Part shown: positions 1 to 45,972 of the stretch, one piece after another
Position numbering within the stretch: the first letter of the stretch is position 1
How the letters are laid out: every line of letters starts with the position of its first letter
Translations under genes and position numbers: made by a program
Source of the DNA: a virus
Virus record (IMG/VR): IMGVR_UViG_3300011114_000545
Span: 1 to 45,972 of that record
Length of the DNA: 45,972 nucleotides
Direction: 5' to 3' (one strand)
Notes under the pieces: model-generated
Told to the model about the DNA's origin: nothing
The model's database searches: none
What the model saw: only the letters and a program-made list of their open reading frames with translations

Positions 1-70
1 GCATCGTCGTCTCTCCTTTGCCCGGTGGGGGCGTGTCTCCGGGGTGTCAGGCGGGCAACGCGCCCGTGTC
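1..70. repeat. Left copy of 70-bp terminal direct repeat
   Basis: Bases 1-70 are identical to 45754-45823. On the minus strand the repeat holds a GGAGAGACGACG leader with an ATG at 4-2 whose gene runs off the left edge, a short spacer, and the last codons of the alanine-repeat gene (stop at 47-49). Beyond base 70 the two copies diverge by substitutions. A third, shorter copy of the leader (GGAGAGACGACGATG) lies just before the start at 721. Confidence 0.9.
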
Positions 71-721
71 GAGAAGGTGAAAAAGGGCGCGCGTCTGGGC
101 GTCCCCTGCGGCGTCCCCTGCGGCGGCCCGTGCGGCGTCCCATGCGGCGGCCCCTGCGGCGGCCCCTGCGGCGTCCCATGCGGCGGCCCATGCGGCGTCC
201 CCTGCGGCGGCCCCTGCGGCGTCCCATGCGGCGTCCCCTGCGGCGTCCCATGCGGCGTCCCATGCGGCGGCCCGTGCGGCGTCCCCTGCGGCGGCCAACG
301 CACTGGCAGGCAGATCGCCGTCCGCCACCTTCCGCGCCGTCTCAATGCACTCTCGCACGCGACTATCGTCGGGGTGCTGGCGCTCGAAAACGGGCAAGAC
401 CTGCTCGGCACACCAGCAGGCGAACAGGCGGGCGGTGCGGTCGTTCCAGTGGTCCAGCCGACTGACCAAGCGCACCTCGCGGACAACAACCTTGCCGTCG
501 GCTTCCACAATCTCGCCGCGATACTCGGCCTCGTAGATCGTCGCCCCCAGCCACCGGATCAGGTCACGCTCGCGGCACAGGTGGTAGCCGCTGCGGCATG
601 GCACGAGGTCGCCCTCGATCGGCTCCATCCACTTGCCGGGCCGCTTGCCTTTCGGCAGATGCCACGGTTCGCCCTGATATGTAGAGAAGCCATCGGCGTC
701 GAGAACCTTGAACAGTCGCAT
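47..721 (-). CDS. Alanine-rich tetrapeptide-repeat protein, copy A
   Basis: This 224-residue protein has two parts. Residues 1 to about 145 form a globular domain (begins MRLFKVLDADGF) with the segments CRSGYHLCRERDLIRWLG and IYEAEYRGEIVE. Residues about 146-209 are 16 tandem tetrapeptides of the form x-(D/A)-A-A, with x being G, R or W, followed by a short tail (TRALFHLLDTGALPA). I recall similar globular domains joined to alanine-rich repeats in other phages, but I know no function. The repeat would be strongly helical, with a large or charged residue every fourth position. The start at 721 has GGAGAG about 8 bases upstream. The gene belongs to the minus-strand early block and has a paralogue at the right edge. 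Confidence 0.85.
   Translation of the reverse strand: MRLFKVLDADGFSTYQGEPWHLPKGKRPGKWMEPIEGDLVPCRSGYHLCRERDLIRWLGATIYEAEYRGEIVEADGKVVVREVRLVSRLDHWNDRTARLFACWCAEQVLPVFERQHPDDSRVRECIETARKVADGDLPASALAAAGDAARAAAWDAAWDAAGDAAWDAAGAAAGDAAWAAAWDAAGAAAGAAAWDAARAAAGDAAGDAQTRALFHLLDTGALPA
95..286 (-). repeat. 16 tandem 12-bp units (minisatellite)
   Basis: Sixteen in-frame 12-bp units encode x-(D/A)-A-A. Units differ mainly at codon 1 (GGG, CGG or TGG) and codon 2 (GAC or GCC). The array is perfectly periodic, so slippage or recombination can change unit number without breaking the frame. Confidence 0.9.
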
Positions 722-756
722 CGTCGTCTCTCCTTCGTGCCCGTGGGCTGGTGTGG

Positions 757-936
757 TCAGGCCAGCCGCGCGCGCGCCTTGCGGGTGGCATCGTCGGGCG
801 ACGTGCTGGCGGGGATTGTCTGCCGCAGGGCATCCATGACAACGCTCACGTCGTCGGTGCCCCAATCGCGGCGGAAATTCTGCATGGCCGTGATTTCGGC
901 GGCCTCGACCTGTGCGCGGATTTCTTCGACGGTCAT
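757..936 (-). CDS. Small early protein of unknown function
   Basis: This 59-residue acidic, mostly helical protein begins MTVEEIRAQVEAAEI and ends KARARLA. It is the first gene downstream of the leftward promoter at 979-1007. The ATG at 936 is preceded by GGGAGAGACAG, a good ribosome site, and the transcript would carry a leader of about 35 bases. I do not recognise a family. Being promoter-proximal, it is likely among the earliest leftward products. Confidence 0.7.
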   Translation of the reverse strand: MTVEEIRAQVEAAEITAMQNFRRDWGTDDVSVVMDALRQTIPASTSPDDATRKARARLA

Positions 937-978
937 CTGTCTCTCCCATCTCGTGCCCGGTGGTGGGCTGACGAGTGG

Positions 979-1007
979 AATATCGCACATCGGCATGTCG
1001 CTTTCAA
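979..1007 (-). promoter_or_regulatory. Leftward sigma70-type promoter with operator-like core
   Basis: On the minus strand, TTGAAA (1007-1002) and GATATT (984-979) are separated by 17 bases. The spacer carries ACATGCCGATGT, an inverted repeat with ACAT/ATGT arms, and GATGTGCGATAT runs into the -10. The element is nearly the same sequence as the rightward promoter at 1040-1068, in opposite orientation. Confidence 0.65.
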
Positions 1008-1039
1008 GGATAAAAACACATCGACATGCAAAAAAGGTC

Positions 1040-1068
1040 TTGAACGGGACACGGTGATGTGCGACATA
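1040..1068 (+). promoter_or_regulatory. Rightward sigma70-type promoter with operator-like core
   Basis: TTGAAC (1040-1045) and GACATA (1063-1068) are 17 bases apart. The palindrome ATGT-GCG-ACAT (1057-1067) overlaps the -10. Expected initiation at about 1075-1076 coincides with the ATG of the HTH gene at 1076, which has no Shine-Dalgarno sequence, so its mRNA is probably leaderless. The shared GATGTGCGA(C/T)AT core in both promoters suggests one DNA-binding protein acts on both. Confidence 0.6.
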
Positions 1069-1075
1069 TCGGGCC

Positions 1076-1261
1076 ATGCACACAAACACCCTCATTGCAG
1101 ACCTCCAGGCGTTCGCCGCTGAACGCCGTTGGAGGCCGTCCCGCCTCGCCAAAGAGGCCGGGCTTCACCCCAACACGCTACGTCATTTCAAGCTGCCGAC
1201 GTGGAACCCGACGTTGGACACGCTCCGTCGTCTGGAATCCCTGATCGAGAGGGCCGCATGA
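1076..1261 (+). CDS. Small HTH (Cro/CI-like) regulator
   Basis: This 61-residue protein is essentially one helix-turn-helix domain. RLAKEAGLHPNTLRHFK (about residues 23-39) fits the scanning and recognition helices of the XRE/Cro family, followed by a helix (TLDTLRRLESLI). The ATG sits at the predicted transcription start with no ribosome site, recalling the leaderless lambda cI message made from PRM. Its place at the divergent promoter pair makes it the natural candidate to bind the GATGTGCGAYAT sites and set the balance of the arms. That role is inferred. There is no dimerisation or cleavage domain, so it resembles Cro more than a full CI repressor. Confidence 0.75.
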   Translation: MHTNTLIADLQAFAAERRWRPSRLAKEAGLHPNTLRHFKLPTWNPTLDTLRRLESLIERAA

Positions 1262-1374
1262 CGCTCGACGGCACCGACGTGATCGTGATCGGCCTGTTCC
1301 TCGCGTTCGCGCTGGGCATGACCGGCGTCATCGTCGGCTTCCGGGCGCTGTTCAACCTCATCGGGGATCGCTGA
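1258..1374 (+). CDS. 38-residue single-pass membrane protein
   Basis: The ATGA overlap with the regulator stop (1258-1261) indicates translational coupling. Residues about 7-29 form one hydrophobic helix (VIVIGLFLAFALGMTGVIVG), ending with a short basic tail. I do not recognise a family. Small membrane proteins in phage immediate-early regions are sometimes superinfection-exclusion factors, but nothing here proves that. Confidence 0.6.
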   Translation: MTLDGTDVIVIGLFLAFALGMTGVIVGFRALFNLIGDR

Positions 1375-1506
1375 ATGACCGCGCTCGTTGCAGTCGTGGC
1401 CCTCGTGGCCGCTGCCTGGCTCGCCGTCACGCTGCGCTGGGCATGGATCGCACTGGCGCACCGGCCCGACGAACACGAGACGCACTACGACAGGCGAGGG
1501 GGATGA
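1375..1506 (+). CDS. 43-residue single-pass membrane protein
   Basis: It starts one base after the previous stop. Residues about 3-28 are a hydrophobic helix rich in A, V, L and W, followed by a hydrophilic tail with several His, Asp and Arg residues (HRPDEHETHYDRR). It is probably anchored with the tail in the cytoplasm. No family recognised. The pair 1258-1374 and 1375-1506 may act together. Confidence 0.55.
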   Translation: MTALVAVVALVAAAWLAVTLRWAWIALAHRPDEHETHYDRRGG

Positions 1507-1538
1507 CATGATCGACGCAGCCCTCAAGGAATCCTGAT

Positions 1539-1565
1539 GGTGCCGGTGTCCTCTTCTCCGGCACC
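1539..1565 (+). promoter_or_regulatory. 8-bp perfect hairpin in the leader of the ParB-like gene
   Basis: GGTGCCGG (1539-1546) pairs with CCGGCACC (1558-1565) around an 11-base loop. A nine-codon ORF (1508-1537, MIDAALKES) with a GAGGGG ribosome site ends just before it. The layout resembles a leader-peptide-plus-stem control element, but no T-run follows the stem. The same span is open in the frame of the downstream gene. Confidence 0.4.
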
Positions 1566-1704
1566 TGCGGCCCGCTCTGCCCTGCGCTTCCTCGGGGGCG
1601 GGCGGGCCGCTCCCATTCGCTGGTTTCTCGACGCACTGGCCGGGCGCATCGGCCAAACGAAACGGGCCGCCCGGCAAGGCGACCCGCTCGAAACAAAGGA
1701 GATA

Positions 1705-2652
1705 ATGACCGTGCCCAAAGATACCCCGGACGACGGGAACACGCAAGATTTGGCGTTGTTTTCGTCCACTGACACGACCGCCGCTCGCCGTGCGCAGGCA
1801 TGGCTGGAGGCGCAGTTCCGCCGCGCCGAAAAGACTGGCGGTTTTACCATGGACGACGTGGAGATCACGCCGGTCATGGCAGAGGTGATGTTGACTGCCA
1901 ACACGAACAACCGGCCCATCACGCAGTCACATGTTGACACCCTCGACTGCGCCCTCACCGAGGGACGTTGGATTTCTGGCGCGCGGACTATCCGGTTCGA
2001 CATCAACCGCATTCTGGCAGATGGCCAGCACACGTTGACGGCAATCATCCAAGCCGGAATGCCTGCGGTGGTGGATGTCCGTTTTGGCGTCCCACCGGAG
2101 GCGCGCGACGTGATGGACAATGGGCGCGTTCGTCGCGCTGGCGATATTCTTGGTTTTCACAAGTATCGCAATTCTTCTGATTTGGCTTCGGCGGGACGCC
2201 TCCTTCGTAACATCAAACGCGGGGTGAACCTAAAAAACTACAAGCTGACAAAAATGGACAACGATCAGGTCCGCGATTTCGTTGCCGATCATCCCGAACT
2301 AGAGGAATCGGTGAGTATCGCCAAGGCTGTTGGCAAGACCATCAAGGTGGGTTCGTCGCCCATCGCCGTCGCTCATTATCTGATCGTGGAATCGGGTGCG
2401 CCCGACGCGGCGGTTGCCGACTTCTTCGAGGTCGTCCGCACGGGCCTCGGCCTGACCAAGCGCGGTGACGCCCGATACGTCTTGCGCGAGTTCTTCCGGG
2501 ATGGGTCGTTCCGCAATCTGAGCGGTCCAGCCAGCCATACGGCTATTTTGAGCGCCATCATTCTGGCGTGGAATGCGTTCAAGGCCGACCGTCGTGTGCG
2601 GACTGTGAAGATCGACGTAGGTGCCCCCATTCCCGCCATGGAGGCTTGGTAA
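1705..2652 (+). CDS. ParB-like DGQHT phage protein
   Basis: This 315-residue protein contains FDINRILADGQHTLTAIIQ (about residues 94-112), matching the DGQHRLTA signature of phage proteins distantly related to the ParB/Spo0J N-terminal fold. The rest is mainly helical. I chose ATG 1705 because AAGGAG lies just before it. An in-frame start at 1537 would add 56 residues of low-quality arginine- and glycine-rich sequence over a hairpin. It lies directly upstream of a second ParB-type gene, so the two may work together in binding or processing DNA. Exact activity unknown. Confidence 0.75.
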   Translation: MTVPKDTPDDGNTQDLALFSSTDTTAARRAQAWLEAQFRRAEKTGGFTMDDVEITPVMAEVMLTANTNNRPITQSHVDTLDCALTEGRWISGARTIRFDINRILADGQHTLTAIIQAGMPAVVDVRFGVPPEARDVMDNGRVRRAGDILGFHKYRNSSDLASAGRLLRNIKRGVNLKNYKLTKMDNDQVRDFVADHPELEESVSIAKAVGKTIKVGSSPIAVAHYLIVESGAPDAAVADFFEVVRTGLGLTKRGDARYVLREFFRDGSFRNLSGPASHTAILSAIILAWNAFKADRRVRTVKIDVGAPIPAMEAW

Positions 2653-3405
2653 ATGGCCCGCCGCGACCTGCAATCCTTCAGTCTGGACAGCATCCATGTC
2701 GGCCGTCGTATGCGTCCTGTTGGGGATGACGAGCGGGTCGCGGCGTTGGCTGCATCCATGAGCGATATCGGCCTTCATACGCCCATATCCGTTCGGATGG
2801 TGGATAAGGTGGAGATTGACGGCGAGGAGGTCTGGCACGTTCCCGTCCTGATCGCCGGCCGCAACCGCCTGGAAGCCGCGCGGCGTCTCGGCTGGACGCA
2901 CATCGACGGTTATCTGATCTCGGCTGACGACATCGAAGCGCAGTTGTGGGAGATCGCCGAGAACCTGCACCGCGTCGGTCTCACGAAAGATGAGCGCGAC
3001 GAACACATTCGGCGCTATGCCGAACTGTTGGCGGAACGGGAGGCGGCTGCAATTGTTTTCCATTTTGAGAAACAATTGCCCACACGACCAGTCGGCCGCC
3101 CCAAGGCAATAACAACAAAGATCGCCAAGGAAACCGGCTTGAGCCACCAGACCGTGCGCCGCGCCCTCGCCCCCTCCGACCCCGACAAGGCCCTCGACCG
3201 CGAACACATGAAACGCGAGGCGGCGGAGCGTGACAGGGAGGCCAAGGAAGCCCGCGAGCGCGCCAAGATCGCCGTCTGCGACTTCCTGCTCGACAAGCTC
3301 GCCGCGAAGGATTGGGACCGCCTCATTGGTCTCCTGGATGCGGCGGGCGGCACCCTGCGGGCGTCTGACCTGCGGGATTGGCAAACCCCTTCGGCGGCAG
3401 CCTGA
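2653..3405 (+). CDS. ParB/Spo0J N-terminal-domain protein
   Basis: This 250-residue protein has a recognisable ParB N-terminal domain. VAALAASMSDIGLHTPISVR is the first box, LIAGRNRLEAARRLGW corresponds to the GxRRxxA box, and AENLHR to the ENxxR motif. A likely HTH (SHQTVRRAL) and a charged helix follow. The family includes CTP-dependent DNA clamps and phage DNA-binding or nuclease regulators; which applies here cannot be told from sequence. The start lies one base after the stop of the preceding gene, and the end overlaps the HNH gene (TGATG). Confidence 0.8.
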   Translation: MARRDLQSFSLDSIHVGRRMRPVGDDERVAALAASMSDIGLHTPISVRMVDKVEIDGEEVWHVPVLIAGRNRLEAARRLGWTHIDGYLISADDIEAQLWEIAENLHRVGLTKDERDEHIRRYAELLAEREAAAIVFHFEKQLPTRPVGRPKAITTKIAKETGLSHQTVRRALAPSDPDKALDREHMKREAAERDREAKEARERAKIAVCDFLLDKLAAKDWDRLIGLLDAAGGTLRASDLRDWQTPSAAA

Positions 3406-3848
3406 TGGCGGTAAAGCGATCCATCGAGGACGCCCTGTTCTCCGACCTCGTGCGCGAGCGGGCGAATTACACCTGTGAAGCCTGCGGGCGGTACTTTCCC
3501 CCCGGCGAGCGGATGGCGCTGCACTGCTCGCACCACATCAGCCGAAGGTACAACGCGACCCGCTGGGCACCGATGAACGCGGCCGCCCACTGCGCATCCT
3601 GTCACCTGAAATTCGGCGACGATCCCGTCCTTCATGGGGAGTGGATCAAGGGCCACATCGGCGAACAGAACTACCGCAATCTCAAGCTCGCTGCCGAGTG
3701 TCCAACCCTGCTCAAGAAGCACGACCGGGAGGACATCCGCAAGGAACTGAAAGCCCAACTCGCCGACATGCGCAAGCAGCGGCTGAACGGGCACTCGGGG
3801 CGGATCAGCTTTGACGGCTGGATGCCTGATTTCCGGAGCGCGGCATGA
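3405..3848 (+). CDS. HNH endonuclease-like zinc protein
   Basis: This 147-residue protein has CEAC (about residues 25-28), HCSHHISRRYN and CASCHLKFG, the order expected of an HNH nuclease with two CxxC knuckles and a central histidine pair. The C-terminal third is helical and basic. It could be a nicking or packaging-associated HNH nuclease or an anti-host nuclease. It is co-transcribed with the ParB-like genes (TGATG overlap) rather than inserted as an obvious homing gene. Confidence 0.75.
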   Translation: MAVKRSIEDALFSDLVRERANYTCEACGRYFPPGERMALHCSHHISRRYNATRWAPMNAAAHCASCHLKFGDDPVLHGEWIKGHIGEQNYRNLKLAAECPTLLKKHDREDIRKELKAQLADMRKQRLNGHSGRISFDGWMPDFRSAA

Positions 3849-3862
3849 TGGATGGAGAGAGC

Positions 3863-4012
3863 ATGACCGCCCAGGACCTCTGGTGCTGCCCGCTCGACCG
3901 CTGGCTGGTCGCACTGGCCGAGGGTTGGCACCTCACCATGGATGCCCTGGTGCCGGCGTTCGAGGGCACGGGACACGGGCGGTTCGCAGTTCTGATGTGG
4001 AGGGAAATATGA
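3863..4012 (+). CDS. Small unknown protein
   Basis: This 49-residue protein begins MTAQDLWCCPLDRWL and has four tryptophans. I chose ATG 3863 because GGAGAG precedes it by a few bases; an upstream ATG at 3845 overlaps the HNH stop and would add six residues. The end overlaps the helicase start (ATGA at 4009-4012). No family recognised. Confidence 0.6.
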   Translation: MTAQDLWCCPLDRWLVALAEGWHLTMDALVPAFEGTGHGRFAVLMWREI

Positions 4013-5370
4013 GCTATCAGGACTTTCTATCAAATCGCCTCAACTCGGGAGCAAATGAGGGTTTTGCTCCGGGGTTCATGCCCGACAACCTGTTTGGATT
4101 TCAGAAACATCTTGTCGAATGGTCTGTGAAAAAGGGCCGCGCGGCGATCTTTGCTGACTGCGGGCTCGGCAAGACATTCATGGAGTTGGTTTGGGCCGAG
4201 AACATCGCGCAGCACACCGGCAAGCCTACCCTCATAATTACGCCGCTGGCCGTGTCCGCTCAGACCATCGGAGAGGCCGCGAAGTTCGGCATCGAATGTG
4301 CCCGATCCCGCGAGGGTGCGATCCCTGCCCGGCTGACCGTTACGAATTACGAGCGACTGCACCATTTTTCGCCCCAAGACTTTGGTGGGGTTGTCTGCGA
4401 CGAAAGTTCGATCCTGAAATCCTTCGACGGCAAGAGGAAACAGGAAATCACGGACTTCATGCGGAAAACTCAATATCGCTTACTCGCTACAGCAACCGCC
4501 GCGCCGAACGATTACACCGAACTCGGCACGTCGAGCGAAGCTCTAGGCTATCTTGGCCACGTTGATATGCTGACCAGGTTTTTCAAGAACGATCAGGGCA
4601 ATGTCGCCACCAAGCGGTTTTATGGCGAGGCCCCCAAATGGCGGTTCAAGGGTCATTCGGAAACGCCGTTCTGGCGGTGGGTTACATCATGGGCTCGGGC
4701 ATGTCGCAGCCCGTCCGACCTGGGGTTTGCCGATGACGGGTTCACCCTCCCGGCGCTGATTGAAAACCGCGACATGGTGGACATCAAACAGGCCCCCGAG
4801 GGGATGCTGTTCACCCTCGCCGCCGTGAACCTACACGAACAACGGCAAGAACGACGACGGACGTTGGAAGATAGGTGCGAACACGCCGCCGCACTGGTCA
4901 ACCACAATCGGCCGGCCGTCATATGGTGCCACATGAATGACGAGGGTGACCTGCTGGAAAAGCTGATCCCCGGCGCGGTCCAGGTGAGCGGGTCCGATAG
5001 CGACGATGCCAAAGAAACCAAGTTCGAGGCGTTCAGCAGTGGCACCGCTCGCGTGATGATTACCAAGCCCCGGATCGGAGCGTGGCAGCTCAACTGGCAA
5101 CACTGTGCCCATGTCGTCTATTTCCCGTCGCACTCCTACGAAGCTTACTATCAGGCGGTTCGGCGATGCTGGCGGTTCGGCCAGAAACACGAGGTCGTCG
5201 TTGACATCGTGATGACCGAAGGTGAGCGACGGGTCATGGAAAACTTGTCCAAGAAGGCCGACAAGGCGGGCGTCATGTTCGCCAACCTTGTCAGGGAAAT
5301 GAACCATTCGCTAGGTCTGTCCAAGACCACCAATTTTCCGCATCGGGAGGAAATGCCGTCATGGCTGTAA
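4009..5370 (+). CDS. SNF2/DEAD-type superfamily 2 helicase
   Basis: This 453-residue SF2 ATPase has FADCGLGKT (Walker A, about 48-56), CDESSILKS (DExx box at about 131-134), a motif III-like LLATATAAPN and QAVRRCWRFGQ (motif VI with its arginines). No extra DNA-binding or nuclease domain is visible. It probably translocates on duplex DNA during replication, recombination or modification. The gene overlaps the DNA methyltransferase start by 10 bases, and this helicase-methyltransferase pairing suggests a shared job, perhaps clearing or scanning DNA for modification (inference). It could also replace a missing replicative helicase. Confidence 0.85.
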   Translation: MSYQDFLSNRLNSGANEGFAPGFMPDNLFGFQKHLVEWSVKKGRAAIFADCGLGKTFMELVWAENIAQHTGKPTLIITPLAVSAQTIGEAAKFGIECARSREGAIPARLTVTNYERLHHFSPQDFGGVVCDESSILKSFDGKRKQEITDFMRKTQYRLLATATAAPNDYTELGTSSEALGYLGHVDMLTRFFKNDQGNVATKRFYGEAPKWRFKGHSETPFWRWVTSWARACRSPSDLGFADDGFTLPALIENRDMVDIKQAPEGMLFTLAAVNLHEQRQERRRTLEDRCEHAAALVNHNRPAVIWCHMNDEGDLLEKLIPGAVQVSGSDSDDAKETKFEAFSSGTARVMITKPRIGAWQLNWQHCAHVVYFPSHSYEAYYQAVRRCWRFGQKHEVVVDIVMTEGERRVMENLSKKADKAGVMFANLVREMNHSLGLSKTTNFPHREEMPSWL

Positions 5371-6341
5371 TCGACCAGATCGTCACCGATACCTACGCCA
5401 TCTACAACGGAGATTGCATCGAGGTCATGGGCGAAATGCCCGACGCCTGCATGCACCTGTCCGTCTATTCGCCGCCGTTCGGCGGGCTCTATAACTACAG
5501 CAGTAATGATCGGGATATGTCGAACAGTTCCGACTATGGCGAGTTCTTCGATCACTATCGTTTCTGTGTCGAGGAACTCAACCGCATCACCATTCCGGGG
5601 AGGATCACGGCGGTCCATTGCACGGATATCCCGACGTCGAACAGCGGTAAGGATCACCTGATCGACTTCCCCGGCGACATCATCAAACTCCATGCCGAAT
5701 GCGGGTTCGACTACATCGCGCGGCACCAGATCTGGAAAGAACCCCTCTGGGTGCGCAACCGTACAATGACGCATAACCTGTCGCATCGGACCATCATCGA
5801 CGACGCGGCGTACGGCGGCGTCGCTTCTGCCGACTACATGCTGATTTTTCGCAAGTCCGGCGGGAACCCCATCCCGATCAACCATGAGCATGGGCTCATG
5901 GAATACGCCGGAGAGGAACCCATCCCCGCAAACATCCTGAAATATCGGGGATGGGACGGCAACCAGATCGAAAACAAGTTTTCGCAATGGATCTGGAGAC
6001 ACTACGCGTCGTCCGTTTGGGATGATATCCGCATGGGCCGAGTTCTTCCCTTCAAGGACAGCAAAGACCCCGATGACGAAAAACACGTCCACCCTCTCCA
6101 GCTCGACGTCATCGACCGCGTTGTGTTGTTGAGGTCTCTGGCCGGTGAAAAGGTGTTCACGCCGTTCATGGGAGTTGGCAGCGAGGTCTACGGGGCAGTC
6201 TGCGCCGGAAGAAAGGGCATCGGCGTCGAGCTGAAGCCGTCGTATTTCAAGCAAGCGGCGATGAACCTGGAAACGGCCCACGCCCCGGTTTCCGTTACCA
6301 ATGACCTATTCACCATCGAACCATCGTTTGCCGTCGCATGA
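5361..6341 (+). CDS. Beta-class DNA methyltransferase (N6-adenine or N4-cytosine)
   Basis: This 326-residue protein has the permuted motif order of beta-class amino-methyltransferases: catalytic SPPF (about 37-40) comes first and the SAM-binding FMGVGSE (about 266-272) near the C-terminus. The middle region would hold target recognition. SPPF does not decide between adenine-N6 and cytosine-N4. The ATG at 5361 follows GGAGG. No restriction partner is nearby, so it is probably a solitary anti-restriction or regulatory methylase. Its last codons lie inside the 163-bp duplicated segment. Confidence 0.88.
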   Translation: MAVIDQIVTDTYAIYNGDCIEVMGEMPDACMHLSVYSPPFGGLYNYSSNDRDMSNSSDYGEFFDHYRFCVEELNRITIPGRITAVHCTDIPTSNSGKDHLIDFPGDIIKLHAECGFDYIARHQIWKEPLWVRNRTMTHNLSHRTIIDDAAYGGVASADYMLIFRKSGGNPIPINHEHGLMEYAGEEPIPANILKYRGWDGNQIENKFSQWIWRHYASSVWDDIRMGRVLPFKDSKDPDDEKHVHPLQLDVIDRVVLLRSLAGEKVFTPFMGVGSEVYGAVCAGRKGIGVELKPSYFKQAAMNLETAHAPVSVTNDLFTIEPSFAVA

Positions 6342-6495
6342 AGCCCCAGAGCATCACGGAGGGACGATGCAACACGGAATGAAAGCCCTGCTGGCCCACG
6401 CCTGCGAGGTATGGGAACTGACCGACAGCGCGCTGCGCGGCAACGGTCGGCATCACGCGATCTCCCGGCCCCGACAAGTGCTGTACTGGTTCGCC
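6333..6495 (+). repeat. 163-bp direct repeat, upstream copy
   Basis: Identical at every position to 7360-7522 (offset 1027 bp). It covers the last codons of the beta-class methyltransferase, the intergenic leader and the first 43 codons of a DnaA-C-like gene. Perfect identity implies a recent duplication or active homogenisation. Confidence 0.97.
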
Positions 6496-6525
6496 AGCCA
6501 GATGAAGCAGGAGGCCATGCTGTGA
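6367..6525 (+). pseudogene. Truncated duplicate of the DnaA-C-like gene
   Basis: The first 43 codons are identical in DNA to the start of the gene at 7394. After WFA the sequence switches to SQMKQEAML and stops, so the copy lacks the DNA-contacting helices. It keeps its leader and may still be translated (52 residues), either as a remnant or as a short competitor. Its stop overlaps the GTG of the next gene (GTGA at 6522-6525). Confidence 0.75.
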
Positions 6526-7409
6526 CCTACGACGCCGCCCGCGACAGCTTCGACTCCTACAAGCTCGCCATCCGCCTGTTGCGTGAGAAGGGGCTGAGGG
6601 AGGGCCGGTTCACGCCGATCAACGATAGGGAGGAAACCCTATGCTCCGCGTCCTCGACCTCTTCTCAGGCATCGGCGGATTCAGCCTCGGCCTTGAGCGC
6701 ACCGGAGGTTTCCGCACCGTCGCGTTCTGCGAAATCGACCCCTACTGCCGGCGCGTCCTCGCCAAGCACTGGCCCGACGTGCCCTGCCATGACGACGTGC
6801 GAGATCTTGGGGCCATCGACGCAGATGTCATATGCGGCGGGTTCCCCTGCCAGGACGTTAGTGCCGCCGGAAAGGGTGCTGGGCTTGGCGGAGAGCGGAG
6901 CGGGTTATGGCGAGAGTTCCATCGCCTCATTCGCGATATTGGACCGCGATACGTTGTCATGGAAAATGTCGGAGCCCTCACTTTTCGCGGACTTGGACAC
7001 GTTCTCAGAGACTTGGCCGAAGTGGGGATGGATGCGGAATGGTTCTGCATTCCGGCTAGCGCCATTGGCGCACCTCACAGGCGAGAACGCATCTGGATTG
7101 TTGCCTACTCCCACGGCATCGGACGCGATCACGTACCACTCGGATACGAAGCGCTTCGACAGTTTGAGCGTGAAACTACGCCGGCTATTCGGATTTCCGA
7201 GCTACCCCAATCCCCGATTTGTCGAGTGGATGATGGGCTACCCGGACGGGTGGACCGATTGCGCTCTCTCGGAAACACCGTCGTCCCCCAGATCCCCGAA
7301 CTCATCGGCCGCGCCATCCTCGCAGCACAGTGACGACCACGAGCGCGCCATCGTCGGCGGTCGCATGAAGCCCCAGAGCATCACGGAGGGACGATGCAAC
7401 ACGGAATGA
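6522..7409 (+). CDS. Phage protein overlapping the Dcm gene in another frame
   Basis: From GTG 6522 (GTGA coupling) the frame stays open for 295 residues. It begins as an ordinary soluble protein (MTYDAARDSFDSYKLAIRL), then crosses the whole cytosine methyltransferase gene in a different frame. The part over 6900-7290 reads DTLSWKMSEPSLF, FSETWPKWGWMRNGSAF, GLLPTPTASD and VEWMMGYPDGWTD. I recall these motifs (W-KTSQ-SL, FSETWPRSGMMRNG, WPTPT, EWLMGFPxGWTDL) as a recurrent hypothetical protein beside phage cytosine methylases, so both frames probably code. The serine- and proline-rich stretch after residue 40 is less convincing. Function unknown. Confidence 0.6.
   Translation: MTYDAARDSFDSYKLAIRLLREKGLREGRFTPINDREETLCSASSTSSQASADSASALSAPEVSAPSRSAKSTPTAGASSPSTGPTCPAMTTCEILGPSTQMSYAAGSPARTLVPPERVLGLAESGAGYGESSIASFAILDRDTLSWKMSEPSLFADLDTFSETWPKWGWMRNGSAFRLAPLAHLTGENASGLLPTPTASDAITYHSDTKRFDSLSVKLRRLFGFPSYPNPRFVEWMMGYPDGWTDCALSETPSSPRSPNSSAAPSSQHSDDHERAIVGGRMKPQSITEGRCNTE
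6641..7333 (+). CDS. C5-cytosine DNA methyltransferase (Dcm-like)
   Basis: This 230-residue enzyme shows the family motifs in order: DLFSGIGGF (I), GGFPCQDVS with the catalytic Cys (IV), MENV (VI), RRERIWIVA (VIII) and LGNTVVPQIPELIG (X). The stretch between VIII and X, which normally contains the target-recognition domain, is only about 50 residues, so this is a minimal version. GGGAGG precedes the ATG. It probably protects phage DNA from host restriction. The gene lies entirely inside another open frame and between the two copies of the 163-bp repeat, as expected of a recently acquired or rearranged cargo gene. Confidence 0.9.
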   Translation: MLRVLDLFSGIGGFSLGLERTGGFRTVAFCEIDPYCRRVLAKHWPDVPCHDDVRDLGAIDADVICGGFPCQDVSAAGKGAGLGGERSGLWREFHRLIRDIGPRYVVMENVGALTFRGLGHVLRDLAEVGMDAEWFCIPASAIGAPHRRERIWIVAYSHGIGRDHVPLGYEALRQFERETTPAIRISELPQSPICRVDDGLPGRVDRLRSLGNTVVPQIPELIGRAILAAQ

Positions 7410-7522
7410 AAGCCCTGCTGGCCCACGCCTGCGAGGTATGGGAACTGACCGACAGCGCGCTGCGCGGCAACGGTCGGCATCACGCGATCTCCCGGCCCCG
7501 ACAAGTGCTGTACTGGTTCGCC
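7360..7522 (+). repeat. 163-bp direct repeat, downstream copy
   Basis: Matches 6333-6495 exactly. Here it leads into the full-length DnaA-C-like gene. The overlapping frame from 6522 ends inside it at 7409. Recombination between the copies would remove 1027 bp, including both overlapping genes, and restore a simple methylase/DnaA-like junction. Confidence 0.97.
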
Positions 7523-7930
7523 CATGATCGCTACGGCATGTCTCTGTCATCCATCGCCAGAAACATGGGGCGGGATCACACGACGATCATCTCGGGCGTC
7601 CGCAACATCAACCGCCGCAAGTCCTACGACAAGGCGGTTATGACCTGGATCGCGCAATTCGACGAAGGCAAGCCCAGCATCATGGCGGTCTTTCCTCCGG
7701 TGCCCGAGCGGATCGAGGTGCCCACGGCTAGCGGCTACGTCTACAACGTCACGTTCAACCACGATCCAACGTTTATCGCACCGCCGGAGGTGCCGGATGG
7801 AACGCCGCTGTGGATGCGCCGCCCGGCCCCTGTCAACGCACCTGTGATCCGCCGCCCTCCCGCGCTATGTGCTACACGGCTTCCCGGCCCGGTGGAGATC
7901 GCCATGCCGAACAGGATGGCCGCGCGGTGA
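7394..7930 (+). CDS. DnaA domain IV-like DNA-binding protein
   Basis: This 178-residue protein has residues about 37-75 resembling the C-terminal DNA-binding domain of DnaA: RQVLYWFAHDRYGMSLSSIA followed by GRDHTTIISGVRNI, matching the DHTTV signature helix. There is no AAA+ ATPase domain. The C-terminal half is proline-rich and probably disordered. It may recognise DnaA-box-like sites in the phage origin or compete with host DnaA. It is GTGA-coupled to the replication-type gene downstream. The start has GGAGGG upstream. Confidence 0.8.
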   Translation: MQHGMKALLAHACEVWELTDSALRGNGRHHAISRPRQVLYWFAHDRYGMSLSSIARNMGRDHTTIISGVRNINRRKSYDKAVMTWIAQFDEGKPSIMAVFPPVPERIEVPTASGYVYNVTFNHDPTFIAPPEVPDGTPLWMRRPAPVNAPVIRRPPALCATRLPGPVEIAMPNRMAAR

Positions 7931-8709
7931 GCAGAATCCGAACCATCAAGCCCGGGTTCTGGAGGCACGAAGAACTCTCTGCGCTACCGGAGGCGACGCA
8001 CATGCTAGCCGCCGCACTCCTGAATTACGCCGACGATGAAGGGTTCTTCAACGCCAACCCGAAACTCGTTCAGGCCGAGTGCTGCCCGCTCCGTGATCCC
8101 TCAGTGAGCGTTCACGTCAGCCTCGCCCAACTGTCCGACATCGGTTTCATACAGGTGGCGCAGGGTGAGGACGGCAAGACCTACGGGCACATCGTCAAGT
8201 TTCTTGATCACCAACGGATCAACCGCCGAACACCAAGCAAAATCAAGGACTTGGTACTTGTCTGGGAACCCGACGTGAAGTCTCACACACAAATCACTGA
8301 TCAGTCACACCCGGAAGGGAAGGGAAGGGAACAGGGAAGGGAGAAGACAGACCCTATCGGGTCTAGCGTCGCTATCGCGCCGCCCGACGACTCCGTGTTC
8401 GATCTTTCGATTGCCCTGCAACGACCCCACGCCAAAACTGACGACGCCATCGGCAAGCTGCTGTGGGGTGCCGTGCTTGGCTACTACGGCCGGGCGACCG
8501 GCAACAAGTCCGACACGCTGCGCTCGTGGCTGGGCAAGCTGGCGCGCGATCACGGCAATACCGCCGTGGTGGCCGCTGCCGCCGACTGTGAGCGCATGAG
8601 CCCCGTTGACCCCAAAGCCTGGACGGAGAGGTTCCTCAATGGCAAACGCACTGACGACAGTCTCACCGCTTTCGCTGACGCCGCAGGCGCGCTTGCTGCT
8701 GGCGGCTAA
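7927..8709 (+). CDS. Replication-initiation (DnaD/replisome organiser-like) protein
   Basis: This 260-residue protein starts at GTG (GTGA overlap). The first 110 residues (RIRTIKPGFWRHEELSALP, LLNYADDEGFF, FLDHQRINRRTPSKI) match the winged-helix domain typical of phage O-type or replisome-organiser proteins. The middle linker is charged. The C-terminal part (GKLLWGAVLGYYGRATG, SWLGKLARDHG) could be a DnaD-like or loader-binding domain. With the DnaA-C-like partner it probably opens the phage origin and recruits host replication proteins, since no phage polymerase is encoded here. Confidence 0.7.
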   Translation: MSRIRTIKPGFWRHEELSALPEATHMLAAALLNYADDEGFFNANPKLVQAECCPLRDPSVSVHVSLAQLSDIGFIQVAQGEDGKTYGHIVKFLDHQRINRRTPSKIKDLVLVWEPDVKSHTQITDQSHPEGKGREQGREKTDPIGSSVAIAPPDDSVFDLSIALQRPHAKTDDAIGKLLWGAVLGYYGRATGNKSDTLRSWLGKLARDHGNTAVVAAAADCERMSPVDPKAWTERFLNGKRTDDSLTAFADAAGALAAGG

Positions 8710-9208
8710 CACCGGCTACGTCGAGGGGATTCCGACGCGCTGGGAAGCGCCGCGCACGTTGTCTCCGGCGGAACGGGAATCGGCACGGGCGGCGGTTGGC
8801 GCGCTGAAGGCATCGCTGATCCCGGCCACCATGGACCAGATCATGCAGGCGCTGATGGAGCTGCGCCTTCATGGCAGGAACGCGCCGGGCAAGGACGGGT
8901 TGCCGCTGCTGCTCGACGGCTATGCGCGGCTGCTGCGTGAGGTTCCGGCGGACATTCTGTGGACGACGAAGGATCGGCACCTTGCCACGTCGCCGTTCTG
9001 GCCTGCTCCGGCGGATCTTCTGGCCGTTGCCCAGCCGCTGCTCGACGAACGCAAATCCATGCTCGCCAGGGCCGAAAAACTGGCCGCTGGATGCGATGAA
9101 ACGCCCCGGAGGTATCAGCCCACCGGAGACGAGCGCAAACGCATGGCAGACGGCTTCAAGCGCGCGGCCGATGTGCTGCGCAACATGCCCGGCCCGGCGG
9201 CAGCATGA
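8639..9208 (+). CDS. Unknown replication-module protein
   Basis: This 189-residue helical protein overlaps the end of the preceding gene by 71 bases, with GGAG upstream of ATG 8639. It has a regular helical core (MDQIMQALMELRLHGRN, LLLDGYARLLREVPADIL) and a charged C-terminus. The segment ATSPFWPAPADLLAVAQPLL resembles phage proteins often placed after replication initiators, but I cannot assign a family. A helicase-loader or accessory replication role is possible from context only. Confidence 0.65.
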   Translation: MANALTTVSPLSLTPQARLLLAANTGYVEGIPTRWEAPRTLSPAERESARAAVGALKASLIPATMDQIMQALMELRLHGRNAPGKDGLPLLLDGYARLLREVPADILWTTKDRHLATSPFWPAPADLLAVAQPLLDERKSMLARAEKLAAGCDETPRRYQPTGDERKRMADGFKRAADVLRNMPGPAAA

Positions 9209-9402
9209 CGCACCACGACGACACCGCCCTCGACGCCCTGAAGCGGGCTGCTGTGGAGTACAATGCGGCGGGAATGGGTTTGTCTCGGGCGAAGTTGGGC
9301 GACATCGAAATATGCCGAACGCTGACGTCCAAATCTCACGCACTTCTTGCCGCCGCCATCCGCTACGCCCGCACACTCCCGGAGGGGCAGGACAATGGCT
9401 GA
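9205..9402 (+). CDS. Small unknown protein
   Basis: This 65-residue helical protein (MTHHDDTALDALKRAAVEY...) is ATGA-coupled to the gene before it and overlapped by the next. No family recognised. Confidence 0.6.
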   Translation: MTHHDDTALDALKRAAVEYNAAGMGLSRAKLGDIEICRTLTSKSHALLAAAIRYARTLPEGQDNG

Positions 9403-9595
9403 CTGGCAACCGATTGAGACGGCACCGAGGGATGGGACGTATGTTCTGGGGTGCTACGACAACGGCCGCGGCTGGGAGTATCGCGTGGTCTGCTGGACCG
9501 GGTGGCAACCTTATCCATGGTCCGAGGCTGAGACTGAATGGGCCGAAGACCGCGTCAATTATTGGAAGCCCCTACCGGAGCCACCCCATGAGTAA
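9395..9595 (+). CDS. Small WQPIETAP-type phage protein
   Basis: This 66-residue protein starts at ATG 9395 with GGAGGGG upstream. It begins with WQPIETAPRDGTYVL, the hallmark of a widespread family of small phage proteins (W-x-P-I-E-T-A-P-x-D-G-T) of unknown function, and contains many aromatic residues and a VNYWKPLPEPP ending typical of the family. It overlaps the next gene by 8 bases. Confidence 0.75.
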   Translation: MADWQPIETAPRDGTYVLGCYDNGRGWEYRVVCWTGWQPYPWSEAETEWAEDRVNYWKPLPEPPHE

Positions 9596-10067
9596 GCCCG
9601 AGCGCGCCTTCGACCCGGCAGAGATCCGGTTTGGCCATTCGGACGGCCTGGATCGCAAGCCGGTGTTCATGCACGACGGGCGAAAGGGCACCATTGAGAC
9701 GTTCACCGCCCTGAAAGGCCCGGATGTCATCACCCGGCTTTACAAGCGCGGCACGATCACGCCCGGCCAGTTTGATGCTGCCGAGAGTTGGGCCACGGAC
9801 TACGAGCGGGCAGGCATGGGGGTGGCTGTATGCTCGTCCTACGGGGGCGCTGTGGCCGCTTCGAGCGAAGCCGAGCCAGAACGCCGCCGGGCGGCAAAAG
9901 AACGCTTCCGCAAGGCTTACGATGCAATGACGGGCCGGGGCGCGTCTCTGGCATGGGGTGTCATCATCGACAACCACGAGCTGAAGCACTGGCCGCAGTC
10001 CACGGCCTACGTCTCCGAGAGGCTGAGAGAGGCGCTGGACGAACTGGCGGATTTTTACGGCTGTTGA
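9588..10067 (+). CDS. Unknown protein, DUF6456-like
   Basis: This 159-residue protein has a central pattern LYKRGTITPGQFDAAESWATDYERAG that resembles alphaproteobacterial DUF6456 domains (roughly R-x-I-x-x-x-Q-x-x-A-A/G-E-x-x-x-x-D-Y-x-x-A-x-x). The C-terminal half ends in helices (SERLREALDELADFYG). The match is from memory and loose. It closes the replication module; downstream sequence is intergenic, with a small CGAGA-AAA-TCTCG hairpin at 10096-10108. Confidence 0.6.
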   Translation: MSKPERAFDPAEIRFGHSDGLDRKPVFMHDGRKGTIETFTALKGPDVITRLYKRGTITPGQFDAAESWATDYERAGMGVAVCSSYGGAVAASSEAEPERRRAAKERFRKAYDAMTGRGASLAWGVIIDNHELKHWPQSTAYVSERLREALDELADFYGC

Positions 10068-10208
10068 CACGAAGCGCGAGACATGCCTTGCGCGTCGAGA
10101 AAATCTCGGGTAGTCTGCGCGGCAATGGTTTGTATTGCGCCTGATGGCGTGACGAGATGGGCGGGCGATGTATCACTTCACATGCCCAACCACTAGGGAG
10201 TTGTATAC

Positions 10209-10421
10209 TTGACAAAGCACGACACCTCCCCATCTGAGGGCGGGCAGGCCAGCGCAATAACGGATGGGCGATTGGGGGCTGCCGCAAAGGCGGTGCTCAT
10301 GGAGCGCTTTTCTGACGTGCACGGAGACGGGTTATTTCTGACTGAACGCGAGGCTCGCGACATAGCTGGTGAAATCGTGTTGCGCGCCATTGCATGTTTT
10401 CAGAACCCAGATAGCCAATGA
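10209..10421 (+). CDS. Small unknown protein with TTG start
   Basis: This 70-residue protein has an N-terminal low-complexity part and a helical C-terminal part (FLTEREARDIAGEIVLRAI). TTG 10209 is preceded by AGGGAG at a usable distance; no ATG lies near. No family recognised. Confidence 0.5.
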   Translation: MTKHDTSPSEGGQASAITDGRLGAAAKAVLMERFSDVHGDGLFLTEREARDIAGEIVLRAIACFQNPDSQ

Positions 10422-10434
10422 ACTGGCCAAGTAG

Positions 10435-10569
10435 TTGATTGAGATATTCTATGACGAGGCGTTCAAGCGCACCATCAAGACGATGCTGCGGACGCCACCG
10501 AAGCCTCACAAGCTGCCCGTCACTCCGAAGCGACGATCACCAAAATCATCGGAACAGAGCAATGATTGA
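10435..10569 (+). CDS. Possible 44-residue basic protein
   Basis: From TTG 10435 the frame reads a short helical start (IEIFYDEAFKRTIKTML) and a proline- and lysine-rich tail (RTPPKPHKLPVTPKRR), a type I have seen in other phage genomes. No clear ribosome site; the in-frame stop at 10432 fixes the upstream limit. The tail overlaps the 3' end of the opposite-strand frame 10546-10785, so at least one of the two may be spurious. Confidence 0.35.
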   Translation: MIEIFYDEAFKRTIKTMLRTPPKPHKLPVTPKRRSPKSSEQSND

Positions 10570-10785
10570 TATTGCGATAACGATGATCGCGGCAGCCGTT
10601 GTGATCGTGCTCCTTTTCAACATTTTCTCGCTGATCTCGTTGGCCTCTCGTGCTCGTTCAGCGGCGGCCCAAGCCGCATTGTTGGCTTCGCTTGCCAAGG
10701 CGCGCGCCTCAGCATTGGAGGCAATGGCCAGCGCCGCGTCGCGCTGACGCAACCATTCTTGCGCTAGGCTGAGTTTACTCACCAT
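10546..10785 (-). CDS. Tail-anchored coiled-coil membrane protein, opposite strand
   Basis: Read on the minus strand this is a 79-residue protein with a charged heptad-like helix (LAQEWLRQRDAALAIAS, AERAREANEISEKML) and one C-terminal hydrophobic helix (TITTAAAIIVIAISIIALF). The charged-helix-then-anchor design looks natural. The competing plus-strand frame (10562-10747) reads as a hydrophobic start followed by an Ala/Ser/Arg/Leu mix, the usual shadow of such a helix. It lacks a clear ribosome site and would be the only minus gene inside the plus arm. Confidence 0.45.
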   Translation of the reverse strand: MVSKLSLAQEWLRQRDAALAIASNAEARALASEANNAAWAAAERAREANEISEKMLKRSTITTAAAIIVIAISIIALFR

Positions 10786-10850
10786 ATGAAAAAAACCGCG
10801 GGCTTGTGTCGTCCAGGATACGCCGCCCGCGCCGTCCGGAAGAGAAGGCG

Positions 10851-11243
10851 ATGACAGAGCCACCCAAGAGTGAAGCGGCTAGCGTCACAATGCGAGAGTA
10901 TGTGGACGCCAAGATCGAGGGCGTTAGCGCCAAGAACGATGCTCGTTTTAACGAGGTAATATCGAAGTTGGACACGCTGCAATCCGACGTGAGCCGGATT
11001 CCCTCCCTGTGGGGCTTTCTTGGGCTGGCGTTGGCAACAGTCGTCACTGGTATTGGAATACTTTTGGGGCTTCTTTCTTATGCGGGCGACAGGTTCGACG
11101 GTGGAATGCAGGCGGCTTCTGTATCTGTCTATCAGGCAAACGAAGCACTTCAGGTCGCTGGGGATAACGCCAAACAGGTAAAGGCGTTAAACTCCAAGAT
11201 GGACACAATCATCCAGATTTTGGGTGAAAAGGCGCAAGAATGA
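10851..11243 (+). CDS. Coiled-coil membrane protein
   Basis: This 130-residue protein has a soluble N-terminal helix (VTMREYVDAKIEGVSAKND) with further heptads (ARFNEVISKLDTLQSDVS), one transmembrane segment at about 61-80 (WGFLGLALATVVTGIGILLG), then a second helical region. AGAAGG lies upstream of the ATG. The pattern of helix plus membrane segment is common in small phage membrane proteins such as XhlA-like holin partners; position away from the lysis genes makes that uncertain. Confidence 0.65.
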   Translation: MTEPPKSEAASVTMREYVDAKIEGVSAKNDARFNEVISKLDTLQSDVSRIPSLWGFLGLALATVVTGIGILLGLLSYAGDRFDGGMQAASVSVYQANEALQVAGDNAKQVKALNSKMDTIIQILGEKAQE

Positions 11244-11335
11244 CCGGGAATAGCGCCCGGCCACCACGTCATTCCCCCTCGGGAACATCGGCCCCCAGCC
11301 CGGCCACAACCTGACCTGACATTCCCCAACGGGAA
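11244..11335 (+). promoter_or_regulatory. Cluster of short hairpins before the terminase genes
   Basis: Three small inverted repeats lie in a row: CCGGG/CCCGG (11244-11260), TTCCC/GGGAA (11272-11285) and TTCCC/GGGAA (11322-11335). The last two share the frame ATTCCCC-n-CGGGAACA, so they are a direct repeat of a hairpin. Such a cluster could be a packaging-initiation (pac or cos) site or a control element. No gene fits in 11244-11450. Confidence 0.35.
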
Positions 11336-11339
11336 CACC

Positions 11340-11371
11340 GCGCCTCGTTCCACACCGGAGCGGGGCGCTTT
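11340..11371 (+). terminator. Rho-independent terminator-like hairpin
   Basis: GCGCCTCGTTCC (11340-11351) pairs over 12 positions (two G-U) with GGAGCGGGGCGC (11357-11368) around a 5-base loop, followed by TTT. The T-run is short. It would end messages from the replication module before the packaging genes. Confidence 0.6.
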
Positions 11372-11450
11372 GCATTCCATCCGAGCCCGAGCGGCCCGCT
11401 ACAACCACACAGCCCAGAGCGGTGACAGGCTCCGAGGCTCGGAAACCCAC

Positions 11451-12047
11451 ATGCCACAACCAACCAAACCCGGCGTAGATTGGCAGGACATCGAGCGCCG
11501 GTATCGTCAAGGCGAGACACCGTCGGCCATATCAAGGGCATGTGACGTGACCCGGCAGGCCATCGACAAGCGCGTCAAACGCGAGGGGTGGACAAGGGTT
11601 GCCGACACCCCATCGGGACGGTTGCAACTTGCATTGGCCGCAACCCCTCGCCAGACACCGCCGCTCGCACGGCATCATGGACGGTCGGACGCCGCCGCGA
11701 TTGACGTGGTGAAGCTGCTTGAGGCCGGCGCGACACTGAGCCAGGCAGCGGCGGGTATCGGCATGACGCCCTCGGCGTTCAAACACTGGCGGGACGCTGA
11801 CGCGGATCTCGACACAGCCGTGAGGGAGGCATGTGCCGCATTCGGCCGGTCCCAGGTCGGTAACGTCGTGGCAGCGGCAGACAGGGGCGACGCAAGGGCA
11901 GCCCAATGGCTGTTGGAGAAGCACCCCGGCACCCGTGAGGAATTCGGCGGCGGCTCAGGCAGCGGAGGCCCGACTCTCGTGGTCCACATCAACGTGCCCC
12001 GCAACATGGCCGATATGGCCACGATCATGGAGGGCGAGACACTGTGA
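11451..12047 (+). CDS. terS: Terminase small subunit-like protein
   Basis: This 198-residue protein has an N-terminal HTH (IERRYRQGETPSAISRAC..TRQAIDKRVKREGW, about 13-47) and a second HTH-like unit (GATLSQAAAGIGMTPSAFKHW). A helical segment (GDARAAQWLLEKHPGTREEF) recalls the C-terminal part of small terminases. It should bind phage DNA at the packaging start and hand it to the large subunit. Position and coupling support the call, although an unrelated ADP-ribosyltransferase-like gene stands before the large terminase. The ribosome site is weak. Confidence 0.7.
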   Translation: MPQPTKPGVDWQDIERRYRQGETPSAISRACDVTRQAIDKRVKREGWTRVADTPSGRLQLALAATPRQTPPLARHHGRSDAAAIDVVKLLEAGATLSQAAAGIGMTPSAFKHWRDADADLDTAVREACAAFGRSQVGNVVAAADRGDARAAQWLLEKHPGTREEFGGGSGSGGPTLVVHINVPRNMADMATIMEGETL

Positions 12048-12250
12048 CCGCCGTCATCACCAAGGCCACACAGGCCGGCACGGTCTACTGGTACGCCGAC
12101 AAGCAGGCATGGATCGCCGACGCCGACCTAGCATCGTGGTATCCCCTGCAAGCCGCAGAGACGATAGCCCGACTGACATGGCCCAACGACCTCGACGTAG
12201 CCGTGGAAAGCCACTGGGCCGTGAGACCCAACGCAACGGTGAACGCATGA
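12044..12250 (+). CDS. Small unknown protein
   Basis: This 68-residue protein starts at GTG with GTGA coupling to the terminase small subunit. It is rich in Trp and Tyr (TVYWYADKQAWIADADLASWYPL). No family recognised. Confidence 0.55.
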   Translation: MTAVITKATQAGTVYWYADKQAWIADADLASWYPLQAAETIARLTWPNDLDVAVESHWAVRPNATVNA

Positions 12251-12303
12251 CACCAGAGGAACGCGAAGCCCGCCGCGCCGCCCGGCAATCAGCATCTTTA
12301 TAG
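12247..12303 (+). CDS. Possible 18-residue micro-ORF
   Basis: ATG 12247 overlaps the preceding stop (ATGA). The product MTPEEREARRAARQSASL would be a short basic helix. Only the coupling supports it. Confidence 0.3.
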   Translation: MTPEEREARRAARQSASL

Positions 12304-12779
12304 GCTGACGCTGGAAGCCCTGGCGAGGTGGATGCCGACCTCAATGGCTGGCGACGTGCCTACGCTTCCGCATGACACGAAGAAGGGGGAATAGACGCGC
12401 GCCACCGGCCGCCCGCCCGCCGTGCCACGGCTGCGAGTTTCCTGACATGCACTATACCACTAGCCGACCATTGCCCCGAAACGCACGAAACAGGCGCACT
12501 GTCAGTTAAGTACATGATATCATTGAATAACCTAGTTTCCATAATGCATGTTATGCGACTTTGAGCGCACGGAAGGGGAACGGCGAGGGGGTGGCCTTGG
12601 TGTTCGGCGCCGGCCTTTGTGAGAGCGCGAACGTACACGCCCAACCGCGCCCGAAGGTTCACCGACCTTTGCCGATCTGGAAATAAACCAACCCAAGGTT
12701 GCTGCCTCGGGCTCTGCGGTGCGTTGAAACGCCGTGTTTTACCTACCGCTAGTAGAAAAACCGCCCAAAGGTTGCTGAT
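12304..12779. other. 476-bp gene-free region with AT-rich core
   Basis: No credible gene is seen on either strand; the long opposite frame across it is a shadow of the next gene. Bases about 12500-12560 are strikingly AT-rich for this genome and contain CATAA-TGCATG-TTATG (12540-12555). Three direct repeats of CC(C/A)(A/G)AAGGTT type lie at 12651-12659, 12691-12700 and 12764-12773, the last two extended by GCTG; the last one also acts as ribosome site for the gene at 12780. The region may hold a late promoter, a packaging site or an inserted-gene scar. Confidence 0.6.
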
Positions 12780-14144
12780 ATGTCCCTTCCACAAGCGATG
12801 TTGCGGGAGCACATGCGGTCTCGGCGGATTGCGGAGACGCTGCGTCAGGCTGGGCCGTTGCGTTCTGGCGGCCCTGGGCCTTACGAGGCTCGGCAGTCGG
12901 ACAGGGGGCCGATGCAGGAGAGCATGGCGGCTCCTGTCGATCCGGTGCTGTCGTTCTACGACGACTATTGGAACGGCCTTGTCGGGAAGGGGCAGGGTTC
13001 GGGCTGGTTCGGGATGAACACGGTTTCGCAGGAGTTGATGCGGTTGCAGGGGGTGCAGGACCAATTCGGCGGTCTGTCGCCTGAATACGCGCAGGCGTTG
13101 GCCGAGAGCCCTGTCGGGCCCGGCTTCGGCGTGATGGGGACGGTTGGGGATGTGGCGAAGGGCATCCGGGCGTTCCACGGCTCGCCGCACACGTTCGATG
13201 CGTTCGACATGTCGCGTATCGGCACGGGCGAGGGCGCGCAGGCTTACGGGCATGGCTTGTACTTCGCTGAGAATGAGGGGGTGGCGCGAGGCTACCGCGA
13301 CCGCATTGCCGGGGCCGAATGGGTGGACAAGCGCGGCCTCGCGATTTCGTCAAATACAATATCCAACGAGGTGATGGAGCAGGCCCGGAAAGACGGGCTG
13401 GATATCCTTGAGGCAAACGACGCCGCTGGAATGTGGTCAACCGTGGTCCGAGACGGTGACGGTGCGGCAAACTTCCCCGGTTACGAAAGCGTCCGAACGG
13501 TGCTTGACAGGCTCGGGGTGCGGCTGCGTGAAAAGGGCTCCATGTACGAAGTCCGCATCAACGCCAACCCCGACGACTTCCTCGATTGGGACAAGCCGCT
13601 GAGTGAGCAGTCGCAGCGCGTTGCGGATGTGTTGACTCAGCTTGAGGACAGAATGGGCAGCGGATCCGCGACGATAGGCGGCGAGCGTGTCATTGATCTG
13701 GCGCGGTCTCACGGTGCGACTGGCATGGTGCCTGTTAGGCTCGGGACTCTTATGCGCGACGGCGCGACGGTCGACGAAGCCCTCAACGCCATGGTGGGGA
13801 TGAGCAATAACGCTGATTGGCAGAAGCAGATCGCAATGCTTCGCGGAAAGATCACCGGAAGCGTCGATGTAAAGCGCGTGTTTGGGCCGGATTGGCGTGG
13901 GGCAGATATTGCCAAGCGTAACTTGAATGTGAAACCGGAGGAGGTGGCCGCCGCGTTGCGAGACGCAGGCGTTCCCGGCATCAAGTACCTTGACGCCGGT
14001 TCCCGTGGCGCAGGCGACGGCTCCCGCAACTACGTTGTCTTTGACGACAAGCTCATTGAAATCCTCCGGCGCTATGGCCTCCTGCCTCCCGTGGCGGTCG
14101 GGGCCGGTCTGCTGTCGGGCAACGACGCGGAGGCGGGGCAGTAG
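12780..14144 (+). CDS. ADP-ribosyltransferase-like protein between terminase genes
   Basis: This 454-residue protein carries FHGSPHTFDAFDMSRIG (from about residue 126) and GEGAQAYGHGLYFAENE, the pattern of ADP-ribosyltransferase-fold domains seen in large phage polyvalent proteins (His in HGS, Tyr in GLYFA). The C-terminus holds the conserved ending GVPGIKYLDAGSRGAGDGSR followed by NYVVFDDKLIEILRRYG. The expected catalytic Glu cannot be pinned by eye; YEVRINANPDDFLDW is a candidate region. The N-terminal 120 residues are glycine- and proline-rich. It is probably delivered with the DNA or made early to modify a host protein, but its place between small and large terminase is unusual. Confidence 0.75.
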   Translation: MSLPQAMLREHMRSRRIAETLRQAGPLRSGGPGPYEARQSDRGPMQESMAAPVDPVLSFYDDYWNGLVGKGQGSGWFGMNTVSQELMRLQGVQDQFGGLSPEYAQALAESPVGPGFGVMGTVGDVAKGIRAFHGSPHTFDAFDMSRIGTGEGAQAYGHGLYFAENEGVARGYRDRIAGAEWVDKRGLAISSNTISNEVMEQARKDGLDILEANDAAGMWSTVVRDGDGAANFPGYESVRTVLDRLGVRLREKGSMYEVRINANPDDFLDWDKPLSEQSQRVADVLTQLEDRMGSGSATIGGERVIDLARSHGATGMVPVRLGTLMRDGATVDEALNAMVGMSNNADWQKQIAMLRGKITGSVDVKRVFGPDWRGADIAKRNLNVKPEEVAAALRDAGVPGIKYLDAGSRGAGDGSRNYVVFDDKLIEILRRYGLLPPVAVGAGLLSGNDAEAGQ

Positions 14145-15659
14145 GTGCAAGCCGTCAGTCTCGACTACACGCCCCAACCGCGGCAGGCGCTGCTTCATGC
14201 CACTCCGGCGAGGCTGATCCTCTACGGGGGTGCTGTTGGGGGCGGGAAGTCCCATGCGCTGAGATGGGAGGCGATATCGTGGGCCTTGCAGGTTCCTGGC
14301 ATCCAGGTCTACCTCTTCCGCCGGACTTTGGGCGAGCTGGAAGACAACCACGTCCGTCAGTTGAAGGACAGCCTGAGCCCTCTCCATGGGCACGTCGGAT
14401 ACAACGAGACGCGCAAGACGTTCGAGTTCAAGAACGGCTCAACGATCCGGCTCTGTTATTGCGAGAAGGAGCATGACGTTGAGCGGTATCAGGGTGCCGA
14501 GATCCACGTCCTGCTGGTGGATGAGGCGGGGCACCTGACGGAGTACCAGTTGAATTATCTGGTCGGCCGAAACCGTCTTGGCGGGTTTGCCGAGAAGGTG
14601 GCGGAGGAATTGCGGCACATGCTGCCGAGGGCGGTGTTCTCGTCCAATCCCGGTGGTCCGGGGCATCAGTTTTTGAAACAGTGTTTCGTGGAGCCTGCCG
14701 AGGAGGGGGTGGAGTTCCGCAATCAGCGATACCGCGATCCGCGCGACCCGAACGATCCGGGCAGGTTGTCGATCTACATCCCGGCGCGGATGAAGGACAA
14801 CAAGTTCATTGATTCCGACTACGGCGCTTCTCTTGCCGGTCTTCCGCCAGAGCTTGCACGGGCTCTGAGGGACGGCGATTGGGATGCGGTTGTCGGGCAG
14901 GCGCTTCACACGCTGGCCCGTGAAAAGCACATGCTGCGCCCCTTCACGCCTCCGAGGCACTGGACGCGGTTCATGTCTCTCGATTGGGGCACGGCCAAAC
15001 CGTTTTCGGTGGGCTGGTACACGGTATCCGATGGGGGGATTCTGGAGGGCAAGGAGGCGTGGCCCGAGCGGTGGCTGCCTCCGGGTGCGGTGATCCGTTA
15101 CGCCGAATGGTACGGCTGGAACGGTAACGCGGACCAGGGTGCAAGGCTGGATTCCAGAACCGTCGCCAAGCGTATTCTGGAGATCGAGAAGGAACGTGGG
15201 GAACCGCCGATTGACTACCGCATCGGCGACACGGCCATGTGGGCCGTTCACGACGGCATCTCGATTGCGCACAACATGATGGAAGCAACCGAGGGGCGGT
15301 TGCAGTTGACCCCGGCGAAGAAGTCGCGGGAGCAGAATTACAACGAAATCCTGTGCCGTTTGGCAGGTTCGGAGAATTACCTGACAGATGGCAGGGACGG
15401 CGATGCGCCGATGTTCTACGCGACGGCCGATTGTACGCACTTCTGGCGTACGGTGCCGACGCTGATCCTCGACGGGACGAACCCCGAGAAGGGGCCGGAT
15501 TCGTCGCAGGAGGACCATGTATTCGACGATGTGTCGTACGCGCTCCGGTCCCGTCCGTTCATGACGACGGAATTGGACCGCTACATGGCTGCGCACGGCA
15601 ATGAGATGAGAGAGGCGAAACGTGGCGGAAGATCGAGCGACCCCTACGCCACCCGTTAG
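14145..15659 (+). CDS. terL: Terminase large subunit
   Basis: This 504-residue packaging motor has Walker A LYGGAVGGGKS (about 26-36), Walker B LLVDEAGHL (about 123-131), a coupling-type segment FSSNPGGPGH and an RNase H-like nuclease domain opening with MSLDWGTAKP (Asp near 277), with further acidic residues at RIGDTAMW and DHVFDDVSYAL. It starts at GTG immediately after the TAG of the ADP-ribosyltransferase-like gene. It hydrolyses ATP to fill the prohead and cuts the concatemer. Start site and length are normal for the family. Confidence 0.93.
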   Translation: MQAVSLDYTPQPRQALLHATPARLILYGGAVGGGKSHALRWEAISWALQVPGIQVYLFRRTLGELEDNHVRQLKDSLSPLHGHVGYNETRKTFEFKNGSTIRLCYCEKEHDVERYQGAEIHVLLVDEAGHLTEYQLNYLVGRNRLGGFAEKVAEELRHMLPRAVFSSNPGGPGHQFLKQCFVEPAEEGVEFRNQRYRDPRDPNDPGRLSIYIPARMKDNKFIDSDYGASLAGLPPELARALRDGDWDAVVGQALHTLAREKHMLRPFTPPRHWTRFMSLDWGTAKPFSVGWYTVSDGGILEGKEAWPERWLPPGAVIRYAEWYGWNGNADQGARLDSRTVAKRILEIEKERGEPPIDYRIGDTAMWAVHDGISIAHNMMEATEGRLQLTPAKKSREQNYNEILCRLAGSENYLTDGRDGDAPMFYATADCTHFWRTVPTLILDGTNPEKGPDSSQEDHVFDDVSYALRSRPFMTTELDRYMAAHGNEMREAKRGGRSSDPYATR

Positions 15660-16362
15660 CCTCTACACCCGGCATCCCAATTCACAGATGGTGATGTCCT
15701 TCTTCGCGAAGGGCTGCGGGGGTCGTTTGGCCCCCGTCGGGGCGGGGGGCGATCGGATCTCATGCTACGGTGTTCTGCGGGGTTGTATGGCGGCCATGAA
15801 GGCAGCGGACGCCTTCTGGTACATCGACCATGGGGCCTTTGACCGGGGCAGGTACTACCGCGTCGTAAGGGACGGGTTCTGGATATCTTCGGAGCCCGAC
15901 ACGGACGACGAGCGGTTCCGCAAGCTGAACGTGACGTTGAAGGACTGGCGCACGACGGGCGATCACATCGTCATCGTGCCGCCCTCGCAATTTGCCGAAC
16001 TGGCCCACGATCTGGTGGGCTGGCTCGACGCCGTTTCCATGACGCTGGCGCGCTACACAGACCGGCCGATTGTCGTCCACACGAAGGCATCGAAGGAGCC
16101 CCTGTCGCACGTTTTGCAGGGCGCGTGGTGCCTAGTGACCGACCATTCCAACGCCGCGATAGATGCTCTGACCGAGGGCATCCCGGCGATTATGACGAAC
16201 CCGGCCCGAAGGCTGGGCGACCTGAGAGACATCGAGAACCCGCCCATGAGGCGGGATTTTTTTTGCCGCCTCGCCAACCAGCAATGGACGTTGGACGAGA
16301 TGGCTTCCGGAGAGTGTTGGAGATCACATGAGAGCAGCGATCCCGGTTTACATCGGGTATGA
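15622..16362 (+). CDS. GT-B-type glycosyltransferase-like protein
   Basis: This 246-residue protein opens the sugar cassette. The segment CLVTDHSNAAIDALTEGIPA matches the donor-binding C-terminal element of GT-B enzymes and capsule-type transferases (S-N-x-x-x-E/D-A-L-x-x-G-I/K-P). RDFFCRLANQQWTLDEM is the usual C-terminal ending of such phage proteins, so I take the frame as intact to 16362. The start GTG 15622 overlaps the large terminase by 38 bases. A terminator-like stem with eight T residues lies inside the gene at 16239-16264, so expression of its end and of downstream genes may be tuned or variable. Confidence 0.65.
   Translation: MAEDRATPTPPVSLYTRHPNSQMVMSFFAKGCGGRLAPVGAGGDRISCYGVLRGCMAAMKAADAFWYIDHGAFDRGRYYRVVRDGFWISSEPDTDDERFRKLNVTLKDWRTTGDHIVIVPPSQFAELAHDLVGWLDAVSMTLARYTDRPIVVHTKASKEPLSHVLQGAWCLVTDHSNAAIDALTEGIPAIMTNPARRLGDLRDIENPPMRRDFFCRLANQQWTLDEMASGECWRSHESSDPGLHRV
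16239..16264 (+). terminator. Intragenic terminator-like hairpin with T8
   Basis: CCCGCC (16239-16244), loop CATGA and GGCGGG (16250-16255) form a perfect 6-bp GC stem, followed by one A and eight T residues (16257-16264). This is a canonical intrinsic terminator shape, yet it sits within an open frame about 100 bases from its end. It may attenuate the cassette, and the T8 run is a likely slippage site. Confidence 0.6.
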
Positions 16363-17041
16363 CCGTCGAGAAGAAGAAGCCTGGGACGTGTGCAAACACT
16401 CCCTCCTGCGCCATACGTCAATCCCCGTCCACCCGATCAAGCTGAAGGACACGACCCTTCGTGAGATCGGGATTTACGGGCGGGACTGGCAGGAGCGTGA
16501 CGGCATACGTTACGACACGCTCGACCGAAAACCGTTCTCGACGGACTTTGCCTTCACGCGGTTCCTGTCACCGATCCTCGCGCTTTATCAGGGTTGGTCG
16601 CTGTTCATGGACTGCGACATGCTCTGGCGGGCTGACATCGCGGAACTGATGGCGCTCGCCGATCCGAAATACGCGGTGATGTGCGTCAAGCATGATTACA
16701 CGCCGAAAGAGGGCGTGAAGATGGACGGCCAGCGGCAGGAGACCTACCGCCGCAAGAACTGGTCGTCGTTCATGCTGTTCAACTGCGAGCATCCTGCCAA
16801 CCGTTTCCTCACGCCCCGCGCGGTGAGTACCGAACCCGGCGCATGGCTTCACGGCATGGGCTGGCTGAAGGACGAGGATATCGGCGGGCTGCCGGAAGCG
16901 TGGAACTGGCTCTGCGGGTGGTCGTCCCCGGACATCGACCCGAAGGTGGTCCACTACACGCTCGGAGGTCCGTGGTTCGACGATTACCGCAACGTCCCCT
17001 TCGCCGGGGAGTGGTTGCAGGAACGCGTGAGGATGCCGTGA
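16328..17041 (+). CDS. GT-A-fold (GT8-like) glycosyltransferase
   Basis: This 237-residue protein has IPVYIGYDRREEEAWDVCKH at the N-terminus, characteristic of GT8-type enzymes, and the metal-binding DxD in LFMDCDMLWRADI (about 96-108). VVHYTLGGPWFDDY near the C-terminus matches the family's HxxG region. It should transfer a sugar from a nucleotide donor with Mn or Mg. GGAGATC precedes the ATG. It overlaps both neighbours and is one of five linked sugar- or methyl-transfer genes between large terminase and portal. Confidence 0.82.
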   Translation: MRAAIPVYIGYDRREEEAWDVCKHSLLRHTSIPVHPIKLKDTTLREIGIYGRDWQERDGIRYDTLDRKPFSTDFAFTRFLSPILALYQGWSLFMDCDMLWRADIAELMALADPKYAVMCVKHDYTPKEGVKMDGQRQETYRRKNWSSFMLFNCEHPANRFLTPRAVSTEPGAWLHGMGWLKDEDIGGLPEAWNWLCGWSSPDIDPKVVHYTLGGPWFDDYRNVPFAGEWLQERVRMP

Positions 17042-17634
17042 TCGTCAACGGCTGGATGCTTCCGAAGGACGACACGCACTTCCCGAAATACGCCGAGGCC
17101 GGAGACTACCAGCCGACCCTCATGGGCATGGCGCTGAATTACGTTACCGACTTCACAGCGGCGGTCGATGCCGGGGGCCACATCGGGTTCATGTCGCGCA
17201 GGCTGACACGCTCGTTCGAGAGGGTCTGGTCATTCGAGCCGGTGCCGGAGAACTTCGACTGTCTGCGGATCAACGCACCCAAGGCAACGGCAATCCGCGT
17301 GGCGCTAGGTAACGACCGCGGCGAGATCGAGATGGCCTGTCCTGCGGTCGGGAATTCCGGCTCATGGGAAAGGGGTGATGGGATCACGGTCCCGCTGATG
17401 AAGCTGGACGACTACCCGATTTCCTCCGTGGGCTTCGTCAAGATCGACGTGCAGGGAATGGAAACGGACGTTCTGCTCGGCGGAGAAATGCTGATCCGCA
17501 AGAGCCGGCCGGTGATCGCGGTTGAGGTCAAGATGCGTGGCGAAACCAACCACGCCGTCGAGGCTCTGCTGCTGTCGTGGGGTGCTCGTATCGCCGCGCG
17601 GATCGGCAAGGATATCGTGGCGGTCTGGCAATGA
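17038..17634 (+). CDS. FkbM-family methyltransferase
   Basis: This 198-residue protein is GTGA-coupled to the gene before it. It has AAVDAGGHIGFMSRRL (SAM-binding motif I), VWSFEPVPENFDCLR (motif II with acidic residue) and SVGFVKIDVQGMETDVLLG, the signature of FkbM-type enzymes. The family O-methylates sugars and small molecules, so the likely substrate is a glycan built by the neighbouring transferases. Length is slightly short of the usual range but all core motifs are present. Confidence 0.85.
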   Translation: MIVNGWMLPKDDTHFPKYAEAGDYQPTLMGMALNYVTDFTAAVDAGGHIGFMSRRLTRSFERVWSFEPVPENFDCLRINAPKATAIRVALGNDRGEIEMACPAVGNSGSWERGDGITVPLMKLDDYPISSVGFVKIDVQGMETDVLLGGEMLIRKSRPVIAVEVKMRGETNHAVEALLLSWGARIAARIGKDIVAVWQ

Positions 17635-18362
17635 TCCGGGTCTGCACGTCGTTTTCCACGAGACAGTATGAGGTCTACGGCAAGCGGTTCCTCGATACCT
17701 ATCGGGAGTTCTGCGACAAGCCGTTGACGGTCTTTCACGAGGGTCAGGATCTACCCGATTGGGTGGAGGCGAGAGACCTTCGCGAAGATGCGGACCTGCT
17801 GGCGTTCCTGAAACTCTGGGGCGAGAAGCCCTTTGCGCATGGCTTGGTGAGTGGCGGTCTCAACTACCGTTTCCAGGCGGTGAAGTTCGCCAAGAAGGTC
17901 TTTGCCTACACGAACCATCCTCCATTGACCCCGGAAGATGTCTGGGTCTGGATCGACGCCGACGTGGAGTTTTTCGCGCCGGTCACGGAGGAATGGTGGT
18001 CCCGTTCCTGTTCGTCAGGTTTCGTCGGGTCGTACATCGGCCGGCGGAAGTGGAGCCATCCCGAGTGTGGGTTCATGTCGTTCAGCGGCCGGTACAACGG
18101 CGCTGAGATCCTGTCGGAGATACGCCGCATCTACACGTCCGGCCTGCTGTTCGGTTTGCCCGAGTGGCACGACAGCTATGTGTTCGGCGTCGTTCAAAGG
18201 GCGTGGGATTTGAGGGGCCGGATTCGGTTCTTCAACCTCGCCGAAACCGTCGAGGAAACAGGCGATGTCCCGCACCCGTGGCCGGACACCGTGCTTGGAG
18301 AGGTCTGCCGCCACCACAAGGGGCCGGTAGCCAAGAGAGAAACCTATGGAGAGATCGCGTGA
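17631..18362 (+). CDS. GT-A-like glycosyltransferase
   Basis: This 243-residue protein is ATGA-coupled to the FkbM gene. The central DVWVWIDADVEFFAPV carries a DxD-like DAD motif, and PEWHDSYVFGVVQRAW supplies the downstream acidic segment seen in many GT-A enzymes. The N-terminus (MIRVCTSFSTRQYEVYGKRFLD) fits the nucleotide-binding strand. Family number cannot be set by eye. It is distinct from the GT8-like gene two positions upstream. Confidence 0.7.
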   Translation: MIRVCTSFSTRQYEVYGKRFLDTYREFCDKPLTVFHEGQDLPDWVEARDLREDADLLAFLKLWGEKPFAHGLVSGGLNYRFQAVKFAKKVFAYTNHPPLTPEDVWVWIDADVEFFAPVTEEWWSRSCSSGFVGSYIGRRKWSHPECGFMSFSGRYNGAEILSEIRRIYTSGLLFGLPEWHDSYVFGVVQRAWDLRGRIRFFNLAETVEETGDVPHPWPDTVLGEVCRHHKGPVAKRETYGEIA

Positions 18363-19771
18363 ACCGTTACGAACAGCTTTTGCAGATCATCGAGCAGACC
18401 AAGCCCCGCACCATCATCGAGGTCGGAACATGGAACGGCCTTCGCGCCGTTCAGATGGCGACCGAGGCTCTGAGGTTCGGCCCCGTCCATTACGTCGGAC
18501 TGGACCTGTTCGAGGAAGCCACGGCGGAAACCGACGCCGCCGAATTGAACGTCAAGGCCCACTGCACGATTGACGAGGTTCACGCCCGCCTGACCGACCT
18601 CCAGGCACAGGACACGCGGTTCACGTTCACGCTCTGGGGCGGCAACACGAACGACACGCTGCCCGAGGTGATGAAGCTCGAAGCGATGGAAGGCCCGTCG
18701 CTGGCGTTCATCGACGGCGGGCACTCGGTCGAGACGATCCGCAACGATTATGAACACCTGAAGGGGTGCGATTTCGTCGTTTTGGATGACCTGTACCAGC
18801 CAGACGACAGGGGCTGTCCCGACGTTGACAAGTACGGCTGCAACCACCTGCTGGAGAGCATCGGCACCCTCGGTGTTGACTGGTTCATTCTGCCCGTAGG
18901 CGATCCCGTGGTGACCGGCGGGCGCGTTCACATGGCGACGGTGGGGTTCAATCCGCCCATCGCCGTGACGAAGAAGCTGGTTGTCAAGACGAAAAACAGC
19001 GTCGATGACGGCGTGATCCTCGCTCATGTTTCGTCGGCGCTGTCAAGGGGGCTGCCGGAGATGCAAGCCTGCCGTCGCCACGGTCGCGAGGCCGTGGTGG
19101 TGTCCGGCGGCCCGACGTTCAAGTTGCATGTGGCCGAAATCAAGGCGCGTCAGGACGCCGGAGCCTATGTTTTCTGCGTCAAGACCTCGCACGACTGGTT
19201 GATTGCCAACGGCGTGGTTCCGTTCGGCTGCATCCTGCTCGACCCGCGCCCGCATGTGCTGGACTTCGTGTCTGATCCGCACCCCGACGTGACCTATTTC
19301 GTAGCCTCTCAGGTGCATCCGGCGACGCTGGACCGGCTACAGGAGCGCGGATCGAAGATCGTCCTCTACCACGCCCTTGTTGGGGCTGGTGAGGCCAACC
19401 TTCTGGCCGGAAAGAGCCTTGTTGTCGGCGGGTCGACCTCCGCCACGCGGGGCATTTCGATGCTGAACGCCCTCGGGTTCGCGATTTTCGACCTCTACGG
19501 CTACGACTCGTGCTTCCAGTCGAAGCCGGGCGACGAATACACGTTCGAGGGTGACGGAAAGCGGCCCATCGACGTGAAAATCAACGGTCGGGCCTTCTGG
19601 ACGACCCCGGAACTGATCGCACAGGCCCAGGATTTCGAGAAACTGGCCGAAATGGCCGTTGGCGGCAACGCCATCGAGCTTGAGGTCCATGGCGACGGCG
19701 TGATCCCGCATATCTGGTCGAAAATGAGGCCGAACAAGGCCGATTTTGGGGTTGAGTATGGCATTTCCTAA
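18359..19771 (+). CDS. Fused SAM methyltransferase and MptE/DUF115-like protein
   Basis: This 470-residue protein looks like two domains. Residues 1 to about 195 are a class I methyltransferase (TIIEVGTWNGLRAVQMA as motif I, SLAFIDGGHSVETIRNDYEH of the Methyltransf_24 type). Residues about 225-460 resemble the MptE-like/DUF115 domain (VVVSGGPTFKLHVAEIKA, YVFCVKTSHDWLIANGV, GCILLDPRP, VVGGSTSATRGISMLNALG), the core of Maf proteins that attach nonulosonic sugars to flagellin. GTG start with GGAGA upstream, GTGA-coupled. A Maf-like transfer to a virion protein is an attractive but unproved role. It overlaps the portal start by 14 bases. Confidence 0.75.
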   Translation: MNRYEQLLQIIEQTKPRTIIEVGTWNGLRAVQMATEALRFGPVHYVGLDLFEEATAETDAAELNVKAHCTIDEVHARLTDLQAQDTRFTFTLWGGNTNDTLPEVMKLEAMEGPSLAFIDGGHSVETIRNDYEHLKGCDFVVLDDLYQPDDRGCPDVDKYGCNHLLESIGTLGVDWFILPVGDPVVTGGRVHMATVGFNPPIAVTKKLVVKTKNSVDDGVILAHVSSALSRGLPEMQACRRHGREAVVVSGGPTFKLHVAEIKARQDAGAYVFCVKTSHDWLIANGVVPFGCILLDPRPHVLDFVSDPHPDVTYFVASQVHPATLDRLQERGSKIVLYHALVGAGEANLLAGKSLVVGGSTSATRGISMLNALGFAIFDLYGYDSCFQSKPGDEYTFEGDGKRPIDVKINGRAFWTTPELIAQAQDFEKLAEMAVGGNAIELEVHGDGVIPHIWSKMRPNKADFGVEYGIS

Positions 19772-21878
19772 CGATCCACAGATGCCCCCTATGACCCCTA
19801 TGGGGCAGCTGGGGCAGATGTCGCCCGACATGGGCGCAATGCCCCAGATGCAAGGTGGAATGCCCCAGATGCAGGGCGGGATGATGCCTGCCGCTCCGCA
19901 GATGAGCGCGCCGATCCCGCCGACCACGAACGAATTGGAGAACCTTGCTGAGACGATGGAGCCCGACCGGCTGCGCGAGATAGCCGAGACGGTGATCAAG
20001 GAATACGAGGCTGACGACGACGCTCGCAGCGAATGGCTGGAAATGCACGCATCGTGGATGCGGCTTTACCACCAGGACGACGTGCCGACGAACTCCATGT
20101 ACGATTGGGCCTCGGAGGAAAGCCTGCCGATCCTTGCGGAAGCCTGCAACCAGTTCGCGGCCCGCGCCTACAAGGCGTTCTTCCCGAACCGGAACATCAT
20201 CAAGGCCGTCCCCATCGGGAAAGCCTCCGAGGCCGATTGGAAACGCGCCGAGCGTGTGTCGAAGCACATGTCATGGCAGCTTCTGGCGCGCGATCATTCG
20301 TACAAGAAGAACAAGCGCCGTCTGCTGCTGTCCTGCTCCGTCCACGGGTCGCACTTCACGAAGACGTTCTACGATCCGATCAAGGAAAAGAACACGGTCG
20401 TCAACGTCCGCGCTTCCGACCTCGTTGTTCCTTACGGCACGGGTCCGCGTGACATTGAAGACCTAGAGCGCAAAACGCACGTCATTCCCATGGCCGTGGG
20501 CAAGGGTGCCCGCCTCGCTGCGGCCGGGTTCTTCATCGAAGATCCGAAGAAGGCCGAGTCCCGAGACGACGGTCCCGTTGCCGATGCTGCGAACCGCGTC
20601 GATGGTCTGACCAAGGGCGGCACGGAGGACACGTCATCGGATCAGGCGGTGATCCTCGAACAACACCGCTGGCTCGACCTGGACGACGGCGAAAAGCCCT
20701 ACATCGTCTGGGTGGACCTTGAGGGCCGGAAGGTTCTGCGCATCGCGCGCCGTTGGGACGATGACCCTACGGAGCCGGTGGAGCATTTCACGCACTATCC
20801 GTTCATCGAGAACCCGGACGGGTTTTACGGGCTCGGCATGGGCCACCTTGTCGGCGAGATCAACAAGTCGTGCAACAAGCTGCTGCGCCAGATGCTCGAC
20901 AGCGCGACCCTTGCCAACGTCGGCAATCATTCCGGCTTCATGTCGCAGGCCGTCGCCCCGCAGGGGGGTGAAACCTCGATGGAGTTGGGCAAGTTCAAGA
21001 AACTCGCCGGATCGGTGGAAGACCTCAACCGGGGCATCTTCCAGTTCAAGTTTCCCGGCCCGCCGCAGGCCATGGCGGAAATCCTGAACCTGATCATGGC
21101 GCGGTCGGATCGTCTGTCGTCCGTCACGGAAATGGTGTCCGGCGCTGCCGAGAAGGTGATGCAGCCGACTGCCGTTCTGGCGCTGATCGAACAGGCCATG
21201 GAGCAGTATTCCTCGGTCTACGAGGGTCTGTTCGATGCGTGGGGCGAGGAGCTTCAGAAGGTCTACCGGCTGAACGGAAAGTACCTGCCGGTGCAGGAGT
21301 ATTTCACGGTCCTTGACGCTCAGGGGCCGGAAGTCCAGCAGGTGATGCAGACGGACTATCTGGCGGATTTGCAGATCATGCCTCTGGCCGATCCGAAGAT
21401 GGCAACGGAACAGCAGAGATTGACGCGGGGGCAGGTCGAATACGATTTCCTGCTGAATTATCACGCGACGCTGTTGCAGATGCCCGCCCCGATCCAGCCG
21501 TTCATCTACAAGGCGGCGTTGCAGTTTGCCGAGACGATCCAGATGGACGACGCGGACCAGAAACTCTCGCCCCCGCCGCCGCCACCGGAGCCGAAGCGGA
21601 TCGACGATCCGATGATCGAGAATATGATGGCACTGATGCCGGGCCAGCCGCAGGTGCCCGACGTGGCGCTCGATCAGAACCACCTTGAGCATTTGAAGGC
21701 GCACGAAACCTTCCTTGTCGATCCGGCCTACGCGGACAGGTTCCCGCCCGGCGGCAAGGAGGCGATGACGCAGCACATCCAGAAGCATGTAGCCCTGCTG
21801 TACGGGCTCACCGAAGCAGATATGGGTCATGTGATGGAAGGCGCTTCTTCGCAGCCCGCGATGGGGGCTACGGCATGA
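19758..21878 (+). CDS. Portal protein, P22-like
   Basis: This 706-residue protein is the size of large podovirus portals. It has a methionine-, proline- and glutamine-rich N-terminus, then a conserved portal body (WLEMHASWMRLYHQD, WASEESLPILAEACNQFAAR, VHGSHFTKTFYDP, FYGLGMGHLVGEINKSCNKL). The C-terminal part is proline-rich (LSPPPPPPEPKR) before a helical end. It forms the dodecameric DNA gate at the head vertex. An in-frame TTG lies at 19746, but ATG 19758 is preferred. Confidence 0.88.
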   Translation: MAFPNDPQMPPMTPMGQLGQMSPDMGAMPQMQGGMPQMQGGMMPAAPQMSAPIPPTTNELENLAETMEPDRLREIAETVIKEYEADDDARSEWLEMHASWMRLYHQDDVPTNSMYDWASEESLPILAEACNQFAARAYKAFFPNRNIIKAVPIGKASEADWKRAERVSKHMSWQLLARDHSYKKNKRRLLLSCSVHGSHFTKTFYDPIKEKNTVVNVRASDLVVPYGTGPRDIEDLERKTHVIPMAVGKGARLAAAGFFIEDPKKAESRDDGPVADAANRVDGLTKGGTEDTSSDQAVILEQHRWLDLDDGEKPYIVWVDLEGRKVLRIARRWDDDPTEPVEHFTHYPFIENPDGFYGLGMGHLVGEINKSCNKLLRQMLDSATLANVGNHSGFMSQAVAPQGGETSMELGKFKKLAGSVEDLNRGIFQFKFPGPPQAMAEILNLIMARSDRLSSVTEMVSGAAEKVMQPTAVLALIEQAMEQYSSVYEGLFDAWGEELQKVYRLNGKYLPVQEYFTVLDAQGPEVQQVMQTDYLADLQIMPLADPKMATEQQRLTRGQVEYDFLLNYHATLLQMPAPIQPFIYKAALQFAETIQMDDADQKLSPPPPPPEPKRIDDPMIENMMALMPGQPQVPDVALDQNHLEHLKAHETFLVDPAYADRFPPGGKEAMTQHIQKHVALLYGLTEADMGHVMEGASSQPAMGATA

Positions 21879-22375
21879 TTGAGGCGGCCAATCTGCGCGA
21901 ACTTCTTGCATATGAACAAGAGACCGGCACGTTTCGGTGGCGGGTACGGCGTGGCCGGCATCTTGCGGGTTCAATCGCTGGTAGCCAGTTAAATTGCCGC
22001 AACGGAGGGCCTTATCGTCATATCGGGGTCAACGGCAAATGGTACCTTGCCCATCGTTTGGCGTGGCTGTGGATGACGGGGGCATGGCCTGATGGTCAGG
22101 TAGACCACATCGACGGCGACGGCCTGAATAATTGCTGGTCGAACCTACGTTCTGCGTCCCAGTCCCAGAACATGGCGAATGTTGGCCCGCGCTCCAATAA
22201 TACAACCGGGTTCAAGGGGGCGTACTTCGACCGGCGTCACGGCATGTTTTTCGCCCAAATTCAAGCCGAGCATCATACGCATTGGTTGGGCTATTTCGAG
22301 ACCGCCGAAGAGGCAAACGCGGCCTATGCCGTGGCTGCCGACAAACACTTCGGCCAGTTCGCGCGCTCGGCATGA
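21875..22375 (+). CDS. HNH homing endonuclease with AP2 domain
   Basis: This 166-residue protein has HRLAWLWMTGAWPDGQVDHI and DGDGLNNCWSNLR (HNH core with the DHIDGDxxNN motif), then NTTGFKGAYFDRRHGMFFAQ and HWLGYFETAEEANAAYAVAA, an AP2/ERF-type DNA-binding domain. This pairing is typical of mobile freestanding homing endonucleases. It overlaps the portal stop (ATGA) and the next gene (ATGA), so it inserted without disturbing translation of its neighbours. Confidence 0.92.
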   Translation: MIEAANLRELLAYEQETGTFRWRVRRGRHLAGSIAGSQLNCRNGGPYRHIGVNGKWYLAHRLAWLWMTGAWPDGQVDHIDGDGLNNCWSNLRSASQSQNMANVGPRSNNTTGFKGAYFDRRHGMFFAQIQAEHHTHWLGYFETAEEANAAYAVAADKHFGQFARSA

Positions 22376-22584
22376 CGCACGTAGTAGAGAAGGACGAGAT
22401 CGAGGCATGGCAGCGCCAGCCGGTAACCCAATGGCTAATGGATCGCCTGCGGGACAGGTGCCCATGTGATCTCAGCGCCTTCCGCGCTGCCGATGGCTGG
22501 GATCGCGTCAACCGCATCAAGGGCCAGTCCGACGTGATGGCCTACCTGAACGATCCAATGGAACTCTGGCGTCTCGACCAGTGA
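22372..22584 (+). CDS. Small virion-module protein of unknown function
   Basis: This 70-residue helical protein (QWLMDRLRDRCPCDLSAFR, DVMAYLNDPMELWRL) follows the homing endonuclease by ATGA overlap. Small proteins of this style often follow the portal gene. No family named. Confidence 0.65.
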   Translation: MTHVVEKDEIEAWQRQPVTQWLMDRLRDRCPCDLSAFRAADGWDRVNRIKGQSDVMAYLNDPMELWRLDQ

Positions 22585-22594
22585 GGATGATGAC

Positions 22595-23473
22595 ATGACG
22601 ACTGCACAGACACTTGGTCGCGCTGGCCGCAACGGCGACACGACCATTGGCCATCTGACGCCCGGCGAGATCGTCATCCCGCGCGGGCTGATCGACCATC
22701 AGCCGCAGTTGATGGCAGCCATCATCAAGGCGTTTTCCAAGTATGGCGAGGCCATGCAGGGGCCGGTTGACTGGCGGCGTTACGTCGTGGGCGATCCGTC
22801 CGGCCCGACCAACCCCAAGTCGGGTGCGGAGGAATTCTTCGGCCCCGGCCCCGGTTTCGGCGGCGCTTCACAGGGCGGGAGTTTCAGCGGCGGACAGGCC
22901 GCTTCGGGAGGCGTGCGGGCGGTGAGCGGCGGCATCGGCGGGTTCCTGAACAGGATCACTCCGCAGGATGTCCTGACCACCGGCATGGGCATGATCCCCG
23001 GCGTTGGGGCCGTGCTTGGTGCGGTGAAGGGTTATCAGGCGCTTACCGGAGACATGGGAGTGTCCAAGGCCCCTGACGGGCATGGCCCGCAGCAGGGCGG
23101 CGCTCCAGGCGGTGCGTTGGGCATGAACCGCGCCAGCCCTGCCGGAAACCCCATCAGCCGCGCCACGGCATTCGCACGGCCGGGCATGATCGGCATTCCG
23201 TCCGGCCTCGACCTGTCGCCGGGCATGTCATCGCTTCAGCAGCGCACGGCGATCGCCACCAACGCGCTCTACGGCGACAACAGCGTCTATCGGTCTGACG
23301 AGGCGAAGGACTACTACAAGAATTTGCTCAACCGCGACCTGATCGGCAACGACGGGAAGATCGGCGACATGGGTCAGTTGATGCCCATCGAGTCGCAGTA
23401 TCTCCAGCAGGTGCTGGGCCTGTCCTACCAGCCGACGACCACGAGCCTACTGAACGCCATCGCTGCGGCGTAG
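22595..23473 (+). CDS. Glycine-rich structural protein
   Basis: This 292-residue protein starts with RAGRNGDTTIGHLTPGEIVI, a segment I recognise from phage structural proteins, followed by a long glycine-rich stretch (about residues 80-200) and a folded-looking C-terminus (YKNLLNRDLIGNDGKIGDMG). It is probably an ejected or tail-associated protein. No catalytic motif seen. A GAGG-type ribosome site precedes the ATG. Confidence 0.6.
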   Translation: MTTAQTLGRAGRNGDTTIGHLTPGEIVIPRGLIDHQPQLMAAIIKAFSKYGEAMQGPVDWRRYVVGDPSGPTNPKSGAEEFFGPGPGFGGASQGGSFSGGQAASGGVRAVSGGIGGFLNRITPQDVLTTGMGMIPGVGAVLGAVKGYQALTGDMGVSKAPDGHGPQQGGAPGGALGMNRASPAGNPISRATAFARPGMIGIPSGLDLSPGMSSLQQRTAIATNALYGDNSVYRSDEAKDYYKNLLNRDLIGNDGKIGDMGQLMPIESQYLQQVLGLSYQPTTTSLLNAIAAA

Positions 23474-23496
23474 TGCAGCCCGCCTTGAGAGATACA

Positions 23497-23799
23497 ATGA
23501 CGGAGAAACTACCCTTTACCCCATGGTTCGGCCGCGTCCTGCTGAAACGGGACCGGCTCAAGAAAGTCGGAAGCCTCCTGATCCCTGACGACATCCAGCG
23601 GCGTCACAGCAAGGCGCGCGGCGTGGTTGTCGCCATCGGCGAACAGTGTTCCGAGACGACGAAAAACAGCTTGGGCAAGACAGTCCTGTTCGGCGCTCAT
23701 GCCGGTGCATGGCTGGATGCCAACGGCGTCGAGTGTCCCGACAAGGACGCCGACTTTTTCCTGTGCAACGAAGACGACATCCTTGGAGAGTGTGAATGA
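23497..23799 (+). CDS. GroES-like co-chaperonin
   Basis: This 100-residue protein aligns with GroES/Cpn10 along its length: FGRVLLKRDRLKKVGSLLIP at the start, RGVVVAIGEQC, GKTVLFGAHAGAWL, and the ending FFLCNEDDILGECE (family: YLIMREEDILGVIE). The region corresponding to the mobile loop (KKVGSLLIPDDIQRRHS) is present. Its place just before scaffold and capsid suggests it adapts host GroEL for capsid folding, as T4 gp31 does. I prefer ATG 23497 over an in-frame GTG at 23473. Confidence 0.82.
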   Translation: MTEKLPFTPWFGRVLLKRDRLKKVGSLLIPDDIQRRHSKARGVVVAIGEQCSETTKNSLGKTVLFGAHAGAWLDANGVECPDKDADFFLCNEDDILGECE

Positions 23800-24584
23800 C
23801 AGAAGAGACGGTTGCCCCTGTCGGGCAGCCGGTCACCGAGACCATTGCCACCCCGGCTGAACATGAACCGGCGGGCAACACGAATGAGCGCCCCGAAGGA
23901 TGGGAGCAGGTCGATCTGACCGAACTCCCGCCCGAGATCAGGGGCAAGTACGAGGCCCGCATCAATCGCCTCTACGGTCAGGTCAAGCGCAGCGAAAGCG
24001 TCATGCGCGAACTGGCCGAAAACCAGCGCCGCCTTCAGGGCAAGATTGACAACTGGGAAGTCGGTCAGGTCCAGCAGCGCACGTCGGGCCGCCTTCAGGA
24101 ACTCCAGCGCGATTACAAGGTGGCTTTCGAGCGTGGCGATGCCGACAAGGCATGGGCCATCCAGCGCGAACTTACCGAATTGCAGGCCACCTCGACGCGC
24201 CCTCCCGTGCGCCAGGCCGAGGAACCGAAGCAGCCGTCCGGCGGCCTTGCCGTCGAAGAGGCCGAGGCCATCGGCGAATGGGCGCAGGCGCGCCCCTACG
24301 CGCGTGACGGCAACGAATGGCAGCCGTGGACTGCCTCTCAGTTGAACGAACTTTACGTCCATCCCCAGTGGCGGGATCGTCCCATCGAGGACAAGTTGGA
24401 AGAGGTTGACCGGCGCTTCCGGGCGCAGACGAAGCCCGCAGGTGCTGCGGTGCTGGACGGCCAGGGCGGTCGCGCCCAGGCCCGTGGAACCAAACTCACC
24501 AACGAACAGCAGGCCGTCGCCCGGATGCTGTTTCCTGCGATGAAACCGGCTGATGCATACGCCAAGTACGCGAAGGGGCTGTGA
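23796..24584 (+). CDS. Scaffolding-like protein
   Basis: This 262-residue acidic protein has a disordered N-terminus (TEETVAPVGQPVTETIATPA), a long coiled coil (about 55-130; RINRLYGQVKRSESVMRELA) and a helical C-terminus. These features and the position two genes before the capsid fit an internal head scaffold. It is ATGA-coupled to the GroES-like gene, which supports shared timing during head assembly. Confidence 0.75.
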   Translation: MTEETVAPVGQPVTETIATPAEHEPAGNTNERPEGWEQVDLTELPPEIRGKYEARINRLYGQVKRSESVMRELAENQRRLQGKIDNWEVGQVQQRTSGRLQELQRDYKVAFERGDADKAWAIQRELTELQATSTRPPVRQAEEPKQPSGGLAVEEAEAIGEWAQARPYARDGNEWQPWTASQLNELYVHPQWRDRPIEDKLEEVDRRFRAQTKPAGAAVLDGQGGRAQARGTKLTNEQQAVARMLFPAMKPADAYAKYAKGL

Positions 24585-25102
24585 TGTACGAAGACATGAC
24601 ATGGAACCAGCTTCGGAAGCTGGCGACCGACAACGGAATCAAGGTCCACGGGCGTGGGCGTGGCGAGATCGAGGCGGAACTCTCCGCCGGCGAGATCGCC
24701 GTTGCCCCGCCGAAGGGCCGCAAGTCATGGGCACCCGCCCGGATGCTGGACCTTGCCGGGAAGCTCCCCGGCTTCCGGTACCGATGGGTGGATCACGATC
24801 CCGCCAACATCCGCAAGAAGATCGCGGAAGGTTGGACATTCGTGAACAGAGAGACCGGCCACCCCGTCACGCACGACGATCCCAACCTCGTGCATGGGGG
24901 AGCCAATGGAACGTTGGGTTATCGAGATCTGGTAGCGATGGCGATGCCCGAAGAGACCGCCGCAGAACGAGATGCTTACTTCCGAGAGAAGGCTGAGGAA
25001 CAGCTTGCAGGCGTCAACGAGAAAGCCGCGTCCAACATGCAGAACATTGGACCCATGGCGACGACACGCAAGGGGAACCTCGAAATCACCCGTATCAAAT
25101 AA
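24584..25102 (+). CDS. Head-module protein with SAP/Rho-N-like N-terminus
   Basis: This 172-residue protein begins with MTWNQLRKLATDNGIKVHGR, a short helix-extended-helix pattern typical of SAP, HeH or Rho-N domains that bind nucleic acid. The rest is charged and helical (AERDAYFREKAEEQLAGVNE). Lying between scaffold and capsid genes, it may bind the portal, scaffold or packaged DNA. Assignment is tentative. Confidence 0.6.
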   Translation: MYEDMTWNQLRKLATDNGIKVHGRGRGEIEAELSAGEIAVAPPKGRKSWAPARMLDLAGKLPGFRYRWVDHDPANIRKKIAEGWTFVNRETGHPVTHDDPNLVHGGANGTLGYRDLVAMAMPEETAAERDAYFREKAEEQLAGVNEKAASNMQNIGPMATTRKGNLEITRIK

Positions 25103-25120
25103 CCTCGAAAGGAACAGGCA

Positions 25121-25717
25121 ATGGTTGCCTCCCCCAACGGGTTCAAGGCTGTCAGGCATCTCGGTGGTGAGATTCGCTTTCGTAGCGCGACCTACATCGT
25201 CGATGACAACAACCCCAAGCCCATCTACGTCGGCCACGCCGTCGCGCTCACGAGCGGACGCGTGGTCGAACACTCCTCGACCCTCGCGGGGCCGATCCTC
25301 GGCATCGTGAAGGCTTGCTACAGCGCGACGAAGAACCGCCCGCTGACCTTCAACCAGCCCTCCACCGGCCCGTACATTCCGGCGTCCACCCGTGGCTATG
25401 TGGAGGTCTACATCGACCCCCAGATCGTCTACGAGGTCGTCGCGGATTCCGGTATGCCGAACGACGCTCAGGGAATGCTGGGCGAGATCACGGCGACCGG
25501 CTCGGGCCGCAACAAGACGGGTCAGTCGATGATGGAGATGAAAACCTCCACCTTCGTCGCTCAGACCTCTGTCAACAGCCAGACCCTTCCGTTCCGCGTC
25601 ATCGGCATCGCCCGATCCGAGGAACCCGGACTGGGCACCGGCTACGAGAGCGACTCGCGGACGAAGATCGAGGTTGTGATCAACAACCACGTCTTCCGCC
25701 AGTCGTTCCCGGTCTAA
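25121..25717 (+). CDS. Probable head decoration or capsid accessory protein
   Basis: This 198-residue beta-rich protein has no signal peptide or enzyme motif. VGHAVALTSGRVVEHSST and GPILGIVKACY are typical of capsid-decoration beta folds. AAAGGAAC precedes the ATG. It lies directly before the major capsid gene, the usual place for a decoration protein. Confidence 0.65.
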   Translation: MVASPNGFKAVRHLGGEIRFRSATYIVDDNNPKPIYVGHAVALTSGRVVEHSSTLAGPILGIVKACYSATKNRPLTFNQPSTGPYIPASTRGYVEVYIDPQIVYEVVADSGMPNDAQGMLGEITATGSGRNKTGQSMMEMKTSTFVAQTSVNSQTLPFRVIGIARSEEPGLGTGYESDSRTKIEVVINNHVFRQSFPV

Positions 25718-25729
25718 GGAGGACATGCA

Positions 25730-26626
25730 ATGACTGTCGCAACTGGCAACTTTGCCGAACTCCTCTGGCCCGGCATCCGCGAACTGTTCGGGGACGCCTA
25801 CAAGTCGTATCCGAGCGTCTACAGCCGCGTCTTCGACGTCCAGAAGTCGGACAAGACGTTCGAGAAGATTCAGGGTGTCACCACCCTGGGTCTGGCTGGC
25901 ATCAAGGATCAGGGCGATACCGCCGCCTACGCTGATCCGATCCAGGGTTTCCAGAAGGAGTTCGCGCACGTCGTGTACGCGCTCGGCTCCTCGGTGACCA
26001 AGGAGATGTACACGGACGATCAGTACTCCTACATCAACCGCATCCCGACGATGCTGGCCGAGTCGATGAAGGAGACGGAAGAGACCGTCCACGCCGCCGT
26101 CTTCAACAACGGCTTCTCGACGGAAACCACGGCTGATGGCGTGGCGTTCTTCGCCGCGACGCACATCAACGCGGCGACCGGCACCACGCAGTCCAACATC
26201 CCCTCGACGGCGGCCGACCTGACCCAGACATCTCTGGAGCAGGCGTTCATCGACGTGGCCGGATGGACGGACGATCAGGACAAGAAGAAGCAGTTCACGC
26301 TGAACCGCCTCCTCGTCCCGCGTCAGCTTCGTTTCGTGGCTCAGAAGATTCTGAAGACCTCGGGCGAAGTCGGCACCGACGCCAACACCATCAATCCGAT
26401 GAACGGTGCGGTGGAGATGATCGAATGGAACTACCTGACGGACACGGATGCGTGGTTCTGCCTGACCGATGCGAAGACCTCCGGTCTCGTGTCGTTCGAG
26501 CGTTGGGCCATGTCTCTTGATCGCGATCAGGAGTTCGATTCGATGAGCCTGAAGTTCCTCGCTTCCAAGCGCTGGAGCCAGGGCGTCACCGACTGGCGCG
26601 CTGCCTACGCATCTGCGGGTGCGTGA
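25730..26626 (+). CDS. Major capsid protein (Mu gpT-like)
   Basis: This 298-residue protein resembles Mu gpT-type HK97-fold capsids: DTAAYADPIQGFQKEFAHVV, YALGSSVTKEMYTDDQYSYI, LAESMKETEETVHAAVFNNG, GVAFFAATH and LLVPRQLRFVAQKIL. It has a strong GGAGG ribosome site, its own downstream terminator, and codon use consistent with high expression. No maturation protease gene is seen nearby. Confidence 0.9.
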   Translation: MTVATGNFAELLWPGIRELFGDAYKSYPSVYSRVFDVQKSDKTFEKIQGVTTLGLAGIKDQGDTAAYADPIQGFQKEFAHVVYALGSSVTKEMYTDDQYSYINRIPTMLAESMKETEETVHAAVFNNGFSTETTADGVAFFAATHINAATGTTQSNIPSTAADLTQTSLEQAFIDVAGWTDDQDKKKQFTLNRLLVPRQLRFVAQKILKTSGEVGTDANTINPMNGAVEMIEWNYLTDTDAWFCLTDAKTSGLVSFERWAMSLDRDQEFDSMSLKFLASKRWSQGVTDWRAAYASAGA

Positions 26627-26632
26627 TTGATC

Positions 26633-26662
26633 GGGGCGGCCTTCGGGTCGCCCCCTTCTTTT
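26633..26662 (+). terminator. Intrinsic terminator with UUCG tetraloop
   Basis: GGGGCGGCC (26633-26641), loop TTCG, and GGTCGCCCC (26646-26654) form a 9-bp stem with one G-U pair, capped by the very stable UUCG loop and followed by CTTCTTTT. It lies 7 bases after the capsid stop and probably raises the ratio of capsid to tail transcripts. Confidence 0.85.
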
Positions 26663-26687
26663 CCCTCACAGCCAAAGGACAAACCTC

Positions 26688-27155
26688 ATGGCGACTCCCT
26701 CGTTCCGCCAGCCGATTCGGCATGGCAAGGATACCGGCGTTCCCCACACGACCTCGTTGGGCAACGCCCTGATGACGCAGATTGCCTCCGTCTCTGGAGG
26801 TTTCTCGGTTGCGACGCAGATCGCGCGCCTCCCGGAAGATACCGAAGGCTATGCGATCACGAGCAACATCCACAGTTTCGTTCTGGACCTCGTGACGGCG
26901 CAGTCTCAGGTGTCGGGCAATGCTGGTGACACGTCGTTTGAGATCGGCACGTCCGGCGATGCGACCTATTTCGCGCGCATCAAGATTTCGGCGGCTGGCC
27001 GCTACCTCATCACGACCTCCAACGGTTCGGCCGGTGCCAAGGACAAGTGGTTCGGTCTCGGCAACGTTCCGATCTACGCCAAGATTTCGGCGGCCGGTTC
27101 GGGCATTTCGGCCAACGCGACGGGCTACATCACGACCCTCTACATTCCTCGATAG
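26688..27155 (+). CDS. Virion structural protein (head or fibre accessory)
   Basis: This 155-residue protein has beta-strand-rich sequence (GDTSFEIGTSGDATYFARIK, AAGRYLITTSNGS) resembling a jelly-roll or decoration protein. AAAGGAC lies upstream of the ATG. No close family recognised. Confidence 0.6.
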   Translation: MATPSFRQPIRHGKDTGVPHTTSLGNALMTQIASVSGGFSVATQIARLPEDTEGYAITSNIHSFVLDLVTAQSQVSGNAGDTSFEIGTSGDATYFARIKISAAGRYLITTSNGSAGAKDKWFGLGNVPIYAKISAAGSGISANATGYITTLYIPR

Positions 27156-27164
27156 GAGGGCACC

Positions 27165-27491
27165 ATGAGCCGAGTCACGTCGGTTACGGTGACGGGGGTT
27201 AGCGCCAGCAACGCTATCCCCCTGAACCACTACGCCAACCCGTTCAGCGTCGGCTTTGCCGTTGTCGTTGTGGGCACGTCTGCGCCGACGTACACGGTGC
27301 AGCACACCTTCCACGATGTTCTCGGCGGCGCGACTGCGACATGGTTCGACCACTCGTTCGTGTCGGGCCAGACGGCAAACCGGGATGGCAACTACGCCTT
27401 CCCGGTCATGGCTGTCCGTCTGAACTCCACCGTGTCGGGTGACGGGGCCACTCCGTCCGCCACTCTGCACGTCATTCAGGCGGGCTGCTGA
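27165..27491 (+). CDS. Small beta-rich virion protein
   Basis: This 108-residue protein is nearly all alternating hydrophobic and polar residues (SVTVTGVSASNAIPLNHYAN, FAVVVVGTSAPTYTVQHTFH), as in beta-sandwich decoration proteins. A GGAGGG ribosome site precedes it. It and the next gene overlap by TGATG. Confidence 0.6.
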   Translation: MSRVTSVTVTGVSASNAIPLNHYANPFSVGFAVVVVGTSAPTYTVQHTFHDVLGGATATWFDHSFVSGQTANRDGNYAFPVMAVRLNSTVSGDGATPSATLHVIQAGC

Positions 27492-28312
27492 TGAGCGTCG
27501 CGAGTGGGCGCAGCGTATCGGGTGGCCGCAGCGTTCGCGCCCGCCAGCGAGGCACTGGGGGTCGGCTGGTGACAGTCAACCCCCATGTCGCCTCCATGCT
27601 CGACGCAATGACGACGTTCCCCACGTCGGCGCGCGTTGCGGACATCTCCCGTGTCATCAACGCACTGGTGGCTGCGGGTGTCTGGGGCAAGTTGACGGGC
27701 CTCTATGTCATGGCCGCGCATGATTCGCAGGCGGCCCGACTGGACTGGATGCACCCGACCACGGCGGCCTATACGCTGACGGTCGGCGGCACTCCGACGT
27801 TCACGACAGATCGCGGCTATACGGGCGACGGGTCGGCGGCCTATCTCGACAACGCCGTGGCGATGAACGCTCTGCCCGGCTACACGCTGGACAGCGCACA
27901 CATCGGGGCGTGGATATTGACCAACGTGGCCGAGAACCTCGGAGACCTTGGCAGCACGACGGCGTCGCAGATCAGGCTCCGCACACGATCCAGCACGGAC
28001 ACCCTCACGGGCCGGATCAATTCCACGAACCAGACGACTGTGACTGGTATCACCACATCAATTGGTCATTCCGTTCTCAACCGTTCGGGTGCAAGTGCCG
28101 TCGAGACATACAAGAACGGCGTGAACGTCGGCTCCAGCACGGAGGCATCGACGGCGGTGCCCACGGGCGTCTTTTCGCCCCTGCGTGAGAACGCGACGTT
28201 TTCGACCAAGCGGATCGCCATTGCTCATTCCGGCGTCAGCATGACCGCTGCCCAGCACTCTGCCTTCTACACGATTTTTCTCACCTATCTGCAATCGGTT
28301 GGTGCCGCATGA
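27491..28312 (+). CDS. Virion protein with lectin-like (LamG-type) layout
   Basis: This 273-residue protein has a basic N-terminus (GRSVSGGRSVRARQRGTGGR), a helical segment, then a beta-rich body (LTVGGTPTFTTDRGYTGDGS, HIGAWILTNVAENLGDLGS, VETYKNGVNVGSSTE) in the order expected of a concanavalin-like or LamG sandwich. This suggests carbohydrate binding on the particle. The assignment rests on pattern only. Confidence 0.55.
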   Translation: MSVASGRSVSGGRSVRARQRGTGGRLVTVNPHVASMLDAMTTFPTSARVADISRVINALVAAGVWGKLTGLYVMAAHDSQAARLDWMHPTTAAYTLTVGGTPTFTTDRGYTGDGSAAYLDNAVAMNALPGYTLDSAHIGAWILTNVAENLGDLGSTTASQIRLRTRSSTDTLTGRINSTNQTTVTGITTSIGHSVLNRSGASAVETYKNGVNVGSSTEASTAVPTGVFSPLRENATFSTKRIAIAHSGVSMTAAQHSAFYTIFLTYLQSVGAA

Positions 28313-29997
28313 CGATCAAGTCCCCCACGACGCTCAAGACGTATTTTGAGACCGGCGACAAGCCGACTCAGGCGCAGTTCGGCGACCTGATCGACAGTTC
28401 CGTCACGCCGCTCAACGTCAAGCACTACGGCGCGACGGGCGATGGCGCGACGGACGACACGGTGGCCCTCCAGGCTGCCCTCGACGCAAGCAACTACGTC
28501 TACATCCCGATAGGGACGTACAAGACGACGGCCGCGATCACCTATAGCCGGACGCATCGCATCATCGGCGAGGGATGGGAAAACTCGATCATCCAGGCGG
28601 CACACTCCGGCAACATCCTTGCCCGAACGTCTGCGGGCACGTCGGGCCGTGGCATCTACATCGGCCACATCGGCCTGACCAAGATCGCATCGTCCGGGAC
28701 GGGCAACGGCCTAATGCTCGGCAGCATGAGGTCGTCTGTCGTGGACAGCGTGGAGGTCTCGCAGTGCGATATCGGCATGTTGTTCAAGACGGGCGGGGCG
28801 TCGTCCTATTCCTACTTCAATGAGTTCCGCAACACGGTGTCGTTTTCCAACACGACCAACGCCGTGAAGGTGGACGCGACATCGACGGATTATCCCAACG
28901 CCAACCTGTTCGTCGGCGGCGACTGGCGCGGCGGTACGATCACCTGCGATCTTGTAGAGGGCGCGGGTTGTCGTCTCATTGACACGTCGATTCAGGGTGC
29001 GACTGTGGACTGGCTGCGCCTCAAGTCGGGCGGTGTCGGAGGCGGCCCGACCGGAACGCAGATCATCGGCTGCCGTTTCGAGAACTCATCCAACAGTGAA
29101 CTTCTCGCGGGCGGCATCCGCGATGAAGTGGGCGGCACCATCATCATGGGCGGGTCGTCCACGAAGGGCCAGATCATTCCCTACCGCTCCGCCAGCGGCA
29201 GCGAAACCACCATCATCGGCCACAAGCACAACGGCTACATCGTCACCAACGATTGGGCGCTGGGCCTGAAGGACGGCGCGAGCCAGTTGGGCATCTATGG
29301 CGGCATCGGCCTTGTCCAGAATTACCTCAAGCGGTCGGACAACTTCACGTCCGGTTGGACCACCACCGGGACGTTCCCTGCTACGGGCGGGAAGGCTGAT
29401 CGCTTCGGATCGTCCGGTGCCACGCAAATCAGCGCAGCGTCAACCGCCCCGTACTACGAACTCACCGCTGCCGTCTCCGCTGCGAACAACACGCTCTGTT
29501 TCTCGCTCTGGATGCGCGCCGACGTTGACGGCTACATGAAGCTCGTCCTGCGGGATCAGGGGTCTCCCACGGCACAGGAGGCCACCCGCACGGTCTGGGT
29601 GACGAACAAGTGGCGGCAGTTCTGGATATGGTACACGTTCACCTCCGGGACCGGGTTCGCCGTCGTTCGAATCCTTTCGGATGGCCTCGGGTTCGCTGAC
29701 ACCGTGGTGATTGACGGGGCGCAGTTGAACGACGGCAAGGAACCGGGTGTCAGCACCCGGACAGGTGCCAGTGAGATCACGACCTCCGCCAAGCAGATGG
29801 TCCTTGGCGTTGACGTGTCCGGCGGCAGGATTCCCGGCAACTTCGGCTTCGGCGGCCTCATCACGCACGTCTCTGCGGGCGTCCCGACTGACACCGGGTA
29901 TGAGTCCACCGGCTCCGGTCACATCGTCGTGGATAGTTCCAACAACCGTCTTTATGTCCGCGTCGGCTCGACGTGGAAGTACGCGGCGCTCACCTGA
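28309..29997 (+). CDS. Tailspike with pectate-lyase-like beta-helix
   Basis: This 562-residue protein has an N-terminal anchor (about 1-32), the Pectate_lyase_3 entry signature LNVKHYGATGDGATDDTVAL (about 35-54), a right-handed beta-helix body (about 55-330) and a C-terminal beta-sandwich resembling a CBM4/9 carbohydrate-binding module (LKRSDNFTSGWTTTGTF, CFSLWMRADVDGYMKL). Such spikes bind and often cleave surface polysaccharide. The anchor is shared with the fibre gene at 30345, so both seem to attach to the same site on the particle. Confidence 0.82.
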   Translation: MTIKSPTTLKTYFETGDKPTQAQFGDLIDSSVTPLNVKHYGATGDGATDDTVALQAALDASNYVYIPIGTYKTTAAITYSRTHRIIGEGWENSIIQAAHSGNILARTSAGTSGRGIYIGHIGLTKIASSGTGNGLMLGSMRSSVVDSVEVSQCDIGMLFKTGGASSYSYFNEFRNTVSFSNTTNAVKVDATSTDYPNANLFVGGDWRGGTITCDLVEGAGCRLIDTSIQGATVDWLRLKSGGVGGGPTGTQIIGCRFENSSNSELLAGGIRDEVGGTIIMGGSSTKGQIIPYRSASGSETTIIGHKHNGYIVTNDWALGLKDGASQLGIYGGIGLVQNYLKRSDNFTSGWTTTGTFPATGGKADRFGSSGATQISAASTAPYYELTAAVSAANNTLCFSLWMRADVDGYMKLVLRDQGSPTAQEATRTVWVTNKWRQFWIWYTFTSGTGFAVVRILSDGLGFADTVVIDGAQLNDGKEPGVSTRTGASEITTSAKQMVLGVDVSGGRIPGNFGFGGLITHVSAGVPTDTGYESTGSGHIVVDSSNNRLYVRVGSTWKYAALT

Positions 29998-30338
29998 TGC
30001 CCATTCGCAACACTCACCGCATCGGCGATTACCTGATGGTGGACGACGATTCCGGCGAGGTCCGGTATCGTTCGCAACTCAAGAAGCGATGGGATGGCGC
30101 ATGGGTTCAGCGCAAGTCGTGGGAAACCCGGCAGCCGCAGGAGTTCGTTCGCCCCGGCACCGATCCGCATCCTCCGTCTGAGGTCAGGTCTGACGGCTTC
30201 ACCACACAAGCCTGTTCGACCATCGGCATCTTCATCGGCGCGACCACCGTTCCCGTCCCGTCCAACGGCGCGGCGGCGCACCTGTTCGACCCTGGCGTCG
30301 GCTCGATGGAAATCGGCTGCACCTTCTATGTCCGGTAG
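29997..30338 (+). CDS. Small virion protein
   Basis: This 113-residue protein begins MPIRNTHRIGDYLMVDDDSG, with a later beta-rich half (ACSTIGIFIGATTVPVPSNG). The early segment resembles phage proteins placed beside tail fibres. TGATG overlap with the spike gene. Function unknown. Confidence 0.6.
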   Translation: MPIRNTHRIGDYLMVDDDSGEVRYRSQLKKRWDGAWVQRKSWETRQPQEFVRPGTDPHPPSEVRSDGFTTQACSTIGIFIGATTVPVPSNGAAAHLFDPGVGSMEIGCTFYVR

Positions 30339-30344
30339 GCACAC

Positions 30345-30863
30345 ATGACCATTGCATCGCGCGTCACCATCAAGGCCGATTTCGAGAACGGGGACCGTCC
30401 CCAGGCGTCCGACTACGCGGACTGGATCGACTCGTTCCTCCATCTCAGCGACAGCACGGCGCAGTCTGTCACGTCGCCCCTGACGCTGGGCACGGTGGGC
30501 ATCACCACCGTCTCCGCACAGACGGGCTCCATCCTTGACCTGACGGCATCTGCCGCCTCGATCACGGGCAAGCTCGATGCCGCGACGGTATCGGCACAGG
30601 CGATCAACGGCAGCGCCGCGAATTTCTCCACCGTGTCTGCGCAGGCATTCACGGGTTCGGCCGCCAACTTCTCCACCGTGAGCGCCCAGCGGGTCAACGG
30701 CTCGGCGGCGACGTTCCTGGCCATCGTCTCGGCGGGGACGGTCCATGCGAACACGCTGATCATCGGGGCGGAGACGACCGCATCCACGTCCGCCATTCCG
30801 TCACGTTTCGTCAGGGTGACGGTTTCGGGCACCCAATACTGGCTCCCTCTGTATCAGGTCTAA
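30345..30863 (+). CDS. Short tail fibre with triplicated repeat
   Basis: This 172-residue protein shares its N-terminal anchor with the tailspike (MTI-S--T-K--FE-GD-P, then an ID pair). The shaft holds repeats of VSAQ-x-x-(N/T)GSAANFSTVSAQ type (about residues 82-122), typical of trimeric fibre shafts. The end (RFVRVTVSGTQYWLPLYQV) is a short tip. It could be a second receptor-binding fibre or a trimmed chaperone-type fibre. Confidence 0.7.
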   Translation: MTIASRVTIKADFENGDRPQASDYADWIDSFLHLSDSTAQSVTSPLTLGTVGITTVSAQTGSILDLTASAASITGKLDAATVSAQAINGSAANFSTVSAQAFTGSAANFSTVSAQRVNGSAATFLAIVSAGTVHANTLIIGAETTASTSAIPSRFVRVTVSGTQYWLPLYQV

Positions 30864-30866
30864 TCC

Positions 30867-31556
30867 ATGACAGCAGCCAACCGCATGACGGCTCTCGGTG
30901 TCGTCAACGAGGTACAGCGCAAGCTCGGCCTCGACCCCACGACCGACTTCAGCGGCAAACAGTCGCGGATGCTGATGCAGCTTCTGAACGAGGTGCTGGC
31001 CGAGTGCCACGACTACGGCAACTGGCCGCAGTACTACGAAGAGGTCACGGTCACCGCGTCGTCGTCCGTCAGGCAGTATTCCGTCCGCGTGTCGGGGCGG
31101 GAGATCCACAATCTCATCGAGGTTTCGTTCAACAACGCCGCCGGTGAATTGCAGAACCGGACCGTGGAGGAAATCCGCCGCCTTCGCAGGACGGGATCGT
31201 CCACGGGGCGACCGTCTCAGTATTGCCTCATCGACACTGACGCATCGGGCAACCCTCGGATCGAGGTCTATCCCCAGCCCGGCACGACACAGAACAACCA
31301 GACGTTCAACATCGCGGTCTATGTGCGCGAGCCACTGTTGACGACCAGCGACACGGCGAAGGAACTCAAGTTCCCCGGCAACCTTCTCGTGGCGGGCCTC
31401 TACGCCAAGGCCATGCTGGACGAGAGCGGTGGCGAGCAGTCGACGCAGTTTCAGACGGCTTACGCGGAATACCAGAGGATGACCCGTGAGGCGCAGAACC
31501 GTTTCGTCGGCGATACCGAGGACGTGTTCCGTATCAATCCGGGGGGGCGTCGTTGA
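30867..31556 (+). CDS. Head-tail adaptor, P22 gp4-like
   Basis: This 229-residue helical protein (VVNEVQRKLGLDPTTDFSGK, LMQLLNEVLAECHDYGNWPQ) with a central beta region matches the adaptor or tail-accessory proteins that bind the portal ring in short-tailed phages. Its position directly before the stabilisation protein supports the call. Confidence 0.7.
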   Translation: MTAANRMTALGVVNEVQRKLGLDPTTDFSGKQSRMLMQLLNEVLAECHDYGNWPQYYEEVTVTASSSVRQYSVRVSGREIHNLIEVSFNNAAGELQNRTVEEIRRLRRTGSSTGRPSQYCLIDTDASGNPRIEVYPQPGTTQNNQTFNIAVYVREPLLTTSDTAKELKFPGNLLVAGLYAKAMLDESGGEQSTQFQTAYAEYQRMTREAQNRFVGDTEDVFRINPGGRR

Positions 31557-33589
31557 CCACGTTTGAAATCACCTACGACATCGCCCCCAAGGGCGTCGCA
31601 ACCTCGTTCACCGAGAGCGAGATTCCGCCGTCCTACGCCGGGCGGTTCCGTAATCGGTACATCAACCGTGCTGGCGGTGCGTCGAAACGTGAAGGCATCC
31701 AGCAGCTTGGCGCAACGGTGACGGGTACGCCCAATCTTACCGGGATGCACGAATGGATCGACAAGATCGGCGCGGCGACGCTCTATGCCTCGGGTGCGGG
31801 GAATATCTATTCCTACAACGGATCGACCTACACGCTCGTTCACTCGTTCGCCTCGACGGGCCGCATCCGCTCGACGCAGTTCGGCAATTACCTGATGTTC
31901 TGGAACGGTGTGGACCGCAACGTCTACACGAAGGACGGCACGACGTTCCACGAACTGATTGCCCTGATGCGGTCGGGCAAGGTCACGTCCGGTTCCAACG
32001 CGAACGTCGTGAAGGACGCCAGCGTGACGGACTGGACGGCAGGCACTCCTGTCACGATCAACGATCTGGTCTACTATCCCGGCCTTGACGCCTATGGCCT
32101 CGTCACAGCCGTCTCCGCGTCCGGTCTGGCTACAACGGCGGTATCTGCCGCCGCGACGGGTTTGGGCCACTCCACGGCCGCCGTGAGTGCTGCCGAGCGG
32201 TATCAGATCATCGACCTTGTGGAACTCAACATCATCTCGGATGGCACCACGGACGACAACGTGGCAATCGCGGGAACGGGCACGTCCACGACGGTCATTG
32301 CCGTCTCGGGCGTGACGTTCTCGGGTACCGAGATCAGGGTTGGCGATTTCGTCAGCAACACCACCCGCGCGGCGGTGACGGATGTCACAAGCGTCTCGGC
32401 AAACATTAACGTCTCGACGGTCGCAGGGCAGGTCGCGGGTGACAGCCTCGTGTTCCTGAAGTCGGCCATGCCGATCTCGACGTGGATACATACGCACTTC
32501 GGACGGGCCTATCACATCGACGCCCGCGACCAGCGCAAGGTTCGCATTTCGGCCATTGACGACCCGCAGGACATGAGTTCGTCCACGGGGACTATTGACA
32601 GCATCACCTTTGCCACGGGGTCGTTGCAGGGCAAGGGCGACATCCTCCTGACGCTCGATTCCTTCCAGCGTTATTTCGTGATGGCGGGCGAGTCGCAGGT
32701 TTACATCTACGCGGGGACCGACCCCATCGGCACCACGCCGGATTTCGAGCCGGTGTCCCTGATGCCGCAGGGGTGTGTGTCCGCTGACGGGCTTCTGAAC
32801 ATCGGCAACGCGCTCCTGTTCGTATCGCGCGACGGCATCCAGGCAATCATGCAATCGCAGTCGGAGACGCAGCTTCAGCGCGAGGGATTGACGGGGCAGA
32901 TCAATGAAACGCTTCGCGACGAACTCGACAACGCGGCGGCGGCGGACATCCAGTTGTTCCACTACCGTCAGAGGTCGTGGGTTATCCTGAAAGTGGGATC
33001 TCAGTTCCACGTCATCAACTACGCCTCGATGCAGGAGGATTCCACGGCCCTGTTCGGTGCCATGTCCCTGACGGACTTCGACGGCAAGTTCTGTCGCCAG
33101 AACGCCTATCTCGCACGCAGGAACGATGACCTCGTATGCGCGGGCGGTGGGGGGAAGGTCTACATCTTCGACAAGGGCGATTATGCCGACGATGGCGAGG
33201 TCTATTCGACGGAATACCAGACGGGTTGGTTGACGATGGGCGGCGCGAGGAAGGACGGTCGCGAGCGCCCCGACGTGAACCAGAAGAAGCTGCTTTACAT
33301 GAAGCCGCTTTTCGAGGCGGGCGCTGCGATCACTTACAGCATTCGCGCCGAAGGTGGATACGACGCCGAGAGTACCGACACGGCCTCCGTTCCCGTCTCC
33401 GGCGGTACGCAGGCCGTGGGGCTGGCGACGATCCCGTTCACCATCGGAGGTTCGTCCGTCATCAACACGAAACTCCCGCTGCGGACGAATGGCGAGGTGC
33501 ATCGCATCACCGTCTCCACGCAGGACGATCTTGGGCCGGACACGCTGGGGCGGTACACGCTCTATGTGTCCCGCTCGGGCTTTAGATAA
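31553..33589 (+). CDS. Packaged-DNA stabilisation (P22 gp10-like) protein
   Basis: This 678-residue protein starts with a TTG (TTGA overlap). It is a long beta-rich chain with repeated strand units (TLYASGAGNIYSYNGSTYTL, NALLFVSRDGIQAIMQS, GGGKVYIFDKGDYAD), the pattern of the beta-propeller proteins that seal the P22 tail tube. The region about 200-300 is serine-, threonine- and alanine-rich and may be an inserted domain. The C-terminal domain is beta-sandwich-like (VHRITVSTQDDLGPDT). Confidence 0.75.
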   Translation: MTTFEITYDIAPKGVATSFTESEIPPSYAGRFRNRYINRAGGASKREGIQQLGATVTGTPNLTGMHEWIDKIGAATLYASGAGNIYSYNGSTYTLVHSFASTGRIRSTQFGNYLMFWNGVDRNVYTKDGTTFHELIALMRSGKVTSGSNANVVKDASVTDWTAGTPVTINDLVYYPGLDAYGLVTAVSASGLATTAVSAAATGLGHSTAAVSAAERYQIIDLVELNIISDGTTDDNVAIAGTGTSTTVIAVSGVTFSGTEIRVGDFVSNTTRAAVTDVTSVSANINVSTVAGQVAGDSLVFLKSAMPISTWIHTHFGRAYHIDARDQRKVRISAIDDPQDMSSSTGTIDSITFATGSLQGKGDILLTLDSFQRYFVMAGESQVYIYAGTDPIGTTPDFEPVSLMPQGCVSADGLLNIGNALLFVSRDGIQAIMQSQSETQLQREGLTGQINETLRDELDNAAAADIQLFHYRQRSWVILKVGSQFHVINYASMQEDSTALFGAMSLTDFDGKFCRQNAYLARRNDDLVCAGGGGKVYIFDKGDYADDGEVYSTEYQTGWLTMGGARKDGRERPDVNQKKLLYMKPLFEAGAAITYSIRAEGGYDAESTDTASVPVSGGTQAVGLATIPFTIGGSSVINTKLPLRTNGEVHRITVSTQDDLGPDTLGRYTLYVSRSGFR

Positions 33590-33599
33590 GGGTACGGAC

Positions 33600-34274
33600 A
33601 TGGCATTCGGATGGATGGACGCGGTTGCCCTCGCTGGCAACGTCATCGGCATCGCTCGCGATCTTCAGTCGCCGAAGAAACCCGAGGCGTTAGGCTATCT
33701 GGATCAGGCATCGAGGCGGTCTGCGGACATCGCCAAGGCATTGTCGCAGCCTGATCTCGGCAAATACTCGGGGCTGGTGGACGCGGAACAGAACGCCATC
33801 AACCGTGGCGCTGCGCGGGACATCTATGACCTGGCGAATGCCGACCGTGAGAGCCGGGTTCGATCCGCGTCGGGCGTCGGGATGTTCAACAGCGACCGCC
33901 GTGACGAGACGATCACGCGCGAGTTCATCCGCCAGCGCGAGGCGTCGAGGGATGCCGCGCGAACGAACGCCCGCACCTATCTGACTGCCGCACTGAACGC
34001 TAACAACATCGCAATCGGGGGTTACGGACAGGTCGCTGATATCCAGACCGGGCTGAACGATCAGTCGTACGATCGTCAGAGCCTCGGCTTGGAGCAGTTG
34101 ACACTGCTGGCCGACAACGCGGATCTCGACACAGCGGGTATCGGCAAGCTGCTCGCCTCCATCGGAGGCAACAGCAGCGGCGGGATGAAGCTGCTCAATG
34201 GCGCGCCCCCCTCCACCGGATCGTATGCAACATCCGGCGGTGCCCTGCGCCCCACCTTCGATGTGAGGTACTGA
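33600..34274 (+). CDS. Internal virion (ejection) protein, gp14-like
   Basis: This 224-residue protein has a hydrophobic N-terminus (WMDAVALAGNVIGIARDL) and long amphipathic helices (ITREFIRQREASRDAARTNA), resembling the first small ejection protein of short-tailed phages. AAGGG precedes the ATG. It begins a three-gene ejection block. Confidence 0.65.
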   Translation: MAFGWMDAVALAGNVIGIARDLQSPKKPEALGYLDQASRRSADIAKALSQPDLGKYSGLVDAEQNAINRGAARDIYDLANADRESRVRSASGVGMFNSDRRDETITREFIRQREASRDAARTNARTYLTAALNANNIAIGGYGQVADIQTGLNDQSYDRQSLGLEQLTLLADNADLDTAGIGKLLASIGGNSSGGMKLLNGAPPSTGSYATSGGALRPTFDVRY

Positions 34275-34277
34275 CAC

Positions 34278-35735
34278 ATGCCGATCACTGATCTTGTCCG
34301 CACCCCGGCGCAGAACCCCTATCAGAGCCGCCTTGTCGAGCTTCTCGACGGGATGCGCCAGCAGCAGCCGCTGTCGCTCATGGACATCGCCAGCATGGGC
34401 TTTCGTGCGTCACGCGAGGGCACGTCCCTTGGCGAGCAGATCGACAACCGCAATGCAATTCAGGCCGATCAGCAGCAGCAGGAGTTTTCCAACACGCTGG
34501 CGATGGCGCAGCAGATGGCGGATCAGGGCGACCCGAATGCAACCGGGGTTCTGGACTCATTCAAGTATTTCACGGACGGCATGGACGCTAACCAGCGGGC
34601 TACGGCTTGGGCCGCTCTTGAGGCGCTTCCCTACGACGTGAATGCGAGCAATGCCTACAGCGCGATTTCGCAGGTCCTTCGAGACAACAACCTCGGCGCG
34701 GCCCCTGCCGAAACGCCCGTGCAGTGGACCGTTGAAAACGGCGGCACGGTGGAGACGTGGGGTTACGAGGCTGACGGCAAGACGCCCAAGCTCATCGCGA
34801 CCTCGCCGAAATACAAGCCGGATGCGCCCGCTGGCCCGACCACGCCCAGCTTGCAGAACTTCACCAATCCCGAGACTGGCGCGACGATCACCATTGACAC
34901 GAATGACGCGGCGGCTGTGCAGCAGGTTACGTCGCAGGGCTTTGTCATGGCCGGGACCGCCGACATGCCGGGTGGAGGTGGCGGGGGGCCGTTCGAGGGC
35001 ACGGCTATGGACGCCCAGCTTATGAACTATCTGCTTGACCCTAACCATGATCCGGGGTCTGCGGAATATCTGGCGGCGTACAACAGCCTCGCCGCGCCTC
35101 GCGTTTCGTTTGATCCGCTCACCGGGCAAACGGTGACCATCAATCCGGACATGTCCGCATATCGCGCGCCATCCGGCGGAACAACTGTCACGCAGTCGGG
35201 CGATAGCGGCGGTATCAGCGTCGATCAGGTCACCGCTCCACGGTACACGCCGGATCAATTCACGGTGGCGACATTTGCCGAGCGCATCCATGACGCCAAT
35301 CAGATTATCTCCAATCTTGAACAGGCGGCTCTCAGCCAAGCCGATGCGTCACTTTCTGGTGTCCCGGTGGTTGGTAATTACCTGATCCCGGCTGAGTATC
35401 AGCAGGTTCTCCAGGCGCAGCAGGATTTCATCAACGCCTTGCTGCGTCGCGAGTCGGGCTCTGCCATCAGCGACGCCGAATTTGCCAACGCTCGCGCGCA
35501 GTATTTCCCGCAGCCCGGAGACAGTCCTGAAGTTCTGGCGCAAAAGAAGGCCAACCGCGACACCGTCATGCGTGGCCTCGCCCGCGCGAGTGGTGGCGCT
35601 TACACGCTCCCCACTGAATCGAGTGCGCCTCTCCCCGATGGCGTCCCGGCGGGCGCGGTGCGGATCGGCACGACACCCGAGGGCAAGGGTGTGTGGGCGG
35701 TCCCCGGCTCCAGCGAAGCGTATGTAGAAGACTGA
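34278..35735 (+). CDS. DNA ejection protein
   Basis: This 485-residue protein has a helical N-terminal half rich in Gln (IQADQQQQEFSNTLAMAQQM), a glycine-rich linker near residue 235, and a C-terminal domain (IPAEYQQVLQAQQDFINALL, RRESGSAISDAEFANARAQY, then FPQPGDSPEVLAQKKANR) that I recognise from phage DNA-injection proteins. It is expected to leave the head with the genome and help span the envelope. Confidence 0.75.
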   Translation: MPITDLVRTPAQNPYQSRLVELLDGMRQQQPLSLMDIASMGFRASREGTSLGEQIDNRNAIQADQQQQEFSNTLAMAQQMADQGDPNATGVLDSFKYFTDGMDANQRATAWAALEALPYDVNASNAYSAISQVLRDNNLGAAPAETPVQWTVENGGTVETWGYEADGKTPKLIATSPKYKPDAPAGPTTPSLQNFTNPETGATITIDTNDAAAVQQVTSQGFVMAGTADMPGGGGGGPFEGTAMDAQLMNYLLDPNHDPGSAEYLAAYNSLAAPRVSFDPLTGQTVTINPDMSAYRAPSGGTTVTQSGDSGGISVDQVTAPRYTPDQFTVATFAERIHDANQIISNLEQAALSQADASLSGVPVVGNYLIPAEYQQVLQAQQDFINALLRRESGSAISDAEFANARAQYFPQPGDSPEVLAQKKANRDTVMRGLARASGGAYTLPTESSAPLPDGVPAGAVRIGTTPEGKGVWAVPGSSEAYVED

Positions 35736-37843
35736 TGGCACAGAAAATCACCATGACCGAAGCGGCATCGCTTATCGGTGGTCCCGGCATGAGCCGGACG
35801 GAAACGACCGCCGCGCGCCAGGCTTCATTCGTCACGTCCCGCCCCACGGCGACACAGGTCCAGACGATCCCGCAGAACATCACCTATGACCCCAAGTGGA
35901 TCGACACGCATACAGGCGCGCCCATCGGCGTGAGGCAGCGGGTCGCGGCGGCGATGACGCCAGCGGACCGCCTCGCCACCATCCGGCAGTTCTACCCGGA
36001 TGCTGTCCCCTACGATGGCGACAACTTCGTGTTCTTCAACGCGTCAACGGGCCTGCCGACGCTCTACAACCCCAGCGGTATGGACGTGGGCGATATTCCG
36101 TCTGCCGAGCGTGAATTGGCGATGATGGCGGGTGGAACGATTGGAGCCATCGGCGGTGGCATTGCCGGCGCGCCCGCCCTTGGCGTTGGTGCGATTCCCG
36201 GTGCCATCGTTGGTGGCGGTACGGGTGCTGCTGCGGGCGGTGCCATGTACGACGAATATGCCAGCCTGCGATATGCCCCCGTGGACACCCGCACGACCGG
36301 CGAGAAGGTCGTGCAGACGGGCATGGACGCGCTTGCGGGCGCGGGTGGTGAGGCTCTCGGGCAAGCCGCCGTGGGCGTTCTTGGGAGGGCCGTGACGGGC
36401 CTGCGCAATCGTGGCAGCGGATTGAGCGCCGCCGACACGCTGGCGGCTTATGAGCGACAGGGCATCCCCCCGTCGTCCACGGGTGCGATCACGGGTGGGG
36501 CCACGTCTCAGCGGCTTGAGCAGTCGCTCGCATCCTATCCCCCATCCTCCGGGCCGATCTTCCGCGCCGCCGAAGGTCGCCTCGATGCAATCCGCAATCG
36601 CGTGACGGAACTCGGTGGCAGGTATCGTCAACCCGAAGCCACGGGCCGGGTGGTTCCTGCCGTGTACCAGACCGGCGGCGACGCGCTTCGTGAGGGCGGT
36701 CAACAGTTTCTGTCGGAATTCGAGCGACGTTCGGGCCAGCTTTACGACGCGCTCGACAGTCGGCTTCCCGATACGGCGATGGCGCTTTCCAACACGCGCG
36801 CTGCTCTTGGTGCGCCGGAGGCGATGTTCGCCACGGCCCCCGATCTTGGACGCGCCCTGACCAACCCGGCATTCCGGGAATTGTCCGATGCCCTCGACGC
36901 CGCAGGAGGCAGGCTGACATGGGATCAGGCCAAATACTGGCGCTCGTGGGTTGGCCGTCGCCTGTCGAGCCCGGTTGCATATCCGGGCATAGACCGCGCG
37001 GAATTGCAGGCGGTCTATGCCGGTCTCTCACGCGACATGGAGGCGTTTGCACAGCAGGCCGGACCGGATGCACTGAACGCATTCCGAAGGGCCAACGACT
37101 ACTTCCGAACTGGCATTGAAAGGGTGAACGGCGCGCTCGCCGATATCCTGAAACCGGATCAGGCGGGAGAGTCCATCTTCCGCACCGTCAAGGATTTGAC
37201 GCAGGCGGGTCGGGGTTCCGAGGACCTCACGAAGCTGTGGAACATCCGAACCTCCATGCCCGAAGAGTCATGGGACACCTTCGCATCTGCGTTCCTGAAC
37301 AACATGGGCGTGGCGAAGGCCGGGGCCGGAACCGAAGGCGACATGTTCAGCGCCAGCACGTTCCTCACGAATTGGAACAAGCTGTCCATCCCCGCTCGCA
37401 ATGCCATGTTCAGCGGGTCGCGCTATGCCGGTCTTCGTGAGGCTCTTGACGACCTCGTGCGGATCACCGGGGCCGAGCGGAATCTGGACCGCTTCGCCAA
37501 CAGATCCAACACGGCGGGCGGGTCGTTCGTCTCCGATGCCGTCATGTCGGCGCTCGGCATGGGCGGCGTCGCCGGAGGTGCGTTGGGATCGTCCACCGTG
37601 GCGGCCACGGCAGCGGGCATGATGTCACCGAGGCTGGTTGCCATGCTGATGACGAGCCCGCGTTTTGTCCGGTGGCTCGCCCAGGCACCACGCGCGCGGT
37701 CCCTGACAGCGGCGAGAGGCATGACGGATCAAACGGCCGGCTGGCTGGGCAGGCTTGTCACCATCGCCGAAGTCGAGCCTGACATCGCGCCCGCCGTCTA
37801 CCAGCTTCTCCAAGCCGTGCCCGCCACACAAACACCACAATAG
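35735..37843 (+). CDS. Large ejection protein with glycine-zipper membrane segment
   Basis: This 702-residue protein has a strong glycine-zipper hydrophobic stretch at about residues 130-171 (MMAGGTIGAIGGGIAGAPAL, GAIPGAIVGGGTGAAAGGAM), followed by long helical segments and a second hydrophobic Gly/Ala region near 620-650. No lytic transglycosylase motif is visible. It probably inserts into the host membrane during DNA entry. The gene ends the virion block and is followed by a promoter-like leader. Confidence 0.75.
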   Translation: MAQKITMTEAASLIGGPGMSRTETTAARQASFVTSRPTATQVQTIPQNITYDPKWIDTHTGAPIGVRQRVAAAMTPADRLATIRQFYPDAVPYDGDNFVFFNASTGLPTLYNPSGMDVGDIPSAERELAMMAGGTIGAIGGGIAGAPALGVGAIPGAIVGGGTGAAAGGAMYDEYASLRYAPVDTRTTGEKVVQTGMDALAGAGGEALGQAAVGVLGRAVTGLRNRGSGLSAADTLAAYERQGIPPSSTGAITGGATSQRLEQSLASYPPSSGPIFRAAEGRLDAIRNRVTELGGRYRQPEATGRVVPAVYQTGGDALREGGQQFLSEFERRSGQLYDALDSRLPDTAMALSNTRAALGAPEAMFATAPDLGRALTNPAFRELSDALDAAGGRLTWDQAKYWRSWVGRRLSSPVAYPGIDRAELQAVYAGLSRDMEAFAQQAGPDALNAFRRANDYFRTGIERVNGALADILKPDQAGESIFRTVKDLTQAGRGSEDLTKLWNIRTSMPEESWDTFASAFLNNMGVAKAGAGTEGDMFSASTFLTNWNKLSIPARNAMFSGSRYAGLREALDDLVRITGAERNLDRFANRSNTAGGSFVSDAVMSALGMGGVAGGALGSSTVAATAAGMMSPRLVAMLMTSPRFVRWLAQAPRARSLTAARGMTDQTAGWLGRLVTIAEVEPDIAPAVYQLLQAVPATQTPQ

Positions 37844-37844
37844 G

Positions 37845-37944
37845 TTGCGTGTAAGTCCCCAAACTGCTACAACATGAGGCGTCCGAGCGGAGTGGACTAG
37901 ACCCCGCCCGGACTGACCACAACCGACTTAGCCAGAGGTCCGTC
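37845..37944 (+). promoter_or_regulatory. Promoter and 77-nt leader, copy 1
   Basis: TTGCGT (37845-37850), 17 bases, then extended -10 TGC-TACAAC (37865-37873). The ATG at 37945 lies 77 bases after the first base of the -10. The leader contains a 10-bp near-perfect stem (37881-37890 with 37904-37913) and CTGACCACAAC (37913-37923). It closely resembles the element at 40477-40576. Confidence 0.55.
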
Positions 37945-38025
37945 ATGGCTGTCCCTCGTGTAGCAGAGGCCCCGACAGGGCCGCGACTGGAATCGTCTGG
38001 CCAGTTTTTCACGAGGCACACATGA
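37945..38025 (+). CDS. 26-residue basic micro-protein
   Basis: The frame MAVPRVAEAPTGPRLESSGQ ends FFTRHT and is ATGA-coupled to the secreted protein. AGAGGT lies upstream. It may be a translational-coupling leader or a real small phage protein. The ATG sits at the same distance from its promoter as the HNH gene start at 40577. Confidence 0.5.
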   Translation: MAVPRVAEAPTGPRLESSGQFFTRHT

Positions 38026-38330
38026 GAGCGCATCTTCTGGCGGCGGCCCTGGTGGTCGCCGTTTCCATTTCCGCATGGGCTCAAGATCCCGATCCCGAGA
38101 CATGCCCCCAGCCGGACGACGTGGCGGCGTTCATGGCCGAGACTTTCCCGGACGCCCACATCGAGGGGACGTTCGAGCGCGGTCGGTTCACCGTGGACGT
38201 GTGGCGGGCGGATCGTGCATCTACCGACATGTGGATGATCTACGAGACCGTGGATGGCCACCTGTGTCTGGTAGGCCCCTCCGAAACCGACCGGCGACAG
38301 ACCGAGAGCGTCTTGGGTGAGGGCGCGTGA
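38022..38330 (+). CDS. Secreted periplasmic protein
   Basis: This 102-residue protein has a clear signal peptide (MRAHLLAAALVVAVSISAWA, cleavage after AWA) and a small mature acidic domain with two cysteines (ETCPQPDDVAAFMAETFPDA, VDGHLCLVG), possibly one disulphide. A secreted product beside lysis genes might act in superinfection exclusion or lysis control; no family recognised. Confidence 0.7.
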   Translation: MRAHLLAAALVVAVSISAWAQDPDPETCPQPDDVAAFMAETFPDAHIEGTFERGRFTVDVWRADRASTDMWMIYETVDGHLCLVGPSETDRRQTESVLGEGA

Positions 38331-38563
38331 TGCTCACCAACGAGGGCGTGGACCACGAAGCCCGGACGGTAGCGGCGCGAGCCGAACAGAAAATCGACAG
38401 CCACGAGGATCGTTGCGCCGAACGGTGGAAGGAGGCTCGTGACGCATCGGCGGTGCTCTCGGCGAAGATCGACGGCCTCGTGGGCCGCATCTGGTGGTTC
38501 GTCGGCGGCATTGGTGCAGCCATGTTTGCCACCATCGTCTGGCTGCTGGACAAGGTGGGCTGA
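38330..38563 (+). CDS. XhlA/holin-like membrane protein
   Basis: This 77-residue protein has an N-terminal charged helix (DHEARTVAARAEQKIDSHED) and one C-terminal transmembrane segment (IWWFVGGIGAAMFATIVWLL), the layout of XhlA-type hemolysin or holin-associated proteins. TGATG coupling on both sides. A second, holin-like gene lies at 41137. Confidence 0.65.
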   Translation: MLTNEGVDHEARTVAARAEQKIDSHEDRCAERWKEARDASAVLSAKIDGLVGRIWWFVGGIGAAMFATIVWLLDKVG

Positions 38564-39729
38564 TGGCGGGCGCTCCGACATCTGAAGCCCAATGGAACGA
38601 GGCGGAGGACGCCCTTCGATCCTGTGGGGGTGTCAAGTCCCACGCCGCGAAGTCTCTCGGGCTGGACCGGGCAACCTACGCCAACCGGCTCGACTCCGGG
38701 CGGATGCGCTACAACGAGGGCAAGCCCCGAGACGCCGTAGGACGGGGTTCCTACGAGGGCGACGCGGACGATGGTTACATGGTCAAGGGCCGCTCGACGC
38801 TCTACGTCGACGGCGAGGTCCGGGCCGAATGGGTCAAGACAAGCGCCGACATGGAACGGCAGCGGGCCATGGTCCGCGAGGCCATCGAAGAGATGTCGCG
38901 CAAGCTGCCGAAGCTCTCGGCAAGACCGGCGAAGGGCAGGGACTACAGCGACCGGCTTCTGTCGTTCATCCCGTGGGGCGATCCCCACTTCGGCATGTAC
39001 GCATGGGCCGATGAGGTCGGTGCCGACTTCGACGTGGACCTCGCCAAGCGCGATTTGTGCGCTGCGGTGGACGTTCTCGTGTCTCAGGCTCCCCCTGCCA
39101 GAAAGCTGGTGATTGCGTCTCTCGGGGACTTCTACCACGCCGACAACTATCACGGCATGACGCCGGGCGGGGGCAACATCCTCGACGTTGACACCCGCCT
39201 CCCGAGGGTCATGTCGATAGGCGTTGCGGCTGTCCGGCAGACCATCGAAAGCGGTCTAAAACACCACGAACAGGTCCACTTCGTCCCTGTGAAGGGCAAC
39301 CACGATCCGGTGCTGTCAACGGCGCTGGGGATCATGCTTGCTCATGTCTATGAGGACGAGCCGAGGGTGACGGTCGATACGTCCCCGGCCTGGCGACATT
39401 ACATCCGGCACGGGGCAACCATGATCGGCCTCGCCCACGGCGACAAGACGAAGGACCGGGACTTGCCCGGCCTGATGGCAACCGAGCGGCCCGAGGATTG
39501 GGGACAGACGCGGCACAGGTATTACCACCGTGGCCACGACCATCAAGACAGGCTAGAAGAGTTCAACGGGTGCCTGGTGGAGCATCACCGGACACTTGCG
39601 CCGGGCGATGCCTACGCGGTATCCCACGGCTGGATTTCGGGGCGTTCCATGAAGCAGATCACCTATCACGCGGACTTCGGCGAGGTCGGCAGAAACACAT
39701 GCTCCATCGACATGTTGCGCGCCGCATGA
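38563..39729 (+). CDS. Calcineurin-like metallophosphoesterase with HTH start
   Basis: This 388-residue protein has the metal-site motifs of the family in order: GDPHFGM (about 139-145), ASLGDFYHADN, KGNHDPVL, AHGDKTKD and HRGHDHQD. The first 60 residues (GGVKSHAAKSLGLDRATYAN) look like a winged HTH. It is a common phage protein of uncertain substrate, possibly a DNA nuclease or phosphodiesterase. Coupled to the membrane-protein gene by TGATG. Confidence 0.85.
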   Translation: MAGAPTSEAQWNEAEDALRSCGGVKSHAAKSLGLDRATYANRLDSGRMRYNEGKPRDAVGRGSYEGDADDGYMVKGRSTLYVDGEVRAEWVKTSADMERQRAMVREAIEEMSRKLPKLSARPAKGRDYSDRLLSFIPWGDPHFGMYAWADEVGADFDVDLAKRDLCAAVDVLVSQAPPARKLVIASLGDFYHADNYHGMTPGGGNILDVDTRLPRVMSIGVAAVRQTIESGLKHHEQVHFVPVKGNHDPVLSTALGIMLAHVYEDEPRVTVDTSPAWRHYIRHGATMIGLAHGDKTKDRDLPGLMATERPEDWGQTRHRYYHRGHDHQDRLEEFNGCLVEHHRTLAPGDAYAVSHGWISGRSMKQITYHADFGEVGRNTCSIDMLRAA

Positions 39730-39770
39730 CGACGAAACGCGGATTTATCGACATGTCGGAGTGCGCATGA
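39726..39770 (+). CDS. Possible 14-residue micro-ORF
   Basis: MTTKRGFIDMSECA is ATGA-coupled on both sides. It may serve only to hand ribosomes from the phosphoesterase to the next gene. Confidence 0.3.
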   Translation: MTTKRGFIDMSECA

Positions 39771-40075
39771 ACCGCGACGACGCCCTGGCCTACGCGGGTG
39801 ACCTGATCTCCGGTGCCCGTGCCGAGTCCTACGGCCCATGGAAGGATAACGCCGCGTGTCTGGCGGGCCTGTGGAGCGCGTACCTCGGACACACGATCAC
39901 GCCGTTTCAGGCGACCACGATGATGGCGCTGCTCAAGATCATGCGGTTGCGTCCCGGCACCCGGATCAGTGACGACAGCATCGTGGATGCCATCGGATAC
40001 CTTGCGCTGGGGGGTGAGCTTGATAGCGAAAATGCTATCAAACGCGACGCGGATGATAGGGAAAAACCGATATGA
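39767..40075 (+). CDS. DUF6378-like protein
   Basis: This 102-residue protein contains AESYGPWKDNAACLAGLWSA, HTITPFQATTMMALLKIMRL and DSIVDAIGYLALGGEL, the pattern of the small phage family I know as DUF6378, with a His/Asp-type arrangement reminiscent of MazG-like all-alpha folds. Function unknown. An upstream in-frame GTG (39761) is an alternative start. Confidence 0.7.
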   Translation: MNRDDALAYAGDLISGARAESYGPWKDNAACLAGLWSAYLGHTITPFQATTMMALLKIMRLRPGTRISDDSIVDAIGYLALGGELDSENAIKRDADDREKPI

Positions 40076-40491
40076 TTGCCCCGACTGACCCCGCACTCAT
40101 TGCCATGGTCGCGCGGCATGAAGGGTTTCGCGCCAAGCCCTACCGGGACACGCAGGGGGTGTGGACCGTGGGCTACGGACGCAATTTGCAGGACGTTGGC
40201 ATCCGCCCCGACGAAGCCCGGCTGATGCTGGAAAACGACCTGACCGTGGCCATGAACGACGCGCGCTTCCTGTTCGACGATTTCGGGGCGCTGAGCCCCA
40301 ATCGGCAGCGGGTGCTGGTCAACATGGCCTTCAACATCGGACGCAACCGGCTGGCCGGATTTAAGCAAATGTGGGCCGCTCTAGAGCGTGAGGACTACCA
40401 CGCTGCGGCGGCTGAGATGATGAATTCACGTTGGGCGAAACAGGTCGGCAAGCGCGCCAAGGAACTGGCAAAAATAATGCGCGAGGGGTGA
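40072..40491 (+). CDS. Endolysin, T4-type lysozyme (GH24)
   Basis: This 139-residue muramidase has the catalytic Glu-8-Asp-5-Thr array: RHEGFRAKPYRD (E17, D26) and VWTVGYG (T32), with the same spacing as T4 lysozyme. FNIGRNRLAGFK and SRWAKQVGKRAKELAKIM are family C-terminal features. There is no signal peptide, so a holin must release it. It is ATGA-coupled to the DUF6378-like gene. Confidence 0.9.
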   Translation: MIAPTDPALIAMVARHEGFRAKPYRDTQGVWTVGYGRNLQDVGIRPDEARLMLENDLTVAMNDARFLFDDFGALSPNRQRVLVNMAFNIGRNRLAGFKQMWAALEREDYHAAAAEMMNSRWAKQVGKRAKELAKIMREG

Positions 40492-40576
40492 TTTCGTGCT
40501 AGAACAAATGCGGACCGGAGAGGTGCTTCCAACACCGTCCCCGGCCCTGACCACAACTGCCTGTAAGGAGGCAACG
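40477..40576 (+). promoter_or_regulatory. Promoter and 77-nt leader, copy 2
   Basis: ATGCGC (40477-40482), 17 bases, then extended -10 TGC-TAGAAC (40497-40505). The ATG at 40577 is again 77 bases after the first base of the -10. The leader shares CTGACCACAAC (40547-40557) and the start ATGGCTG with copy 1 at 37845-37944. TAAGGAGG gives the ribosome site. Confidence 0.5.
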
Positions 40577-41125
40577 ATGGCTGAGAATTCTATAGCACAC
40601 GCCGAACAGTGGCGCGATATACCCGGTGCCGACGCGGGTTATCAGGCCAGCAATTTCGGATGCGTTCGATCCCCAGACAGATTGATCCGGGTTCACCGAA
40701 AAACGCGCACAGGTTCTGCGTCTGAATACGATCTCGACGTCACCGGCAAGATACTCACGCCGACCATAATCAACGGGTATTGCAGCGTTTCCGTCATGGA
40801 AGGTGGTATCCCCCGCACTCGCTACGTGCACCGTCTGGTGCTTTCGGCGTTTGCTGGAGAATGCCCAACCGACATGGAGTGCTGTCACGGAGACGGCAAC
40901 CGACAGAACAATCACCTGACCAATCTTCGATGGGACACAAGTAGGGCGAACCATCAAGACAGAGTGAAGCACGGCACATGTCGTGGATGCCCGCCCAAAC
41001 TGACTCCAGATCAAAAGCATTGGGTCCGATCCCACACCTATCGGCACGGACTCTATACGACGCTTGCGCGCGATCTTGGCGTCTGTCTTTCCACAATTTC
41101 CCGCGTCTATAGAGACGCACGATAA
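40577..41125 (+). CDS. NUMOD4-HNH homing endonuclease
   Basis: This 182-residue protein has an N-terminal NUMOD4-like region (WRDIPGADAGYQASNFGCVR), then YVHRLVLSAFAGECP and CHGDGNRQNNHLTNLRWDT with the HNH core, and a C-terminal HTH (YTTLARDLGVCLSTISRVYR). The layout is typical of freestanding homing endonucleases. The perfect TAAGGAGG fixes the ATG; an in-frame GTG at 40496 is less likely. It stands between endolysin and holin. Confidence 0.9.
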   Translation: MAENSIAHAEQWRDIPGADAGYQASNFGCVRSPDRLIRVHRKTRTGSASEYDLDVTGKILTPTIINGYCSVSVMEGGIPRTRYVHRLVLSAFAGECPTDMECCHGDGNRQNNHLTNLRWDTSRANHQDRVKHGTCRGCPPKLTPDQKHWVRSHTYRHGLYTTLARDLGVCLSTISRVYRDAR

Positions 41126-41136
41126 GGAGACGGATA

Positions 41137-41325
41137 ATGGAAACGAAGCCCTGGTACACGTCGAAGACCCTGTACGCCAACCTGATCGCCGGAGCCGTGA
41201 CGGTTGCCGGTGTGTTCGGCGTCGATCTCGGCCTTTCCCCCGAAGCGCAGGCCCAGCTCGTGGCGGGCGTGATGGTCGTTGTGAACATCGTCCTGCGGTT
41301 CGTCACCACGAAGCCGCTGGGATGA
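41137..41325 (+). CDS. Two-helix holin-like protein
   Basis: This 62-residue protein begins WYTSKTLYANLIAGAVTVAG and ends VVVNIVLRFVTTKPLG, two hydrophobic helices joined by DLGLSPEAQAQL. I recognise this arrangement from a common phage holin-like family (SKTLxANxIA ... VNIVLRFxTxKP). Its place after the lysozyme and before spanins supports a holin. AAGGAG lies upstream. Confidence 0.8.
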   Translation: METKPWYTSKTLYANLIAGAVTVAGVFGVDLGLSPEAQAQLVAGVMVVVNIVLRFVTTKPLG

Positions 41326-41531
41326 TCTGGACCGCCGTTCTCGGCATCCTCGACAAACTGCTCGGCCTCGTCCCCATCTTGGGGGCTTGGCTGGCAGGGA
41401 GGGAACGCCAGAAGGTGCTGGATCTGGACAAGGGATTGAAGGGACTGGACGATGCGCGGCGCTCGATTGACGGTTTGCGTGATCCTGCTGTCGTTGACAG
41501 GCTGCGCGACAAGTACCGTTCCGGCGGCTAA
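41322..41531 (+). CDS. Inner-membrane spanin (Rz-like)
   Basis: This 69-residue protein has one N-terminal membrane segment (ILDKLLGLVPILGAWLAG) and a charged helical periplasmic part (ERQKVLDLDKGLKGLDDARR), short but in the style of an i-spanin. The o-spanin begins inside it in another frame. ATGA coupling to the holin gene. Confidence 0.7.
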   Translation: MIWTAVLGILDKLLGLVPILGAWLAGRERQKVLDLDKGLKGLDDARRSIDGLRDPAVVDRLRDKYRSGG

Positions 41532-41643
41532 CCCGTTCTGCGTCGTCGTCGGCGCTCCCCCTGCCGAGATGATCCCGGCAGCGGGTGAGCCGGTGGGGTG
41601 GATCGACAAGTACCTCGCAACCTACGACACGGCCTGTCAGTGA
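41452..41643 (+). CDS. Outer-membrane spanin lipoprotein (Rz1-like)
   Basis: This 63-residue protein starts inside the i-spanin gene in a different frame. It has a lipoprotein signal MRGARLTVCVILLSLTGC with lipobox LTGC (Cys 18), then a proline-rich mature region, the classic Rz1 plan. The overlap is a recognised feature of spanin pairs. Confidence 0.82.
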   Translation: MRGARLTVCVILLSLTGCATSTVPAANPFCVVVGAPPAEMIPAAGEPVGWIDKYLATYDTACQ

Positions 41644-41873
41644 AACTCCCGCCCATCGTTCGGATCGAATGGTGGGACGCCCAACATCCGGCCGGAGAAT
41701 GGGTGGACGTTGACAAACTCGCAGGCCCGCTGCCGTCGATCTGGTCCGTTGGTTTCCTCGTCCACGAAGACCGCCACAAGATCGTGCTGGCGTCGTCCTA
41801 CGATGGCCCCCATGTGTCGGGGGAAATGACGATCCCGGTCAGGATGATCCGCAAGCGGCGGGTCATGCGCTAG
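41640..41873 (+). CDS. Last plus-strand gene, unknown
   Basis: This 77-residue protein starts at GTG (GTGA coupling) and has a beta-rich pattern (VRIEWWDAQHPAGEWVDVDK, SVGFLVHEDRHKIVLASSYD). It ends with basic residues. Its 3' end overlaps the convergent minus-strand gene by 11 bases. No family recognised. Confidence 0.65.
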   Translation: MKLPPIVRIEWWDAQHPAGEWVDVDKLAGPLPSIWSVGFLVHEDRHKIVLASSYDGPHVSGEMTIPVRMIRKRRVMR

Positions 41874-42138
41874 GCTCCCGCAGCTTCTTTGCCAGCGCCC
41901 TCTCCACCTCGTCCAGCAGGTCGGACACGTCCTGCGGCAGATTAGCGATGCGTTCCAGTGTGGTTCCGCTGTCGCCAATTCGCGTGCACTCGGAGAGATA
42001 GCGGCCCCGGCGGCGGTCCATCCAGATCACGCCGTCCCGGTGGCCGATCGGCCCGCCGTAATCAGCCCCCCAATCCGGGCAGCTTTTCCGCACCGCGTCC
42101 AGTCGCCCCCTGATAGCTTGCAGTCCGGCCTCATCCAT
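41863..42138 (-). CDS. Terminal gene of the minus-strand block, unknown
   Basis: This 91-residue protein begins MDEAGLQAIRGRLDAVRKSC and ends with a coiled coil (DVSDLLDEVERALAKKL). The Asp/Trp segment WGADYGGPIGHRDGVIWMDR may be a small fold. It starts 8 bases inside the previous gene, within a CGACCATGGATGAG sequence also found at 42514. Confidence 0.65.
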   Translation of the reverse strand: MDEAGLQAIRGRLDAVRKSCPDWGADYGGPIGHRDGVIWMDRRRGRYLSECTRIGDSGTTLERIANLPQDVSDLLDEVERALAKKLREPSA

Positions 42139-42514
42139 GGTCGGCACCCTTCCGCGCGAAAAACTCGTTGATCGAGCGCAGATCGGCGTCGAGCTTCGCC
42201 TGCTCCTTCGCCGTTCGTCCGAACACCGCAACCCGCAGTCGCCATAGGCGGTGCCGGACCGCGAATCTGGCCCCTCGAATCCAGCGCATCACCTTCCGGC
42301 GGCGCGCGCCCTTGTGCCAGTCGCCGGCCCACCCCGCCCGCTGTAGCAGGTCGTGAAGCTGCCGAGCCTCGCCAAGCGTGAGCAGGTCGCCGCCCTCGTA
42401 GAACATGGCGCGTCCGTCCTTCTGGATCGTCCAGTCATTCCCGACGGCATCATCAGGCTGGCTGCCGTCCTCTTCGCAGGTATGGATTTGCAGGGTCCAG
42501 ACAGGCTCATCCAT
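42131..42514 (-). CDS. Unknown early protein
   Basis: This 127-residue protein has MDEPVWTLQIHTCEEDGSQP, a polar central part, then a basic helical half (RRRKVMRWIRGARFAVRHRL) that could bind nucleic acid or membrane surfaces. It overlaps its neighbours by 8 bases at each end. No family recognised. Confidence 0.6.
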   Translation of the reverse strand: MDEPVWTLQIHTCEEDGSQPDDAVGNDWTIQKDGRAMFYEGGDLLTLGEARQLHDLLQRAGWAGDWHKGARRRKVMRWIRGARFAVRHRLWRLRVAVFGRTAKEQAKLDADLRSINEFFARKGADHG

Positions 42515-42662
42515 GGTCGGTGTCCTTCATGCGGCGGAGATTGTCGTGCCGATCCGCTCTGTAGGCCCAATCGCCCGCATAGGGCACGAGCCAGAGCACG
42601 GACCACTGCGGCAGCCGATGGATCGGCAACGCCATCACCAGCCAGTACGCGGGCCAGCCCAT
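42507..42662 (-). CDS. Small membrane-associated early protein
   Basis: This 51-residue protein from ATG 42662 contains a hydrophobic stretch MGWPAYWLVMALPIHRLPQW, then YAGDWAYRADRHDNLRR. ATG 42662 shares its A with the preceding stop (TGATG). A longer frame to 42767 is open but reads as a shadow of the neighbour. Confidence 0.6.
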   Translation of the reverse strand: MGWPAYWLVMALPIHRLPQWSVLWLVPYAGDWAYRADRHDNLRRMKDTDHG

Positions 42663-42829
42663 CACGTCCTTGAGCCATTCCGGGCGGCTTCGGCTACGTC
42701 GTCCAGCACGTCCACCAATTCGTTGCGCATCACGAATCGCTCTGTTTGCACCAACGACTTTCCCCAAGCGGTGTTCGTGATGTACCGCTTGGCCATGCGC
42801 TCTGCGATCTCTCTCGCCGTCATGGTCAT
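42662..42829 (-). CDS. 55-residue unknown early protein
   Basis: MTMTAREIAERMAKRYITNT ... ERFVMRNELVDVLDDVAEAA is a compact helical sequence. ATGA overlap with the gene upstream (42826-42829) and TGATG with the gene downstream support it. No family recognised. Confidence 0.65.
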   Translation of the reverse strand: MTMTAREIAERMAKRYITNTAWGKSLVQTERFVMRNELVDVLDDVAEAARNGSRT

Positions 42830-43257
42830 GCTGCGATCCTCCCTTCCTCGATCAGTTCATCTACAGACACGCTCAGCATGTGCGCCATGCCCTTGAACAG
42901 CGCCTCGGAAACGGTGTTGAACGTCGTTTGATCCATGTTCCCGAAGTCCAGGCTCTTGGGCACCTCGACCACCTCGCGCCCGTCCTTCGTCGGTTTCAAC
43001 AGGGGCTCCGTGATCCCGAACGCCAGTTGCAGGCCCTTCACCATGTCGTGCGGGTCGTGCCAATGGGCGTACTTCTCCGGGAGGTTGGCGAAGGTCTTGT
43101 TTGCCACCGCCCAAAAGAGCCGGTTGTGTTCCGGCGAGCGTTGGATGCGCACGTCGGCGGAGACGGTCTTGCCCCGGTGCTTGGCGCACCACTGTTGTGC
43201 TTCCTCGTTCGCGGGATCGAGGCGGGACAGGCCGATGATGAAGGACAGGCGGGGCAT
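42826..43257 (-). CDS. DUF1367-like protein
   Basis: This 143-residue protein contains RGKTVSADVRIQRSPEHNRL, FWAVANKTFANLPEKYAHWH, GLQLAFGITEP and KSLDFGNMDQTTFNTVSEAL, a pattern I associate with the DUF1367 family found near phage recombination genes (compare VRIRRPRNxxFHRKFFAL). It stands four genes from the Erf recombinase, which agrees. A role in recombination is suggested by context. Confidence 0.7.
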   Translation of the reverse strand: MPRLSFIIGLSRLDPANEEAQQWCAKHRGKTVSADVRIQRSPEHNRLFWAVANKTFANLPEKYAHWHDPHDMVKGLQLAFGITEPLLKPTKDGREVVEVPKSLDFGNMDQTTFNTVSEALFKGMAHMLSVSVDELIEEGRIAA

Positions 43258-43258
43258 G

Positions 43259-43444
43259 TCAGTACCGTTGGACGAAGGGGACGGGATGCACCTCAACGAT
43301 CTTGACCAGATCGGCACCGGCCCGCTGCGCCACCTCTAATGCTTCCGCCGCATCTTCCTTGTGCTGGTAGACACGCAAGACATCGGAGGCACCGCTGCCG
43401 TCGCTGTATCGCGATGTGAGGACGTAGACGTAGACGTTTTCCAT
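43259..43444 (-). CDS. Small unknown early protein
   Basis: This 61-residue alpha/beta-like protein (MENVYVYVLTSRYSDGSGAS, HKEDAAEALEVAQRAGADLV) has AGGAG upstream of ATG 43444. No family recognised. Confidence 0.65.
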   Translation of the reverse strand: MENVYVYVLTSRYSDGSGASDVLRVYQHKEDAAEALEVAQRAGADLVKIVEVHPVPFVQRY

Positions 43445-43453
43445 GGCGCGCTC

Positions 43454-43714
43454 CTAGAACGGGATTTCGTCGTCTATGTCGCGGCTGGACTGCCTGTGAT
43501 CCATGACGGGCTGATCCTCGCGCTGGTCCTTCGGTTCAAACGAAAACGACATGAAAGGCTTCTTGCCCGGCACGTTGACGTTCTTCAGCCATGCCGACAT
43601 CCAGTATTCCCGCCCGTCGATCAGGGCCGAGCCCTTGTAATCGGGGTGCGTGTCCTTCTCCTTGCGGTCGTTCTTGAACAGGCTGCCGCTGAAATTCTTC
43701 TGCTCGTATGCCAT
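43454..43714 (-). CDS. Small OB-like or ssDNA-associated early protein
   Basis: This 86-residue protein (MAYEQKNFSGSLFKNDRKEK, DTHPDYKGSALIDGREYWMS, WLKNVNVPGKKPFMSFSFEP) belongs to a widespread phage and bacterial type with an NFSGxLFKNxxK ... YxGxxxIxGxEYWxxxWxK pattern. It is placed beside the annealing protein, so single-strand DNA binding is plausible, not shown. TGATG-coupled to the Erf gene. Confidence 0.7.
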   Translation of the reverse strand: MAYEQKNFSGSLFKNDRKEKDTHPDYKGSALIDGREYWMSAWLKNVNVPGKKPFMSFSFEPKDQREDQPVMDHRQSSRDIDDEIPF

Positions 43715-44409
43715 CACGAAATCCCTCCAAGTTTCATCGCCTCGCGGGACTTGAACTCGGCGCGCATCATTTCCGCCGTGGCCTTCATGCCGCGCACGTC
43801 CTGACCGTCGCCATCGATGGCCTCGGGCCAGTCGAGCTTGGCCTGCTTGATGACCGGGGCGGCCTTCTTCAACACGTCGTCCAGGCTGGCCTCATCATCG
43901 CAGCCGTTGATGTCGCGGTCGACCTCACGGACAGCGGCCTTGAGTTGCGTCTTGTTCAGCGGCCCTGTCCACGGCTTCACCACCGGCAGATCGGCGGGAG
44001 GGTGTTCGTCGGCGTCCATGCCTTTCTCCCCCGTGGCGATCAGGAACAGTGACCTCATGAACTGCTTCAGGGCATAGCTCTGCGCCGCCCCGAACGCTTG
44101 TGCGCCCATCTTGGCGGAAACCATGATGGTTCTCGTCTGCTTCTCGGCCCAGACCTCGCCGGACACATGCGCCAGCGTGAACGAAAACCGCATGACCAAC
44201 CAACCGTCGCGCATCTCGAACGACTCCTCGTTCTGCGCGATGATCAGCCCAGCCTCGGCGCATAGCGGGCGCACCGCCTCTAGAAAGTCGTCGATTGAAG
44301 CGAACTTGTAATCGCCGTGAGTGTTCTTCTCGCCCTTGCCGAGCTTCGGCACAGCGGCCATGACCGCCACGATGGCGGCGGCGACCTTGGGCGGCATTGT
44401 CTCAGTCAT
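43714..44409 (-). CDS. erf: Erf-family single-strand annealing recombinase
   Basis: This 231-residue protein has the Erf core: KGEKNTHGDYKFASIDDFLE, AVRPLCAEAGLIIAQNEESF, WLVMRFSFTLAHVSGEVWAE, and SAKMGAQAFGAAQSYALKQF. These match the ERF superfamily (K-N-x-x-x-x-Y-K-Y-A-x-I-D-D, Q-x-x-G-S-A-x-x-Y-A-x-R-Y). It promotes annealing of phage ends or gaps and may create the kinds of duplication seen at 6333-7522. The C-terminal 90 residues are acidic and variable. Confidence 0.88.
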   Translation of the reverse strand: MTETMPPKVAAAIVAVMAAVPKLGKGEKNTHGDYKFASIDDFLEAVRPLCAEAGLIIAQNEESFEMRDGWLVMRFSFTLAHVSGEVWAEKQTRTIMVSAKMGAQAFGAAQSYALKQFMRSLFLIATGEKGMDADEHPPADLPVVKPWTGPLNKTQLKAAVREVDRDINGCDDEASLDDVLKKAAPVIKQAKLDWPEAIDGDGQDVRGMKATAEMMRAEFKSREAMKLGGIS

Positions 44410-44578
44410 GGGCGATCCTCCGGTGTTTCCATGCTGTCGCCTCGCGCATGTGGAGCGCGATCAGCCGGGTGTTCAGGTTGACGTGCGCCGCCATGCCTTC
44501 ACGGGCGAGGCGGGCGCGGTGCGCTGCGGCCAGCTTCCTGCGGGCGCGGCGGGCGAGGTAGTCGGTTATCCAGTTCAT
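44402..44578 (-). CDS. Small basic early protein
   Basis: This 58-residue arginine-rich helical protein (RRARRKLAAAHRARLAREGM) has AAGGAG upstream and 8 bases of overlap with erf. No family recognised. Confidence 0.6.
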   Translation of the reverse strand: MNWITDYLARRARRKLAAAHRARLAREGMAAHVNLNTRLIALHMREATAWKHRRIAHD

Positions 44579-44655
44579 CACCACCGCTCCTTCGCGTTCA
44601 GCCGGGCCGCGTCCACCATTTCCTCGATGGCCGCGATGTACATTTCCTTGCTCAT
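44578..44655 (-). CDS. 25-residue micro-protein
   Basis: MSKEMYIAAIEEMVDAARLN followed by AKERW is a single amphipathic helix. A perfect GGAGGGAAC ribosome site and TGATG overlap with the next gene make expression likely. Confidence 0.6.
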   Translation of the reverse strand: MSKEMYIAAIEEMVDAARLNAKERW

Positions 44656-44746
44656 GTTCCCTCCGGTGTTGGGGGTGGGCGGGCCGCTTCCGGTGACCCG
44701 CCCGATTCTCCAACTGCACGGCCTTTTCTGGTTAGGTTTGACGCAC

Positions 44747-44803
44747 CTATGATCCCGGTGCGTCGGAGGGAATCACGGCAAAGGCGAGGGTGGTGCGGGT
44801 CAT
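44747..44803 (-). CDS. Possible 18-residue micro-protein
   Basis: MTRTTLAFAVIPSDAPGS has AAGGAGAAGCC upstream and ATGA coupling to the previous gene. Between it and the next gene (44656-44746) lie two small stems (44741-44747 with 44757-44763; 44677-44683 with 44697-44703) and no other gene. Confidence 0.4.
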   Translation of the reverse strand: MTRTTLAFAVIPSDAPGS

Positions 44804-44979
44804 GGCTTCTCCTTCGCTTTGAGCGATGCGACGTTGAGCTTGGCGGTGTGGTATTCCAACTGCCTCTTGGCGTCCTTGATCTGCCTCCGGTGGTAGCTGG
44901 CGTTCCATGCCCAAGTGCGGGTGTCCTTCTCCTTCGTGGCAATCTTCTCGCGTTCAGCGCGGTCTGCGTCGGCGCCCAT
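44800..44979 (-). CDS. Small charged early protein
   Basis: This 59-residue lysine- and glutamate-rich helical protein (EREKIATKEKDTRTWAWNAS, RQIKDAKRQLEYHTAKLNVA) starts at a TGATG junction. No family recognised. Confidence 0.65.
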   Translation of the reverse strand: MGADADRAEREKIATKEKDTRTWAWNASYHRRQIKDAKRQLEYHTAKLNVASLKAKEKP

Positions 44980-45215
44980 CACAACGTCTCCTTGCGGGCG
45001 GTGAGCGGGGCAGCGAGGGCCATTCCGGCCTCATAGTGTTCCCGCGCCAGTCGTCCCCATCCCCGCGCATAGCGGAGGAAATCTTCGCGGTTGTGTGGAC
45101 GGCGACGGGCACTGTCCATGTCGTCACGGGCATAGAGGCGGCACCGCTCGTAGCCGCGGGCGTGATACACCAGCAGATAGGTCTCGCAGTTCTGCATGTT
45201 GGCCTTCCAGGTCAT
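44979..45215 (-). CDS. Small early protein, unknown
   Basis: This 78-residue protein (MTWKANMQNCETYLLVYHAR, RRRPHNREDFLRYARGWGRL) has two cysteines and a basic patch. ATGA overlap with the gene upstream. No family recognised. Confidence 0.65.
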   Translation of the reverse strand: MTWKANMQNCETYLLVYHARGYERCRLYARDDMDSARRRPHNREDFLRYARGWGRLAREHYEAGMALAAPLTARKETL

Positions 45216-45589
45216 CGAATGATCTCCATCAAGCGTTCGTCGCGGCGCTCTTCCCAGCGCCGCTCCATGGCTTCCTCGCGCTCGCTCGCGGCGTCCTCGT
45301 GCGCTTCGGTCATCGCCCGCTCCATGAACTGTTCGTCGCCCACCAACGCCTCCTGGATGGCGTCATGCAGGCCCTCGCCAACCGGCCCGGACGGCATCGG
45401 CATGTAGGCGTAGGGGTTCCGCCCGGTCATCACCTCGACGGTGCCCAACTCGATCTCGCCGGGGTTGCCGGGGTCGTGCCATGACGCAGGCTCGCGCCTG
45501 ACCGCCAGAAAAACCTCGACGCGGCCCTCGATCTCGTTGCAGCCCAGCAGGCCGGGCAGAGTGATGGCGAAATCGACCATGACGCTCAT
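45212..45589 (-). CDS. Early protein with beta N-terminus and acidic helix
   Basis: This 125-residue protein begins with a beta-rich part (MSVMVDFAITLPGLLGCNEI, EGRVEVFLAVRREPASW) and ends in a long charged helix (ERAMTEAHEDAASEREEAME). AAGAAGG precedes the ATG. No family recognised. Confidence 0.65.
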   Translation of the reverse strand: MSVMVDFAITLPGLLGCNEIEGRVEVFLAVRREPASWHDPGNPGEIELGTVEVMTGRNPYAYMPMPSGPVGEGLHDAIQEALVGDEQFMERAMTEAHEDAASEREEAMERRWEERRDERLMEIIR

Positions 45590-45592
45590 GTC

Positions 45593-45757
45593 TCAGCCTT
45601 CTTCGCAGAACCAGCAATGACGCCGCGTCTCGATGCTCAGCCCGTCGCGGTCCACCAGAGCGCCGCAGTGGTGGCACACGGCCACCTCGTCGCGGGGGTT
45701 GGCGTCGAACATCTCCATGTCGTGGTCCAGGTCGGTCATGTCGTGGATGGTTGGCAT
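45593..45757 (-). CDS. Zinc-ribbon micro-protein
   Basis: This 54-residue protein ends with CHHCGALVDRDGLSIETRRH then CWFCEE, two CxxC knuckles 16 residues apart, a small treble-clef or ribbon zinc site. The first half is acidic. The ATG at 45757 is preceded by GGAGAGACGACG, the same leader found at both ends of the alanine-repeat genes. Confidence 0.75.
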   Translation of the reverse strand: MPTIHDMTDLDHDMEMFDANPRDEVAVCHHCGALVDRDGLSIETRRHCWFCEEG

Positions 45758-45823
45758 CGTCGTCTCTCCTTTGCCCGGTGGGGGCGTGTCTCCGGGGTGT
45801 CAGGCGGGCAACGCGCCCGTGTC
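45754..45823. repeat. Right copy of 70-bp terminal direct repeat
   Basis: Identical to bases 1-70. Here the leader belongs to the zinc-ribbon gene and the other half to the last codons of alanine-repeat copy B. After it the sequence differs from the left copy at six of the next 31 positions without gaps, mostly conservative in protein (LLHILDT versus LFHLLDT). Confidence 0.9.
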
Positions 45824-45972
45824 TAGAATGTGGAGAAGGGCGCGCGTCTGAGCATCCCCTGCGGCGGCCCGTGCGGCATCCCCTGCGGCGTCCCGTGCGG
45901 CGGCCCCTGCGGCGTCCCGTGCGGCGGCCCGTGCGGCGGCCCGTGCGGCGTCCCCTGCGGCGTCCCCTGCGG
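45800..45972 (-). CDS. Alanine-rich tetrapeptide-repeat protein, copy B (partial)
   Basis: The minus-strand frame open at the right edge ends TRALLHILDTGALPA and carries at least ten x-(D/A)-A-A units in which x is only G or R, never W, unlike copy A. The start is beyond the window. The gene is a diverged paralogue or an allelic variant of 47-721. Base 4-2 at the left edge could be its start codon if the molecule is circular with a few hundred bases missing. Confidence 0.75.
   Translation of the reverse strand, partial: AGDAAGDAARAAARAAARDAAGAAARDAAGDAARAAAGDAQTRALLHILDTGALPA

What the first reader, a model, noticed from the sequence alone, without database searches (positions are those of the whole stretch)
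12780..14144. ADP-ribosyltransferase-like protein between the terminase subunits
A 454-residue protein with HGSPHTFDAFD, AYGHGLYFAE and the conserved ending IKYLDAGSRGAG...NYVVFDD sits where only terminase genes are expected. Related domains are usually parts of giant ejected polyvalent proteins. A stand-alone gene beside packaging genes could be a virion-borne effector or could modify the packaging machinery or the host. A 476-bp gene-free tract lies in front of it.
Basis: partly seen in the sequence, partly recalled or inferred. Interest (0 to 1): 0.62.

Follow-up and report, generated by a model that had tools for sequence, protein, structure and literature searches.

The report
Stand-alone phage ADP-ribosyltransferase-like gene
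A phage gene wedged between its two DNA-packaging genes encodes an enzyme-like protein of a known family, probably carried inside the virus particle and injected into the host; it is a new member of a known kind, with the expected catalytic glutamate replaced by asparagine.

Summary
The 454-aa gene (12780-14144) is real and lies between a TerS-like gene and TerL. Residues ~125-435 form an ADP-ribosyltransferase (ART) domain. AlphaFold models match the solved pre-ejectosome protein of cyanophage A-4L (Z 10.9), tankyrase PARP domains and diphtheria toxin, and 62 of 63 aligned family members hit Pfam ART-PolyVal (the window protein itself falls below its cut-off). (1) Stand-alone copies are common: 50 of 66 sampled loci are at most 650 aa, many beside TerL, portal, head-closure or internal-virion genes. 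That context, and head packaging, were already predicted for phage ARTs (Iyer 2022). (2) The triad is H133-Y161-N417, not His-Tyr-Glu: the position matching the PARP/diphtheria Glu is Asn (Cys, Gly or Ala in distant members) and never Glu or Asp in 139 sequences. (3) A role in packaging is unlikely: the two long contigs with the most similar terminases lack the gene. Best explanation: a virion-packaged, ejected ART-fold effector acting on the new host. Fold and context are shown; packaging, ejection, NAD use and target are inferred. The non-canonical third residue is the part worth testing.

The parts
12780..14144 (+). ART-like gene, 454 aa, ATG start, TAG stop
13140..14096 (+). ART domain modelled alone (residues 121-439); two mostly helical insertions (about 190-245 and 279-395) inside it
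   Evidence: AlphaFold2 mean pLDDT 81.3, pTM 0.72; VIA Z 10.9 to 9k3a_B, 8.9 to tankyrase-2
13176..13178 (+). His133 codon (HGSP, strand 1): equivalent of the PARP catalytic His
   Evidence: H in 139 of 139 sequences; model residue 13 aligns with A-4L H1426
13230..13232 (+). Glu151 codon (GTGEGAQ loop), almost invariant
   Evidence: E in 138 of 139
13260..13262 (+). Tyr161 codon (GHGLYFAE, strand 2): equivalent of PARP1 Tyr896; Tyr172 is likewise invariant
   Evidence: 139 of 139; hhalign match to bacterial PARP over YGHGLYFAENEGVARGY
14028..14030 (+). Asn417 codon (NYVVFDD, late strand) at the position of the canonical catalytic Glu
   Evidence: N 62/62 in viral loci; N 62, C 13, G 1, A 1 in 77 genome-contig sequences; never E or D; position from VIA range ends
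14076..14141 (+). C-terminal Gly/Ala-rich hydrophobic tail (GLLPPVAVGAGLLSGNDAEAGQ), a recurring feature of the family, low-confidence in the model
14129..14133 (+). GGAGG, a Shine-Dalgarno-like site for TerL inside the last codons of the ART gene; the ART stop (14142-14144) directly abuts the TerL GTG
   Evidence: sequence
11451..12047 (+). Terminase small subunit-like gene
   Evidence: phrog_1206 E 6.5e-9; relative in L088
12304..12779 (+). 476-bp tract without a conserved gene; holds a 20-nt imperfect direct repeat (12685, 12758)
14145..15659 (+). Terminase large subunit
   Evidence: phrog_979 E 6e-36, phrog_2 E 4e-31; 58% identical TerL in L087

Best explanation
The gene encodes a stand-alone effector of the polyvalent-type ART family. 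It is probably made late, with the packaging and head genes, co-packaged into the capsid, and ejected into the host with the DNA, where its ART domain uses NAD+ to mono-ADP-ribosylate a host macromolecule. Shown here: the gene, the ART fold (in predicted models), the conserved His and two Tyr, the Asn at the Glu position, and the virion/packaging gene context of relatives. Supported by a solved structural precedent: an ART-like domain inside the capsid in a pre-ejectosome protein. Inferred: packaging, ejection, NAD use, catalysis without the canonical Glu (by substrate assistance or via the near-invariant Glu151), and the host target.
For: Fold: the domain model matches cyanophage A-4L pre-ejectosome chain 9k3a_B (Z 10.9, 149 residues), tankyrases (Z up to 8.9) and diphtheria toxin (Z 8.7). 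The full-length model gave MbcT, NatT and AcrIF11, all ART-fold proteins by my own knowledge. BFVD has 27 matches at E <= 1e-3, several named ART-PolyVal-like. Family: 62 of 63 aligned members hit PF18760, best 4e-25. Constraint: H133, Y161 and Y172 invariant in 139 sequences. Context: TerL-ART-portal in L016, L034, L038, L039, L043; ART next to portal, head-closure or virion-structural genes in others. 9k3a_B is A-4L gp27, with the HGT His at 1426 and GSGTYF at 1444. PMC9503650 draws the same head-packaging conclusion for phage ARTs near terminase and portal. Co-expression: the ART stop abuts the TerL start. Codon use matches TerL and portal, so the gene is long resident.
Against: No virion proteomics or NAD assay was found for this protein. 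The position of the catalytic Glu is Asn, and some PARPs lacking that Glu are inactive (own knowledge). The gene is accessory: absent from the 51.6-kb and 44.8-kb contigs carrying similar TerLs. It lies far from this phage's own predicted internal-virion gene (31553-33589).
Confidence: 0.6

Rival explanations
1. A pseudo-ART: a virion-internal protein that keeps the ART fold, perhaps binding NAD(H) or ADP-ribose, but has lost transferase activity and acts as a structural or binding part of the ejection apparatus.
For: No Glu or Asp at the catalytic Glu position in 139 sequences. The corresponding residue in the A-4L pre-ejectosome ART-like domain is Thr. The PARP13 ART domain (ZC3HAV1, inactive by own knowledge) is among the structural matches.
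Against: H133, Y161, Y172 and Glu151 are near-invariant across phyla, which is unusual for a dead enzyme. PARPs without Glu can be active mono-ARTs (own knowledge).
Confidence: 0.22
2. An intracellular, non-packaged effector made late in infection, modifying host proteins or countering an NAD-based defence, its position beside TerL being incidental.
For: Accessory in this terminase lineage. PMC9503650 notes as an alternative that such ARTs could counter immunity aimed at terminase or portal.
Against: Relatives repeatedly neighbour portal, head-closure and internal virion genes in unrelated phages. The A-4L homologous domain is inside the capsid.
Confidence: 0.15
3. An ART that modifies the packaging machinery itself (TerL, TerS or portal).
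For: Position between TerS and TerL only.
Against: The 55% and 41% identical TerLs in L088 and L089 lie in contigs with no ART, and most relatives lie next to other genes.
Confidence: 0.03

Closest known systems
ART-PolyVal (Pfam PF18760) / polyvalent-protein ARTs of the Tox-ART-HYD2 group (Iyer et al. 2017, PMC5512222)
   Same: HGS...G.GLYF motifs; 62 of 63 family members match the profile; many loci are true polyvalent proteins with the same domain
   Different: Stand-alone 454-aa protein; large helical insertions; the window protein scores below the curated cut-off (24.1 vs 31.2 bits); Asn at the Glu position
Cyanophage A-4L gp27, pre-ejectosome protein (PDB 9k3a chain B)
   Same: Best structural match (Z 10.9 over 149 residues); H and Y motifs in the same places
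   Different: A 1717-aa capsid-internal protein; no detectable sequence relation in the PDB profile search; Thr rather than Asn at the third position
Phage T4 Alt
   Same: Phage ART; Alt is packaged in the head and injected, the behaviour proposed here
   Different: R-S-E clade with a different active site (PMC5512222); packaging of the window protein untested
Sulfitobacter phage phiGT1 gp5 (QLB38217.1)
   Same: Stand-alone 387-aa relative, 31% identical over 74% of the query, located between portal and scaffold genes
   Different: Annotated hypothetical; sits after the portal, not between TerS and TerL

Membership tests
ADP-ribosyltransferase superfamily (H-Y-[EDQ] side) | ART fold | tested here: met
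   best PDB matches are the A-4L pre-ejectosome protein, tankyrases, diphtheria toxin, MbcT, NatT and AcrIF11; predicted models only
ADP-ribosyltransferase superfamily (H-Y-[EDQ] side) | Catalytic His in strand 1 and Tyr in strand 2 | tested here: met
   H133 and Y161 in 139 of 139 sequences; range starts align H133 with A-4L H1426
Canonical H-Y-E ARTs (PARP1, diphtheria toxin) | Glu in the late core strand | tested here: not met
   Asn417, never E or D in 139 sequences; equivalence rests on aligned range ends and motif order, not on coordinates
Tox-ART-HYD2 (as defined in PMC5512222) | Asp in strand 5 | tested here: inconclusive
   D405 and D422 are both well conserved (62/62 viral; 59/77 genome each); which one the authors mean could not be settled
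Pfam PF18760 ART-PolyVal | Whole-protein score at or above the curated cut-off of 31.2 bits | tested here: not met
   24.1 bits, residues 131-174 only; but 62 of 63 aligned members match at E <= 1e-3, best 4e-25
Polyvalent proteins | Two or more distinct domains in one polypeptide | tested here: not met
   Only the ART domain is recognisable in the 454 aa
Head-packaged phage ARTs (T4 Alt-like behaviour) | Protein present in the virion and injected | not testable with these tools
   Only context and a structural precedent are available
ADP-ribosyltransferases | NAD+ dependent transfer activity | not testable with these tools
   Needs an enzyme assay

The most novel reading that the evidence does not exclude
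A very widespread phage family of PARP-like H-Y-N proteins that either catalyse ADP-ribosylation without the canonical acidic residue, possibly using the near-invariant Glu151 of the donor-loop region, or have become NAD-binding parts of the genome-ejection apparatus.
Probability: 0.35. Interest if true: 0.55.

Novelty: new member of a known kind. Interest (0 to 1): 0.33.

Why it matters
Phage ARTs are predicted to be among the first proteins delivered into a host, yet few beyond T4 Alt have been tested. This gene is a compact, single-domain representative of a very common family, so it is a practical choice for testing packaging, NAD chemistry and the effect of the missing glutamate.

Tried and rejected
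Plain Foldseek with the full-length model gave no PDB match at E < 0.1, probably because the insertions and disordered N-terminus dilute the domain; the domain alone resolved this. A PDB sequence-profile search gave nothing even at E 10. hhalign against bacterial PARPs aligned only the GxGLYFAE helix segment (P about 1e-4) and could not place the third motif. No PF00644 PARP was found in 299 genomes of the phylum of G006 (the genome of L113, Amaricoccus); bacterial PARPs came from the phylum of G308 (the genome of L110, an Anaerolineales bacterium). Ntox47 (weak, residues 355-423) was rejected: below cut-off and explained by the ART C-terminal strands. Special regulatory or RNA content in the 476-bp tract was not supported: no Rfam hit, promoter and terminator counts only modestly above shuffled levels over 10000-16500 (3 against 1.3; 10 against 5.4), and a TerS-TerL gap exists in L088 without the ART. 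Recent acquisition judged from codon use was rejected: ART codon use is typical of the window. The A-4L structure paper was not held, so only its PDB entry is used.

Full report
Observation. The ORF 12780-14144 (+) is present exactly as described, with all three quoted motifs. The only in-frame extension upstream is 8 codons. It lies between a TerS-like gene (11451-12047, phrog_1206) and TerL (14145-15659, phrog_979 and phrog_2). Its stop codon abuts the TerL GTG, and a GGAGG site for TerL lies within its last codons, so the two are probably translated from one message. Its codon use is as typical of the window as that of TerL and portal.

Family. tblastn-confirmed relatives: 217 stretches in IMG/VR, 109 in genome contigs across many phyla, and 5 records among 50,697 phage records. 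Of 66 non-redundant viral loci, 50 have ORFs of at most 650 aa, while others are fusions of about 700 to 3000 aa. The domain is followed by a Gly/Ala-rich hydrophobic tail in many members.

Context. By cluster annotation, 22 of the 50 short loci have a TerL, portal, head-closure or internal-virion/virion-structural gene within two genes; three more have an endolysin. L012 (DNA ejection protein) and L017 (portal-like) add two by direct scan. Only about 20 neighbour proteins were annotated, so this is a lower bound. TerL-ART-portal order recurs in L016, L034, L038, L039 and L043. The exact TerS-ART-TerL order was seen only in the window. In the terminase lineage of the window, L088 (51.6-kb contig, TerL 55% identical) and L089 (44.8 kb, 41%) have no ART anywhere, though the contigs may be incomplete. 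L088 has a TerS-TerL gap holding only small ORFs. The gene is therefore accessory and not part of the packaging machine.

Fold. The full-length model has mean pLDDT 72.7, with the ART core mostly above 85 and a poorly predicted N-terminus. VIA-align put five ART-fold chains on top: A-4L pre-ejectosome, MbcT, NatT (two entries) and AcrIF11 (the ART nature of the last three is own knowledge). The domain alone (residues 121-439, 124 sequences) reached pLDDT 81.3 and pTM 0.72. It matches 9k3a_B at Z 10.9 (rmsd 4.7, 149 residues), about 40 tankyrase entries at Z 8.2-8.9, diphtheria toxin at 8.7 and PARP13 (ZC3HAV1) at 8.5. These Z values are middling in absolute terms, but every row below the top one is a known ART. 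BFVD gave 27 matches at E <= 1e-3, several named ART-PolyVal-like.

Active site. In 139 sequences H133, Y161 and Y172 are invariant and E151 is kept in 138. Position 417 is N in all 62 viral sequences and N 62, C 13, G 1, A 1 in 77 genome-contig sequences. Range ends place H133 on TNKS2 1031 and TNKS1 1184, and N417 on 1138 and 1291; these are the catalytic His and Glu of the tankyrases (residue roles from own knowledge). For A-4L gp27 the same arithmetic gives H1426 and T1587, and the sequence there (HGT..., GSGTYF, TTLVINPDAV) fits. For diphtheria toxin the C-terminal end is off by three residues. The viral set was partly selected with the NYVVFDDK peptide, which biases towards N. The annotated phages not selected that way (L082-L085) also have N, and the genome scan used three patterns.

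Mechanism. The most likely reading is a capsid-packaged, ejected ART-fold effector acting early on the host. Iyer et al. 2022 (PMC9503650) made this inference for phage ARTs in general from terminase/portal neighbourhoods, and Iyer et al. 2017 (PMC5512222) described the polyvalent ART family and assigned it an H-Y-D active site. Whether the H-Y-N proteins here are active is open; a pseudo-ART in the ejection apparatus is the main rival.

Verdict. This is a new member of a known kind in an already predicted setting. The non-canonical third residue and the structural link to a solved pre-ejectosome are the informative additions.

Noticed in passing
window 15622-19771: Between TerL and portal lies a block of glycosyltransferase-like, FkbM methyltransferase and MptE-like/methyltransferase genes; similar genes follow TerL in L087 and L088, so a sugar- or methyl-modifying cassette is conserved in this lineage.
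   Followed up: partly
window 12685-12704 and 12758-12777: 20-nt imperfect direct repeat (85%) ending just before the ART start codon; function unknown, could be chance.
   Followed up: no
window 12044-12250; L088 4139-4339: A 66-68 aa ORF overlaps the TerS stop codon by 4 nt in both phages, but the sequences show no clear similarity.
   Followed up: no
L186 20116-25269 (Anabaena phage A-4L gp27): The pre-ejectosome protein deposited as 'tail protein' (PDB 9k3a_B) carries an ART-like domain at about 1418-1609 with HGT and GSGTYF motifs; the GenBank annotation does not mention it.
   Followed up: partly
L066 5315-8830, L067 5923-10053: Two ART domains in a single polypeptide.
   Followed up: no

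Follow-up and report, generated by a model that had tools for sequence, protein, structure and literature searches.

Between the large terminase (terL) and portal genes of the virus analysed here lie five genes that probably encode a cytoplasmic, carrier-free pathway for decorating a virion protein with a methylated glycan. The window is the whole 45,972-nucleotide stretch of IMG/VR record IMGVR_UViG_3300011114_000545. More tentatively, the pathway may be a phage-evolved form of Maf-type protein O-glycosylation, in which a phage-specific glycosyltransferase/methyltransferase/Maf-MptE fusion makes a methylated (perhaps ulosonic-acid) virion glycan; the system would be retained at the core of an uncultivated podovirus clade, and a second, distinct phage group would carry it too. 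Virion glycosylation has been proven in few phages.

Table 1. Genes and domains of the terL-portal interval, in window coordinates
Feature	Position	Strand	Match or remark
terL, large terminase, left neighbour	14145..15659	+	PF03237 1.5e-6; PHROG terL 6e-36
g1, 246 aa, GT-B-like glycosyltransferase	15622..16362	+	GTG start; ATG 15688 possible
g2, 237 aa, GT8-like GT-A transferase	16328..17041	+	DCD = residues 95-97
g3, 198 aa, FkbM-family methyltransferase	17038..17634	+	PF05050 5.7e-17; TIGR01444 4.5e-20
g4, 243 aa, GT-A-like transferase	17631..18362	+	DAD = residues 109-111
g5, 470 aa, methyltransferase + MptE/Maf-like domain	18359..19771	+	PF13578, PF01973
g5 N-terminal class I O-methyltransferase-like domain	18359..18958	+	PF13578 Methyltransf_24 3.7e-8
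g5 C-terminal MptE/Maf-like domain	18980..19768	+	PF01973 7.7e-16
Portal protein, right neighbour	19758..21878	+	PF23899 SU10_portal 1.8e-7; PHROG portal 4e-17

A sequence-only reading of the window had described a five-gene cassette at this site with overlaps throughout and with both flanking genes. The interval 15622-19771 is indeed filled by five plus-strand ORFs (Table 1). The overlaps were also found: 35 nt for g1/g2, 4 nt each for g2/g3, g3/g4 and g4/g5 (GTGA, ATGA and GTGA) and 14 nt for g5/portal, taking ATG 19758 as the portal start. That of terL with g1 depends on the g1 start, amounting to 38 nt with GTG 15622 and vanishing with ATG 15688. Mechanical ORF starts for g3, g4 and g5 (16843, 17577 and 18164) are too early, and Table 1 gives the likely ones. 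Terminator-like sites within the cassette (including 16239-16255) are no more numerous than chance would give, and its position suggests late expression. None of the five proteins has a membrane-like hydrophobic segment. Adjacency of terL and portal had been taken as the norm, and most cassette-less portal relatives showing both genes do have fewer than 900 nt between the terL and portal profile matches; in Salmonella phage vB_SE1_KM the two genes adjoin.

Profile search and structure prediction, proposed earlier as a check, mark all five proteins as transferase-like, whether by family, by fold or by an invariant motif; AlphaFold2 structure models cover g1 and g5. The g3 protein scores above the curated FkbM cut-offs (62.8 bits versus 22.7 for PF05050, 72.6 versus 37.7 for TIGR01444). 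For g2 the match to GT8 (PF01501, 0.0088) reaches 16.1 bits, under the cut-off of 24.3; it also matches phrog_28018 (9e-66) and, weakly, WbbM (0.0022) and glycogenin in the PDB, and its DxD (D95, D97) is invariant in a nine-sequence alignment. Pfam, NCBIfam and PDB sequence searches gave no match for g4, including to any characterised enzyme. Its invariant residues in a 40-sequence alignment (W107, D109, D111, E145, H180-D181-S182, H228 and K230-G231) suggest a GT-A-like transferase with an invariant DxD motif.

The g1 model (pLDDT 89.5) has as its best Foldseek matches the modified GT-B Kdo transferases KrkA, WbbB and KpsC (1.6e-4 to 3.6e-4), with probability of about 1.00 and low TM-scores of 0.3-0.5. 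At the sequence level, Pfam yielded only a weak DUF6716 match (0.0035), the PDB search nothing useful, and no characterised enzyme was matched. Retaining Kdo transferases (GT99, GT107 and GT140) carry a QXXXD nucleophile motif and a (K/R)XHP CMP-binding motif (PMC12887879). Both are absent from the conserved columns of a 40-sequence g1 alignment, in which D69, S176, G186, P188 and E226 are invariant. Membership of g1 in these families was rejected: it resembles WbbB, KpsC and KrkA in its fold match, but differs from them in the missing motifs and the low TM-score.

The sequence-only reading had named a Maf-like partner, and this proved well chosen: the best Foldseek match of the g5 model (pLDDT 91.3) is the Maf glycosyltransferase 5MU5 of Magnetospirillum magneticum (2.8e-9), which the MptE-like domain also matches through a sequence profile (0.0019). 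The N-terminal domain matches the O-methyltransferases TomG, COMT and TrmR at about 1e-5. A fused relative, L069, matches the NCBIfam PseD model at 1.4e-10, though far under that model's cut-off. Maf enzymes glycosylate flagellin on Ser/Thr from CMP-sugars (PMC11339370). What g5 shares with Maf (PseD) enzymes such as 5MU5 is the central MptE-like/DUF115 alpha/beta domain; the N- and C-terminal domains that flank this centre in Maf give way to a methyltransferase or GT-A domain, the family sits in phages, outside any flagellin context, and the PseD model is matched with 14.6 bits against its cut-off of 670. An acidic sugar in the glycan, which the sequence-only reading had favoured, is an idea that the fold brings up; g1, like CMP-Kdo transferases in fold, is without their motifs.

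The MptE fold is common to Maf and a pterin kinase, an observation that counts against the glycan reading. The g5 model also matches the MptE/HPPK structure 8sd5 (2e-5, TMt 0.70), and its C-terminal domain has the fold of the 6-hydroxymethylpterin diphosphokinase MptE. Unlike that kinase, the cassette domain is fused to a GT-A and/or methyltransferase domain and stands amid glycosyltransferases. No pterin or folate family was among the Pfam matches listed for the window or for sister-cassette inserts.

When other phages were surveyed for the same genes, as had been suggested, g1, g2, g4 and MptE all lay between terL and portal in each of the 19 viral contigs showing both ends (the window among them), with complete terL-to-portal intervals of 4.3-8.1 kb. 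The core order is kept also with another terL Pfam family (Terminase_3, five loci). Variable across the 19 loci are methyltransferase, epimerase/GDP-mannose-dehydratase-like and cytidylyltransferase-like genes; the sister-cassette inserts hold 12 and 10 of the latter two kinds, respectively, plus methyltransferase genes. Flippase, polymerase and lipid-carrier transferase were all absent from the 25 families listed for these inserts. In 14 of the 19 loci g4 and MptE form a single fused protein. A second phage type (30 loci) combines GT-A, methyltransferase and MptE domains in a single protein, adjoining g2 and near holin and small-terminase genes. Because fusions tie them together, the cassette genes can be taken as one pathway; with the transferase-like proteins and the nucleotide-sugar genes of sister cassettes, they uphold the earlier description of the cassette as glycan-building and methylating.

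Portals of cassette-bearing phages (n = 34, the clade members sampled by way of MptE) form one clade with full support, and 46 more distant portal relatives have terL close to portal and lack the cassette. Recent insertion into one phage is ruled out, since the cassette is clade-wide. The MptE family had no matches in 50,697 phage records. Of two scans of 84,980 cellular species, the first found none and the second one contig, from a Sneathiella MAG, whose order of g2, then g4, methyltransferase and MptE is that of the phages. A cellular origin of the family was rejected on these two scans, and the family is nearly restricted to phages.

In the pathway that we propose, the soluble transferases g1, g2 and g4 and the Maf-like domain of g5 would add sugars stepwise from nucleotide-sugar donors in the host cytoplasm, a scheme that involves neither a lipid carrier nor an oligosaccharyltransferase. 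O-methylation of the glycan would fall to the FkbM protein and to the methyltransferase part of g5. The analogy with Maf, direct transfer onto an assembling protein being the mode proposed, suggests a role for g4 and MptE: together they would link the sugar to, or lengthen it on, Ser/Thr of a structural protein during assembly. We infer the virion protein as acceptor, the Ser/Thr site, the order of steps and the donor sugars.

All 34 sampled members of a deep clade keep glycan genes among their packaging and portal genes, and a different phage type shares the nearly phage-only GT-A/methyltransferase/Maf-like enzyme. Should the cassette modify virions, many environmental phages would have a sugar-coated particle surface; this would bear on adsorption and on how hosts and grazers recognise the particles, and would call into question how far models carry over from bare-protein phages. 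The fused enzyme could then also be a compact new tool for protein glycosylation.

The cassette might instead remodel host lipopolysaccharide or capsule, for example to keep out superinfecting phages or to stop progeny from rebinding to debris, which we consider rather unlikely. GT8-like enzymes have a role in lipopolysaccharide outer-core synthesis, and the g1 fold resembles Kdo transferases. The window also holds a pectate-lyase-fold protein (PF12708) and a tail-spike-like gene, and the host therefore probably bears polysaccharide. In Pelagibacter phage Mosig, homologues of g1, g2, g4 and FkbM stand in one run adjoining ribonucleotide reductase and primase genes; they are outside the structural genes, so position does not force a late virion role, and this too favours a surface target. 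Against it, the proteins are without membrane segments, the sister-cassette families listed include no lipid-carrier transferase, flippase or polymerase, genes placed with packaging functions would change the surface only late, and the Maf-like domain suggests that the acceptor is a protein. Another possible target, in place of the virion, is a host protein or a small molecule, modified for takeover or signalling. Cytoplasmic transferases could modify any protein, and both Mosig and the second phage type carry the genes near replication/nucleotide genes; the clade-wide site between packaging and portal genes and the multi-enzyme length nevertheless fit a structural glycan better, and we hold a non-virion target of this kind to be improbable.

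Glycosylation and methylation of phage DNA bases against restriction has its classic case in T4, whose glycosyltransferases act on modified pyrimidines. The title of PMC12838424 adds pentose on cytosine in the DNA of Shewanella phage Thanatos, and two DNA-methyltransferase-like genes lie at 5361-7409 of the window. DNA, one of the acceptors first suggested, is however a very improbable one because hypermodification genes are absent: Pfam scans of the window ORFs found no hydroxymethylase, thymidylate synthase-like, TET/JBP or base-kinase family, and thus no base to glycosylate. Nor do the cassette proteins match DNA glucosyltransferases, and several transferases with sugar synthesis exceed what base modification needs.

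Glycan assembly on a virion protein would place the cassette beside known phage virion glycosylation systems, which likewise combine a glycosyltransferase cluster with sugar-modifying enzymes. We know of no Maf-like domain in those of mycobacteriophages, and the window cassette sits at a different site from theirs. According to PMC11600133, which cites Freeman 2023, glycosyltransferases and an adjacent O-methyltransferase of mycobacteriophages (Corndog/cluster O) modify capsid and tail tube. The likeness is of phage glycosyltransferases with a methyltransferase alongside; no Mycobacterium phage was among the organisms listed in tblastn of the cassette proteins against the 50,697 phage records. 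Searches of the open-access literature brought up nothing relevant on an MptE-like phage system, or on glycosyltransferase and FkbM with terminase and portal. The claim that no system of such composition had been described at this site stands to that extent; it gives way in that the cassette is a clade-wide feature and has a mycobacteriophage precedent. What is new is the variant (Maf-like, fused and at the terL-portal site), virion glycosylation by phage enzymes being known already in mycobacteriophages. Among isolated phages, homologous genes occur in Mosig and in the Caulobacter phages CcrPW and CcrColossus. Mosig and CcrPW differ from the window cassette in lacking an MptE match and in having the genes at another site than the terL-portal interval; a sulfotransferase accompanies them in Mosig, and in CcrPW the g1-g2-FkbM homologues lie between tail genes and lysozyme.

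The five cassette genes (g1 to g5) all lie on the + strand and, as the sequence-only reading had claimed, overlap one another and the flanking terL and portal genes in the window ORFs. Its naming of the proteins was also good: profile searches, structure models and alignments return transferase-like families, folds and motifs. g3 is a clear FkbM methyltransferase by domain search, as proposed. g5 fits the proposed fusion of a methyltransferase to an MptE/DUF115-like, Maf-like domain: a class I O-methyltransferase-like domain is joined to an MptE-like domain (MptE below), and the model (pLDDT 91.3) has as its top structural match the Maf glycosyltransferase 5MU5 (2.8e-9), named as a putative pseudaminic acid transferase (PMC9298399), followed by COMT-type methyltransferases and archaeal MptE. 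g2 is GT8-like with a DxD motif invariant among aligned homologues; in g4, for which domain libraries give no match, DxD and further GT-A-like residues are invariant across 40 aligned sequences. g1 is a small GT-B-like protein whose model, at pLDDT 89.5, has structural matches to retaining Kdo transferases (1.6e-4, low TM-score). It was rejected as a member of those families because, despite the fold match, the conserved motifs are absent; the match therefore does not fix the donor sugar. A terminator-like hairpin and T-run lies inside g1 (16239-16255), in a region where such sites do not exceed chance.

Related IMG/VR contigs were gathered first with terL and g5 as queries and afterwards with alignments; terL, portal and cassette genes were mapped on them by profiles built here. 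In this survey of other phages, g1, g2, g4 and MptE were present, in that order, in all 19 loci showing both terL and portal (window counted; span 4.3-8.1 kb). Most clade members were reached through MptE, so its 19/19 is partly by construction and members lacking the cassette could have escaped the search; three loci found via terL or portal (L002, L003 and L208) carry MptE too. FkbM occurs in four loci and the g5-type methyltransferase in eight, and in five terL belongs to another family than the window's, Pfam Terminase_3. Pfam matches among inserted genes include epimerase/GDP-mannose-dehydratase (12 proteins), cytidylyltransferase-like (10), methyltransferases, radical SAM and HNH; by these matches, they are the genes expected for nucleotide-sugar and glycan synthesis, plus one or two homing endonucleases. 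Co-occurrence is strong, with another cassette gene within 3.5 kb at 58 of 79 g2-seeded and 74 of 76 g4-seeded loci.

In 14 of the 19 loci g4 and MptE are fused into a single protein; in the other five, including the window, g4 is separate and a methyltransferase is fused to MptE. In a second phage type (30 loci), a ~780-residue protein combines g4-like, methyltransferase and MptE domains, and it and the adjoining g2 are flanked by ribonucleotide reductase/Hsp20 genes on one side and holin/small terminase genes on the other. Such fusions tie cassette steps together. Directly 5' of the g4-MptE fusion, contig L003 encodes a 484-aa protein (13792-15246; close relatives in L022, L025, L037 and L039), possibly a glycan hydroxylase, with a weak C-terminal 2OG-Fe(II) oxygenase match (0.028). 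Near its C-terminal motifs, the 774-aa TerL of contig L005 (4422-6746) carries an intein-like insert that starts CLIGSTKVYTPEG and ends VHNC; terL of L019 is interrupted likewise. In Synechococcus phage S-SCSM2R (L011:9004-12529) a g2 homologue has genes annotated as KdsB and KdsA, for CMP-Kdo synthesis, nearby.

The 34 cassette-bearing portals form a single clade with full SH-aLRT support (portal tree, quick method). No cassette lies in any of the 46 portal relatives that fall outside this clade and show both genes. Their terL and portal profile matches are <700 nt apart in 34; most of the others have them 700-930 nt apart, and one 1,704 nt. The profiles stop short of the gene ends, which lengthens these distances. 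The MptE family had zero matches in 50,697 phage records and one, with phage-type gene order, in scans of 84,980 cellular species. The cassette is commoner and more ordered than a one-genome oddity: a conserved set of predicted phage glycan genes, among them one for a fused, Maf-like enzyme specific to phages.

Soluble cytoplasmic glycosyltransferases, working without a lipid carrier, would act with the Maf-like domain and methyltransferases on protein. This combination points to direct protein glycosylation, and the location of the genes within the packaging/portal block to a virion protein as acceptor; we infer acceptor, sugar and timing alike. Maf relatives put ulosonic acids on flagellin Ser/Thr (PMC11339370). 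The main rival is that the cassette remodels the host surface: lipopolysaccharide is also built by GT8-like and Kdo-transferase-like enzymes, and in Pelagibacter phage Mosig the cassette homologues lie outside the structural genes. For virion glycosylation by phage enzymes there is precedent in cluster O mycobacteriophages, where an O-methyltransferase is followed by three glycosyltransferases in tandem that modify the capsid and the tail tube (PMC11600133). Modification of DNA had also been suggested; Pfam scans of the window ORFs found no base-hypermodification genes.

The sequence-only observation as a whole is real. Phage-encoded glycan modification is already known as a kind, of which the cassette is a variant; no description of it was found in the open-access literature, an absence that is no proof of novelty.

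The window, an IMG/VR virus record of 45,972 bases, is from a tailed phage, probably a podovirus, judging by its SU10-type portal and adaptor, internal-virion-like proteins, tail-spike-like protein and pectate-lyase-fold domain.

Other features of the window
Feature	Position	Strand	Evidence
Imm5-like immunity domain protein	47-988	-	PF21805 6.8e-7; gene takes in tandem repeat array
454-aa protein immediately 5' of terL	12780-14144		ART-PolyVal, ADP-ribosyltransferase-like, 6.8e-5, below cut-off
GroES-like co-chaperonin domain	among ORFs at 22000-27500, probably 23473-23799		Cpn10 2.3e-8

The PHROG match of the 454-aa protein is a large protein labelled endolysin. GroES-like genes follow the portal in related contigs L012 and L014 too. 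A ~219-bp stretch with a short GC-rich tandem repeat is common to both window ends (1-296; 45754-45972; 92% identical). The genome may be complete, with its circle left unclosed by the assembler in this end repeat.
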